From: Pseudoselenomonas ruminantium
Lineage (GTDB): Bacteria; Bacillota; Negativicutes; Selenomonadales; Selenomonadaceae
Direction: 5' to 3'
Length of the DNA stretch: 50,164 nucleotides
Assembly: GCF_900113715.1 (NCBI RefSeq)
Contig: NZ_FOQK01000023.1
Coordinates: 1-50,164 of the forward strand
The position numbers and the translations under genes are program-made. This document shows, one piece after another, positions 1 through 50,164 of this stretch (positions are counted from its first letter, which is position 1; each line of letters starts with the position of its first letter). A model generated the notes under the pieces. The model was not told the DNA's origin. It searched no databases and was given only the letters and a program-made list of their open reading frames with translations.

Positions 1-88
1 AGCGGAGAAAAAGTGCACCCGCCCCCACCCAAGCTGAGCTGTACCGAGTTTGTTTTAACCACGTACGGACAGATAAACTGCAATTTGA
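1..88 (+). repeat. Left copy of an 88-bp inverted repeat
   Basis: These 88 bases are the exact reverse complement of 49896-49983. The match stops sharply at base 88; the flanks (TAAAAAATG here, AAAATATAGG in the other copy) differ. The copy may continue to the left of the window, because it begins at its first base. It contains GTGCACCCGCCCCCACCC (13-30), a motif that returns in variant form at 50138-50155. No ORF or transposase is associated. A dispersed intergenic repeat is the simplest reading. Confidence 0.85.
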
Positions 89-133
89 TAAAAAATGCCC
101 CCTAAGTCAGATTCCACCTCCGACTTAGAGGGC
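89..133 (-). terminator. Rho-independent terminator of the methyltransferase gene
   Basis: Read on the minus strand, a 12-bp stem (97-108 paired with 122-133, one mismatch) is followed by a run of T (89-95). It lies 24 bases after the stop codon of the methyltransferase gene and directly abuts the 88-bp repeat. Confidence 0.85.
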
Positions 134-156
134 GTTACATAGTCAACGGATCATTT

Positions 157-906
157 TTATTTATAGGCATATATCGCAAACAACGGAACATTGTCATAAT
201 GCATGGCAGGGTCATTGTGGACCTGTGGCGCGATATCCGCTTCCACCTCCACCTTCATCCCGAGTTCTTGCAGATAACTGGCATCCCAATCGGGACGGCG
301 ATGCGTGCTGATACGCACAGCATCCTTGATCCTATTGCACGTATCCACAAGATCCTGGCTGATATTGGCATGGACGTTTTCCTGTTCTTCTTTGCGTGAG
401 AAGGTCTCCAGCCCATAGTCCGAATCGAAATTCATCAAGAGCCCGCCCGGCTTCAATACCCGCCGCCACTGGCGATAAGCCTCCATGGCATCGGGCAGCG
501 TCCAGGTGAGATTGCGGCTCACCACCACATCAAATGCTCCCTCCACAAAATCAGGCTCCTGCGCATCCATCTTCATGAAATGCACCGTAACCCCCGCCGC
601 TAACGCGTTGCATTTTGCTTCGTGCAGCATATCTGCCGACATATCGATGCCGGTTACCTCATGTCCAAGCCGTGCGAGCAGGATGGAAAAGAACCCCGCC
701 CCCGTGCCAACATCGAGAATACGAAGCGGCCGCACCTGCGGCAGCCTTGCCTGCAGCACCTTTGTCCAAGCAGCCGCGCTAGGCCCGGCCAGTTCCTTTA
801 ACCGTGTCTGGCTGAAAGCCTGACTGCGCGCATCCCAATAGCTTTCGATTTCCTGCGCCAGTTCCCTATCCTCATTCTGTAGCACGGTCTGCAAAGCTTC
901 CTGCAT
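157..906 (-). CDS. Class I SAM-dependent methyltransferase next to a metal importer
   Basis: A 249-residue cytosolic protein with the Rossmann methyltransferase fold. Motif I is ILDVGTGAGFF near residue 63, followed by the acidic residue of motif II (GIDMSADML), a motif near FDVVVSRNLTWTL and the post-motif LKPGGLLMNFD. The substrate cannot be read from sequence. The start is supported by GGAGGG a few bases upstream of the ATG. It follows the Nik-type binding-protein gene but has its own promoter carrying the 19-bp operator shared with the importer and the hydrogenase genes, so it is probably co-regulated with metal uptake. A role in modifying a metal ligand is only a guess. Confidence 0.85.
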   Translation of the reverse strand: MQEALQTVLQNEDRELAQEIESYWDARSQAFSQTRLKELAGPSAAAWTKVLQARLPQVRPLRILDVGTGAGFFSILLARLGHEVTGIDMSADMLHEAKCNALAAGVTVHFMKMDAQEPDFVEGAFDVVVSRNLTWTLPDAMEAYRQWRRVLKPGGLLMNFDSDYGLETFSRKEEQENVHANISQDLVDTCNRIKDAVRISTHRRPDWDASYLQELGMKVEVEADIAPQVHNDPAMHYDNVPLFAIYAYK

Positions 907-941
907 AACGTGTCCCTCCTCTGTACTATCTCTTCGCTTTC

Positions 942-987
942 ATTGTAGCGGATAACCAGAGGCTGCGTAAGCCCCCCAGGGGGATAT
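942..987 (-). promoter_or_regulatory. Promoter P1 with the shared 19-bp operator (methyltransferase)
   Basis: On the minus strand the operator ATATCCCCCTGGGGGGCTT (969-987) runs into a -35 box TTACGC (965-970). A 17-base spacer follows, then a -10 box TACAAT (942-947). The start codon lies at 906. The operator's outer edge touches the stop codon of the upstream binding-protein gene. Four other promoters here (P2 to P5) have the same operator in the same place. The spacer carries GCAGCCTCTGG, a second block also found in P2 and P3. Confidence 0.8.
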
Positions 988-2540
988 CACTCAACATCGA
1001 GATCAGCTGTTACCTGATAGTAGTCACAAGCATGCGAAATATAGTTCTTGACATTAGCTTTAGAAATCATGCTCATCTTAAGGAACGAGCAGAACACAAA
1101 CGCGTGGTCATCGAGCACTACCTGCTGCATCTGCAGGGCCAGCTCGGCGCGCTTGGCCGGATCGAACTCGCGGCTGAGCTGAGCCTCCAGCGCATCGAGT
1201 TTCGCACTCTGGTATCTGCCCTGGTTCTTCGTAGCCGTGGATACAGCAAACACCGTAAACCAATATTCCGGATCACCAGTCGGGGCCTGGACATTGGCCA
1301 TCGCATAGACATCCCATTTCTTCGGATCTTTTACCACCTGATTGTTATCGGCTGTATTGTTGATGTCAACGGCAATGCCGATAGCTTTGAGCGTGGACTG
1401 CGCCGACTCAGCCAAGAGCGGCAGCTCCTGGCGGCTCGGATATGTCAGCCATTTGACCACGAGCTTGCGGCCATTCCTTTCGCGGATGCCATCGCCATCG
1501 GTATCCACCCAGCCGGCCTGCTCCAGGACCGCCTTGGCAGCCTCCGGATTATATTTCTCAGCCCTTACCTTCTCGCCACCAAAGGCCGAACCGGCAGGGA
1601 ACACACCATTTGCAGCAAAGCCATTGCCCTCAAGCAGGGTCGTGACAAAATTCTCCTTGTCGATCCCCAGAGCTATGGCCTGGCGCACTGCCGGATCAGC
1701 ACAGACTGAGTCCGGATCGAAATTCATCTTGCCAAAGAAGCAGCGCGAAGTCGAGATCTGCGAAATCGTGTATTTATCATTGCGGAACAACGGATAGCTC
1801 TCATAGGCCATGCCATAAGCAGCCTGCACCTCTCCTGACTGCAGCGCGTTGGCCAGCGTATTGCCGTCCGTGATCGTGCGGATGGTCAGTTTATCGAGCT
1901 TCGGCGTGCCGCCCCAATAGTTCTCATTCTTCTTGAGCGTCAGGTGGTCGTCCGGCTTCATATCCGTCACGATGTACGGACCTGTACCGGCAACAATGCC
2001 GTTTTCAAAACCAGCTTCCACATCAATGATACAGCCATAGGGATCGCCCAGATAGTTCAACAAGGCCGGTCTTGGCTCAGTCGTCTTGATGATGAGCTCC
2101 TGCCCGTTGGCCTCAAGCGAAGCAATCTTGAGGTCCTGCTTGGCGCGCTTGTTCTCCGCAATCAGATGCTCAAGGCACTGCTTTACCGAAGCAGCATCCA
2201 TCTTGCGGCCGCTCGAATAAGTCACATCATCGCGCAGCGTGATCTTCCAGGTCAGCGGATCGATATTTTCCCACTTCGTCGCCAGCCATGGCTGGATTTC
2301 CATATTGTCTGAGTACTTGATGAGCGTCTCACCGATACCATAGCGGATGCACGCCCAGCCTGCATAGGCATTGTGCGGATTGACATCAGGCTCTTCGTTT
2401 GAGCTGTTGAAGGTCGTATCACCGATAGTCAGGGTTTTACCGCCTGCATGCTTTGCTGCCTGATTGTCACCACAACCGGCAAAGACACCAAGGCAGAGAC
2501 TGACACTCACAGCCAATGCCGCCAGTTTTTTCCATTTCAT
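987..2540 (-). CDS. nikA: Nik/Opp-type solute-binding lipoprotein (probable nickel importer)
   Basis: About 517 residues. The chosen ATG (2540) follows AGGAGG and begins an Sec/lipoprotein signal ending in the lipobox VFAGC, so the mature protein should be lipid-anchored. The rest is a family 5 extracellular binding protein as in NikA/OppA/DppA: WKITLRDDVTYSSG near the start, VAGTGPYIV and LTLKKNENYW in the middle. It is last in a cluster with two permeases and two ATPases. It is a paralogue of the binding protein at 10034-11623. Nickel or a nickel complex is inferred from shared regulation with hydrogenase genes and from the NikA-like organisation; a peptide substrate is not excluded. Confidence 0.85.
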   Translation of the reverse strand: MKWKKLAALAVSVSLCLGVFAGCGDNQAAKHAGGKTLTIGDTTFNSSNEEPDVNPHNAYAGWACIRYGIGETLIKYSDNMEIQPWLATKWENIDPLTWKITLRDDVTYSSGRKMDAASVKQCLEHLIAENKRAKQDLKIASLEANGQELIIKTTEPRPALLNYLGDPYGCIIDVEAGFENGIVAGTGPYIVTDMKPDDHLTLKKNENYWGGTPKLDKLTIRTITDGNTLANALQSGEVQAAYGMAYESYPLFRNDKYTISQISTSRCFFGKMNFDPDSVCADPAVRQAIALGIDKENFVTTLLEGNGFAANGVFPAGSAFGGEKVRAEKYNPEAAKAVLEQAGWVDTDGDGIRERNGRKLVVKWLTYPSRQELPLLAESAQSTLKAIGIAVDINNTADNNQVVKDPKKWDVYAMANVQAPTGDPEYWFTVFAVSTATKNQGRYQSAKLDALEAQLSREFDPAKRAELALQMQQVVLDDHAFVFCSFLKMSMISKANVKNYISHACDYYQVTADLDVE

Positions 2541-2627
2541 ATGTATCATCCTCCTATGTCTACCTTCTGCCAAAGGAAATGGCCCTCATAACGAGGCAAG
2601 CGATATGCCTCGGGCAACACAGCAGCG

Positions 2628-3386
2628 TCATAACACGCTGTCGATAAGCCGTTGCGTATATGTCTGCTGCGGGGCACCGATCACCTCATCCGGCGTGCCT
2701 TCCTCGACAATGCGGCCTTCGTGCATGACCAGCACGCGGTCGCAGAAATCCTGCACGAGCGCGATGTCATGGCAGATGAACAGATACGCCAGTGACAGCT
2801 CGCGCTGCAGCCGTGCGAGCAGGGCCAGGATATCTGCCTGTACCGTCACATCAAGTGCCGACGTCGCCTCGTCCAGCAGCAAGAGCTTCGGCCGCAGCGC
2901 CAGCGCTCTAGCGATAGCCGCGCGCTGGCACTGGCCGCCACTGACCTCATGCGGATAGCGCTGTGCAATCTCCACCTCCAGGCCACACAGCATAAGCAAA
3001 CGCTCCATCTCCTGCCAGGCTGCCTGCTTCTGCCAGCCAAAGTTCCGCAGCCCCTCAGCAATCCCATCGCCCAAGGTACAGCGCGGATCAAAGCTATCGG
3101 CCGGTGACTGGAATACCAGCTGCATATGACGGTAATGCTCGCGCAGCTTGCGGCCGGTCAGCTGCGTGATGTCTGTCCCCTGCAGGAATATCCTGCCAGC
3201 GGTCACATCTGTGAGCCGTGCAACCATGCGCGCTATGGTCGTCTTGCCACTGCCACTCTCGCCGATGATGGCGACCTTCTCACCTGCCGCCACGGAAAAA
3301 CTGACATCATCGACGGCCAGCAACGTCCGCCTGTCATCCACGGGAAACACTTTTCTTAGGTGTTCCACCTGCAATACGGGAACCAC
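2628..3386 (-). CDS. nikE: ABC importer ATPase, NikE/DppF type
   Basis: A 252-residue nucleotide-binding subunit. It has Walker A GESGSGKTT (about residues 40-48), the Q-loop LVFQSP, the signature SGGQCQRAAIARAL, Walker B LLLLDEATSALD and the switch His in FICHDIAL. The C-terminal TYTQRLIDSVL is the usual oligopeptide/nickel tail. Translation starts at GTG (3386), preceded by GGAGGTGATGGA. It begins 4 bases after the NikD-like gene stops, so the pair is coupled. It would pair with the NikD-like ATPase and power the two permeases. Confidence 0.9.
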   Translation of the reverse strand: MVPVLQVEHLRKVFPVDDRRTLLAVDDVSFSVAAGEKVAIIGESGSGKTTIARMVARLTDVTAGRIFLQGTDITQLTGRKLREHYRHMQLVFQSPADSFDPRCTLGDGIAEGLRNFGWQKQAAWQEMERLLMLCGLEVEIAQRYPHEVSGGQCQRAAIARALALRPKLLLLDEATSALDVTVQADILALLARLQRELSLAYLFICHDIALVQDFCDRVLVMHEGRIVEEGTPDEVIGAPQQTYTQRLIDSVL

Positions 3387-3390
3387 TCCA

Positions 3391-4170
3391 TCACCTCCTG
3401 AGCTGCGGCACAGCGGCCAGTAGTCTCTGCGTATACTTTGCCTGCGGCCGCAACATCAGCTCCGAGGCGCTGCCGTATTCGACAGCTTCTCCCGCCCGCA
3501 GCACGAGCATCTTGTCGGCCATGACGCGGATGACACCGATATTGTGCGTGACCAGCATGATTGCCGTCCCGAAGAGCTCCCGCGCCAACAGCATCTCCTC
3601 GATGACTTGCTTCTGCACCGTGACATCGAGAGCAGACGTCGGCTCATCCGCCAGCAGCACCTTCGGGCGCAGCAGCATCGCCGCCGCCACGCCCACGCGC
3701 TGCTGCATGCCGCCAGAGAGCTCAAACGGATAGCTTTCCAGAATGCGCCGCGGCTCGCGGAAGCCAAATCTTGCAAACAGCTCCTGCACCTGTTCTTCGA
3801 AAAGCTGCGCATCCGTCATGCCATGCGCCTGCATCATCTCCCAGAGCTGCGCCCGCACCGTACGGATAGCGCAGAAGGAACTGCCTGCTGACTGGAAGAT
3901 CATACCGATATCTGCGCCGCAGAGGCGGCGCAGCTCCTGCGGTACAAGATCTGGCAGGGATTTGCCCTGATACCAGATATCCCCCCGCGTGACAAGGCCA
4001 TCTTTGCCCAGCAGCCCCATGGCCGCTCGTAGCAGCGTCGATTTGCCGCTGCCGCTCTCGCCAGCGATGCCGAGGATTTCTCCCGGCTGGACACCAAAGC
4101 TGATATCATGTAGCACGCATTTGCCATTGTAGCTGACATCTACATGGTCATAGCGAATGATTTCGTTCAT
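3391..4170 (-). CDS. nikD: ABC importer ATPase, NikD/DppD type
   Basis: A 259-residue nucleotide-binding subunit with Walker A GESGSGKST, the Q-loop MIFQSAGSSF, the signature LSGGMQQRVGVAAAML, Walker B VLLADEPTSALD and LVTHNIGV. The C-terminus (YTQRLLAAVPQL) matches the OppD/NikD group. It lies 2 bases downstream of the permease gene, inside a tightly packed operon with no room for internal promoters. Its direct paralogue in this window is the ATPase at 9235-10023. Confidence 0.9.
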   Translation of the reverse strand: MNEIIRYDHVDVSYNGKCVLHDISFGVQPGEILGIAGESGSGKSTLLRAAMGLLGKDGLVTRGDIWYQGKSLPDLVPQELRRLCGADIGMIFQSAGSSFCAIRTVRAQLWEMMQAHGMTDAQLFEEQVQELFARFGFREPRRILESYPFELSGGMQQRVGVAAAMLLRPKVLLADEPTSALDVTVQKQVIEEMLLARELFGTAIMLVTHNIGVIRVMADKMLVLRAGEAVEYGSASELMLRPQAKYTQRLLAAVPQLRR

Positions 4171-4172
4171 GC

Positions 4173-5021
4173 CTACCTCCTGTTCTTCGGATCGAGCCAG
4201 TCACGGACTGTATCACCGAGCAGATTGAAGATCATGACCGAAAGGAAGATCGCAAAGCCTGGCGCCAGCGTCACCCACGGCTGTGTCGCCAGCAGATTGC
4301 GCGTATCACTCATCATGCTGCCCCATTCAGGAATCGGTGGCTTGGCACCGAGGCCTAAAAAAGAGAGTCCTGCCAGCTCCATCATCATCGTGCCGATATC
4401 GAGCATCGCAGTCACGAGCAACGGCCCGGCAATATTGGGCACTACATGGCGGCAGATCAGCCGCAGGGGCGTGCAGCCCGCCATCTTCGCCGCCTGCATA
4501 TAAGGGAGCTCCTGCTGGGCAAGCATCTGGCTGCGCGCCAGCCGCGCATACTTGGGCCAGCTGATGGCCGCCAGCGCAAAGATGGCATTATGCACACCAC
4601 CACCGAGCACCGCAGCCACCGCCAGCGCAAACACGAGTCCGGGGAAAGCCAGGAACATATCGGCCAGACGCATGATGAGCGTATCAATCCACTTCCCCGA
4701 CCAAGCACAGAAAATCCCGATCAGGCTGCCAAACACGGTGATGAAGCCAACGAGCAGCAAGGTAGAGAAAATACTGGTAAAGCTTCCCGCAATGACACGC
4801 GACAGCATATCGCGGCCATAGCGATCCGTGCCCAGCCAGTGCTCCGCTGACGGAGCCGCCTTGGCGATGGCCAGATTCTGCTCATAGGGATCATAGGGAC
4901 ACAATGAGCTGCTGAAGAACGCAGCCAGGATCAACACTCCCGCCAGCCCGCCGAAAAACAGCAAGCGCCGCCGCAAATGATCGCGCCGTACTACCTGCAC
5001 GCGAACTGTAACCTCACTCAT
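4173..5021 (-). CDS. nikC: ABC importer permease, NikC/DppC type
   Basis: About 282 residues. The ATG at 5021 is chosen because it has GGGGGTGA upstream, overlaps the stop of the preceding permease (ATGA overlap), and gives a normal DppC length; longer in-frame extensions lack a ribosome site. The N-terminal OppC-type helix precedes the periplasmic stretch with HWLGTDRYGRDMLSRVIAG. The EAA-like loop reads YMQAAKMAGCTPLRLICRHVVPN and contacts the ATPases. It forms the membrane channel with the NikB-like partner. Confidence 0.9.
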   Translation of the reverse strand: MSEVTVRVQVVRRDHLRRRLLFFGGLAGVLILAAFFSSSLCPYDPYEQNLAIAKAAPSAEHWLGTDRYGRDMLSRVIAGSFTSIFSTLLLVGFITVFGSLIGIFCAWSGKWIDTLIMRLADMFLAFPGLVFALAVAAVLGGGVHNAIFALAAISWPKYARLARSQMLAQQELPYMQAAKMAGCTPLRLICRHVVPNIAGPLLVTAMLDIGTMMMELAGLSFLGLGAKPPIPEWGSMMSDTRNLLATQPWVTLAPGFAIFLSVMIFNLLGDTVRDWLDPKNRR

Positions 5022-5959
5022 TGGCGGCTCACCCCCAGACGGATGCGCGGATCGAGCCGATGATATAAGAGATCCGTCACCAGATTGACAAAAACATAGA
5101 TGATGGCCATCCACATGACATACATCTGGATGACTGGATAATCACGCATATTGATGGCGTCCACAGCCATCTTGCCTACGCCATCCCACATGAATATACT
5201 CTCAATGATCGCTGTGCCGCCGAGCAGGCTGCCGATGGACAAGGCCAGCAAGGTCATGATGGTCAGCAAAGACGCCTTCATGACGTTCTTCCAGAGGATG
5301 ATCCTGTCGCTGACGCCACGAGCCATGGCCCCCTGCACATAATCCTTGCCCAACTCCTCAAGCACCGCCGAGCGCACCTGCCGCAGATATTTTGCCGACA
5401 TGGCGATTGCCAGCGTAAGAGTAGGCATCACAGCGCTCTTCACATCCATGCCGCCCGATATGACCGGCAGCACGCCAAGCTGGATGCCCAGGAACTGCAT
5501 GAGCAGCATCGCCACAAAGAAATTCGGCATCGCATTGCCGATGAAACTGACGAACCGCAGCACAGAATCCACGGTCTTATCGCGCTGGACGGCCGCCGCG
5601 ATTCCACAGGGAAGCGAAATGACGACCGTCAGCACCACCGAGAGCACGGTCAGCAGCAAGGTCGCCGGCAGTTTGCGCAAGAACGCCGCAAACACCGCCT
5701 CGCCAGTGACATAGCTCACCCCCATATCCCCATGGAGCAGTGACCATAGCCAGTGCAGATACTGCTCGAAGAATGGTCGATTGAGCCCAAGCTCCTCACG
5801 CCGTGCATCGATGACCTCCTGCGCGACCTCGATACCACGGTTCGTATAGAGCTCCGTCACTGCATCACTGCCCGCCATATACATGAGCAGGAACGATAGA
5901 AAAGTAATCCCCAGCAGAATGGGAATCAACTGCAAGAACCTTTTAAGGGCATAATCCAT
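5018..5959 (-). CDS. nikB: ABC importer permease, NikB/DppB type
   Basis: A 313-residue inner-membrane permease. It has the N-terminal DppB signature (LKRFLQLIPILLGITFLSFL), six predicted helices and an EAA-like loop (YVQGAMARGVSDRIILWKNV). It is the first gene of the five-gene importer operon. A GGAGG lies about 11 bases before the ATG. The leader between it and promoter P2 contains a hairpin. The gene order B-C-D-E-A is that of an Nik/Dpp importer with the binding-protein gene moved to the end. Confidence 0.9.
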   Translation of the reverse strand: MDYALKRFLQLIPILLGITFLSFLLMYMAGSDAVTELYTNRGIEVAQEVIDARREELGLNRPFFEQYLHWLWSLLHGDMGVSYVTGEAVFAAFLRKLPATLLLTVLSVVLTVVISLPCGIAAAVQRDKTVDSVLRFVSFIGNAMPNFFVAMLLMQFLGIQLGVLPVISGGMDVKSAVMPTLTLAIAMSAKYLRQVRSAVLEELGKDYVQGAMARGVSDRIILWKNVMKASLLTIMTLLALSIGSLLGGTAIIESIFMWDGVGKMAVDAINMRDYPVIQMYVMWMAIIYVFVNLVTDLLYHRLDPRIRLGVSRQ

Positions 5960-6000
5960 CCCCGTTATTGCCTCCTAACCACCATGCTTACAAGAATAAA

Positions 6001-6024
6001 GCAGTACAACACATGCTGTACTGC
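6001..6024 (-). terminator. Hairpin in the leader of the Nik-type operon
   Basis: An 8-bp perfect stem (GCAGTACA with TGTACTGC) is followed on the minus strand by TTTATTCTTG. It lies after promoter P2 and before the nikB-like start. It could be a weak terminator for the upstream MATE gene, an attenuator, or an RNA stabiliser; the T tract is imperfect. Confidence 0.45.
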
Positions 6025-6046
6025 CATCAATAATCTGTCTTTTCAC

Positions 6047-6093
6047 ATTATATATGATTCTCCAGCGGCTGCGTAAGCCCCCCAGGGGGATTC
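6047..6093 (-). promoter_or_regulatory. Promoter P2 with the shared 19-bp operator (Nik-type operon)
   Basis: On the minus strand: operator GAATCCCCCTGGGGGGCTT (6075-6093), -35 TTACGC (6071-6076), 18-base spacer, -10 TATAAT (6047-6052). It is embedded in the last codons of the MATE gene, whose stop overlaps the -10 box. The spacer begins AGCCGCTGG, almost the same as in P1. It directs the five-gene importer operon ending near 987. Confidence 0.8.
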
Positions 6094-7406
6094 TTTGCCA
6101 ATTTCCAGGTCAGGAATGACGCACAGCCAGCGCGCAAGCTTTGGTCGAGGAACACCGCCAGCCAGGCACCAGCCAATCCCATATCGAGCGTATAGAGCAG
6201 GAACGCCGTGATAAGCGGGCGCAGGACAGCGATGCTGACAAAGGAATAGGCCGCCACCTGTGCAGAACGGCCACTGCCACGCAGGATACCAGCGCAGACC
6301 ATCTGCTGCGCTTCCGGAAAACTCAGCACAGCCACAAAGAGCAGCACCATAGCCCCCAGCGGCAGCATGGCTGCCTCCTGCGAATACAGGCAGAATATCT
6401 GCTCACGGAACACCACCGTGAGCAGGCAGGCCGCCAGCGAGAAGACCAAGCTCCATTTGACGCCTATGCCCAAGCTGATGCGCCAGCCGCCCCAATCCTG
6501 CCGGCCTTTGGCCTGACCAGCCAGCACCGTACTGGCCTTCCCCAGCCCACCGGCAAAGCAGTAATAAAAATCGCAGAAATTCATGCAGATGGCATGCACC
6601 GCATACGGGATTGTGCCGAGCTCAGCCACCATGCGGGTATAGAGTACCATACCTGCCCGCTCAAAACCCTGCTCAGAGAAGATACTGCCAAAAACAGGCA
6701 GCATCTGTCGGAAATAGGCAGCATTCGGCAGGAAACTGCCACGCAGGAGGCCCTGCCGCCACAGGCTGTACACTACTACCGCCAGCGTATAGAGCGTGCC
6801 GGCAAGCGTGCCAATGGCTGCTCCGCGCACACCAAGAGCCGGAAAAGGCCCCAACCCGAAAATCAGCAACGCATTGACCACGAGATTCAGTACATTTCCC
6901 TGCAGATTCGTCCGCAATACGGTCCCCGTCTGCCCAAAGCCCAACTGCAGGGCCTGCAGGATAGCCGTCAATGACGTCACATAGACTGCCGCCAGCGCGA
7001 TCCAGCCATAATCAAGAGCCAGCGCCAGGTACTCGGGCGCCGCTCCCATCCAAAGCAACAGCGATGGCAGGTATGCGCCAAAGAGCATATGCAGTCCCAA
7101 CAGTACGAATGCCCCCAAGCCCAGCGACTGCCGCATGATTGCAGCGGCCTGTTCCCGTCTGCCTCCGCCAAAGTGCTCCGCCGTGAGCACGGTAACCGCC
7201 GAAGCCAGCGACCGCGCAACCGTCAGCAGCATCATGCGCGGCTGCGTGAAAATGCTTACGGCTGCAATCGCCGCCGTTCCGAGCACACCGACCATGATGA
7301 GGTCCACCGAACTCAGCAGGATCATGAAGACGCCTTCCCAAGCGGCCGGCATCGCCAGCTGCAAGTATTTCCTATCCGCTTGTGTCCATAAATATCTTTG
7401 TATCAT
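6048..7406 (-). CDS. MATE-family efflux transporter
   Basis: A 452-residue membrane protein with about twelve helices in two homologous halves, typical of MATE cation antiporters. Typical stretches are LAMPAAWEGVFMILLSSVDL near the N-terminus and FGLGPFPALGVRGAAIGTLAG in the middle. MATE proteins export cationic or neutral compounds using H+ or Na+. Its promoter (P3) carries the operator of the neighbouring metal importer and it lies between two metal importers, so export of a metal chelator or of metal-linked toxic compounds is conceivable but unproven. The C-terminal codons overlap promoter P2. Confidence 0.85.
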   Translation of the reverse strand: MIQRYLWTQADRKYLQLAMPAAWEGVFMILLSSVDLIMVGVLGTAAIAAVSIFTQPRMMLLTVARSLASAVTVLTAEHFGGGRREQAAAIMRQSLGLGAFVLLGLHMLFGAYLPSLLLWMGAAPEYLALALDYGWIALAAVYVTSLTAILQALQLGFGQTGTVLRTNLQGNVLNLVVNALLIFGLGPFPALGVRGAAIGTLAGTLYTLAVVVYSLWRQGLLRGSFLPNAAYFRQMLPVFGSIFSEQGFERAGMVLYTRMVAELGTIPYAVHAICMNFCDFYYCFAGGLGKASTVLAGQAKGRQDWGGWRISLGIGVKWSLVFSLAACLLTVVFREQIFCLYSQEAAMLPLGAMVLLFVAVLSFPEAQQMVCAGILRGSGRSAQVAAYSFVSIAVLRPLITAFLLYTLDMGLAGAWLAVFLDQSLRAGCASFLTWKLAKNPPGGLTQPLENHI

Positions 7407-7415
7407 AATACCTTT

Positions 7416-7461
7416 AGCATACCGATATCCCAGCGCTTCTGTAAGCCCCCCTGGGGGATAT
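7416..7461 (-). promoter_or_regulatory. Promoter P3 with the shared 19-bp operator (MATE gene)
   Basis: On the minus strand: operator ATATCCCCCAGGGGGGCTT (7443-7461), -35 TTACAG (7439-7444), 17-base spacer, -10 TATGCT (7416-7421). The spacer contains AAGCGCTGG, matching the second block of P1 and P2. The -10 box is only about 9 bases from the MATE start codon at 7406, so the mRNA may be nearly leaderless. The operator lies between the cbiK stop and the MATE start. Confidence 0.75.
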
Positions 7462-7477
7462 ATCTTTTTCCCAGCTT

Positions 7478-8392
7478 CTACTCACTTGCTTCCCTCTGCA
7501 ATACAGACCAGCATTCTCTGACCCGTGCCCGATAAAGGCTGCGGATGACCGGATTCTCTCCCATGCCATGAAGATACGCATCAACAGCAAATCCCTGTGC
7601 CTCCAGCTGTGATTTATGCGAATCTTCTTCAGCGCCGGCCATATCCTGGCAGGCATGATTGCCCGCCACCAGCATCAGCGGCAACAAGGTGATATGACGG
7701 ACATCCTGCTGCCGCAGCTGCGGAATGACATCGTCCAGCCGCGGCCACCCCTCTACCGTGTAGACAAAGGCGCGCGGCCACCCTTGCTGCCATAGCTTCA
7801 GCTGCATGATGCCATGATAGGCGTTCGCCAGATGCGGCGAACCATGCGCCAGCAGCAGCACAGCATCCTGCCGTCCCAACGGCGGAAACACCTTGCTCAC
7901 AGCCCGCATGACATCACCAACATCATCCGGTTTCCCCCGCTGTCCCTGCCAGTACATCAACGGTGTTCCCAGTACCATCCGTTTGGTTTGCGGACTGTAT
8001 TCCCTCCACAACTCCAATGCGTAATGATACTCAATCCCCGGCAGAACATCCGTCGTGATCATAGCAATAGAATTATATCCTGCTGCCAACAGCTGCTGCA
8101 GCGCTTCCTCTGGCAATGGATAATGGATCCCTTCCCTTTCCCGGATGCGCCGCACGACAAGGTGCGAGGTCAATGCCGATACCACATGGATTCCTGGATA
8201 CTCAGCCTGTATTTCCGCCACCAGCGTATCGATAGTCTTCGCCCGTGTCCCGGCATAAGTCGTGCCAAAGCTCAGGACAAGGATTGCTGCTTTGATAGCT
8301 TCCCCCTGGCGGGCCGTATCATCATAGCATCTCATGCCAAGCTCAGCCGCCCGTGCCAGTGCCGCCGAATAGCGCGCAAGACCTTCAGACAT
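7478..8392 (-). CDS. cbiK: Sirohydrochlorin cobaltochelatase CbiK
   Basis: A 304-residue class II chelatase that inserts Co2+ into sirohydrochlorin (or its precorrin-2 form) in the anaerobic B12 pathway. The match to the CbiK family is good over the full length: LVLSFGTTYAGTR near the N-terminus, the metal-binding His in LLAHGSPHLA, and the second His in LPLMLVAGNHACQDMAG, followed by GMGENPVIR. It overlaps the upstream ATPase gene by 8 bases and is the last gene of the transcript that begins with a cobalamin riboswitch. No other B12 biosynthesis gene is in the window. Confidence 0.93.
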   Translation of the reverse strand: MSEGLARYSAALARAAELGMRCYDDTARQGEAIKAAILVLSFGTTYAGTRAKTIDTLVAEIQAEYPGIHVVSALTSHLVVRRIREREGIHYPLPEEALQQLLAAGYNSIAMITTDVLPGIEYHYALELWREYSPQTKRMVLGTPLMYWQGQRGKPDDVGDVMRAVSKVFPPLGRQDAVLLLAHGSPHLANAYHGIMQLKLWQQGWPRAFVYTVEGWPRLDDVIPQLRQQDVRHITLLPLMLVAGNHACQDMAGAEEDSHKSQLEAQGFAVDAYLHGMGENPVIRSLYRARVRECWSVLQREASE

Positions 8393-9242
8393 ACGCCACC
8401 TCCTGCTGTTCCCCGCACGTCAAAGGACTGCCGCTTCGAGCTGACAAGTCAACGTCACGGGAATGTACCGAAAACACCGAACGCAGCAAGGCCTGCGTAT
8501 ACGGGTGCTGCACTTCCGTCAATTTCTCTCCTGGCAGCTGCTCCACTACCCGGCCCTGCTTCATGACTATCACTTGATGGCTGAACAGGCTGACCAAAGC
8601 CAAGTCATGGCAAATGAACAGATAGGTGAGCCCCTTTTCCCGCTGCAATCTCACCAATAGCCGGATCACACTGTCCTGTACCGACACATCCAGTGCACTG
8701 GTCGCTTCATCACAGATGATGATTTCAGGTTCAAGCGCCAATGCCCGCGCAATAGCCACGCGTTGGCGCTGGCCGCCACTCAGGCTATGCGGGTAGCGGT
8801 CAGCAAAATCCGCCGGCAGTTCCACCAGCTGCAGCAGTGCGCGTGCTCGCTCTGCCACCTCCTGGCGGCGGATCACCTCAAAGCTCAGCAGCGGCTCACA
8901 GATGATATCCTTGACCTTCATTTTCGGATTGAATGCCGTAGCGGGATCCTGGAAGATCATCTGGATATGACGATAATTTTGACGTTTTGCTTCACCGCGG
9001 AGGCTCGTGATATCCGCCCCGCGGAACAATACCTGACCGGCCTCTGGGGTATATAGCCCCATGATCGTACGCGCCAAGGTTGATTTTCCGCTGCCGGACT
9101 CGCCGACAATAGCCGTTGTCTCCCCTTTGCGGATAGCGATGCTGATATCATCACACGCCTTCAGCCGTCCGCCAGCCGGCAGCGGAAACTCCTTGGTGAT
9201 ATGCTCCACGCGCATCAATACCGGCTCTGCTGTCTCAGACAT
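8385..9242 (-). CDS. ABC importer ATPase, OppF/NikE type, B12-riboswitch operon
   Basis: About 285 residues. The ATG at 9242 is preferred because GGAGGGGTGCGGT precedes it and it gives the normal N-terminus. It has Walker A GESGSGKST, the signature LSGGQRQRVAIARAL, Walker B IIICDEATSALD and FICHDLAL. It overlaps the partner ATPase gene by 8 bases and cbiK by 8 bases, so translation of the three is coupled. Being on one transcript with cbiK and under a cobalamin riboswitch suggests cobalt or a cobalt complex as cargo. Confidence 0.88.
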   Translation of the reverse strand: MSETAEPVLMRVEHITKEFPLPAGGRLKACDDISIAIRKGETTAIVGESGSGKSTLARTIMGLYTPEAGQVLFRGADITSLRGEAKRQNYRHIQMIFQDPATAFNPKMKVKDIICEPLLSFEVIRRQEVAERARALLQLVELPADFADRYPHSLSGGQRQRVAIARALALEPEIIICDEATSALDVSVQDSVIRLLVRLQREKGLTYLFICHDLALVSLFSHQVIVMKQGRVVEQLPGEKLTEVQHPYTQALLRSVFSVHSRDVDLSARSGSPLTCGEQQEVAYV

Positions 9243-10023
9243 ACCGCACCCCTCCGATCTCTGGCACTGCTGCCAGCAACTTCTTAGTATATGCCGTCTG
9301 CGGCTTGTCCAGGATCGATGCTGCGGAGCCATATTCCATCACCTTGCCCCCGGCCATGACCATCAATTTGTCTGCCATACAAGCCGCCACACCAATATTA
9401 TGGGTAACCATGACCAGCGCCGTTCCCGAATCGCGTACCACCTGCATCAGCTCGCGTACAATCTGCGCCTGTGTCGTCACATCCAGTGCCGACGTCGGCT
9501 CATCAGCCAGCAGCAGCTGCGGATGGAAGGCAATGGCCATGGCAATGCCGACACGCTGACGCATACCACCAGACAACTCGAAGGTATATGAAGCCATGAT
9601 GCTGTCGGGATCCGGCAAATGCATCCGCCCCAGCAGATCCTTGGCCATTTCATCAGCCTCCGTATCCTGCATATCGCTATGGGTCTGGAGATACTCGCGG
9701 AACTGGTGTCCAATCGTCTGGACCGGATTCATCATGTTGCCACTATCCTGAAATATCATGGCCATCTCCTTGCCCCGCAGGCGCCGCCATTCCTCTGCGC
9801 TCAAGTGCCCCAGATCCTGCCCGGCGAAGTTAATCTGGCCACGGCTTATCCGGCCCGTTCCGGGCAGGACACCGAGTATCGAGCGTATGACCGAGGTCTT
9901 GCCACTGCCAGACTCACCGACAATAGCCAGCACCTCACCTGCCGCCAGGGAAAGCTCCACATCCTGCACCGTCGGCGCACTGTCCCCATAGGAAATATCC
10001 AGATCCTTGATTTCTAACAACAT
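9235..10023 (-). CDS. ABC importer ATPase, OppD/NikD type, B12-riboswitch operon
   Basis: A 262-residue nucleotide-binding subunit. It has Walker A GESGSGKTS, the Q-loop AMIFQDSGNMMNP, the signature LSGGMRQRVGIAMAIAF, Walker B LLLADEPTSALD and MVTHNIGV. The C-terminus (TAYTKKLLAAVPEIGG) is that of the oligopeptide/nickel group. It starts 10 bases after the binding-protein gene and overlaps the next ATPase. Paralogous to the ATPase at 3391-4170. Confidence 0.88.
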   Translation of the reverse strand: MLLEIKDLDISYGDSAPTVQDVELSLAAGEVLAIVGESGSGKTSVIRSILGVLPGTGRISRGQINFAGQDLGHLSAEEWRRLRGKEMAMIFQDSGNMMNPVQTIGHQFREYLQTHSDMQDTEADEMAKDLLGRMHLPDPDSIMASYTFELSGGMRQRVGIAMAIAFHPQLLLADEPTSALDVTTQAQIVRELMQVVRDSGTALVMVTHNIGVAACMADKLMVMAGGKVMEYGSAASILDKPQTAYTKKLLAAVPEIGGVRYV

Positions 10024-10033
10024 GGATATCTCC

Positions 10034-11623
10034 TTACTTTCCTGCCGGCTTGATAAGATCCGTGACCCAGTAATAATCCGACGGATACATCTTCACACCG
10101 GCAAGTGCCGTACTGCTGATGATATTGGTCTGCGGATAGCCCAGGAATAATGCGGCACTGTCATTCAGGATGATCTGCTGGATTTCGATGATCAGCTGAC
10201 GGCGCTTGGATTTATCAAATTCCACGGCCAACGCATTGAACTTCGCATCCAGGGCAGGATTGCTATAGCCAGAACCATTCTGCGGATTTTCCCCATGGAA
10301 GTTGGATTTCCAGTACCAGGACAGATAAATTTCCGGGTCTCCCGTGTTGGCCGTCGTGATATTGGAAATCAACAGATCATATTCCCCTTTGATCCCCATT
10401 TGATCCACCAGGTTGTAGTCCACATTCTTGATCTGGATATCAAAGCCCAGCTTCTTGAGGTCTGCCTGCACAGCCTCCGCATACAGCGGCAGCTCAGCCC
10501 GGCTGTTGTAGATAACAAAGTCCAGCTTGAGCGGCTGGCCATCCTTTTCGCGGATCCCATCACCATCGCTATCTCTCCAGCCGGCCTCATCAAGCAGACG
10601 GGCAGCACGCTCCGGATCATAGGCATTCGGGTCAGTGAGCTGATCGAACCCATAATCCATGGACGGCGGCACCGGCGCCTTGCCTGCCATGAACGTCCCT
10701 TTCAGCAGCACTTTGTTATAGGTTTCGCGATCACAGCCACAGATGAGCGCAGCGCGCACCTTCGGATCTTTGAGTATCCCTTTCTGGTTCAGACGGGCCA
10801 ATACCGTACGCAGGGACGAGATCTCGTCTACCACATACTGGCTATTGTTGCGGAAGGTGTCGATATCGCCAGCTGCGATATTCACAGCCATATCCACGTC
10901 CCCGGACTGCAAGGCCATGGCCCGGGTATTGGGATCATCGATGCTCGGGATCTCCACCGTCTCAAACGGCACCTCACCAGCCCAATAGTTGGGATTCTTC
11001 TTCATGACAGCTTTTTCTTTGACAAAGGACTCTACCATATACGGGCCGGTACAGATGGGGCCTTCCTTGGCAAAATCACGGCTAGCCTCGGCCTTCGTAT
11101 CCACCACGATGAACAATGGATCTGCCAGGAAGCCCATGAGATTGGGCATTGGTTTTTCCGTCGTTATGATGAGGTTCTGGCCTTCGGCCCGGATTTCCTT
11201 ATACTTGAAGAATGTCTCCGCACGATTGTTCTTGGCAAAAACGCGTTCCAGTGATGCCTTGACAGCCTCGGCCGTCAGTTCATCCCCATTGGAGAATTTC
11301 ACGCCATCGCGGATCTTGATGGTCCATGTCAGATGGTCGTCACTGATTGACCAGTTCTCCGCCAGCCACGGCTGCACATTCATCTTCTCATCAAACTTTG
11401 TCAGGCACTCACCCAGACCATAGCGCATGACTACCCAGCCAAAATAGTTCTGCGTCGGCTCCAGGGTATCAGCAAAATTCGTCACACCAACCTTCAGTAT
11501 GCCCTTCTGCACCGACTCATTGCCAGCCGTACTACCGCAGCCAGCAATCAGCGCAGCAGCGGCAATCCCGCACAAGCCCACGCTTACAGCCCGCCAAAGT
11601 TTCTTCATTCTGCTTTTTTCCAT
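10034..11623 (-). CDS. Solute-binding lipoprotein, Nik/Opp type, probable cobalt importer
   Basis: About 529 residues with a lipoprotein signal ending in the lipobox LIAGC, so anchored outside the cytoplasmic membrane. The family 5 binding domain has WTIKIRDGVKFSNGDEL, ICTGPYMVESF and AVMKKNPNYW. It is clearly a paralogue of the binding protein at 987-2540 but lies in the middle of an operon controlled by a cobalamin riboswitch and ending in cbiK. Cobalt, a cobalt complex or a corrinoid precursor is therefore the inferred ligand. A peptide ligand cannot be excluded from sequence. Confidence 0.85.
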   Translation of the reverse strand: MEKSRMKKLWRAVSVGLCGIAAAALIAGCGSTAGNESVQKGILKVGVTNFADTLEPTQNYFGWVVMRYGLGECLTKFDEKMNVQPWLAENWSISDDHLTWTIKIRDGVKFSNGDELTAEAVKASLERVFAKNNRAETFFKYKEIRAEGQNLIITTEKPMPNLMGFLADPLFIVVDTKAEASRDFAKEGPICTGPYMVESFVKEKAVMKKNPNYWAGEVPFETVEIPSIDDPNTRAMALQSGDVDMAVNIAAGDIDTFRNNSQYVVDEISSLRTVLARLNQKGILKDPKVRAALICGCDRETYNKVLLKGTFMAGKAPVPPSMDYGFDQLTDPNAYDPERAARLLDEAGWRDSDGDGIREKDGQPLKLDFVIYNSRAELPLYAEAVQADLKKLGFDIQIKNVDYNLVDQMGIKGEYDLLISNITTANTGDPEIYLSWYWKSNFHGENPQNGSGYSNPALDAKFNALAVEFDKSKRRQLIIEIQQIILNDSAALFLGYPQTNIISSTALAGVKMYPSDYYWVTDLIKPAGK

Positions 11624-11662
11624 GAAAATATCATCCTCTCCACAACATGACTAAATCACATC

Positions 11663-12478
11663 TCAGTTCTGACGCGGATCCAAAACATCGCGCAAATTGT
11701 CTCCCCACAGGTTGAACACCGCAACTACCAAAAAGATAGCCAAGCCTGGATAAACCATCAGCCACGGTGCCGATTGGATATATTGCCGCCCTTCATTGAG
11801 CATTAATCCCCACTCTGGTATTGGCGGCTGAGCCCCAAAGCCCAAAAACGACAGCCCTGCAATCTCCATCATCATCGTGCCGATATCCATCGCCGCCGTG
11901 ATGACTACCAGCGGCAACGTATTCGGCAGGATATGGCGCCACAAGATCATCGGCGTCCGCGTGCCGCTGAGACGGGCCGCCAGCACAAAATCCTGCTGCC
12001 GGAGCTTGAGCACCAGACTGCGCACCAGGCGCGCATATTTCGCCCAGCTTACCACCAGCAGCGCCATGATGGTATTGATGATACTGCCACCAAGTATTCC
12101 CGCAATGGCAATCGCCAGCACAATCCCAGGGAATGACAGCATCATATCCGCCAGCCGCATGAAGACCATCTCCACACGGCCGCCAAAATAACCGGCCAAT
12201 GTGCCTACCAGCGACCCCGTCAAAGCCACCAGTACCACCAGGCAGAGCGTCATAAACAACGACGTCTGCGTGCCGCAGATGATCCGCGAAAAAATATCGC
12301 GGCCCAGCTTATCCGTCCCCAGCCAATGCTCAGCCGACGATGGCTGCAAGGCCAGCTGCATATTGCTGGCCAGCGGATCTTGCGGTGTCAGGTAAGGAGC
12401 AAACAATGCCACCAGCACGATAAGTGACACCAGCGCCGTATAAAAGGAAAACAACTTGTGCTCCCAAATAAGCGTCAT
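11663..12478 (-). CDS. ABC importer permease, NikC/DppC type, B12-riboswitch operon
   Basis: A 271-residue inner-membrane subunit with the DppC signature HWLGTDKLGRDIFSRIICGTQTS and the cytoplasmic EAA-like loop FVLAARLSGTRTPMILWRHILPN. The conserved C-terminal GLSFLGFGAQPPIPEWGLML is present. It overlaps the partner permease gene by 4 bases. Only about 40 bases separate it from the binding-protein gene. Functions as one half of the channel. Confidence 0.9.
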   Translation of the reverse strand: MTLIWEHKLFSFYTALVSLIVLVALFAPYLTPQDPLASNMQLALQPSSAEHWLGTDKLGRDIFSRIICGTQTSLFMTLCLVVLVALTGSLVGTLAGYFGGRVEMVFMRLADMMLSFPGIVLAIAIAGILGGSIINTIMALLVVSWAKYARLVRSLVLKLRQQDFVLAARLSGTRTPMILWRHILPNTLPLVVITAAMDIGTMMMEIAGLSFLGFGAQPPIPEWGLMLNEGRQYIQSAPWLMVYPGLAIFLVVAVFNLWGDNLRDVLDPRQN

Positions 12479-13422
12479 CTTCGTACCTCCCTTCTAAGGC
12501 GCGGATTCAGATAAGTATACGACAGATCGACCAAAAAATTGATGGACATATAGACCAGGGAAATCCAAAGGACAAAGCCCTCGATAAGCGGATAATCACG
12601 CATCGTGATAGCCCGCACCGCCATGTTGCCGATCCCCGGCCATGAAAACACGATTTCGACTACGGCTACACCGCCTAGCAGCCACCCCATCGACATCCCC
12701 AACAACGTGATCAATGGCAACATCGCATTGGGTAGGACATGTTTCCAAAGGATTGCCATCTCCGACAATCCCCGAGCCCTGATTCCCGTGACATAGTCTT
12801 GATTCAGTTCTTCCAATACCACCGTACGGACCTGCCGCATGTATTTCGATGACATATAGATTGCCAGTGTCAAAGCAGGCAGCACGATTCCCGCCGCCGT
12901 GACTTCCGACTGCGCAATGGGAAACAGGCGCAGCTTCAAACCGAATACATATAGCAGCAACAATCCCAGCCAAAAACTTGGCATCGATACACCGATAAAG
13001 GACACCCCCCGCACGAGATGGTCTGGCAGCCTGTTCCGCTTCACAGCCGATAAGATCCCCAGCGGCAGCGAAATCAGCACCACCAGGACCATCGTGACAA
13101 ATGCCAGAAGCAACGTCCCTTTGAACCCCTCCAGCAATTTTGCTGTAACCGGTTTCTTCGCAGAGTAAGACATACCCATATCTCCCTGCAAAACACCAGC
13201 CGCCCAATTCCCATACTGGACCAGGAACGGCTTATCGAGCCCCAGCTCATGCCGCGTCTGAGCCAGCGTCTCCTCCGACACGATTGTATCCGAAGCTTCC
13301 AGCAGCATCGAAGCCGGATCACCAGGTGCCAGCCAGGTCAGGCAAAAAGTCAGGAAGCTGACACCAATGACCGTCACCACCATCTGCAAAAGGCGGCTCC
13401 CATATGATTGCAACCACAACAT
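12475..13422 (-). CDS. ABC importer permease, NikB/DppB type, B12-riboswitch operon
   Basis: A 315-residue inner-membrane subunit and the first gene after the cobalamin riboswitch. It shows the DppB N-terminus (LLQMVVTVIGVSFLTFCLTWLAPGDP), FLVQYGNWAAGVLQGDMGMSY and the EAA-like loop YVTGIRARGLSEMAILWKHV. The start has GGTGAGAGGGAG just upstream. It partners the permease at 11663-12478, with which it overlaps by 4 bases. Confidence 0.9.
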   Translation of the reverse strand: MLWLQSYGSRLLQMVVTVIGVSFLTFCLTWLAPGDPASMLLEASDTIVSEETLAQTRHELGLDKPFLVQYGNWAAGVLQGDMGMSYSAKKPVTAKLLEGFKGTLLLAFVTMVLVVLISLPLGILSAVKRNRLPDHLVRGVSFIGVSMPSFWLGLLLLYVFGLKLRLFPIAQSEVTAAGIVLPALTLAIYMSSKYMRQVRTVVLEELNQDYVTGIRARGLSEMAILWKHVLPNAMLPLITLLGMSMGWLLGGVAVVEIVFSWPGIGNMAVRAITMRDYPLIEGFVLWISLVYMSINFLVDLSYTYLNPRLRREVRR

Positions 13423-13524
13423 CTCCCTCTCACCTCCACAAACAGATAAAAACCAATATCACGGAACTCTTATCCATAAACAGCGTCCCTCTTCTCCCTT
13501 CCCCGCCCGCACACCGGACAGGCA

Positions 13525-13556
13525 TAAAAAAAACCTGTCTGCAAAATGCAGACAGG
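13525..13556 (-). terminator. Terminator of the cobalamin riboswitch expression platform
   Basis: On the minus strand a 9-bp perfect stem (CCTGTCTGC with GCAGACAGG, 13534-13556) is followed by eight T (13525-13533). It lies between the aptamer and the first permease gene, as expected for B12-induced termination. Confidence 0.9.
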
Positions 13557-13619
13557 CCAGGAATATCCAGAGCACGAATCTCCTCCGAAAATCCCCTCCC
13601 TATCGCTCGCAGGTCAAAC

Positions 13620-13812
13620 GGTGATTGTCAATCAGGCAGTTCTCCTGGCTCCAGTTCATCATGATTGCTGCGCCTTCCCAAGAAAATCATTCCTCAGTGA
13701 CCGGGATACCCTCAAAAGTGGCATCCACGAAGCAGCATCACTCGCTGTTACAGTGGCGGGACCGCGCCGGACTTTACCGGCTTCCCTATTAAGTCTTGCG
13801 ACACCTGATCCA
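13620..13812 (-). ncRNA. Cobalamin riboswitch aptamer
   Basis: Minus-strand RNA leader with the conserved cobalamin elements in order: GGGAAGCCGGTAAAGTCC, then GCGCGGTCCCGCCACTGT (the B12-box-like core), and AGCCAGGAGAACTGCC near the 3' end. A terminator follows at 13525-13556 and a perfect promoter precedes it. Bound cobalamin should lower expression of the downstream importer and cbiK. The boundaries are approximate. Confidence 0.93.
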
Positions 13813-13861
13813 TACTTTATGATATTGCATATCATATGCAAAAATATGCGAAAACATTGTG

Positions 13862-13890
13862 ATTATACCATTTTCTGAACTGCGTGTCAA
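13862..13890 (-). promoter_or_regulatory. Consensus sigma-70 promoter of the riboswitch operon
   Basis: On the minus strand: TTGACA (13885-13890), 17-base spacer, TATAAT (13862-13867). It is a perfect match to the housekeeping consensus, about 50 bases upstream of the riboswitch core, and divergent from promoter P5. Confidence 0.9.
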
Positions 13891-13929
13891 AACTAGACAA
13901 TTCCCCTAAACCGCTTAAAAATTATGTTT

Positions 13930-13975
13930 TTATCCCCCCGGGGAGCTTCACACCCCCATTAATATTTTTTATAAT
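13930..13975 (+). promoter_or_regulatory. Promoter P5 with the shared 19-bp operator (hydEG)
   Basis: On the plus strand: operator TTATCCCCCCGGGGAGCTT (13930-13948), -35 TTCACA (13947-13952), 17-base spacer, -10 TATAAT (13970-13975). It has the same geometry as P1-P4 but in the opposite genome orientation, reading towards hydE. The poor -35 box suggests the bound protein may activate rather than repress. Confidence 0.8.
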
Positions 13976-13981
13976 AAAACT

Positions 13982-14200
13982 AATCGTAAGATATATTCCA
14001 TTCACTAATCCAGAGGCTCAACTGTTTTAGCTGGAATGTATATGCAGAGAATAACTTCCCGTTTGTCTACTGCAATATATAGACGCCGTGCATCAGTATG
14101 ATTATTATCAATGGATACGATGCACGGCGTCTTATTTCCCTATTTTTCGTGTTATAATGAAAAAACAACGACTACTTCAGCAACCATCCGAGGCTAGACT
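13982..14200 (+). other. Long structured leader of hydEG
   Basis: About 220 bases of untranslated leader from the predicted P5 start to the hydE ATG. No ORF of note. It can fold as ATATATTCCA pairing with TGGAATGTATAT near 13990-14043, or alternatively TATATGCAG (about 14039-14047) pairing with CTGCAATATA (about 14070-14079). These two are mutually exclusive because they share TATAT. A strong terminator-like hairpin (14082-14131) follows. I recognise no known riboswitch class in it. Confidence 0.5.
14082..14148 (+). terminator. Terminator-like hairpin inside the hydEG leader
   Basis: A 13-bp perfect stem (GACGCCGTGCATC with GATGCACGGCGTC, 14082-14094 and 14119-14131) with a 24-base loop, followed by the T-rich TTATTTCCCTATTTTTC. 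No gene precedes it on the plus strand, so it is best read as a conditional terminator between P5 and hydE. A second -10-like TATAAT (14152-14157) lies just downstream but lacks a -35 box. Confidence 0.65.
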
Positions 14201-15277
14201 ATGAACAGGAAAAACTTGCTTGACCAGTTGGCTCATACCCATACCCTCGCCTTCGAAGACTTCATCGATCTGCTTGCACACCAAGATGAAGAATTGCAGG
14301 CATACGCAGCCGGACTGGCCGTCAAAACAACACAGCGCTATTACGGCAACAAGGTTTTCAGCCGCGGCCTGATCGAATTCACGAACATCTGCCAAAACAA
14401 CTGCTATTACTGCGGCATCCGTGCCAGCAATGAAAACGTCCAGCGGTACCGGCTGAGTGATGAACAGATCCTGCAATGTGCCGCCACCGGCTATGAACTG
14501 GGCTTCCGCACCTTCGTCCTGCAAGGCGGCGAGGATCCCTACTACACCGACGACAGGATCTGCCATCTGGTGCAGCAGCTCAAGTACAAGCATCCCGATT
14601 GCGCCATCACCTTGTCCATTGGCGAAAAGAGCCCAGAAAGCTATAAGCGCTACCGGCAGGCAGGGGCCGAGCGCTACCTTCTGCGCCATGAAACCGCAAC
14701 GCCTGCGCATTACCATAAGCTCCACCCGCCGTCCATGAGTGCCGAAAACCGCTACGGCTGTCTCCGTACCTTGAAAGCGCTCGGTTTCCAGACGGGCGCC
14801 GGCTTCATGGTCGGCTCACCATGGCAGACATCGGAAGATCTGGCCCGCGACCTCATCTTCCTCCACGAGCTTCAGCCGGAGATGGTAGGCATCGGCCCCT
14901 TCATCCCCGCCGCAGGAACACCGTTTGCCCAGCAGCCAGCCGGCACCTTAGACCAGACGCTGTTCCTGCTGAGCCTCATCCGGCTGCTGCTGCCAGAAGT
15001 GCTGCTGCCAGCCACCACGGCCTTGGGCACAATCGATCCCCGCGGCCGCGAAAAGGGCATCCTGGCTGGTGCCAACGTAGTCATGCCCAACCTTTCCCCC
15101 CGGAACGTCCGGGCAAAATACCAGCTTTACGACAACAAGATCTGCACGGGCGAAGAAGCTGCTGAATGCATTGTCTGCCTAACCAAGCGAATTGAATCCG
15201 TCGGCCGTGAGCTGGCCGTCGACCGTGGCGACAATGTCCGCTATATGAAAATGAAGGAGGAACCCTACTGTGTATAA
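14201..15277 (+). CDS. hydE: [FeFe]-hydrogenase maturase HydE (radical SAM)
   Basis: A 358-residue radical SAM enzyme that takes part in building the [2Fe] subcluster (azadithiolate/CO/CN) of the H-cluster. The SAM-cluster motif CQNNCYYCG is near residues 67-75, in the CxxxCxxC form. GGEDPYYTD and LRHETATPAHYHKLHPP match HydE rather than BioB. GAGG precedes the ATG at 14201. It overlaps hydG by 8 bases, so the two are one operon. hydF is not in this window. Confidence 0.93.
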   Translation: MNRKNLLDQLAHTHTLAFEDFIDLLAHQDEELQAYAAGLAVKTTQRYYGNKVFSRGLIEFTNICQNNCYYCGIRASNENVQRYRLSDEQILQCAATGYELGFRTFVLQGGEDPYYTDDRICHLVQQLKYKHPDCAITLSIGEKSPESYKRYRQAGAERYLLRHETATPAHYHKLHPPSMSAENRYGCLRTLKALGFQTGAGFMVGSPWQTSEDLARDLIFLHELQPEMVGIGPFIPAAGTPFAQQPAGTLDQTLFLLSLIRLLLPEVLLPATTALGTIDPRGREKGILAGANVVMPNLSPRNVRAKYQLYDNKICTGEEAAECIVCLTKRIESVGRELAVDRGDNVRYMKMKEEPYCV

Positions 15278-16685
15278 TCCCAAATCGAGCAAAGCCGCAG
15301 AATTCATCGACCACGAGGAAATCCTCGCCTCCCTTGAATATGCTGACCAAAACAAGAACAATGCTGAACTCATCGATTCCATCCTCGCGAAAGCCAAGGA
15401 ATGCAAAGGCCTTGACCATCGCGAAGCATCGGTTCTATTGGCCTGTGAGATCCCCGAAAAAAATGAGGAAATCTTCAAGCTTGCCGAAGACATCAAAAAA
15501 CAGTTCTACGGCAACCGCATCGTGCTGTTCGCCCCGCTTTATCTGTCCAATTACTGCATAAACGGCTGCGTCTACTGCCCGTACCACGGGATCAATAAAA
15601 CCATCCCGCGCGTAAAGCTTACGCAGGAGCAGATTCGCGACGAAGTCATCGCTCTGCAGGATATGGGCCACAAACGCCTGGCCATCGAAGCCGGCGAAGA
15701 TCCGGTCAACAACCCGATTGAATATATCCTCGAATCCATCCATACAATCTACTCGGTCAAGCACAAAAACGGCGCCATCCGCCGCGTCAACGTCAATATC
15801 GCCGCCACGACAGTGGAGAATTACCGCAAGCTCCACGAAGCTGGCATCGGCACCTACATCCTGTTCCAGGAGACCTACCACAAGGATTCCTATGAGAAGC
15901 TCCATCCAACGGGACCGAAACACGACTACGCCTACCACACCGAAGCCATGGACCGCGCCATGGAAGGCGGCATCGACGACGTCGGCCTTGGTGTACTCTT
16001 TGGCCTAGACAAATACCGCTACGAATACGCTGGCCTTTTGATGCATGCGGAACATCTCGAAGCCACCTTCGGCGTTGGCCCCCACACGATTTCCGTGCCG
16101 CGCATCTGCCCGGCTGACGATATCGATGTCAACACCTTCAGCAACGCCATCGACGACGATATCTTCGCCAAGATCGTTGCCTGCATAAGGATTGCCGTTC
16201 CCTACACGGGCATGATTGTCTCGACGCGCGAATCCCAGAAATCCCGCGAACGTGTCCTGCACTTGGGCATCTCCCAGATTTCCGGCGGCTCCCGCACCTC
16301 CGTCGGCGGCTACACCCAGGAGGAACGCCCCGACGAGACAGCACAGTTCGATGTCTCGGATACCCGCAGCCTCGACGAAGTCATGAAATGGCTCATCGAC
16401 ATGGACTACGTTCCTTCCTTCTGCACCGCCTGCTACCGCGAAGGCCGCACCGGCGACCGCTTCATGGCTCTCTGCAAAGCAAAGCAGATCCAGAACTGCT
16501 GCCTGCCCAACGCCCTGATGACCCTGAAGGAATATCTCGAGGATTATGCCTCCCCGGAAACGAAAGCTGCCGGCGAGAAACTGATTGCGAAAAACATCCC
16601 CGATGTAACCAATCCCGCCGCCCGCAAGACTCTGGCCGAACGCCTGCAGAAAATCGAACAGGGCGAACGCGACTTCCGTTTCTAA
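15270..16685 (+). CDS. hydG: [FeFe]-hydrogenase maturase HydG (radical SAM tyrosine lyase)
   Basis: A 471-residue enzyme of the ThiH/HydG group that splits tyrosine to yield CO and cyanide for the H-cluster. The radical SAM motif CINGCVYCPYHG is near residue 96, and the C-terminal accessory cluster ligands appear as FCTACYREGRTGDRFM. It starts at GTG (15270), with AAGGAGG upstream. It overlaps hydE and ends before a strong bidirectional terminator shared with the cytochrome b gene. Confidence 0.95.
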   Translation: MYNPKSSKAAEFIDHEEILASLEYADQNKNNAELIDSILAKAKECKGLDHREASVLLACEIPEKNEEIFKLAEDIKKQFYGNRIVLFAPLYLSNYCINGCVYCPYHGINKTIPRVKLTQEQIRDEVIALQDMGHKRLAIEAGEDPVNNPIEYILESIHTIYSVKHKNGAIRRVNVNIAATTVENYRKLHEAGIGTYILFQETYHKDSYEKLHPTGPKHDYAYHTEAMDRAMEGGIDDVGLGVLFGLDKYRYEYAGLLMHAEHLEATFGVGPHTISVPRICPADDIDVNTFSNAIDDDIFAKIVACIRIAVPYTGMIVSTRESQKSRERVLHLGISQISGGSRTSVGGYTQEERPDETAQFDVSDTRSLDEVMKWLIDMDYVPSFCTACYREGRTGDRFMALCKAKQIQNCCLPNALMTLKEYLEDYASPETKAAGEKLIAKNIPDVTNPAARKTLAERLQKIEQGERDFRF

Positions 16686-16705
16686 GCCTATAATGGATTC
16701 ATGAA

Positions 16706-16749
16706 AACGCCCCTATAACTGAGCTTCAATGCTCAGTTATAGGGGCGTT
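16706..16749. terminator. Bidirectional terminator between hydG and the hydrogenase operon
   Basis: A 19-bp perfect stem with a 6-base loop (16706-16724 and 16731-16749). Plus-strand transcripts end after hydG, minus-strand transcripts after the cytochrome b gene. A-rich and T-rich sequence flanks the stem. Confidence 0.9.
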
Positions 16750-16760
16750 CGTATTCTCAA

Positions 16761-17426
16761 TCAGTCTTTGACTTTTTCGATTTCATTCTGGGTCCAGAGC
16801 GGATGATGATGTGCCGCGTGTTTGGCATTGATGGTGCCATCACCGAACATGCTGCAAAATTCCGGCCAGTTGTAGATGCCGAGGGGAATATGTCCCCCGC
16901 AGACGCAAAGGAACAGGCCCAGGCCAACAATCAGATGAATGCGGTCTGCATAGTAGGCAATCTCTTTCGGTACCAGCGGCAGGGCAAAGTAGAGCACCGC
17001 ACCCGTAAGGATGATGAGCAATGTACCGAAAAATACCATGATACCCATCATTTTCTGACCCGAGTTGATCTTTCCCATCGGCGGTACATCGATTTCCTGC
17101 AGAAAAATCATTTTCTGCGGGTAGCCGCCGCCGACTTTCATCCATTCAATATCCTGCTTCGTCCAATGGAACGCCTCGCGCCAGAACGCTGCCACACGTC
17201 CTGGGCAGAGCAGGAAGAACAGCGTGCAGGCAATCATGAGGATCCATGCGCCTACGATATGGATCTGCATGGAAAGATGCATTGCCGCCTCGCCAAACGG
17301 GCGGAAAAACAGGATGACACCAGTTACTCCTGCCGGCAGGAACCCCAAGACCAAGCACCAATGAAACAGGCGGACTGGCAGGCTATGATGAAGGATCCGT
17401 TCATTTCCCTTAAAGTTGTTATCCAT
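16761..17426 (-). CDS. Cytochrome b subunit of a membrane-bound hydrogenase
   Basis: About 221 residues from the ATG at 17426, which has AAAGGTGGGA upstream; an earlier in-frame start would overlap hydB. Four membrane helices with candidate haem ligands: the His residues in HHSLPVRLFHW, QIHIVGAW, DRIHLIVG and CGGHIPLG. This is the FdnI/HydC/b561 family, which takes electrons from a periplasmic enzyme to the quinone pool. Third gene after hydA and hydB, so it should anchor the hydrogenase and connect it to menaquinone. A non-quinone acceptor is possible. Confidence 0.85.
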   Translation of the reverse strand: MDNNFKGNERILHHSLPVRLFHWCLVLGFLPAGVTGVILFFRPFGEAAMHLSMQIHIVGAWILMIACTLFFLLCPGRVAAFWREAFHWTKQDIEWMKVGGGYPQKMIFLQEIDVPPMGKINSGQKMMGIMVFFGTLLIILTGAVLYFALPLVPKEIAYYADRIHLIVGLGLFLCVCGGHIPLGIYNWPEFCSMFGDGTINAKHAAHHHPLWTQNEIEKVKD

Positions 17427-17442
17427 CGCAATCCCACCTTTC

Positions 17443-17748
17443 TTACAGGACACTGCGGTCTACATAATGCGTATGGAAAAGCTCTTCCGCCATCGGACTC
17501 AGCGGCTGGAAGTTCATCTTCTTGTACATGTTGAGCAGGCTCTGGTTGTGATGGCTCTGGCGTTTCGCCTGTTTCTCATCATCCTGATACAGCCCCGCCG
17601 TACGCATCTTGATGTATTTGTTACGATCGACAATCAGATCCGTCACCGTATAGGCACCGGTCCAAAGGACTGCCGCAATGACACCGGCAAAGCCGAGGAA
17701 TTCACGGCGGTTGATCTTTACTTCTTTTTCTTTATAGGAATATCTCAT
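17443..17748 (-). CDS. hydB: [FeFe]-hydrogenase small subunit with Tat signal
   Basis: A 101-residue protein. Near the N-terminus KINRREFLGFAG is a twin-arginine motif followed by a hydrophobic segment, as in the periplasmic HydB of Desulfovibrio. The rest (NKYIKMRTAGLYQDDE, QPLSPMAEELFHTHYVDRS) matches the iron-hydrogenase small-subunit domain. It should carry the folded HydA across the membrane by the Tat route. AGGAGG precedes its ATG. It sits 13 bases downstream of hydA and 16 bases upstream of the cytochrome b gene. Confidence 0.9.
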   Translation of the reverse strand: MRYSYKEKEVKINRREFLGFAGVIAAVLWTGAYTVTDLIVDRNKYIKMRTAGLYQDDEKQAKRQSHHNQSLLNMYKKMNFQPLSPMAEELFHTHYVDRSVL

Positions 17749-17761
17749 AACGCACCTCCTA

Positions 17762-19018
17762 TCACCATGGCAAGATAGCCTTGAACTTGCCGGTCCAGGA
17801 CGTTCCCATCGGGTTGATTGGCTGGCCGCCGCCGTTTACGCAGCCGCCCGGACAGTTCATGACCTCGATGAAATGATACGGGCTGCTCCCAGCTTCGATT
17901 TCAGCCAGCAGTGGCTCGACATTTTTCGTCCCATGGACAACCGCGATCTTCAGCGTGATTTCCTGGCCATTGTCCTTGAGCTTGAGCGGGATATCCGCCG
18001 TCTTGACCTCCTTGAGGCCGCGGACAGGCTCATAGCGGAGCTCACCGAGCTCCTCCCCCGTCAGGACGAAGTAAGCCGTGCGCAGGGCAGCTTCCATGAC
18101 GCCGCCCGTTGCACCAAAAATCGTACCTGCGCCTGTATACTCAGCCAGCGGATTGTCTTTCTCCTCAGCCGGCTCCACATTGCGGACATCGATATTAAGC
18201 TTTTTGAGCAGACGTGCCAGATCGCGGGTCGTCAGGACGACATCGGTATCCTGATACGTTGCCGTATGGCCTTTCTTCTTCCAGTAATCAGCAGCTGCCG
18301 TGAACTCCGGCCGCGATGCTTCGAGTTTCTTCGCCGTGCAAGGATAAACACCGACGCAGAAAATCTGCTCCGGCTGCACGTGCCAAATTTCCTCAGCACC
18401 GTAGATCTTAGCTACTGGGCCAGCCATTCCCTGCGGCGACTTCGCCGATGACAGGTGCTGGCGCAGATTTGGATGATAGAGCTCCATATAGCGCACCCAG
18501 GCAGGGCAGCAAGAAGTGAACTGCGGCAATGGGCCAAGTTCGCCTTCCACAGGCTGCTTGAGCACGTATTTCTGGATTTTGTGGATAAGCTCCGTCCCCT
18601 CTTCCAGGATTGTATTATCCGCGGCAAAGTTGACATCCATGATCTTGAAGCCCGCTTTCTTCAAGGCTCCATACATCTGCTCCGTGATGAGTTTGCCCGG
18701 TTCCATACCGAACTCCTCACCCAATGCAACACGTACTGCCGGGGCAACCGTTGCCACGACTGTCGTATTGCCATCCTTTAATTTTTCAATAACCTGATCG
18801 ACTACATCGACCGTATCCTCGATTGCTCCGAATGGGCAGTTCACCAGACACTGTCCGCACTGCAGACAACGCTCATTGTTAATCTGATGGTTTGCACCGT
18901 AGGCGCCATCAATGGCGTCAGCGGGGCAGAAGGATTTGCATGTGTCACATCCCTTGCATTTCCCTTCATCGATCTTAATGATGCCGGTGAGCTCATTCGC
19001 CTGATAAGATTTTGGCAT
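17762..19018 (-). CDS. hydA: [FeFe]-hydrogenase large subunit with H-cluster
   Basis: 418 residues, close to the periplasmic dimeric enzyme of Desulfovibrio. Two [4Fe-4S] ferredoxin motifs lie at about 21-32 (CKGCDTCKSFCP) and 51-62 (CLQCGQCLVNCP). H-cluster motifs are TSCCPAW (L1), YPCTAKKLE (L2) and EVMNCPGGCVNGGGQP (L3). Compared with the usual MPCTAKKFE and EVMACPGGC, Met is Tyr next to an H-cluster Cys and Ala is Asn next to another. With HydB and cytochrome b it probably oxidises periplasmic H2, though reverse operation is possible. Promoter P4 with the 19-bp operator controls it. Confidence 0.95.
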   Translation of the reverse strand: MPKSYQANELTGIIKIDEGKCKGCDTCKSFCPADAIDGAYGANHQINNERCLQCGQCLVNCPFGAIEDTVDVVDQVIEKLKDGNTTVVATVAPAVRVALGEEFGMEPGKLITEQMYGALKKAGFKIMDVNFAADNTILEEGTELIHKIQKYVLKQPVEGELGPLPQFTSCCPAWVRYMELYHPNLRQHLSSAKSPQGMAGPVAKIYGAEEIWHVQPEQIFCVGVYPCTAKKLEASRPEFTAAADYWKKKGHTATYQDTDVVLTTRDLARLLKKLNIDVRNVEPAEEKDNPLAEYTGAGTIFGATGGVMEAALRTAYFVLTGEELGELRYEPVRGLKEVKTADIPLKLKDNGQEITLKIAVVHGTKNVEPLLAEIEAGSSPYHFIEVMNCPGGCVNGGGQPINPMGTSWTGKFKAILPW

Positions 19019-19086
19019 AGCTTTCGTCCTCCCCTATCCTGCAAACAATTCTCAATTATCATCATAGTTTATTATCCCTATATTAA

Positions 19087-19132
19087 ATTATAAATTTATT
19101 TGATTGCAAGCACAAGCTCCCCCAGGGGATAT
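19087..19132 (-). promoter_or_regulatory. Promoter P4 with the shared 19-bp operator (hydAB-cytochrome b)
   Basis: On the minus strand: operator ATATCCCCTGGGGGAGCTT (19114-19132), -35 TTGTGC (19110-19115), 17-base spacer, -10 TATAAT (19087-19092), then hydA at 19018. Geometry identical to P1, P3 and P5. The upstream gene is separated by a terminator (19159-19182). Confidence 0.8.
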
Positions 19133-19158
19133 TCCTGCAAAAATTTATATAAAAACAA

Positions 19159-19182
19159 AAAAGAGGCCTAAAAGCCTCTTTT
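19159..19182 (-). terminator. Terminator after the 3D-domain gene
   Basis: Minus-strand hairpin AAGAGGC/GCCTCTT (19161-19180) followed by TTTTTTGTTTTT. It ends the transcript of the secreted 3D-domain gene just before promoter P4. Confidence 0.85.
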
Positions 19183-19196
19183 CTAACCAGTAAAAA

Positions 19197-19793
19197 TCAA
19201 TCCATGATATAGATTTCAAAATTCTGACGGCCAAACGCCAGCGCCTCACCATACGTGTCGAAAGCCACATCGATATGGTTGCCGTGAAAACCACCGATAT
19301 CTTCAGCTACAGCCTCGCCATAGCCTGGGATAAACACATGCGTACCGAGCGGAATGACAGCCGGATCGACGGCAATGACGCCATGGCGCACCTTGGTGCC
19401 CGTCGCCGTATGCACAGAATTGCCAGGATCTTGCGCACTATAAGCAGTCGCTGACACATAGAACATGGTCCCCGCATGTGTTTCCGGATCTACAGCGGGT
19501 GGCTCATACGTCTTACCGCCCGAAAGGACACGATAGGTGCCATCGCCGCAGATGCCATCGACCTCAAGCCCCTTGGCCTCCTGGAATTTTCTGATAGCTG
19601 CTACTGTCTGCGGACCACAGATACCATCGGCCTCCCCGGAAAGATATCCCTGCTCAATCAACAGGGTCTGAACATGCTTGACGGCCTGGCCGCGCGATCC
19701 ATCCTTGACGAGAATGGCAGCCGCAAATGCCGCCGAGCAAAAACATATTAACATAAGCATAACAACTAAGGAAAGGAGTATTCGTCTGTTCAA
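19197..19793 (-). CDS. Secreted peptidoglycan-binding protein with a 3D domain
   Basis: About 198 residues. A TTG start at 19793 is proposed since GAGGTG lies at good spacing before it; a GTG at 19802 sits on that site. An Sec signal peptide ends near CSAAFA. A PG_binding_1 repeat follows (RGQAVKHVQTLLIEQGYLSGEADGICG, about 36-95). The C-terminal 3D domain has the conserved aspartates in VAVDPAVIPLG, DIGGFHG and DVAFDTYGEAL, as in MltA/YocH-like murein lytic proteins. A muralytic role in the envelope is inferred. Unrelated to the flanking hydrogenase genes. Confidence 0.85.
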   Translation of the reverse strand: MNRRILLSLVVMLMLICFCSAAFAAAILVKDGSRGQAVKHVQTLLIEQGYLSGEADGICGPQTVAAIRKFQEAKGLEVDGICGDGTYRVLSGGKTYEPPAVDPETHAGTMFYVSATAYSAQDPGNSVHTATGTKVRHGVIAVDPAVIPLGTHVFIPGYGEAVAEDIGGFHGNHIDVAFDTYGEALAFGRQNFEIYIMD

Positions 19794-19854
19794 TAAGATC
19801 ACCTCTCAAAAGTAATTGTCTTAGTTTCTGATCATAACGCCGTTGTTCCTATAA

Positions 19855-19887
19855 ATAAGAGGTGCAGACCTAACCTGCACCTCTTAT
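19855..19887 (-). terminator. Terminator of the Hyf-like operon
   Basis: A 13-bp perfect stem (ATAAGAGGTGCAG with CTGCACCTCTTAT) and a 7-base loop, followed on the minus strand by TTATAGG. It lies 54 bases after the last gene of the Hyf-like operon; the T tract is short. Confidence 0.7.
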
Positions 19888-19941
19888 ACTCTATCATAAT
19901 CTATGATTTCTCGTCAAACGAAGAAGAATTTCTCCGACCAT

Positions 19942-20682
19942 TTACAATTTTTCCGCCAACAGATCAGCTGCCGCCAACAGCCCTGCAATCATCGCCGACG
20001 GGCGCGGCGGGCAGCCAGGCACATAGATGTCGACAGGCACGACTTTATCGGCCGCGCCGACAATCGCATACGAAGCACCATACGTCTCACCACCAGCTGC
20101 GCAGGCACCGCAAGCCATGACCAGCTTCGGCTCCGGCAGGGCCTCATACGACATGCGCAGAGCCTCCTCAAGGTTGCGCGTGACGGTACCCGTGACCATC
20201 AACATATCGGCATGGCGCGGCGAAGCATCGAAATGCACGCCATAGCGGTGCAAATCGTAAATCGGATTCGACATCGCGCCCATCTCAAAATCGCAGGCAT
20301 TGCATGAACCCGCATCAAGATGACGGACATGCAGGCTGCGGCCGAGTTTCTGCCGGATGACATCAGCCGTGACCTGCTGTGCCTTTTCCACGAGATAGGG
20401 CATCGCTTCGTCAGCCGTATGCGACAGCAGTCCCTCAGGTGCATCCGCCGCCTCAGCGCAGGCCGCCACGCAGCGGCCACAGAACAGGCAGCGGCGGTAA
20501 TCGACAGTGTATTCCTCCCCCTGGCACTGGAAGGCCCCAACAGGACACGCCTTGGCGCAAGCCGCCAGTGCATCAGCCGGGCACTTGCCCGCAAGCTTTC
20601 CCCGGAACCGTGCGCTGCCCGAAAGCGAGATAGCTTCCGTGGCGATCTTATCATGAAGTAAACGCTCTAATACCTTAAACAT
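19942..20682 (-). CDS. Fused ferredoxin and NuoB-like hydrogenase small subunit (HyfH-HyfI)
   Basis: 246 residues joining two subunits that are separate in E. coli Hyf. Residues about 1-85 form a ferredoxin domain: one regular motif CLFCGRCVAACAE, and an earlier unusual set with CPADALAACAKACP (C-x7-C-x3-CP). From about 115 the NuoB/HycG domain has GSCNACDFE, VTGTVTRN, ACGACAAGG and VPGCPPRP, with Cys ligands for the proximal [4Fe-4S] cluster. It passes electrons between a ferredoxin and the catalytic subunit. Last gene of the operon, 11 bases after hyfG. Confidence 0.88.
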   Translation of the reverse strand: MFKVLERLLHDKIATEAISLSGSARFRGKLAGKCPADALAACAKACPVGAFQCQGEEYTVDYRRCLFCGRCVAACAEAADAPEGLLSHTADEAMPYLVEKAQQVTADVIRQKLGRSLHVRHLDAGSCNACDFEMGAMSNPIYDLHRYGVHFDASPRHADMLMVTGTVTRNLEEALRMSYEALPEPKLVMACGACAAGGETYGASYAIVGAADKVVPVDIYVPGCPPRPSAMIAGLLAAADLLAEKL

Positions 20683-20693
20683 CGTTTCCTCCT

Positions 20694-22211
20694 TTAACGG
20701 TCCAAGCAGGCATAGCAGAGCTCAAAGCTCTTGTTGATCAGCGGGAAGTCGGGGATGATATCCCCCTGCACGGCAATCGGCAGCGCCGGCCAGTTCGGAT
20801 AAGAGGCGCTGCGCACGAAGATGCGGTCGATGCGCCCCTCTGCATCGAGTGCGACAAAGTGCAGATTGCTGCCGCGCGCCGATTCGCTGATGCCGAAATC
20901 TTCACCAGCAGCTGCCGGAACCGCAACGCTGAGTTCCGTATGGTCAGCGTCCAAATGCTCCAAGAGCTGGCTGACCATGAAGAAGCTCTGGCGCAGCTCC
21001 TCGATTCGCACAGCCAGTCGTGCTGCCACGTCGCCGCTCTTCTGCGTGACGACAGCAAAGTCAAGATCTGGATATGCGCCATAGCTGAAATCCTGACGGC
21101 TGTCATGGGCAAAGCTGCTCGCACGTGCCCCGACACCGACCAATGCCAGATCCACCGCCGTCTGATGGCGGACAATCCCCGTCGTACGGATGCGGTTCTG
21201 GAAGTTTTCCTGTTCCGCAAACATCTTGTCGAGGGCTTCGACGTTTTCCGCTACGGCAGCCAGCGTCGTACGGATATCCTGCCGGAGCTCTGCCGTGATG
21301 TCCAGCGACACACCGCCAGGCACGATGACACCGCGCAGGAAGCGGTTGCCTGCCAGACGTTCCTGCAGACGCATCAGCATCTCTTTCGTGCGGCCGCCAA
21401 GGCTGATGGCTGGAGCAAAGCCGACACCAGCAGGGATGTTGCCGCAGTCACCGACATGATTCGTGATGCGTTCGATTTCCATGAGCAGCGTGCGGATAAG
21501 CTGTGCGCGCTTGGGAACCGTAACTTTGGCGATCTTTTCCACCGCCTGGCAGAAACTCCAAGTATTGGCAATGCTGCAAGCACCGCAGATGCGCTCAACG
21601 ATGGGCAATGCCTCATGCGGCGTCTTGCCCTCCATGACCTTCTCCAGGCCGCGGTGCGTGAAGAACAGCTTGGCATCAAGCTGGAGCATCGACTCACCCG
21701 CCTGGCTGAAGCGGAAATGCCCCGGCTCGATGATGCCCGCATGTATCGGGCCAACCGGCACCTCATAGATGCCCTCACCGTGCGCAACACTCATCTTGAT
21801 TTCGCTGCCCTCGCCTGCCTTGGCCCGCGGGCTGGCCGTCGCCGAAACCTGCTTGCGCAGCGGGTGATACCCCTGCGGGAAGGATTCGTGGAGCACCAAC
21901 GGGCGCGGGTCGGGATGGCCGGCCGGCACAAATCCGAACATATCCTGCATCTCACGCTCATACCAGGCTGCGGCTGGCAGGATCGGCGTCAGTGAATCGT
22001 AGCGCAGATCGCCATCGGCTGGCACTGCTGCCTTCAGCACCGCCAGGCGTTTTTCCTCCGGGATCTCGAACATGACATAGATTGCGTAGCCGCGGCCCAC
22101 AGCCGTCTCATCGCGGCCAAACATCGCCGTGAGCGGATGACGGCCAGCAGCCGATAAAGCCTTGGCCTCCGCCCGGAGGTCTGCCAGCTTGATTTCCTTT
22201 ACATTTTCCAT
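20694..22211 (-). CDS. hyfG: Hyf-like catalytic subunit (NuoC-NuoD fusion)
   Basis: 505 residues: an N-terminal 30 kDa (NuoC) domain to about residue 115, and a 49 kDa/[NiFe]-hydrogenase large-subunit domain. The metal motifs are RICGACSIANTW and the C-terminal ELCYACLDR, so all four Cys needed for nickel are present. The usual His after the first CxxC is Asn, and the usual DPC before the second pair is ELC. The protein ends right after the motif, so no protease cleavage is needed, as in Ech-type enzymes. It overlaps the hyfF-like gene by one base. Confidence 0.85.
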   Translation of the reverse strand: MENVKEIKLADLRAEAKALSAAGRHPLTAMFGRDETAVGRGYAIYVMFEIPEEKRLAVLKAAVPADGDLRYDSLTPILPAAAWYEREMQDMFGFVPAGHPDPRPLVLHESFPQGYHPLRKQVSATASPRAKAGEGSEIKMSVAHGEGIYEVPVGPIHAGIIEPGHFRFSQAGESMLQLDAKLFFTHRGLEKVMEGKTPHEALPIVERICGACSIANTWSFCQAVEKIAKVTVPKRAQLIRTLLMEIERITNHVGDCGNIPAGVGFAPAISLGGRTKEMLMRLQERLAGNRFLRGVIVPGGVSLDITAELRQDIRTTLAAVAENVEALDKMFAEQENFQNRIRTTGIVRHQTAVDLALVGVGARASSFAHDSRQDFSYGAYPDLDFAVVTQKSGDVAARLAVRIEELRQSFFMVSQLLEHLDADHTELSVAVPAAAGEDFGISESARGSNLHFVALDAEGRIDRIFVRSASYPNWPALPIAVQGDIIPDFPLINKSFELCYACLDR

Positions 22212-23719
22212 CAGGACATACCTCCTAAAACAATCTGCCCAGCGGCCATGATGAGGTCACTGAGATACGGGATTTCCGCCAGCGCACCGCTGATGATGCC
22301 ACTGGACAGCAGCAATACCAGGAGCACCGCCGTATCGAGACGCCCCATAAGTTCCCCCGCACACTTGCGCGACGGTTTGCCGCCGAGCATGCGCATGGCA
22401 TGGTAAAGGATACCGATGAGCATCCCCGCCAGCAGCACCAGCGCCAGGATTCCGAGCCACGGGCGCTCCGCGAGGAAGAAACTGTCGATGATATAGAACT
22501 TGCTGAAGAAGATACCCATCGGCGGCATGCCGAGAATACCGACAATGCCCAGCAGCCAGAACAGCGCGGTGCGCGGCGACTGCTGCAGCATGCCATGCAT
22601 GCGCATCATGTTCTTCGTGCCATAGGCTTCCATGATCGTACCGGCCGTATAGAACAGTGCGTATTTGACGAGGGCATGGTTCATCATATGCAGCAGCGAA
22701 GCCTCGACTGCCAGCGGCAGGAACAGGCCAAAGCCAGCGGCCATCAAGCCGAAGTTCTCCATCGAAGAGTAGGCCAGCATGCGTTTGATGTCACGCTGGA
22801 CGACGACAAAGGGGATGGCCAGGGCAATCGTCAGCAAGCCGAAGAACAGGAACAGGCCGCTGATAAAGCCCATGCCGACAGCAGGCATGATGACGATGAC
22901 ATTGCGCAAGAGCACGTAGATCGCGCAGATGCAGAGCGCACCTGAGAGCAGGCCGCTCGTAAGCGCTGGGGCCTCCGAATGCGCATCAGGCAGCCAGGCA
23001 TGCATCGGCGCCAGGCCGACCTTCGTACCGTAGCCGACAAACAGGAAGCAGAAGGCCACCTTGGCCAGTGCCGGATTGAGCTCGCTGCCATGTGCAGCCA
23101 GATACTGCCAGTCCAAGGCCTGTGCGCCGCCCATAGCCAGGATCTGCGCATAATAGACCAGGATCGTGCCCAGCAGCGCCAGGCAGATGCCCACCGTGCA
23201 GACCATGACGTATTTCCACGCCGCCTCCAGCGACGTGCGGGTGAATTTGAAGGCAACGAGCAGTGCCGAAACCAGCGTCGTCGCCTCAATGGCTACCCAC
23301 ATAAGGCCGAGGTTATTGACGAGCACCACCAGCATCATCGTCCAGACAAAGAGATGGGAAAGCGCATAGAAGCGGCCCTCAAGATGACCGAAACGGCGCA
23401 GATAGCCGTAGCGGATATTCGTATCGCGATCCAGATACGCCTTGCTCGTCCAAGCAAAGGCCAGATAGAGCATCGTGACAATGACGAGCATCCATAGGCC
23501 CAACGCATCGAGATAAAGATAGCCGAAGGCCTGCGGCGCCGCTGGGTCAAACTGCATGACCAGCCGGACGACGATGGCACCGGCCGCCACCGAGGTCAGA
23601 CGGTTGAGCCAGTGCAGCAAGCCCTTGCCAAGAACATTGACTGCCGCGATGATACTGAATACCGGCGGCAGCGCCAGCAGCGTATAGACAAGCTGCGGGA
23701 TAGTATAGTTGAAATCCAT
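22211..23719 (-). CDS. hyfF: Antiporter-like membrane subunit (HyfF type)
   Basis: 502 residues, around 14 helices, in the NuoL/M/N-Mrp antiporter family. The channel signatures are WVAIEATTLVSALLVAFKF (conserved Glu) and GYGTKVGLAPMHAWLPDAHSEAP (conserved Lys and His), followed by the helix SGLLSGALCICAIYV. This subunit is expected to move H+ or Na+ when electrons pass through the peripheral arm. It lies between the hyfE-like and hyfG genes. Confidence 0.88.
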   Translation of the reverse strand: MDFNYTIPQLVYTLLALPPVFSIIAAVNVLGKGLLHWLNRLTSVAAGAIVVRLVMQFDPAAPQAFGYLYLDALGLWMLVIVTMLYLAFAWTSKAYLDRDTNIRYGYLRRFGHLEGRFYALSHLFVWTMMLVVLVNNLGLMWVAIEATTLVSALLVAFKFTRTSLEAAWKYVMVCTVGICLALLGTILVYYAQILAMGGAQALDWQYLAAHGSELNPALAKVAFCFLFVGYGTKVGLAPMHAWLPDAHSEAPALTSGLLSGALCICAIYVLLRNVIVIMPAVGMGFISGLFLFFGLLTIALAIPFVVVQRDIKRMLAYSSMENFGLMAAGFGLFLPLAVEASLLHMMNHALVKYALFYTAGTIMEAYGTKNMMRMHGMLQQSPRTALFWLLGIVGILGMPPMGIFFSKFYIIDSFFLAERPWLGILALVLLAGMLIGILYHAMRMLGGKPSRKCAGELMGRLDTAVLLVLLLSSGIISGALAEIPYLSDLIMAAGQIVLGGMS

Positions 23720-23728
23720 ATTGCTGTC

Positions 23729-24358
23729 TTATCCTTTCAGTTTCTTCATGACAGTCGTATCGGTAGTCATAAACGAAAGGCTCATGCGGTTCGTCAGGAT
23801 GACCAGTACGACAACGGCGATAAGGACGTCGAGGAAGACGCCGAGCTCAACGACGAGCGGCAGGCCTTCCGTCATCAGCAGGCCCAAGAGATAAATTCCA
23901 TTCTCAAGCGTAATGAGACCAACCATCTGCAAAATAGCACGCTTGCGCATGACCATGAGCGCCAGGCCCGTCATGATCATGAGGATAGCCGCCGCGATGA
24001 TGCTGCGTCCCGGCGTGCCCGGCAGCAGATGGTCGACAAGCAGATACCCCATGACGAGGAAGGCCGCAGCGGCCAGTGTCGAATAATTGACATTGATATC
24101 GGAAACGATCTCGCGCTCATCGGTGATGCGGCCTGCCAGACGCAGGATCGCACCCGGGATGAACAGCACCTTGACAAAAATCGTCAGCAGGCCCGGCAGC
24201 CAGGCATGCAGGCCCGAACCAGCCCCCAGGCCGATGGCCAGGCAGGCACCAGCGATGATGCCAGACTGTGCGGCCAGACAGTAGACCGAGCGTTTAAGCT
24301 CCATGATCCGCGTCTGCAGGAAGACGACAAAAATCAAGAGTACCACCAAATATTCCAT
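23729..24358 (-). CDS. hyfE: Membrane subunit HyfE
   Basis: A 209-residue, six-helix protein of the HyfE family, whose central part is similar to NuoK. It has LAGRITDEREIVSDINVNYS in the middle and MVGLITLENGIYLLGLLMTEGLP, where the Glu within the helix is the likely proton carrier. It follows the hyfC-like gene by 15 bases. It belongs to the membrane arm. Confidence 0.85.
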   Translation of the reverse strand: MEYLVVLLIFVVFLQTRIMELKRSVYCLAAQSGIIAGACLAIGLGAGSGLHAWLPGLLTIFVKVLFIPGAILRLAGRITDEREIVSDINVNYSTLAAAAFLVMGYLLVDHLLPGTPGRSIIAAAILMIMTGLALMVMRKRAILQMVGLITLENGIYLLGLLMTEGLPLVVELGVFLDVLIAVVVLVILTNRMSLSFMTTDTTVMKKLKG

Positions 24359-24373
24359 GTTTTGTCTCCCTCC

Positions 24374-25279
24374 TTATTCCGCAATCAAAGAAACAACAAG
24401 CAAGATCAAAGCCGCAGCCAGATAGACACGGACCTTGAACAGACGCATCTTATTGTTGAGCGTCTCAACCACGCCGATGACCAGCGCCCCCAAGAGAACC
24501 TTGACCGGTACAGGGATTGCCAGCGGCAGATATAAGGTGCTGAACAACACCAGGAAAATCAGGATCTTGAGCATACTGCCGAGATGGATGAGCGACAGCA
24601 GGCGGCCAGAATACTCCAGCGTCATGCACTCATGGATCATCGTGAGCTCCAGATGTGTATCGGGATTATCGACTGGCAGGCGGCTGTTCTCAGCCAGCAT
24701 GACGAGGAAGAACGCCACGCAGGTCAGTACTGCCGGTACCGTGAAATAGAACGTGTCAAAATCAATGACCATGCGCGTGAGGGTCGTCGACTGATAGCGC
24801 ATGGCATTGACAAGGATGGCCAGCATGACCGCTGGTTCGACGAGCACGGAGATATAGATTTCGCGCGATGCCCCCATGCCGCCAAAAGCCGTAGCTGAAT
24901 CCATCGCCCCGAGCGTCATGAAGAAACGCCCTAACGCCAGGAGATAGACAAACACGAATGCATCCCCCATGCTGAGCCCCGCACTGCCTGCCTGCATGAC
25001 GCTGACGAGCAGCCCCGGCACCATTGCCGCCGCCATCAGCGTCGTGCCGAAGTAAACGGCTGGCGCCAGGATAAAGATGCGGCTCGTATAGGGCGTGACG
25101 ATGACTGGCTTGCGCCACCATTTCCAGAGGTCGAAATACTCCTGCAGGATGCTGGCTCCCTGCCGCTTCTGCAGGATGGCCTTCGTCTTGTTGATGATGC
25201 CGACGATGAGCGGCGCAAAGATGAGCAGCAGGACTGCCTGTGCCAGGCCCACGCCTAAGCTCTGTACCATATAACCCAT
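24374..25279 (-). CDS. hyfC: Membrane subunit HyfC/NuoH-like
   Basis: A 301-residue NuoH/HycD-family protein with eight helices. The cytoplasmic loop KRQGASILQEYFDLWKWWRKP and the acidic loop LTMIHECMTLEYSG are characteristic and link the peripheral arm to the pump. It lies one base after the hyfB-like stop codon. The helical protein forms the docking site for the soluble subunits. Confidence 0.9.
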   Translation of the reverse strand: MGYMVQSLGVGLAQAVLLLIFAPLIVGIINKTKAILQKRQGASILQEYFDLWKWWRKPVIVTPYTSRIFILAPAVYFGTTLMAAAMVPGLLVSVMQAGSAGLSMGDAFVFVYLLALGRFFMTLGAMDSATAFGGMGASREIYISVLVEPAVMLAILVNAMRYQSTTLTRMVIDFDTFYFTVPAVLTCVAFFLVMLAENSRLPVDNPDTHLELTMIHECMTLEYSGRLLSLIHLGSMLKILIFLVLFSTLYLPLAIPVPVKVLLGALVIGVVETLNNKMRLFKVRVYLAAALILLVVSLIAE

Positions 25280-25280
25280 C

Positions 25281-27323
25281 TTACATCACCCCCCAGATCA
25301 GAACGGCCACCATCGCAATCATCGTATAGCCGATATAAAGACGTACACTGCCCTGCTGCACGAGATGCAGGAACGAGGACAAACGGACCATCAGATGCTG
25401 GACCGGCACATAGAGCCGCTCCGTGAACTGGTCCGGAATAAACAGATTATAATGAACCGTGCGGCCGAAATACGCATGCTCCTTCTTGAGGAAAGTGCGC
25501 TCCTTGCGCGGCTTCAAGATATAGTCGAAGGCACGGCGCAACGGTTTTGAGAAGCCCGTAGCCGTGTACTGCTGGCGGCGCGTCGGCACCGTACCACAGT
25601 TCCAGGTCACATCCTTCTGCACATAGAGGCCTTTGCCCTCAAGGGCAAGGGCCAGCACAGCCGTGACGATGAGGGCGAGCATCAGCAGCATGAATGGGCT
25701 GTAGGCCGAATACTTCGTGCCATCTGCCAAAATGCCCAAGCCATTCCAGACGACAGCATCAGCACTGACCATCGGCAGTGCCAGCATCCCTCCGGTAAGG
25801 GATGACTCCATAAGCTCGACCAACGGCATCGGGAAGATACCCAGGACTACGATCAGGAGCGCCTCCAGCCCCATGCCCAGCAGCATGAAGAACGGCATTT
25901 CATGGGCCTTCAGGACGAGTGCCGAACGACGGCGTCCCAGGAAGACCACGCCATAGAGACGCACAAAGCAGCCCAGTGCCAGCGCCCCCGTAAGGCCGAG
26001 CAGCACAAACGCAGCGATGACCAGAAGGCGCATTTCCTGCGTCCCCGTCTGCCAGCCCAGCGTGACAAAGCTCTGCAGAGCCATCCACTCGCCGACGAGG
26101 CCGCTCGTGAACGGCAGCGACGCCAGGGACATGGAACCGATCAGCGTGAACAGTGCCGTATAGGGCATCTTCTTCGCCAAGGCTCCCATGAGCTCAACAT
26201 TCTTGCTGCCGACCGCATGCATGACCGCACCGGCACTCATGAACAGCAGCCCCTTCATAAGGCTATGGCTGAGCGAATGCACGAGCACCGCCGTGAAGGC
26301 AACCATAGCCATCGTGCCATGTCCCGTCTGCACGAGCAGCATGCCGCAGCCAAAGGTCGCAAAAATGATGCCCATATTCTCGACCGACGAATAGGCCAGG
26401 ATGCGTTTCATATCCTTCTCCATCGAGGCGTAAAGCACGCCGAGGAACGCCGAGAGCAGGCCCACGATCATGACAACGAGGCCATAAGCAAAGACTTCCA
26501 TGCCGAGGAAATAGAAGACAAAGCGGCCAAATCCGTAGACGGCGACCTTGAGCATGACACCGCTCATCAGGGCCGATACATGGCTTGGCGCTGCCGGATG
26601 CGCATTCGGCAGCCAGACATGCAGCGGCATCAGGCCGGATTTCAAGGCAAAGCCGATAAAGGCCGCACCGAAGGCCACATGACGCAGCGGCCCTTCCAGC
26701 GTGTTGTGCGCCAGATCCGCGAACAGCAGGCTCTCCGACTGGCTGCCCACCAGGTAGAACGCCACAAGGATAGCCGCCGTGCCCAGATGGGTCATGACCA
26801 TATACTGATAGGCGGCATGGACGGTATCCTTCTTCTTGCTCTCATGATTGACGAGCAGGAACGACACCAGTGCCATGACCTCCCAAGCCAGGATAAACGT
26901 AAACGCATCGCCAGCCATGAGCACGAGCACCATCGAGAGCAGGAACAGGTTCCAAAGCCCCGAAAGAGCCCGGATGCCCATACCACGATACGCCTTGCCA
27001 TAATCGATGCCATACAGACTGATAATGGCACCAGCCAGTCCCGTAATGACGAGAAAAGCCGCGCTCCATCCATCAGCAGTAAGATTATAGCCGCCCCAGC
27101 CAGCATCCATCAGCAGGCCTAAAGGGGAAAGCATCAACCCCGCCGGCAAGCCAAAACCGCTCATGCTGCCAAGGTAGCTGACCGCCACGGCAAAGACCAG
27201 TGCGCTTGCCGCCGCCGCCAGCAACATGCCAGCCGCATGAGCTGCCATCTCCAGCCGCTTCGGCCAGAGCATTGTCATGGCACCTAACGCATAGAGCGCC
27301 AGCGCCAGGAATAAGAAATCCAT
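25281..27323 (-). CDS. hyfB: Antiporter-like membrane subunit HyfB/NuoL-like
   Basis: A 680-residue first gene of the Hyf-like operon. The core has the conserved Glu (ILAWEVMALVSFLL) and Lys (GFALKSGLMPLHVWLPNAHP), then SGVMLKVAVYGFGRF. The C-terminal extension (about 560-680) includes LRRAFDYILKPRKERTF and the lateral helix seen in NuoL. AGGAGG lies before the ATG. A separate HyfD-type gene was not found, so the arm has two antiporter-like subunits. Confidence 0.9.
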   Translation of the reverse strand: MDFLFLALALYALGAMTMLWPKRLEMAAHAAGMLLAAAASALVFAVAVSYLGSMSGFGLPAGLMLSPLGLLMDAGWGGYNLTADGWSAAFLVITGLAGAIISLYGIDYGKAYRGMGIRALSGLWNLFLLSMVLVLMAGDAFTFILAWEVMALVSFLLVNHESKKKDTVHAAYQYMVMTHLGTAAILVAFYLVGSQSESLLFADLAHNTLEGPLRHVAFGAAFIGFALKSGLMPLHVWLPNAHPAAPSHVSALMSGVMLKVAVYGFGRFVFYFLGMEVFAYGLVVMIVGLLSAFLGVLYASMEKDMKRILAYSSVENMGIIFATFGCGMLLVQTGHGTMAMVAFTAVLVHSLSHSLMKGLLFMSAGAVMHAVGSKNVELMGALAKKMPYTALFTLIGSMSLASLPFTSGLVGEWMALQSFVTLGWQTGTQEMRLLVIAAFVLLGLTGALALGCFVRLYGVVFLGRRRSALVLKAHEMPFFMLLGMGLEALLIVVLGIFPMPLVELMESSLTGGMLALPMVSADAVVWNGLGILADGTKYSAYSPFMLLMLALIVTAVLALALEGKGLYVQKDVTWNCGTVPTRRQQYTATGFSKPLRRAFDYILKPRKERTFLKKEHAYFGRTVHYNLFIPDQFTERLYVPVQHLMVRLSSFLHLVQQGSVRLYIGYTMIAMVAVLIWGVM

Positions 27324-27387
27324 ACACGCCTCCTAAAAATAAGTCCCAAACAAGAGAAAATAAAAAGTTGATGAAGTAAAAAGAAAA

Positions 27388-27409
27388 CAGACAAAGATAT
27401 CTTTGTCTG
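27388..27409 (-). terminator. Perfect 22-bp palindrome in the leader of the Hyf-like operon
   Basis: The palindrome CAGACAAAGA-TATCTTTGTCTG is followed on the minus strand by TTTTCTTTTTAC. It is between the predicted promoter and hyfB, so it can act as an attenuator or as a binding site for a dimeric regulator. A second terminator role is unlikely as no gene ends here. Confidence 0.5.
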
Positions 27410-27451
27410 CTGTCAACGAGTCTATGCACGCAAAAGCCGCGTGATTTTGAT

Positions 27452-27480
27452 ATTATACTACATTTCTGCCTTGATTAAAA
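27452..27480 (-). promoter_or_regulatory. Possible promoter of the Hyf-like operon
   Basis: On the minus strand TATAAT (27452-27457) with a 17-base spacer from TTTTAA (27475-27480). The -35 box is weak, so an activator could be involved. The shared 19-bp operator of P1-P5 is absent here. Confidence 0.4.
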
Positions 27481-27490
27481 GCACATGAAG

Positions 27491-27525
27491 AAAAAAAACA
27501 GCCCCGGCCTGAAAACCGGAGCTGT
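27491..27525 (-). terminator. Terminator after tRNA-Arg
   Basis: Minus-strand GC-rich stem (about 27498-27525, ACAGC/GCTGT outer stem) followed by eight T (27491-27498). It lies 12 bases downstream of the tRNA 3' end. Confidence 0.85.
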
Positions 27526-27536
27526 GATATCCGCTA

Positions 27537-27613
27537 TGGTGCGATTGGTGAGAGTCGAACTCACGACCTGCCGCTTAGGAGGCGGACGCTCTATCCATCT
27601 GAGCTACAACCGC
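27537..27613 (-). tRNA. tRNA-Arg (anticodon CCT)
   Basis: 77 bases with encoded CCA. The acceptor stem is GCGGTTG with CAATCGC (one G-U pair). The anticodon loop CTCCTAA gives anticodon CCT, reading AGG. The T-arm GTGAGTTCGACTCTCAC is canonical. The outermost base pair of the anticodon stem is mismatched. A terminator follows. Confidence 0.95.
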
Positions 27614-27730
27614 AACAATATAATTCTATCAAACATATGCTATATATGCAAGAGCTATCCCACCATCAGACTATAAAAGCTCAACAGATTGCAGATTATC
27701 TGCCGTCCATCTTTCCAGGCCGCAAACACA

Positions 27731-27769
27731 AGAATCCCCGGTGCGCCTCGCAAACGCTCCGGGGATTCT
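27731..27769 (-). terminator. Terminator after cstA
   Basis: An 11-bp stem (AGAATCCCCGG with CCGGGGATTCT) lies 38 bases downstream of the cstA stop codon, with TGTGTTTG after it on the minus strand. Probably ends the cstA message and isolates the tRNA gene. Confidence 0.7.
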
Positions 27770-27806
27770 TTGTCTTAGGGAAAATTACAACATGAGCGAA
27801 TCTATC

Positions 27807-29486
27807 TTATGCTTCCGTTTCTGCTATCTCAGCCTTGCCCGTGACAAGTTCCTTGCCACAATGCTTGACCACCAGCACCGCCAGCGTCATCAGGGCCACT
27901 GCCAGTACGAGCTGCAGACCGTCCACCATGAATACGAAGCTTCCCGCCTGGAGTTTCGTCACGATACCGGCCACGCTCATGACGAGTGCGGTCATCGTGA
28001 CCAGGAACATGAACGTCATCGGTATATAGAGCATCCATCCCTGGCGTCCTGTCGTACGCAGGAACACAGCCAACGAGATCAGCACGAGCGCGGAGAGCAG
28101 CTGGTTGGCTGCACCGAACAGCGGCCAGATATTCATATAGCCAGCCAGGCACAGGATAAAGGCCAGGACCAGCGTGATGATGGTCGAGAAGTACTTATCC
28201 ATGCAGAGCTTGGCTGCTGCGCCAGCCGTTTCACCTTCGCTCGGCGTGAAGAGCTCCTGGAACGACATGCGGCCGATGCGGGCCACGGAATCGATCGTCG
28301 TCATCGCCAGCGCCGAAACACACATCGTGATGACACAAGCTGAGACGCCAGCCGGCAGGCCGAACATCTGGAAGAAGTTGCTGATGGAACCTGCAAAGAT
28401 CTGGAACGGCGTCCCCTTCGGCAGGATGCCATTGCTGGCAGCAGCACAGGCGATGACCAAAGCAACTACACCGAGCAGGGACTCTACGAGCATCGAGCCA
28501 TAGCCGACCGGCAGCATATCCGTCTCATTGGCTACGGCCTTTGAGGAGGTCCCCGAAGAAACGAGGCTGTGGAAACCGGAGACTGCGCCGCAGGCAATCG
28601 TGATGAACAGGATGGGGAACAGCGACTGGCCATTGACCTCAAAGCCAACGAAGGCCGGCATATTGATGGACGGATTGGCGACAACAACACCGATGACACC
28701 ACCGGCTACCATGCCCAGCAGCAAGAACGACGAGAGATAATCACGCGGCTCCATCAGCAGCCACATCGGCAGCACCGAAGCGATGAAGCAGTAACCAAAG
28801 GTCACATATCGCCAGGTCTGGGCATCGAAGTAAAGCGGGAACTGCATGCCAACTGCAAACATAGCAATGACCAGCACAACAGCAACGACGAATTTGACGG
28901 CCCCCGTCGGATTGAAGCGGCGGATATACCAGCCAAAGCCCATAGCCACGAAGATATAGAGCATCGAGATCGATGCGGCCTGCGCCCCTGGGACGTTCGG
29001 CGTGCCTGCCTTCGTCATGCCGCTGAACGTATTGGCGAGAATATCGGCAAATGCCGCCAGCACGAGCAGGGTGAACAGCCAGCAGAACAGCAGGAACAGA
29101 CGGCGGCCCGTCTTGCCGACATACTGCTCGATCAGCATGCCCATCGACTTGCCTTTGTTCTTGACGGAGGCGTAAAGTGCCGTGAAATCCTGCACAGCAC
29201 CGAAGAATACGCCGCCGATGAGCAGCCACAAGAGCGCTGGTGCCCAGCCGAACATCGCTGCGATGATAGGGCCGGTTACAGGGCCTGCCCCCGTGATCGA
29301 CGAGAACTGGTGTGAGAACACCGTGAAACGCGAGGCAGGGGCGTAGTCCTGCCCATCCTCGAATTCTACCGCCGGGGTCTTCGCCCGCGGATCGATCCCC
29401 CAGGTCTTGACGAGCCACCGTCCATAGCCAGCATAAGCTGCTGCAAATACGACGATGGCCAGCCCTACCAATGTCAAACCATTCAT
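27807..29486 (-). CDS. cstA: CstA-family transporter (carbon starvation protein)
   Basis: About 559 residues, starting at 29486 (or the adjacent ATG at 29489) with AAGAAGGG upstream; a longer in-frame reading crosses the terminator-like hairpin and lacks a ribosome site. Polytopic protein of the CstA/BtsT family: FSSITGAGPVTGPIIAAMFGW, GAVQDFTALYASVKNKGKS and SGFHSLVSSGTSSKAVANE are family hallmarks. E. coli members import pyruvate or peptides. Here, pyruvate or peptide uptake in a fermenter is inferred. Its leader has a hairpin between promoter and gene. Confidence 0.9.
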   Translation of the reverse strand: MNGLTLVGLAIVVFAAAYAGYGRWLVKTWGIDPRAKTPAVEFEDGQDYAPASRFTVFSHQFSSITGAGPVTGPIIAAMFGWAPALLWLLIGGVFFGAVQDFTALYASVKNKGKSMGMLIEQYVGKTGRRLFLLFCWLFTLLVLAAFADILANTFSGMTKAGTPNVPGAQAASISMLYIFVAMGFGWYIRRFNPTGAVKFVVAVVLVIAMFAVGMQFPLYFDAQTWRYVTFGYCFIASVLPMWLLMEPRDYLSSFLLLGMVAGGVIGVVVANPSINMPAFVGFEVNGQSLFPILFITIACGAVSGFHSLVSSGTSSKAVANETDMLPVGYGSMLVESLLGVVALVIACAAASNGILPKGTPFQIFAGSISNFFQMFGLPAGVSACVITMCVSALAMTTIDSVARIGRMSFQELFTPSEGETAGAAAKLCMDKYFSTIITLVLAFILCLAGYMNIWPLFGAANQLLSALVLISLAVFLRTTGRQGWMLYIPMTFMFLVTMTALVMSVAGIVTKLQAGSFVFMVDGLQLVLAVALMTLAVLVVKHCGKELVTGKAEIAETEA

Positions 29487-29517
29487 CATAAGCCCTTCTT
29501 TCCCGAATGAATACACA

Positions 29518-29559
29518 AATAAAATAAATCCCGCCCACATCGCAGGATGCAGGCGGGAT
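29518..29559 (-). terminator. Attenuator-like hairpin in the cstA leader
   Basis: On the minus strand ATCCCGCC pairs with GGCGGGAT (29528-29559), followed by TTATTTTATTT (29518-29527). It lies between the predicted promoter and the start codon, so it probably cuts cstA transcription under some condition. Confidence 0.65.
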
Positions 29560-29639
29560 ACATTTGTATCTTCATTAAGACACAACTCCACAAATCGAGT
29601 ACATCGCGCCATTGCGATTGGACATTTCTTATGGAATGT

Positions 29640-29668
29640 ATCTTAACACCGGAAATATCATGTGTCAA
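29640..29668 (-). promoter_or_regulatory. Promoter of cstA
   Basis: On the minus strand TTGACA (29663-29668), a 17-base spacer and TAAGAT (29640-29645). It gives a leader of about 145 bases before the start codon at 29486. Confidence 0.75.
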
Positions 29669-29716
29669 CTTGTAAACATTAAGAAGTAATCTTCTGAATA
29701 CTGTCAACTTTTGTTT

Positions 29717-30823
29717 TTATTGTGCAGACTTTTGCGCTTGGCGTTCTTTCTGACGGGCCTTTTCCGCCTTCCAAGCCCAGACGCAACGGATGCCAGGGTG
29801 CATGTTGGGCAGGACAAAACAACGGCTGCACGAAACGCAGATGGATTTTTCCGCTCCAGCCAATGACTTGGTGACAAAATCCGGCTCAGCGATCAAGGCC
29901 CGCCCCAGCGAGACCGCATCGATGCCAGCAGCCAGGACGGCCTCCATGTCAGCCAGCGAACGCACGCCACCGACGAGGCTCAGCGGCTGCTCAGGGACAA
30001 GCTGTTTGAGCCTTGCCGCTTCCTCCAGATAGTAAAGCGTCGCTGTCTTTGGCTGATTGATGAAATCAACGCCAGACAGCTCGACAAGCTCCACACCGAT
30101 TTCCCGGCAGCGCTTGAGTATCCAGACCATATCCTCATGATACGCCGCCTTATCTTCATGCTTCGTATCGATATTGATCTTGATGAATACCGGGAAAGTC
30201 TCCCCACAGGCCTCCTTGATGCCACGGACGATTTCCTCGACGATGCGGAAGCGGTCCGCAATGCTGCCGCCATACGCATCGGTACGCTGGTTGAACGTCG
30301 GATCGATGAACCGTGAGAGCAAGTACGAATGTGCCGCGTGGAGCTGCAAACCATCGGCGCCGACAGCCTGCAGCCTTTTTGCTGCGGCAATGAAACACTG
30401 CTCGATATGGTGGATTTCCTCTATAGTCAGTGCGCGCGCCTCCCGCCCCTTCTTCAACGGCCGGGCGACGACATCGACGAGATCGTCGTTGTCGATTGCC
30501 CGCGGCCCTGCATGTGAGAGCTGCGGGATGAACCGCGCCCCTTCCGCCTGCACGCTTGCCGCCGCGCGGCGGAACTGCTCGGCAAAACAATCCGCATAGA
30601 TATTGACCTGCTCAGGGTTCGCCCGGCCGAGCGCATCCACGCAGCAATGTCCCGTGATAATCGTACCGACACCATTTTTTGCCAGCTGCTCATACATCGC
30701 ATATTCAGCCTCGGTCATATACCCCTCCTGGCTTGGCAGGAAACTATGGACTGCCGACCGCAGCACACGATTCTTGAGTCTGATATGGGGAAGTTCCAGT
30801 GGTGTTTCGATTCTGGTACTCAT
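29717..30823 (-). CDS. Fe-S flavin oxidoreductase of the old yellow enzyme family
   Basis: A 368-residue TIM-barrel FMN enzyme. N-terminal LKNRVLRSAVHSF, the active-site stretch QLSHAGPRA, HAAHSYLLSRFIDPTFNQRTDAYGGS and GGVRSLADMEAVL. The C-terminus has CVSCSRCFVLPNMHPGIRC, a C-x2-C-x2-C-x11-C set like the [4Fe-4S] site of trimethylamine dehydrogenase and enoate-type reductases. It lacks their large NAD-binding C-terminal domains. Substrate unknown; probably reduces an activated C=C bond. AGGAGG before the ATG supports the start. Confidence 0.85.
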   Translation of the reverse strand: MSTRIETPLELPHIRLKNRVLRSAVHSFLPSQEGYMTEAEYAMYEQLAKNGVGTIITGHCCVDALGRANPEQVNIYADCFAEQFRRAAASVQAEGARFIPQLSHAGPRAIDNDDLVDVVARPLKKGREARALTIEEIHHIEQCFIAAAKRLQAVGADGLQLHAAHSYLLSRFIDPTFNQRTDAYGGSIADRFRIVEEIVRGIKEACGETFPVFIKINIDTKHEDKAAYHEDMVWILKRCREIGVELVELSGVDFINQPKTATLYYLEEAARLKQLVPEQPLSLVGGVRSLADMEAVLAAGIDAVSLGRALIAEPDFVTKSLAGAEKSICVSCSRCFVLPNMHPGIRCVWAWKAEKARQKERQAQKSAQ

Positions 30824-30885
30824 AAGCTACCTCCTGTAAGCGTTCTATAATACACACGTTATTTTCATAACTTTATCGCAAATAT

Positions 30886-30917
30886 AAAAAGAGTGTTGGA
30901 TGACTAGCACCCAACAC
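30886..30917 (-). terminator. Terminator after murA
   Basis: Minus-strand stem GTGTTGG/CCAACAC (30893-30917) followed by TCTTTTTATATTTG. It lies 18 bases beyond the murA stop. Confidence 0.8.
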
Positions 30918-30934
30918 CGGATTTCATGGAAAAG

Positions 30935-32200
30935 TTATTGATCGACACGGCAGATATCCGCACCCAGGCCCACGAGCTTGTCGACCAGATTGTCGTAGCC
31001 GCGGTCGATATGATGGATATAGCCTACCTGTGTCTCGCCCTCAGCCACGAGGCCTGCCAGTACCATAGCTGCACCAGCACGCAGGTCCGTCGCCTTGACC
31101 TGACAGCCCATGAGTGTCTCAACCCCCTCGACAACCGAGGTACGTCCATCGATCTTGATGTTCGAACCCATGCGCTTGAGCTCATCGACATGCATGAAGC
31201 GGTTCTCGAATACCGTCTCTGTCACGAGCCCTGTCCCCTCAGAAACTGCGAGCATAGCCATGAACTGCGCCTGCATATCCGTCGGGAAGCCCGGATATGG
31301 CATCGTCTTGATATCAACAGCCTTCGTGCGCTTATTGCAGACCACGCGGATGCCATTGACATCCTCTTCGATGGTCACGCCAGCCTCTTTGAGCTTGGCA
31401 ATGACCGGCTTCAGATGTTCACTGATCGCATTCTCGATGTAGACATCGCCCTTGGTCATCGCAGCGGCAACCATGTAGGTACCAGCCTCGATACGGTCGG
31501 GGATGATCGTATAATCGCGGCCCATGAGCTTCGGCACGCCATCGATCTTGATGACATTGGTGCCAGCACCACGGATCTTCGCGCCCATCACATTGAGATA
31601 GTTCGCCAGATCGACGATCTCCGGCTCCTGTGCTGGATTCTCAAGGATTGTCTGGCCTTCGGCCATTGAAGCCGCCATCAGGATATTCTCCGTCGCACCG
31701 ACGCTCGGAAAATCCAGATAGATCTTAGCGCCTTTGAGGCCCTCCGGCGCCGTCGCTTCGATGAAACCATGACCAATCTTGATGTCCGCGCCCAGCGCCT
31801 CGAATCCCTTGAGGTGCAGGTCAATCGGACGCGTGCCGATGGCGCAGCCACCCGGCAGCGATATCTTGGCCTGGCCGCAGCGCGCCAAAAGCGGCCCCAT
31901 GATCAGAAACGAGGCACGCATCTTGCGCACGAGGTCATACGGAGCCTCACAACTGCCAATCACCGTGCTGTCAACCTTGAGCTGATGCTTTGTCTCATCA
32001 AACTCAGCCTTGACGCCCAACTTCTTCAATACTTCGGTAATGGTATGAACGTCTTCGAGTGCCGGCACCTCATCCAGCAGACTCGGGGCATCCTGCCCCA
32101 GAAGCGTCGCCGCGATGATTGGCAGGACGGCATTCTTGGCGCCGCTGATCTTTACCCGGCCCTCCAGCCGGTTTCCCCCATGTATAATCAACTTTTCCAT
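30935..32200 (-). CDS. murA: UDP-N-acetylglucosamine 1-carboxyvinyltransferase
   Basis: 421 residues, normal length. MurA transfers enolpyruvate from PEP to UDP-GlcNAc in the first committed step of peptidoglycan synthesis. Signatures: [17 protein letters not shown] at the N-terminus, the active-site Cys119 in [13 protein letters not shown], and the C-terminal [15 protein letters not shown]. Having Cys, not Asp, suggests fosfomycin sensitivity of this copy. A GGAGG lies 12 bases upstream of the ATG. Confidence 0.96.
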
Positions 32201-32289
32201 TAAGTTCGTTATCCTCCTATAGTTGTGCTTTCAGAAAGCATCAACACATAGTTTATCATCATATCATCCTTATGACAATAGTCTTCCCG

Positions 32290-34275
32290 TCAGTTTCTCG
32301 CAATCGTCAGCGTCGAATGGACGACGTTGTCGATGATGTAATTCGTAGCAAATTTCGTCTTGCCCGCGCTTTCCTTCCCCTGGAGGCCGAGCAGATCGAC
32401 TTTATGGCCCTTGGCCTGCATAGCCTGCAGGGCACGGCGCTGAGCGCTGGCCGACACCGGCTTCTGCACCTGGCTCGGTGCGATGATGACCTCATTGTTG
32501 CGGCCCGTTTCCTGCAGATTCTTGAGCTTATCCTCCGTTGTCTGTTTGGAATCCTCTTCGCTGACGACATCAACGCCCGACTGCTGCAGAAGCATAAGAG
32601 CTGTCGCTGGCACGAGGCCGCCGCCACGGATATCGAGATTCATCGGCCCGCTCGGCTGCGATTCCGGCACCGTGAACGGAATGACAAGGGTTTCCTTGGC
32701 CTTGCGGTACGGCTTGATGGTCGTCGTGAAGTTGACCGTCTCCCCCGGCTTCACGGTTTTCTTGTCCGGGATGGCCGAGATGAGCGACGCCGTCTTGCGG
32801 TTGCTGTCAACATCGATATTGACCTGGACATCGATGATATCCGATTCCTTTTCCTTATTCTGGCTGATGACATTCATGGCCTGCATGAGCTCAGCCATGG
32901 CGATCTGCCCGACATCCGAGGCATTATAGAACATGTTCTTGCGCTCGACCTTGCCGCTCGCAACAGCATCCGTGCGGATGGTGAACCCCACCTCCGCAGT
33001 ACCGGCGCTGAGATCATCGGCCGTCTTGCTCAAGGCTGCATAGGCAATGCCGCCGCTGAGCTGCGGCAGGAAATCTTCATCGTAAGCAATGCGGGCGTTG
33101 TAGTCCGCCGTGCGGCCCAAGGATTTATCGGTCACCTTGACCTTGATGGGTACCACCGTCGGGAACTTGCCAAGCACGCCAGCGATTCCCGTGGCACGAT
33201 CCTGGTTGATACGGCCGATGATGTTGCCGATGCTGGCAATCTTCATGCCGTTGCTCTGGCCGCTGATCGTACCGACCACCTTCGCATCCGTCATGAAGTA
33301 GTTGACGTTGCCGCGATGCAGGAACGGGTGTCCAAAGGCCAGGATTTTCTTGCCGTCCACAGCCGTCACCGTCCCCGTGGCCCCGACAGCAAAGTCGCCA
33401 TAAGCCACGGCCACGCCGACAGCGGAGCCCGGAACGAGGGAGGCATCGTAGACAGTCTTCTGCGCCTCTGCCATGGTCGGCGCGCCCATCGGCAGGAACT
33501 CCATCGTCCCCTGCGGATCGATCTGCTTCTGCAGGAAATCCAGGCCAGCCTGATTGAAGCCCGCAAAATACATGACATCCTTCGGCTCAGCCTTAGCCGT
33601 ATCAGCGGCTTTCGTCTCGTCAGACGCCGTCTCCGCTGCTGCCTCCTCTACGGACGCCTCTTCATCTTTTGCTGCTGCGGCCTTCTTGTCGGCAGCAACA
33701 GCTTCTCGGGCGCGGGAAACGAGCTCATCGCCATAGACAGTGTCCTTCGCGCCGTTCGCCTCACGCTCCTTGCGTTTCTTTTCCTTCTCGGCCTTGGCCT
33801 TCGCTGCATTCTCTGCCGCCTTCTTGATATCGATGGTATGGATGCGCGTCTTGTTCTTGCGGTCCGGCATCTTCCAGAGCGGTGTCATCTCGTCGATAGG
33901 CGTGATGAAGAACGTGTAGGGCGTCATCTCCTTGATGCCCGCCGCCACAGCACCGATTAGATAGCCATCAACATAGACGGGACTGCCGCTCATTCCCTGC
34001 AGGATGCCGCCTGTCTGCTCGATGACCGGCCCGGAAGCCTTCGCCATGATCATAGGCTGCGAGCCCTTGCCATTGTCGACCAGGCCGATGATATCCACTT
34101 GGAAATCGCGCAGCTCACCGGAGCTGTCAATGACCGTATACGCCGTCCCCGTCATGCCCTCCCGGATCTGGTCATGCGCCAGGATCGGGTCCATCGCCCA
34201 GACGGGCAAAGCCTGAGCCGACAAAAACAGAGCCGTCAGCCCCGACACCAACATCTTCTTTATATATGTACGCAA
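32290..34275 (-). CDS. S55 (SpoIVB-like) serine peptidase domain protein
   Basis: About 661 residues. A TTG start at 34275 is preferred because GAGGTGA fits it; a GTG at 34284 overlaps that site. Sec signal peptide ending near LPVWA. The S55 domain has GGILQGMSGSPVYVDGYLIGAV (nucleophile Ser) and VDGKKILAFGHPFLHRG. An Ala/Lys/Glu-rich segment at about 155-240 splits it, likely a coiled coil or flexible linker. The C-terminal half is a beta-rich region. In sporulating relatives SpoIVB signals to sigma-K; here it lies among envelope genes, so a role outside sporulation is inferred. Confidence 0.8.
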   Translation of the reverse strand: MRTYIKKMLVSGLTALFLSAQALPVWAMDPILAHDQIREGMTGTAYTVIDSSGELRDFQVDIIGLVDNGKGSQPMIMAKASGPVIEQTGGILQGMSGSPVYVDGYLIGAVAAGIKEMTPYTFFITPIDEMTPLWKMPDRKNKTRIHTIDIKKAAENAAKAKAEKEKKRKEREANGAKDTVYGDELVSRAREAVAADKKAAAAKDEEASVEEAAAETASDETKAADTAKAEPKDVMYFAGFNQAGLDFLQKQIDPQGTMEFLPMGAPTMAEAQKTVYDASLVPGSAVGVAVAYGDFAVGATGTVTAVDGKKILAFGHPFLHRGNVNYFMTDAKVVGTISGQSNGMKIASIGNIIGRINQDRATGIAGVLGKFPTVVPIKVKVTDKSLGRTADYNARIAYDEDFLPQLSGGIAYAALSKTADDLSAGTAEVGFTIRTDAVASGKVERKNMFYNASDVGQIAMAELMQAMNVISQNKEKESDIIDVQVNIDVDSNRKTASLISAIPDKKTVKPGETVNFTTTIKPYRKAKETLVIPFTVPESQPSGPMNLDIRGGGLVPATALMLLQQSGVDVVSEEDSKQTTEDKLKNLQETGRNNEVIIAPSQVQKPVSASAQRRALQAMQAKGHKVDLLGLQGKESAGKTKFATNYIIDNVVHSTLTIARN

Positions 34276-34318
34276 AACAGTCACCTCATCTTAATGCGTA
34301 AAAATCCATTGTTTTTCT

Positions 34319-34347
34319 ATTATAGCATACAATACGCGGAAAGACAG
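34319..34347 (-). promoter_or_regulatory. Extended -10 promoter of the S55 peptidase gene
   Basis: On the minus strand TGCTATAAT (-10 at 34319-34324, with the TG extension) lies 35 bases before the translation start. No convincing -35 box. Confidence 0.6.
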
Positions 34348-34356
34348 TTGTACCCA

Positions 34357-35802
34357 TCATTTTTTCTGCAGGATCAGTGCACTGCCGACCCGGCGCTCCT
34401 GTCCATCGGAAGGCGAATTCTGCACCTGCCCGCCGACAACCAGATCACTCGATCCGCCGCCATCGAGATTGATGGCATCGCGAGCACCAAACTTCACGAG
34501 CAACTGTGCCCACTCGGTCAGCGTCAGCCCATGGCTGTCCGCCTGGCGGCCATCGACGACGCCAAACAGGTAATTGCCATTCTTGAGCACGGCCACCGCA
34601 CTGCGCGGTGCCCGTCCATACCGGATGTCCGAGGGGAATTGCTCAGCCGCTACCGTCACATTGACACGACCATTCTGGACGAGACGCGGGCCAGCGCCCA
34701 TGATATCCACAGCCTTGTTCCACTTCGCGCCCAAGTCCTGCTCGATGACCGCGCGGTCACCGACGCGCACGCCAGCAAATGCATCCATGGCCTTGCCATG
34801 GACCGAAACGACATACCCATTGGACGGTATCACGGAATTGCCCGTCTGGATCTTCGTCACCCGACCATTCTGCACAGTGAACTCCAGGCCGAACTCATTC
34901 GTACGCGTACGGCTGCCATACCATTTGTTGTAGAGGATCAGATTATCGACACCGCGCTCAGCATCGACCCCCGAAATGCTCTGAGTCACATCCCCCAGCG
35001 TCACCTGGCCATCATAGGCAACCGTCCCGAATATCGAGCTGCCATCTGGCAGGAAACCGATGGCCGAACGCGTATAATACGTCGTGCCAGCCATCAGGCC
35101 ATCGATCTTGACCGTGCCGATCATATCACCATTACCAGCAAAATAAGTCGCATTCACCGCCGCCACAGCATTCTGTGCATCCGATATGCCACTAGTCGAC
35201 TGCAGTCCCGGTACATGGCCACGAGCCAATACCGGCTTCACCGTATACAGGTCTTTGTCCGCCTCAACGAAATACGCCGACACTTTGCCCGCATCATCCC
35301 AATAGATATAGCTGCGCTTGGCCAGCCCCGGTGCTGCCATCTCCGTATACAGGCCATCAAAAGCCAGCGGCAGGATATCGCCCTCAGCCTCCGAGCCCGT
35401 ACGGCGCACCGTCCCTGACGGCTTGGCCGAAGCCTTCGCCGTCTTCGGCAGGATGTCCACGAATACCCGCGCGGGGTTGCTGAGTTTGTTAGCCTTATAA
35501 GTAAGTCCTGGCTTGAGCCGCAGGGTGACCAGCATGTGGCCCTTGCTGAGTACATACTTCACCGACTCGATGCGGCTGCTATGGAAGGGCTTGCGCTTGA
35601 AATCCTTCTCCGATACGTTCGCCATATCGATAGTGATTTCCCGCCCATCAGCCGATGCCTTGATCTGATAGGACGGCTCCGACGAAAGATCAAATACCAC
35701 GCGGTCATGCTCGCCACCGCTATGATAGCGCACCGAAGTCAAGTCCGCTGCCGAGGCCAGCACCGCCGTCTGCAGGGTGAATACCGAAGCCAACAACGCC
35801 AC
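34357..35802 (-). CDS. AMIN-NAGPA protein with a missing N-terminus
   Basis: 481 residues from GTG. An AMIN domain (about 20-120) that binds peptidoglycan precedes a phosphodiester glycosidase (NAGPA/YigT) domain with VNATYFAGNG, RSAVAVLKNG and the catalytic-type NLDGGGSS. The first residues (VALLASVFTLQTAVLASAAD) look like the hydrophobic core and cleavage site of a signal peptide without its charged n-region, and no ribosome site is visible. The reading frame overlaps the broken end of flgI out of frame, so the 5' end appears lost at the junction near 35806. Expression and export are uncertain. Confidence 0.75.
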   Translation of the reverse strand: MALLASVFTLQTAVLASAADLTSVRYHSGGEHDRVVFDLSSEPSYQIKASADGREITIDMANVSEKDFKRKPFHSSRIESVKYVLSKGHMLVTLRLKPGLTYKANKLSNPARVFVDILPKTAKASAKPSGTVRRTGSEAEGDILPLAFDGLYTEMAAPGLAKRSYIYWDDAGKVSAYFVEADKDLYTVKPVLARGHVPGLQSTSGISDAQNAVAAVNATYFAGNGDMIGTVKIDGLMAGTTYYTRSAIGFLPDGSSIFGTVAYDGQVTLGDVTQSISGVDAERGVDNLILYNKWYGSRTRTNEFGLEFTVQNGRVTKIQTGNSVIPSNGYVVSVHGKAMDAFAGVRVGDRAVIEQDLGAKWNKAVDIMGAGPRLVQNGRVNVTVAAEQFPSDIRYGRAPRSAVAVLKNGNYLFGVVDGRQADSHGLTLTEWAQLLVKFGARDAINLDGGGSSDLVVGGQVQNSPSDGQERRVGSALILQKK

Positions 35803-36803
35803 TGTGAATTCGCCGTTGCAGGCAGCACGATTGTGCTGGCCTTGTCTTCCTGCACATCCACATCCGTATTGCGCGTCACGATCGTCGTACCATAGCTGAA
35901 GGGATCCGGCTGGTTCGCATTCGCGTTCTTCTGCACCTTGATGGACAAGCCGCCCTGTGTGATGGCGATTTCGTCCACCGACACATCACCGCCCATGACA
36001 ATGGTACCCGTACGCTCGTTGACGACTACCTTGGCGATATTGTCCGGCATGACCGGTAGCTCCTCGATTGTCGAGACAAAGCCTACCACGTTATTGCGGA
36101 AGTACGCGGGGATCGTGATATCGATACGCCCTGGATTCGAAGCCTGCGCGACATTGCCATACTGCGAATTGATGGCATTGGCAATGCGTGCAGCCGTCGT
36201 GAAGTCCGGCTCGCGCAGCGACAGCGAGATGCGGCCAGAACCGCCGATCTCATCTTCGACACTGCGCTCGACAATCGCACCATTCGGTGTCGTCCCCACC
36301 GTCGGGAAATTCTTGGTCGCCGTATTGCCGCCGTTGCCAGCCGCAAAGCCACCTGTCGACACCGGCCCCTGCGCGACAGCATAGACCGTGCCATTGCCAG
36401 CCCGCAGCGGAGTCTGCAGCAGCGTACCGCCCTGGATGCTCTTCGCATCGCCAATAGACGAAGACGTGATATCTATCGTATCACCCTCACGGACAAACGG
36501 CGGCAGCGTAGCCGTTACAACAACCGCTGCCACATTCTTCGCCTTAAGCGTCGACTGATCGATCACCACGCCAAAGCTCTTGAGCATATTGACAATCGAC
36601 TGGATCGTCTCCGTCGACTTATTGCCATCGCCCGTACCGTTGAGGCCGACGACAAGGCCATAGCCCATGAGCTGGTTCGAGCGCACGCCCTGAACCTTCG
36701 CGATATCCTTGATGCGGGTCGCCGCGCTTTCAGCCGCAGCCGTTCCCGGCATCAGACTCAGCGCAAACACGCCCGCCATCAACAAAGCCAGTAATTTCTT
36801 CAT
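35739..36803 (-). CDS. flgI: Flagellar P-ring protein FlgI, C-terminally disrupted
   Basis: About 355 residues from the ATG at 36803 (MKKLLALLM). Sec signal peptide ending near GTAAA. Core features are IKDIAKVQGVRSNQLMGYGLVVGLNGTGD and NERTGTIVMGGDV. The homologous region ends at STIVLPATAN; the roughly 38 residues that normally follow (a conserved stretch about a hydrophobic ALNALG...PRDLI helix) are replaced by WRCWLRYSPC, an out-of-frame read into the next gene. So FlgI is probably non-functional, or the assembly is wrong. It forms the P-ring in intact form and lies in a flg operon. Confidence 0.85.
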   Translation of the reverse strand: MKKLLALLMAGVFALSLMPGTAAAESAATRIKDIAKVQGVRSNQLMGYGLVVGLNGTGDGNKSTETIQSIVNMLKSFGVVIDQSTLKAKNVAAVVVTATLPPFVREGDTIDITSSSIGDAKSIQGGTLLQTPLRAGNGTVYAVAQGPVSTGGFAAGNGGNTATKNFPTVGTTPNGAIVERSVEDEIGGSGRISLSLREPDFTTAARIANAINSQYGNVAQASNPGRIDITIPAYFRNNVVGFVSTIEELPVMPDNIAKVVVNERTGTIVMGGDVSVDEIAITQGGLSIKVQKNANANQPDPFSYGTTIVTRNTDVDVQEDKASTIVLPATANSQWRCWLRYSPCRRRCWPRQRT

Positions 36804-36829
36804 ACGTCTATCTTTCCTCCATGTCATCC

Positions 36830-37432
36830 TTAGAACAGGAAGTTGAAAATCTGCGTCAGGATGCCCTGCCGCTGCTTCGCATTGAGCGGGCCCTTGCCAT
36901 CGAATTTCACGGTCGCATTGGCAATCTTCGTCGAAGGGATCGTGTTGTTGGCCGTCACATCGTCCTGGCGGCAGACCCCGCGAAACGTGATCTTATGCTC
37001 GTCGCGGTTCTGCCAGATGGACTGCGTACCCTCGACAGTCATATTGCCATTCGGCTGCACGTCGACCACCGTGACCGTGACATTGGCGCGGGTCGTGTTT
37101 TTGGAAGTAGCCTGGCCATTTGCCTTGAACGAGTCCGACCCACTGGCCGAAGCCGCCTTCAGGAAGTCGAAGATGCCCACACCAGCAGACAAGTCCGTCT
37201 TGCCGCTCTTGCTGTTCGAACTACCGCGCGTAGCCGACAGGCTCGTCGTCTCACTGATGACGATTGTCAGGATATCGCCGACATTGCGCGCCTTGCGGTC
37301 TGCAAACACATTATAGGACGAATCTGACCACAGCGACTGGGCAGAGGCCATCGGCAGCGTAAGGTTCACCGCCAGCAGGCTCACCGCCAGCACTGCCGCC
37401 AACTTCTTATATCGTTTCCCCATTTTCTTCAT
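36830..37432 (-). CDS. flgH: Flagellar L-ring protein FlgH
   Basis: About 200 residues from the ATG at 37432 (MKKMGKRYKK), preceded by AGGTG. The core SLWSDSSYNVFADRKARNVGDILTIVI matches FlgH, as do ANVTVTVVDVQPNGNM and RGVCRQDDV. The signal peptide ends ASAQS and there is no lipobox cysteine, unlike classical FlgH lipoproteins. It would form the ring in the outer membrane. The Gly/Ser-rich segment at about 70-100 is normal. Lies between flgA and flgI. Confidence 0.9.
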   Translation of the reverse strand: MKKMGKRYKKLAAVLAVSLLAVNLTLPMASAQSLWSDSSYNVFADRKARNVGDILTIVISETTSLSATRGSSNSKSGKTDLSAGVGIFDFLKAASASGSDSFKANGQATSKNTTRANVTVTVVDVQPNGNMTVEGTQSIWQNRDEHKITFRGVCRQDDVTANNTIPSTKIANATVKFDGKGPLNAKQRQGILTQIFNFLF

Positions 37433-37446
37433 AGGTTCACCTGCTT

Positions 37447-38199
37447 TCAATTCACGATTTCAACGGTTGCAGCATCGACTACCGTCCCGCGCAGGACTTT
37501 CCCCGATGCCACGTTGCGCACCCGGATTTTTGCGCCCAGGCGGCCGCGCTGCATGGCGATGCCATTAGCTGACACTTCGATGCCATGATAATTCACGCGG
37601 ATTGTCACGGGTGTGCCCACATCCATCACAATTGGCTGCTGCAGCATTACCGACTCCACTGCAGTCCCCTCTTTGATGGTGCGCGCAGCTACCCGGCCCT
37701 GCACCTCCTCCAGCTTGGTGAGGTAGCGGCCTGCCCCGCCAGCGACGCTGCGCTCCTCCAGCCGCAGGTCAGCGGCTGCGATTGGCTTGTCGATGCGCAG
37801 GTCATGCGCTGCCACGAGCACCTTGTCGTAGACATTGACACGGTAGTAGCAGACCACACGGCGATAGAATTCCCCATTCAGGAACACACGCAAATGTACG
37901 GGATTCGTATTGCCATAGCGGAGCTTCTGTGGCAGTTCCGCCTCACAGACGACCTCGCCAGCTGGCAGCTCCATCATCTGCGGAGCTCGTATAAGCTGCA
38001 ATTCATGCCGCCGCATCTCGCCAGTCTGGACCAGCGTGCTCTCTATCTTCTGCCGGGCAATCTCTGCAAACTTCTCCGCAGGGACCATCTGCTGCACCAC
38101 CCCCTGGGCATCTGCCACAGCGGGCAGCGAAGCGAACGCAAAGAGACAGAAGAAGCCACTCCATAACAAGCATAGAATGGCTAACGTGTTCTTCTTCAT
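37447..38199 (-). CDS. flgA: Flagellar P-ring assembly chaperone FlgA
   Basis: A 250-residue periplasmic protein. Signal peptide to about residue 31 (LPAVADA). The C-terminal SAF-type domain (KVLVAAHDLRIDKPIAAADLRLE) and the end GTPVTIRVNYHGIEVSANGIAMQRG are typical of FlgA. It helps FlgI assemble round the rod. It begins 5 bases after flgG. Confidence 0.88.
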   Translation of the reverse strand: MKKNTLAILCLLWSGFFCLFAFASLPAVADAQGVVQQMVPAEKFAEIARQKIESTLVQTGEMRRHELQLIRAPQMMELPAGEVVCEAELPQKLRYGNTNPVHLRVFLNGEFYRRVVCYYRVNVYDKVLVAAHDLRIDKPIAAADLRLEERSVAGGAGRYLTKLEEVQGRVAARTIKEGTAVESVMLQQPIVMDVGTPVTIRVNYHGIEVSANGIAMQRGRLGAKIRVRNVASGKVLRGTVVDAATVEIVN

Positions 38200-38204
38200 T
38201 TAAA

Positions 38205-38996
38205 TCAGCGCTTGAGCCCGTTGGCAATCTCCAGCATGGAGTCGGAGGTGGTGACTGCCTTAGAGTTGGATTCATAGGCGCGCTGCGAGACAATCATGTT
38301 GACCATTTCCTCAACAATCTGCACGCTGCTCATCTCCAGGGTACCCTGCGTCAACGTACCGGCGCCTTCCTCGCCCGGGTTGCCCTCGATGGCTTCACCC
38401 GAAGCCTCAGAAACGATGAACAGGTTCTTGCCGATCGCCGTAAGACCGGACGGATTGACAAAGCGTGCCAGACGGATCTGGCCGACATTCGTCTGCTCGC
38501 CGCCAGCTGGCTTGCAGGAAACCTGTCCATCGCCAGCGATGACGATCGAGTCGCTCGGCGCCGTCTGATCGATCGTGATATCGTCGGCCAGCGGATAACC
38601 GTCAGTCGTTACCATGCGGCGCTGGGAATCGAGCTTGAACGAACCATCACGCGTATAGCCAATTGTACCATCCGGCAGCGTGATGCGGAAAAAGCCCTCG
38701 CCCTGGATACCGATGTCCGTCGGATTGTCCGTCGTCTGCAGCGATCCCTGCGTGAAGACGCGGTTCGTCGCTGCCACGCGCGTACCAAGACCAATCTGCA
38801 TGCCCGTCGGATACTGCGAATCCGCACCGCTCTGGGCTCCAGCATCACGGATCGTCTGATAGACCAGATCCTGGAATTCCGCGCGGACCTTCTTGCCGCC
38901 ATAGGTGTTGACATTTGCGATGTTATGGGCGATGACGTCCATATTCGTCTGCTGCCCCTTCATGCCGGATGCAGCCGACCAAAGTGCTCTCATCAT
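38205..38996 (-). CDS. flgG: Flagellar distal rod protein FlgG
   Basis: 263 residues. N-terminal MMRALWSAASGMKGQQTNMDVIAHNIANVNT and the C-terminal SSVQIVEEMVNMIVSQRAYE are the two rod/hook helices. The central GEGFFRITLPDGTIGYTRDG is conserved. Exported by the flagellar type III system, so no signal peptide. It is 92 bases downstream of flgF. Confidence 0.93.
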   Translation of the reverse strand: MMRALWSAASGMKGQQTNMDVIAHNIANVNTYGGKKVRAEFQDLVYQTIRDAGAQSGADSQYPTGMQIGLGTRVAATNRVFTQGSLQTTDNPTDIGIQGEGFFRITLPDGTIGYTRDGSFKLDSQRRMVTTDGYPLADDITIDQTAPSDSIVIAGDGQVSCKPAGGEQTNVGQIRLARFVNPSGLTAIGKNLFIVSEASGEAIEGNPGEEGAGTLTQGTLEMSSVQIVEEMVNMIVSQRAYESNSKAVTTSDSMLEIANGLKR

Positions 38997-39088
38997 GGTA
39001 TAAAAATCCTCCCTTGTCCCTTACAGATATAAAGGCGTATCTGTTTTCCTCTTTATGGTTTATCGGATAAAACCGTCATTTCCTTAAA

Positions 39089-39889
39089 TCAAACCCGTCC
39101 AACCTCATTGACAGATTTATCCAGCAGCGTATCCTGCGTCGTTACCGCCTTGGACCCGGCTTCATAAATACGATAGTTATTGATGAGGTTGACCATCTCC
39201 GAAACAACATTCGTATTCGAATTCTCGAGCATACCCTGATAGATTTCGCCCGTCGCCGCCTGGGGCTGCGCGCCCTGCTGCGGGTAGTAGAGGTTGTCCC
39301 CCTGCTTGAGCACAGCCCGGCGGTCGGGGCCAAAGCTCGTAAGCTGCAGCTGTCCGACCCGCTGGCCATCAGCCATGATCTCGCCCTTAGCGCCGATCGT
39401 CACCTTGGCTGCATCACCGGGGATTGTTATCGGCTGGTTGTTCGTGCCGAGCACAGCCTGCCCTCTGACCGTCTGCAGCTGTCCGCGCGACGAACGGTAG
39501 AAGTTACCATCACGCGTATAGCGGACACCCTGCGGCGTCTGGATGGCGAAATAGCCATCCCCCGAAATCGCTACATCAAGAGGATTGCCCGTCGTCTGGA
39601 AGCCACCCTGTGTATGGTCAGTCGCAATCTCATCGATACGCGAGCCCAGACCGAGCACACCCACCGTAGGAATGCTTTCGCCCACGCTGAACTGCTTGAA
39701 CGAAGTCACATTATTGAGGTTCTTGCCATCGTTGATGCGCTTGATGAGCATCGGTTCGAACTCCCGGCTGATGGCATCATCGCGCTTGAAGCCCGTCGTA
39801 TTGGCGTTGGCCAGGTTGTTGGCGATCGTGTCCGTACGCTTGGTCTCGGTGATCATGCCGGCTCCTGCCGTGTAAAGTCCACGCCACAT
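39089..39889 (-). CDS. flgF: Flagellar proximal rod protein FlgF
   Basis: 266 residues. N-terminus MWRGLYTAGAGMITETKRTDTIANNLANANTTGFKRDD and the C-terminal NVVSEMVNLINNYRIYEAGSKAV. The middle reads GDGYFAIQTPQGVRYTRDGNF. It is a FlgF/FlgG family protein; FlgF is preferred from gene order and divergence from the FlgG neighbour. AAGGGAGTG lies before the ATG. It follows mreB by 114 bases, which hold two hairpins. Confidence 0.88.
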   Translation of the reverse strand: MWRGLYTAGAGMITETKRTDTIANNLANANTTGFKRDDAISREFEPMLIKRINDGKNLNNVTSFKQFSVGESIPTVGVLGLGSRIDEIATDHTQGGFQTTGNPLDVAISGDGYFAIQTPQGVRYTRDGNFYRSSRGQLQTVRGQAVLGTNNQPITIPGDAAKVTIGAKGEIMADGQRVGQLQLTSFGPDRRAVLKQGDNLYYPQQGAQPQAATGEIYQGMLENSNTNVVSEMVNLINNYRIYEAGSKAVTTQDTLLDKSVNEVGRV

Positions 39890-40003
39890 GTATCTTCACT
39901 CCCTTATATCAGGCTTTTCTCCCAAGAAAAGCCACACTCTCCTACATCTCTATTTCGCGAAAAAAAGCGAAACTCCTTTCCAGGGTTCCGCCTTTCATCA
40001 AAT

Positions 40004-41026
40004 TTATTTGCCCGTCTTGAGGTTCATGGCCTTGCCATCGAACTTCGAGAATGTGTCGAGGGCCTTGCCGCAGCCAAGAGCCACGCAGGAAAGCGCATCT
40101 TCGGCCAGTGCCGTCGGGATATACGTCTCGCGGCGGATGAGTTCATCCAGTCCATACAGCATGGCACCGCCACCCGTCAGCACGATGCCACGGTCCATGA
40201 TATCCGCCGACAATTCCGGCGGCGTATCCTCGAGCACCTTCTTGACGCAATCGACAATGCGCGTGACCGACTGATGCATAGCCTCAGCCGCCTGTCGCGT
40301 ATTGATCTCCACATTCTTCGGCAGGCCAGAGAGCATGTCACGGCCACGGATATCCATGATCTCATTGCGCGCATCAGCAAAGGCTGCACCCACACGGATC
40401 TTGATATCCTCTGCCGTGCGTTCGCCGATCATGATATTGAACTCACGCTTGACATACGCGATGATATCCTCGTCGAACTTATCGCCAGCGATGCGCAGCG
40501 ATGCGCTGTTGACGATGCCGCCCAGCGAAATGACTGCGATATCCGTCGTGCCGCCACCGATATCGACGACCATCGAGCCGCAGGGCTCGACGATGTCAAG
40601 GCCAGCACCCAGAGCTGCGGCCAGCGGTTCCTCAATGAGCTGCGTATGACGGGCACCAGCCTGCTCAGCGGCCTCCTGTACGGCACGCTGCTCGACCATC
40701 GTGACCCCCGACGGAATACAGATCATGATACGCGGACGGAAGACAAAGCTGCGGCCGACAACCTTCTCGATGAAATGGCGCAGCATGCTCTCCGTGATGT
40801 CGTAGTCAGCAATGACACCTTCGCGCAGTGGACGGATAGCCACAATGTTGCCCGGCGTGCGGCCAATCATCTGGCGAGCTTCCTCGCCAATGGCCAGCAC
40901 GCGGTTCGAGTCGCGATCCACCGCCACAACCGACGGCTCGCGCAGCACGATGCCCTTGCCCTTCACATAAACGAGTACGTTTGCCGTACCCAAGTCAATA
41001 CCAATATCCATAGACATGCCAAACAT
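40004..41026 (-). CDS. mreB: Rod-shape protein MreB/Mbl
   Basis: About 340 residues if it begins at the ATG at 41026 (MFGMSMDIGIDLG); an ATG at 41059 gives 351. The first is nearer to the normal MreB N-terminus and has GGAAGGGG upstream. The actin-like nucleotide site shows DIGIDLGTANVLVYV, MVVDIGGGTTDIAVI, GERTAEDIK and VLTGGGAMLYG. It polymerises along the membrane to guide wall synthesis. Next to flg rod genes, as in many Firmicutes that have an mreB-flgFG operon. Confidence 0.93.
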   Translation of the reverse strand: MFGMSMDIGIDLGTANVLVYVKGKGIVLREPSVVAVDRDSNRVLAIGEEARQMIGRTPGNIVAIRPLREGVIADYDITESMLRHFIEKVVGRSFVFRPRIMICIPSGVTMVEQRAVQEAAEQAGARHTQLIEEPLAAALGAGLDIVEPCGSMVVDIGGGTTDIAVISLGGIVNSASLRIAGDKFDEDIIAYVKREFNIMIGERTAEDIKIRVGAAFADARNEIMDIRGRDMLSGLPKNVEINTRQAAEAMHQSVTRIVDCVKKVLEDTPPELSADIMDRGIVLTGGGAMLYGLDELIRRETYIPTALAEDALSCVALGCGKALDTFSKFDGKAMNLKTGK

Positions 41027-41082
41027 GTTATTCGCGGTCCCCTTCCAATCTATAGCCATATCAGCGTACGAATCTGATATCT

Positions 41083-41391
41083 ATTATACAAATCACGCTG
41101 AAAACTTTATGGAGCAATTTTCTTTTTCTTCCTGCCCCAAAAATCACATCTTATAATATATAATAAAAAAACACGAAATACAACAGCTGCCCGCTTTTTC
41201 TGTGGCATTTCTCACAAATTAATTCATTTTCACGTCATTTTCGACAATTAGCCTAATTTTAAGAAAACTTTCGCTTTTATTTCTTTTTCTCACGCATTGA
41301 CAATGCCTAAACAGAATGATACGATTAGCTTGACTTAGGGATATTTTTCACATTAATATTCTTTCATAAAAAATCAGGGGGTTTTTACAAC
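41083..41391. promoter_or_regulatory. Divergent intergenic region of mreB and ldh
   Basis: About 330 AT-rich bases without a gene. On the minus strand a TATAAT (41083-41088) serves mreB. On the plus strand a strong TTGACA (41297-41302), 17-base spacer, TACGAT (41320-41325) serves ldh. A second set TTGACT (41330-41335), 18 bases, TAATAT (41354-41359) follows. An AGGGGG lies about 12 bases before the ldh start. Confidence 0.7.
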
Positions 41392-42348
41392 ATGAACAAC
41401 AGAAGAAAAATCGTCGTCATCGGTGCCAGCAACGTCGGCTCCGCCGTTGCTAACAAGATCGCTGACTTCCAGCTCGCAACGGAAGTCGCTCTGATCGACC
41501 TGAACGAGGACAAAGCTTGGGGCGAGGCTAAAGACTCCAGCCATGCTACTTCCTGCGTTTACAGCACGAACATCAAGTTCCACCTCGGTGACTACGATGA
41601 CTGCAAAGATGCTAACATCATCGTCATCACGGCTGGCCCGTCCATCCGCCCGGGTGAGACGCCGGATCGTCTGAAACTGGCTGGCACGAATGCTAAGATC
41701 ATGCAGTCCGTCTTCGGCGAGATCGTAAAACGCACGAAATCCGCTATGATCATCATGATCACGAACCCGCTCGATGTTGCTACCTATGTTGTATCCACCC
41801 AGTTCGATTACCCGCGCAACCTCATCCTCGGTACTGGTACGATGCTCGAGACGTATCGTTTCCGCCGTATCCTGGCTGACAAGTACCAGGTTGATCCGAA
41901 GAACATCAACGGTTATGTTCTCGGTGAGCACGGCAACGCTGCATTCGTTGCTTGGTCCACGACGGGCTGCGCTGGCTTCCCGATCGGCGATCTCGACGAG
42001 TACTTCCACAAAACGGAGAAACTCAGCCACGAAGCAGTCGAGCAGGAGCTCGTACAGGTTGCTTACGACGTCATCAACCGCAAAGGCTTCACGAACACGG
42101 GTATCGCTATGGCAGCTTGCCGCTTCATCAAATCCGTTCTGTACGATGAGCACACGATCCTTCCGTGCTCTGCAGTCCTCGAAGGCGAGTATGGCATCAA
42201 AGACGTTGCTCTTTCCCTGCCGCGTATGGTCTGCGCTGATGGTATCATGCGTTCCTTCGAGATCCATCTCACGGACGACGAGCTCGAGAAGATGCACAAA
42301 GCTGCTCAGAGCGTCCGCAGCGCTCTCGATGGTGCTGGCATCAAATAA
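41392..42348 (+). CDS. ldh: L-lactate dehydrogenase
   Basis: 318 residues. Reduces pyruvate to L-lactate with NADH. It has the NAD site (VVIGASNVGSA), ITAGPSIRPGETPDR with the substrate arginine, ITNPLDVATYVV and GEHGNAAFVAWS with the catalytic His (about 180). Close in style to the L-LDH of Selenomonas ruminantium. Codon use is strongly biased to GCT, GTT and ACG forms compared with the neighbours, suggesting high expression. A strong promoter region and a clean terminator frame it. Confidence 0.93.
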   Translation: MNNRRKIVVIGASNVGSAVANKIADFQLATEVALIDLNEDKAWGEAKDSSHATSCVYSTNIKFHLGDYDDCKDANIIVITAGPSIRPGETPDRLKLAGTNAKIMQSVFGEIVKRTKSAMIIMITNPLDVATYVVSTQFDYPRNLILGTGTMLETYRFRRILADKYQVDPKNINGYVLGEHGNAAFVAWSTTGCAGFPIGDLDEYFHKTEKLSHEAVEQELVQVAYDVINRKGFTNTGIAMAACRFIKSVLYDEHTILPCSAVLEGEYGIKDVALSLPRMVCADGIMRSFEIHLTDDELEKMHKAAQSVRSALDGAGIK

Positions 42349-42380
42349 TTGCCACGGCATCACGCATAAAGCAAAAACAA

Positions 42381-42410
42381 AGGAGACTTCCTTCCGGAAG
42401 TCTCCTTTTT
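42381..42410 (+). terminator. Terminator after ldh
   Basis: An 11-bp stem (AGGAGACTTCC with GGAAGTCTCCT) with a 4-base loop, then TTTT. It ends 5 bases short of the stop codon of the convergent kinase gene and may serve both strands. Confidence 0.92.
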
Positions 42411-42415
42411 CGTGT

Positions 42416-43735
42416 CTAATCCGTTCCCTGCCAATAGACCATCACCGTGACCCAGCCATCCTGTTGGCGGAAATCACACCGGGCATGATACTTTTGGATA
42501 AACGACCGCAACGAGATCATGCCTGTGCCATGTCCGGGCAGCTCACTGTATGGCAGTCCATCCGCATCGAGCAGCAGCGGCTCGGCAAACCGATTGGCCA
42601 CCGATAGAACGAACTGCCCGCCCGTATACTGCGCGGATACCTTGACCGCACGATCGGTGACCGGCTGCCGCATGCTCGCGTGCAGGGCATTCTCCAGCAG
42701 ATTGGACAGCAGGATAGCCATATCCGTATCCATGCCGGTCATCTCCCGCGGCAAGTTCACTTTCTGCTGCAGTGGGATCTCCAGATTACCCAGATGATAC
42801 ACATAGATCGACAGCGTCGCATTGATCAGGTCATTGGCGCAGAATTCCTGCAAAGCCGTGTGCTCCAGCTCCGCTGCCTGCTTGTCGACCAGCTGCCTGG
42901 CCTCGCTGATGCGCCCCCCATCCAGCAGGGTACCCAACAGCCGGTTGTAATGGCGCATATCATGGCGCAGGACGCGCAGCGCCTGGCGCTTCTCTTCCTC
43001 GAGCCTGGTGTACTCCCGCAGGGAGTAGAGCTGCTGCGCCAGCAGATTATTGCGATTGACTTCCGCCGTATGCTCTGACATCTGATGTCCAGCCATCAGC
43101 ACCAGCCGGAACATCAAGAAGAAGAAAATGGGCAGGGCCAGCCGGCCCACGCGTTCGGGCACGCTATGATAGAGCTGCCCGTCCAGCATCGGCAAAGCAT
43201 AGGCAAACAGCACCACTAAGGGCATCAAAGAGATATACAGCCCCAAAGGCCGATATTGGAAGAAACGCTGCGTTGGCACCAAGCGGCTGAACAAGCGCCG
43301 CTCCAACGGGATCAGCAGCGTGAACAGCAGCAGATAGCAGCTCAGCAGTGCCAGCATGTGCAGGATATAGCTATAATCCCCGGGCAGGAGCCCGCCGACG
43401 ATAAACCCGCTGATCGTATGCAGCAAAAGCGAAAACAAGCTGTGCATCCCCAGGACAAACAAATGCTGCACAAAGCCCCGCGGAATGCAGTAATAAGCCA
43501 GCAGGAAAAAGGGCACCCAGCCAAAAGCCACCAGCAGTTTGAAACGCAAGACATCCCCGTCATACATGTTCAGAACAGCGGTATAGCCTAAAACCGCCAG
43601 GACACCCCAGCCAACCGACAGCCATTGCAGCTTGCGCCGCTGAGCAGCCAATACAGTCCTGGCAAAGGGCAGGTAACGGAGCCATACCCCCGTAAGCTGC
43701 AGACAGACCAATGCCAACGCCAAGAGAACTACCAT
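42416..43735 (-). CDS. GHKL sensor histidine kinase of a LytTR system
   Basis: About 439 residues from the ATG at 43735, which has TGAGGGG upstream. About six helices form the N-terminal half (to about 200). The kinase region has the phosphoryl His in LRHDMRHYNRLL, the N-box LLSNLLENALHAS and G-box GHGTGMISLRSF, as in AgrC/CitA-type GHKL kinases. The helical input domain is unlike the PAS type and suggests a membrane-soluble or peptide signal. It follows the response regulator by 10 bases. Confidence 0.85.
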   Translation of the reverse strand: MVVLLALALVCLQLTGVWLRYLPFARTVLAAQRRKLQWLSVGWGVLAVLGYTAVLNMYDGDVLRFKLLVAFGWVPFFLLAYYCIPRGFVQHLFVLGMHSLFSLLLHTISGFIVGGLLPGDYSYILHMLALLSCYLLLFTLLIPLERRLFSRLVPTQRFFQYRPLGLYISLMPLVVLFAYALPMLDGQLYHSVPERVGRLALPIFFFLMFRLVLMAGHQMSEHTAEVNRNNLLAQQLYSLREYTRLEEEKRQALRVLRHDMRHYNRLLGTLLDGGRISEARQLVDKQAAELEHTALQEFCANDLINATLSIYVYHLGNLEIPLQQKVNLPREMTGMDTDMAILLSNLLENALHASMRQPVTDRAVKVSAQYTGGQFVLSVANRFAEPLLLDADGLPYSELPGHGTGMISLRSFIQKYHARCDFRQQDGWVTVMVYWQGTD

Positions 43736-43745
43736 TGCCAGCCCC

Positions 43746-44474
43746 TCACTTTCTGAGCAGATACTCCATATATTCATGCGCCGTCTCACGGTAAAGCCGC
43801 CGGCTTATGGGCAGGCGCTCGCCATTATTGAGCGCAAAACCATCATCCGTCAGCGCGGACACCGCCGCCAGATTGACCAGCACATGATTGTAGCACTCGG
43901 TGAAATCAGCCACATCCAATGCTGCAGCCACATCCGCATAGGGATTATCGACAGCCATCTCGGCCCCCGACAGCAAGTGGATGACACAGCCGCGCCGCCC
44001 GCCTACCCGGCGGCCGCCCTGGACATCGATATAGGCAATGCGCTCCCAAGGGACCTTGACCGCGCGGCCATTCAGCTGCACCAGAAGCGAACTGTCTGCC
44101 AGCAGCGGCAACAGGCGCTGCAAGATATCCATAAGCTGCGTCCGCGCTTGTTCGACCGGCTTCAGCAGGTACCCTGCCGGATACGCCTGATAGCCCTCCA
44201 GCGCAAAATCGGCACTGTTCGTCAGAAAAATGATGGGCAGCTGCGCCGCCTGCTTGCGGACAGCAAGTGCCGTCTCGATTCCATTGATCCCCTGTATGCA
44301 GATATCGAGAAACACCAGTTGGAACATCTCTGGCGCAAAGCTGGCCAGGAATTCCTCGCCACTGGCGAAAAGCTGCATATCCGCCTGCGCTACAAGCTCG
44401 ATTCCGCAAGTGCGCAAGACTTGTTGCAAGGCATCCCGCGCCTCGGCTTCATCATCAACAATAGCAATTTTCAC
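43746..44474 (-). CDS. LytTR-family response regulator
   Basis: About 242 residues from the GTG at 44474, preceded by GGGGGAAAG; longer starts add a hydrophobic tail that has no ribosome site. Receiver domain with DDE (residues 7-9) and the phospho-acceptor Asp in LVFLDICIQGINGIE. A C-terminal LytTR DNA-binding domain reads VKVPWERIAYIDVQ, through VNLAAVSAL and GERLPISRRLYRE. Two near-identical direct repeats 77 bases upstream (44551-44587) may be its target. Confidence 0.9.
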   Translation of the reverse strand: MKIAIVDDEAEARDALQQVLRTCGIELVAQADMQLFASGEEFLASFAPEMFQLVFLDICIQGINGIETALAVRKQAAQLPIIFLTNSADFALEGYQAYPAGYLLKPVEQARTQLMDILQRLLPLLADSSLLVQLNGRAVKVPWERIAYIDVQGGRRVGGRRGCVIHLLSGAEMAVDNPYADVAAALDVADFTECYNHVLVNLAAVSALTDDGFALNNGERLPISRRLYRETAHEYMEYLLRK

Positions 44475-44517
44475 AACTTTCCCCCACAAAAAAATCCAGA
44501 AAATCACTTCTACCATC

Positions 44518-44546
44518 ATTATACATGATTTTTCTGAAATAGGAAG
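44518..44546 (-). promoter_or_regulatory. Possible promoter of the LytTR-kinase operon
   Basis: On the minus strand TATAAT (44518-44523) with a 17-base spacer from CTTCCT (44541-44546), a poor -35 box. It sits just downstream of the direct repeats, so activation is plausible. Confidence 0.4.
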
Positions 44547-44550
44547 ATTT

Positions 44551-44587
44551 TACCATTTTTGGCAAGAATCTACCACCTTTGGCAAGA
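44551..44587. promoter_or_regulatory. Tandem direct repeats, candidate LytTR operator
   Basis: TACCATTTTTGGCAAGA (44551-44567) and TACCACCTTTGGCAAGA (44571-44587) are direct repeats with a 20-base period, between divergent promoters. LytTR regulators such as AgrA bind pairs of about 9-bp direct repeats with a 12- to 13-base gap, so this is a fitting site; the period is one or two bases short. It lies just outside the -35 region of both promoters. Confidence 0.6.
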
Positions 44588-44590
44588 GCA

Positions 44591-44619
44591 TGGCATCCCG
44601 CCCCAAAGTCCGCTAAAAT
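44591..44619 (+). promoter_or_regulatory. Possible promoter of the receiver-HD-GYP operon
   Basis: On the plus strand TGGCAT (44591-44596), 17-base spacer, TAAAAT (44614-44619), and AAGGAGG before the start codon of the gene. The -35 box is weak. The direct repeats abut it from upstream. Confidence 0.4.
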
Positions 44620-44660
44620 CAAGGTGAGAACAACTATCCCAACAACAAAGGAGGCTCACC

Positions 44661-45701
44661 ATGAAGGCTACGCCAACCAAGCGTTACAACATACTGGCCA
44701 TCGACGACGATGCCATGAACCATATGATGCTCGAAGCCATCCTCAGCAGCAGTTACGGTTTCACTGCGGCCGCCAGCGGCCCCGAAGGCCTGTCCATGCT
44801 GTCTGAGCAGGCGTTCGACCTCATCCTGCTCGATATCAATATGCCGGAAATGAACGGCTTTGATGTTCTGGCTGCACTGCAGCAATCACCGCAGACCAAG
44901 GAGATCCCCGTGATCATGCTTACAGGCGACCTTGATCAGGAAACGGAAGTCGAAGGCATCCAGGCCGGGGCCTTCGATTTCGTCCATAAACCATTCATTC
45001 CCACCCTGATCCTGCGGCGCATCGAAAGGACGCTCGAACTGAAGGCGCTGCAGCATCATATGCAGCAGGAAATCGACCGGCAGACAGCGATTGCTCAGCA
45101 GCAGCTGGCATCTACCCAGCGTCTGTTCCGCGAGATGATCGAGACGCTGGCCGATACGATCGATGCCAAGGACAAGTACACCAACGGCCATTCCCACCGC
45201 GTAGCGGAATACGCGCAGGAAATCGCCCGTCGGGCAGGAAAGCCGGCAGACTATCAACGCGCCGTGTATTACATGGCCCAGCTCCACGATATCGGCAAGA
45301 TTGGCATCCCCTCAAGCCTTATCAACAAGACTACGAAACTGACTGACGCGGAATATGCAGAAATCCAGCAGCATACGATCATCGGCAGCGAGATCCTGGC
45401 CCATGTGACCGAGATGCCTGAGCTTGCCGATGCTTCCCGCAGCCATCATGAGCATTACGACGGCTCAGGCTACCCCGATGCGTTGGCTGGCACAGCCATC
45501 CCGGAAAAAGTCCGCATCGTCGCCGTTGCCGATATTTACGATGCAATGACGTCCAAACGCAGCTACCGCGATGTCTTGCCCCAAAGCATCGTTCGTCAGG
45601 AAATAATAAACGCCCGCGGCACACAGCTTGACCCATTCTTTGCCGATATCATGATTCAAATCATTGATGAGGATACGGACTACAAACTCCGGGAGGGCTA
45701 A
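44661..45701 (+). CDS. Response regulator with HD-GYP phosphodiesterase domain
   Basis: 346 residues. The receiver (about 9-125) has DDD near the N-terminus, the acceptor Asp in LILLDINMPEMNG and LTGDLDQ. A coiled linker leads to an HD-GYP domain: MAQLHDIGKIGIPSSL (HD about 209) and HHEHYDGSGYPDAL (GYP motif), followed by the metal ligands in ADIYDAMTSKRSYR. Members usually break down cyclic di-GMP, lowering biofilm and raising motility. It is 2 bases upstream of the BMP-protein gene, and the hybrid kinase gene follows, making a probable phosphorelay unit. Confidence 0.92.
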   Translation: MKATPTKRYNILAIDDDAMNHMMLEAILSSSYGFTAAASGPEGLSMLSEQAFDLILLDINMPEMNGFDVLAALQQSPQTKEIPVIMLTGDLDQETEVEGIQAGAFDFVHKPFIPTLILRRIERTLELKALQHHMQQEIDRQTAIAQQQLASTQRLFREMIETLADTIDAKDKYTNGHSHRVAEYAQEIARRAGKPADYQRAVYYMAQLHDIGKIGIPSSLINKTTKLTDAEYAEIQQHTIIGSEILAHVTEMPELADASRSHHEHYDGSGYPDALAGTAIPEKVRIVAVADIYDAMTSKRSYRDVLPQSIVRQEIINARGTQLDPFFADIMIQIIDEDTDYKLREG

Positions 45702-45703
45702 CC

Positions 45704-46822
45704 ATGAACGACTACAAACAACGCAGCTTATCCCAATGGGGTACGCTGCTCATCATCAGTTTCATCCTCATTGTCCTGACTGCCGCCTGCTGGATTTTTA
45801 CCACCAGCACGTTCGACCAGCCAAAACCAAAAGCCGGCATTATCCTGCTCGGCGGTATTGACGAAGAAGGCTGGAATGCCCCACAGTACCGCGGCATCCG
45901 CAAAGCATGTGACAATATGGGCATTGAGCTGCTGACCAAGGAGCGCATCACAGCCCCAGGCGACTGCACCAAATCCGTGCAGGAATTGGCCAATGCAGGT
46001 GCTGGCATGATTTTCCTGGCCAGTTATTCCTATTCGGAAGAGGCGCAGAAATTCGTGCGCGAATATCCGCAGATCGCCTTCGGTACCAACTCGGCTGAAT
46101 GCCATGCCCGCAATATGACCTCCTATTTCATCCGCATGTATCAAGGCCGGTACCTGGCCGGCGCACTGGCTGGCATGCGCACCAAAAGCAATGTCATCGG
46201 CTATGTTGCGGCCATGCAGAATTCCGAAGTCAATCGTGGCATCAATGCCTTTGCCCTGGGCGTACAGCAAACCAACCCGCAAGCCCGCGTTGTCGTCATG
46301 TGGACCGGCAGCTGGCAGGACGAGGAAAAGGAAGACGCTGAAGCCCGCCGTCTGATAAGCGAAGCCGGTGCTGACGTCCTGACCTATCATCAGGATGAGC
46401 CAGCAGCCGCCAATGTCGCCGAGGAGCACGGCATCGACTACATCGGCTACTATGAGGATCTGGGAAAACATGCCTGGCGCTCCGACCATGCACTGACCTC
46501 CGTAATCTGCAATTGGGACCGCTACTACGAAGACATCATCCGCCGCTTCCTCAAAGGCGAACTCAACTACGTCGATAAGCAATGGGTCGGCATGGAAGCT
46601 GGCTTCGTTGAGTTATGCGATTTCTCTGCCGCCGTCACCGCTGACGAAAAAGCCAAGCTCGAGCAGCTGAAGCAAGCCATGCTCGCCGGCCGGTTCATAT
46701 TCGCCGGCGAGATCTACGATCGTCAAGGCAAACTGCGCTGCCGCCCCGACGAATCCATCCGCGACGACCGCCTGCTCCAGCACATGGACTGGCTTGTAAA
46801 GGGGGTAGACATCCTTGAATAA
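45704..46822 (+). CDS. Membrane-anchored BMP-family binding protein
   Basis: 372 residues. An N-terminal helix (about 13-33) anchors it with no lipobox. The periplasmic domain (about 40-370) matches the BMP/Med/PnrA family of nucleoside-binding proteins: [63 protein letters not shown] and GSWQDEEKE. There is no transporter partner; the following gene, with 8 bases overlap, is a hybrid kinase. It is thus likely to sense ligand for the kinase. Confidence 0.88.
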
Positions 46823-49340
46823 TCGCAGAAAAATGCTGCTGACGATTGCCATGACGATGTTCCTGCTCGTGCTTGCAGGCATCTTCATCCAACAGAAAAT
46901 CGTCACCATGCTGAATAATGCGGCCGAACACTCCGTAGCCCGGCAGACCGAGGATATCTCGCTGCTGGCAGGTGAGCGTTTCCGCCGCTTCCTGACCCCG
47001 TTGCAGACCGCCGCCATGCATCTGAGCACCCATGAAGAGGACAAACGGGATGTATTGAACATGTTGTCCCTGCAATGTCCCGAAGGACAGGCCGGCCTGA
47101 TCGACTTCCAGCGCCATACCATAGGCCGCCCTGTATCGAGCGACTCCTTTCCGCGCTTGCAGCTGGCCTTCCACGGCAATACAGTCATCGACTATAACCC
47201 TGACATCGGAATCCTGCTCGCTACACCAGTCGTCTATGAGGACAACGTCCGCTATGTCCTCTACCAAGTCTATCCGATTGGCGCACTGCCCAAACTATTT
47301 GCACTCTCTGACTACGATGCCTTCACGCATGTCATCATCCAATACCGCGACGGCAGTCTGGCCGTCCCCTATGAAAACTACACCACCGAAGACGCGCGGT
47401 TCTGGGGCGATGATGCCATCCAGCAAGGCATGCGCGAAGTCCACCGGCGTCTCCAGCGCAATAAAGCCGCCGCAGTCTACACCGAAGGTGCCGAAGGAAA
47501 ATTCTTCGTCTTTGGTGCCGACCTCCCCCAGACCGACTTCTCCATGATCGGCTATATGCCCTGGTCAGCAGTCGCGGGACAGATTGTCAGCGTCTATCAG
47601 CGCGTGTTCTTCCTCTTCACGCTGATGCTTGTCTTGTTCGCCTGCCTGAGCATCTATCTGCTCATGGCCCAGACGCGCGTAGCTGAAAACGAGGAGCTGC
47701 GCCAGGCGCGGGCAGCTGCCGATGCCGCCAATCAAGCCAAGAGCCAGTTCCTCGCTAACATGAGCCATGAAATCCGCACACCGCTCAATGCCATCAGCGG
47801 CATGAATGAGATGATTCTGCGGCAGGCGCCACCAGGCGAAATCAAGCACTACGCCCACAACATCAAATCGGCCTCGACGGCCCTGCTGAGCCTCATCAAT
47901 GAGATCCTCGACTTCTCGAAGATCGAGTCAGGCCATATGGAACTCGTCCCTGCCGACTACCAGCTGACCAAGATACTCCGTGAAGTCTGCACCATCGTCG
48001 GCGTGCGCGCTCAGGCCAAAAACCTGCAATTCAAGGTACACGTCGATCCCTATCTGCCCAATGGCCTGCATGGTGATGCTGGCCGCCTGCGCCAGATCCT
48101 CATCAATCTCCTGAACAACGCCATAAAGTATACGCCGGCAGGATCGATCACCCTCGATATCAGCGGCCGCCGGAATGAGAGCACGCTCTATCTGCGGGCC
48201 GCCGTGACCGATACAGGCATCGGCATCCGCGACGAAGACAAGAGCCGGCTGTTCCATGTCTTTGAACGGCTCGACATCAAACGCAACTGCCAGATCGAAG
48301 GCACAGGACTCGGACTGGCCATCACGCAGCGCCTGCTGAAGATGATGGCTGGCACCATAGATGTCACCAGCACCTACGGCACTGGCAGCACCTTTACGAT
48401 CGAGCTGCCGCAGGCCATCCACTCCTTCGATCCAGTCGGCGCCTTCAGCCTGAATGCCTCGCCGGAATTCGAGGATGCAGACATCCCGCAGACCACCTTC
48501 ATCGCTCCCGCCGCCCATGTGCTCATCGTCGACGACAATGAGATGAACTGCTTCGTCGCCGACAGCCTGCTCAAGGAGACACAGGTACAGACCGTCATCG
48601 CCCATAGCGGTGCCGACGCACTGAAGGCCTTGCAGCAGCAGTCCTTCGATGTCGTCCTGCTGGACTACATGATGCCTGGCATGGACGGGGTGGAAACCCT
48701 GCATAAGGCAAAAGAACTATTAGGCGACAGCTCCACCCGCTTCATCGCGCTGACGGCCACCGCCCTTTCCGGCTCGCGGGAAAAATTCCTCCACGAGGGC
48801 TTTGACAACTATCTCAGCAAGCCCATGACCGGCGAGGATCTCGCCGCCATGCTGCATCGCTACCTGCCGCCCGGACTGGTGGAAAAACCGCCGAAGCCTG
48901 CACCAGCAGCACCACAGCCAGCCCCCCAGGCTGCTGACAGCCCCGCGCCGCCGTCACCGGCTGCCGAAGCCCCGCCGCTTATCGACCGCGAGATTGGCCT
49001 GAAATACTGCAACAACATCCAAGCACTCTACGACAAAGTCCTCGCCATGTTCAGCGAGCAATCCGCAGCCAAGATCACGCAACTCGACCGTGACCTGACT
49101 GCCGCCGATTGGCAGGACTACCGCATCAATATCCACGCACTGAAATCATCAGCCCTGACCATCGGCTGCCGCGCACTCAACGAAGCAGCCAAAGCACAAG
49201 AACAAGCCGCCAAAGACTATCTGGCAGCTGATGCCTCTCCCCAACAGCAGGACCAGGCCGTTGCCTATATCGAACAACATCACGATAACATCATGAAACT
49301 CTATCAGCAAGTCGCCAAGCTTGCTGCCGGCCAGGCATGA
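46815..49340 (+). CDS. Hybrid sensor histidine kinase with receiver and HPt domains
   Basis: 841 residues from TTG (46815), with GGGGG upstream. Helix 1 (about 7-27), a periplasmic domain to about 255, helix 2 (about 257-285), then HisKA with [12 protein letters not shown] (His about 318), an HATPase with [16 protein letters not shown] and GTGLGL, a receiver ([11 protein letters not shown], Asp about 617 in [10 protein letters not shown]), a Pro/Ala linker (about 693-725) and a C-terminal HPt ([14 protein letters not shown], His about 774). This is a full internal phosphorelay. It overlaps the BMP-protein gene and may feed the HD-GYP regulator. Confidence 0.93.
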
Positions 49341-49385
49341 AAGCAGGCTGCCGCACGCATCTATAACGTGCAGCAGCCTGCTTTT
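49340..49385. terminator. Bidirectional terminator after the hybrid kinase
   Basis: A long GC-rich stem (AAAGCAGGCTGC with GCAGCCTGCTTT and inner GCACG/CGTGC) followed by TTTTT on the plus strand and TTTCATGCC on the minus strand. It separates the kinase gene from the convergent secreted-protein gene. Confidence 0.9.
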
Positions 49386-49396
49386 TCCGTTCTAAA

Positions 49397-49798
49397 TCAT
49401 TTATTCGTATGCCAATGCGTACGCACATTGCCGATATGCCAATGATAACGATGCTTGTACCGCGGGATCTGGCTGTCTTTGAGCTGGAAAGTATGGTGCA
49501 CCTTCTGATTCGGCGCTACCTTCACATTCGTATGTTGATGAATGCTGGGATTCTGATAGATGATGCCGCCATTCGGATTACTAACCGTAAGGTCATATTG
49601 GATTTCCTTAGCATAAGCCGTCCGATCACCAGTATTCTCAAAATACCCACTGACCGCCGCCCTGCCTGGGGCTGTGAGTTTGACGTGCTCTACATGGAAA
49701 ATGATATGCGGTCTAGCCTCTGCCCCTTGCAGGCAAAACACACTGCCCAGAACAAACACAGCCACGAACGCCAAAAATGTGGATTTGAAAATGCGCAT
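49397..49798 (-). CDS. Small secreted His-rich protein
   Basis: 133 residues of unknown function. An Sec signal peptide ends about residue 28 (LQGAEA). The mature part resembles a beta-sandwich of the FxLYD or intermolecular type (AVSGYFENTGDRTAYAKEIQYDLTVSNPNG) and ends in a His-rich tail (KVHHTFQLKDSQIPRYKHRYHWHIGNVRTHWHTNK). The tail could bind metals. GGGGAGG lies about 7 bases before the ATG. It has a terminator on its 3' side. Confidence 0.7.
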   Translation of the reverse strand: MRIFKSTFLAFVAVFVLGSVFCLQGAEARPHIIFHVEHVKLTAPGRAAVSGYFENTGDRTAYAKEIQYDLTVSNPNGGIIYQNPSIHQHTNVKVAPNQKVHHTFQLKDSQIPRYKHRYHWHIGNVRTHWHTNK

Positions 49799-50164
49799 AG
49801 AAAAGCCTCCCCTGATAACTTGCGCGAAATACTCTTTCCGATAGCATTAAACCACCTTGCCATTAAATGCACCTTAAAAATCCAACCTATATTTTTCAAA
49901 TTGCAGTTTATCTGTCCGTACGTGGTTAAAACAAACTCGGTACAGCTCAGCTTGGGTGGGGGCGGGTGCACTTTTTCTCCGCTTCCGCTAAATGACCCGC
50001 GCGGCTGCTTTAGTACGTACTTAGATACATGTGCCGGGCAGGCCAGCGGCACGCCAATACATCGAATCGTTCTAGGAAGTACGTGCTGCAGGCCATCCCT
50101 CACTGCGTTCGGGCAAATCGCTCCCGCTGCGAAGAAAGTGTACCCGCCCCCGCCCTCTGCTACG
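49799..50164. other. Non-coding end region with repeats
   Basis: No convincing gene; ORFs here have no start site or homology-like features. The region holds the second inverted-repeat copy (49896-49983), a GC-rich palindromic stretch, a GTACGTACTTAGATACATG block and the motif GTGTACCCGCCCCCGCCC (50138-50155). Probably part of a larger dispersed repeat that runs beyond the window. Confidence 0.5.
49896..49983 (-). repeat. Right copy of the 88-bp inverted repeat
   Basis: Exact inverted copy of 1-88. Beyond 49983 the sequence continues for about 180 bases with no counterpart visible at the left end because the window starts there. The two copies bracket 49.8 kb. Confidence 0.85.

Follow-up and report, generated by a model that had tools for sequence, protein, structure and literature searches.

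Introduction

The P ring of the flagellum is made of FlgI, and the name rod cap is given to FlgJ (PMC7693769). In a screen for motility genes of Agrobacterium, both flgI and flgJ were among the genes hit (PMC9812332), and for batch culture it has been noted that losing flagella may be an advantage (PMC6700657). In the locus analyzed here, flgI is cut short, flgJ is missing and the following gene has lost its start, all at one junction.

Genomes and gene order

The window spans contig C27 (50,164 bp) from end to end; the contig belongs to the source genome, G000, the assembly of which measures 3.11 Mb in 52 contigs, with a completeness of 100 and a contamination of 0.76. The minus strand carries, in order, mreB, flgF, flgG, flgA, flgH, flgI, an AMIN-NAGPA gene, a SpoIVB-type S55 peptidase gene and murA. 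FlgI, AMIN-NAGPA, S55 and the C-terminal domains of FlgF and FlgG were named from family matches (PF06429 for flgG and flgF), and the genes that we take to be mreB, murA, flgA and flgH were named by recognition. The features around the junction are as follows:

34357-35807, minus strand: AMIN-NAGPA gene (phosphodiester glycosidase domain), lacking its start codon, its ribosome site and 8 N-terminal residues (PF09992, PF11741, ORF list)
35739-35808, minus strand: out-of-frame tail of the flgI frame within the neighboring gene, with a stop at its end (ORF 35739-36827)
35806-35811, plus strand: GAATTC created at the junction; the window has 13 such sites in all (sequence)
35807-35809: deletion junction (blastn blocks against loci L003, L004, L094 and L095)
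35809-36827, minus strand: surviving 5' part of flgI (P-ring protein), last 38 codons gone (PF02119; identity to L003)
36830-39889, minus strand: upstream flagellar genes flgH, flgA, flgG and flgF, open and conserved, with proteins 91.3-99.6% identical to those of L094

Among the 40 relatives searched, the closest were Selenomonas ruminantium SIG241 (G002, a MAG; loci L003 and L032; FlgI identity 96%) and S. ruminantium strain GACV-9 (G001; loci L004 and L033; 94%), both of the same genus as G000. Over about 19 kb, DNA identity to the window was 88-90% for SIG241 and about 84% for GACV-9. Both carry intact flgI-flgJ-AMIN/NAGPA loci in which the gene order is that of the window, with an intact flgI end and without the arrangement seen at the junction.

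Two further regions of the window were noted. The SpoIVB-like S55 peptidase (32290-34284; 664 aa, of which only 82 residues matched the profile) adjoins the AMIN-NAGPA gene, a position kept in both G001 and G002. A peptide/nickel-type ABC transporter region lies at 4176-13422, and the parts of it that were scanned, leaving out the frames between them, are two permeases (4176-5959), two ATPases (8388-10023), a binding protein (10037-11623) and another permease (12478-13422).

Truncation of flgI

The FlgI protein of the window matched PF02119 with 385 bits (cut-off 25.3), and it covered positions 1-305 of the 343 in the profile, so that family membership is clear and the C-terminus is incomplete. 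The PF02119 match ran from 1 to 343 or 342 in all 21 other members of the genus in the family survey, and the NCBIfam FlgI model was matched over 1-299 of 344 by the window protein as against 1-344 of 344 by the intact protein of L003. An earlier note, made from the letters of the window, had placed the end of FlgI homology at the motif LPATAN, about 38 residues early, and the relatives bear this out: the gene of L003 runs 38 residues past LPATAN, and 38 further residues followed by a stop were read in all 24 loci in which a motif search located the site (29 loci were examined, the remaining five not being read there). In the window, the frame continues past LPATAN for 22 codons out of frame and stops at 35739. 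All five solved P-ring sequences found aligned with the C-terminal end of the L003 protein, as far as residue 377 of its 378.

The headless AMIN-NAGPA gene

Both domains of the neighboring gene scored above cut-off (PF09992, 139.9 bits; PF11741, 26.8 bits), the AMIN match being partial (2-52 of 101), and no NCBIfam family was matched by its protein. The frame resumes at 35807 as TVALLASV, where the counterpart in L003 reads MNHLRRKITVALLASV after the ribosome site GGGAGGAAGG; both GGGAGGAAGG and the residues MNHLRRKI are absent from the window gene, as expected from the earlier reading that flgI runs out of frame into a neighbor that lacks the start of its signal peptide and any ribosome site. 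The first ATG, GTG or TTG since the preceding stop is the GTG at 35802. By eye, no ribosome site was found upstream of it and no charged residue in the head of the signal peptide, so that the start codon, ribosome site and complete signal peptide of the relatives have no equivalent in the window. Intact N-termini were present in L032 and L033. Of the 29 nearby loci, 26 have a relative of the AMIN-NAGPA gene downstream (L008 and L024 end at contig ends, and L025 was left out). The same holds for 36 of 50 loci named among the 61 fetched, the 14 misses not having been gone through singly. Among the literature matches listed, nothing on point was found about a role of AMIN-NAGPA with flagella.

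The junction and the missing DNA

When window positions 27730-46901 were aligned to the stretch fetched from G002, two blocks were obtained, 35809-46901 (89.9% identity) and 27730-35816 (87.7%), with small internal gaps only. Positions 28288-47054 against the stretch from G001 also gave two blocks, with the same breakpoint and no other break. The junction, previously placed at about 35802-35815, was thus narrowed to 35807-35809: the alignment to L003 reaches the base matching 35809 and restarts at the base matching 35807, and base 35808, which matches neither flank of L003, would be supplied by the left-side AAT codon of L004. The net loss, worked out by hand from the alignments, is 677 bp relative to G002 and 673 bp relative to G001. 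Because 677 is not divisible by three, the reading frame of flgI is not carried over into that of AMIN-NAGPA.

In L003, the missing stretch comprises the flgI end, a FlgJ of 146 residues (with a match to the Rod-binding domain and partial FlgJ matches), a terminator-like hairpin and T run, a ribosome site and the beginning of AMIN-NAGPA, and its layout in L033 is the same. The claim that one deletion or joining error lies behind both broken genes therefore stands, since everything from the flgI end to the AMIN-NAGPA start intervenes between the joined points in the nearest relatives, and so does the suggestion that the missing piece may include flgJ.

The hairpin and its T run separate flgJ from AMIN-NAGPA, at 865-895 of L003 (minus strand) and at 6609-6640 of L033. 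The fold of the region in L003 reached -19.0 kcal/mol, which none of 200 shuffles matched, and in L033 a longer piece including the hairpin reached -27.1 kcal/mol, matched by 1 of 200. In both relatives the hairpin stands 22 bases ahead of the AMIN-NAGPA start, leaving scant space for a promoter after it, and a possible role for it is as attenuator of AMIN-NAGPA.

A deletion mediated by an exact repeat was considered and is not proposed. The sequence ACGGCG occurs near both ends in L003, with its copies 675 bp apart as against the 677 bp lost, and it is out of register with the junction; a shared 6-mer was also found in 5.2% of 20,000 random pairs.

Absence of flgJ in the assembly and in the family

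Searches of the whole G000 assembly for FlgJ gave no match to PF10135 and no match to the FlgJ protein of L003, and the missing DNA gave one 27-base match only, on contig C9 and in the hairpin part. As neither the profile, the protein nor the DNA search found the gene, its relocation elsewhere in the genome was rejected.

Of the 41 genomes compared, 37 gave a FlgI match and 36 a FlgJ match. Both were lacking in G027, G030, G032 and G038, and G000 was the only genome with FlgI and without FlgJ; in G021, FlgJ consisted of residues 1-70 only, at a contig end. A family survey of 189 genomes scored presence in the genome, the placing of flgJ directly behind flgI not being verified for every one. 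FlgI is present in 170 of them, 166 have the Rod-binding domain and 165 have both, G160 having the Rod-binding domain only; these sets were compared by hand, with three genomes of the Rod-binding survey placed by exclusion. The five FlgI-bearing genomes without a Rod-binding match were G000, G021, G042, G122 and G192. The last four were rejected as parallel losses and are uninformative, because flgI or flgJ runs off the contig end, which leaves G000 as the only one of the 170 with a loss in mid-contig.

Age of the event and state of the other flagellar genes

By a simple Nei-Gojobori count, dN/dS against L094 was 0.046 for the remainder of flgI and 0.032 for AMIN-NAGPA, with seven neighbors at 0.004-0.112; against L095, the values were 0.070 and 0.066, with neighbors at 0.003-0.127. 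All four ratios are inside the ranges of the neighbors. They indicate that purifying selection acted on what remains of flgI and AMIN-NAGPA during most of the period after these relatives diverged, and the event would therefore be recent, a dating that is relative to that divergence only and does not distinguish a natural loss from an assembly error.

Across G000, the matches to FlhA, FliG, the rod/hook C-terminal domain (Flg_bbr_C, six matches) and the flagellin N-terminal domain (ten matches) were all without stops; outside the window, the flagellar genes looked at were confined to these families. An old decay of the flagellar system is not supported, given the low dN/dS and the open flagellar genes. 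The ten flagellin matches are distributed over contigs C7, C9, C12, C34 and C41, and C7 has three of them within 5 kb. One weak match, at 7152-7532 of C34 and just behind a rod/hook-domain match, may be FlgL and not flagellin.

Discussion

Very probably, one deletion event of about 677 bp took the flgI end, flgJ and the start of AMIN-NAGPA, at a time that is recent relative to the divergence from the closest relatives. The two-block alignment, the absence of the missing DNA elsewhere, the lack of a long repeat at the ends and the lack of GAATTC in the flanks all favor a real deletion. Such a deletion would have removed the last 38 codons of flgI, the whole of flgJ and the hairpin behind it, along with the ribosome site of AMIN-NAGPA and its first 8 codons; it would be carried by the living strain, its ends having presumably been joined with little or no homology. 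The strain would then be unable to complete the rod and the P ring and so would not swim, and AMIN-NAGPA would probably not be translated, or be poorly translated and not properly exported. The known roles of FlgI and FlgJ, the Agrobacterium screen and the alignment of the FlgI end to P-ring sequences together lead us to expect that the strain is non-motile.

An error of assembly or consensus, in which the locus is intact in the strain and the assembler skipped about 677 bp, is the rival that survives best, and we consider it unlikely. In its favor, G000 is a draft in 52 contigs, and no stops interrupt the other flagellar genes looked for. Against such an error, the missing sequence is found in no other contig, about 19 kb around the junction aligns without a second break, and the ends share at most a 6-base match that is out of register. 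The overlaps usual in assembly are far longer than 6 bases.

It is very improbable that the arrangement is a fixed and functional one, in which a shortened FlgI and a rod free of FlgJ still build a working flagellum. The openness of the other flagellar genes looked for and the conservation of those compared would suit it; if it were true, a diderm Firmicute would be assembling its rod and P ring by a new route. However, the FlgI end that is lost here aligns to every solved P-ring sequence found and is kept in every relative read at that site, and G000 alone among the FlgI-bearing genomes lacks the Rod-binding domain with no contig end as a possible reason.

The loss of an EcoRI fragment in cloning can be practically dismissed: the earlier note was right that GAATTC is present on the junction, and L003 carries one GAATTC within the missing stretch, but neither L003 nor L004 has the site at the homologous place of either flank, so that a simple EcoRI excision does not fit and was rejected as the cause, and 8 of the 12 other GAATTC sites of the window lie within the stretch aligned to G002 without any further break (the remaining four were not examined).

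The deletion is thus probably an ordinary and fairly recent loss of function, and the main use of the finding is as a caution to users of the G000 genome. The FlgI of 362 residues and the headless AMIN-NAGPA should be taken as deletion products. The flagellar set is incomplete, and a prediction of motility from the gene list is therefore probably wrong for this strain. If the strain serves as the reference of its species, a second isolate is needed before the loss can be read as a trait of that species.

Among the literature matches listed, no title or abstract opening dealt with this Selenomonas deletion. Compared with the intact loci of SIG241 and GACV-9, the window is without 677 bp and 673 bp, respectively. 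The spontaneous loss of motility in culture discussed for Campylobacter jejuni NCTC 11168 (PMC6700657) is similar in that flagellar function is likewise broken in one strain; it differs in that, in Selenomonas, one deletion affects three genes.
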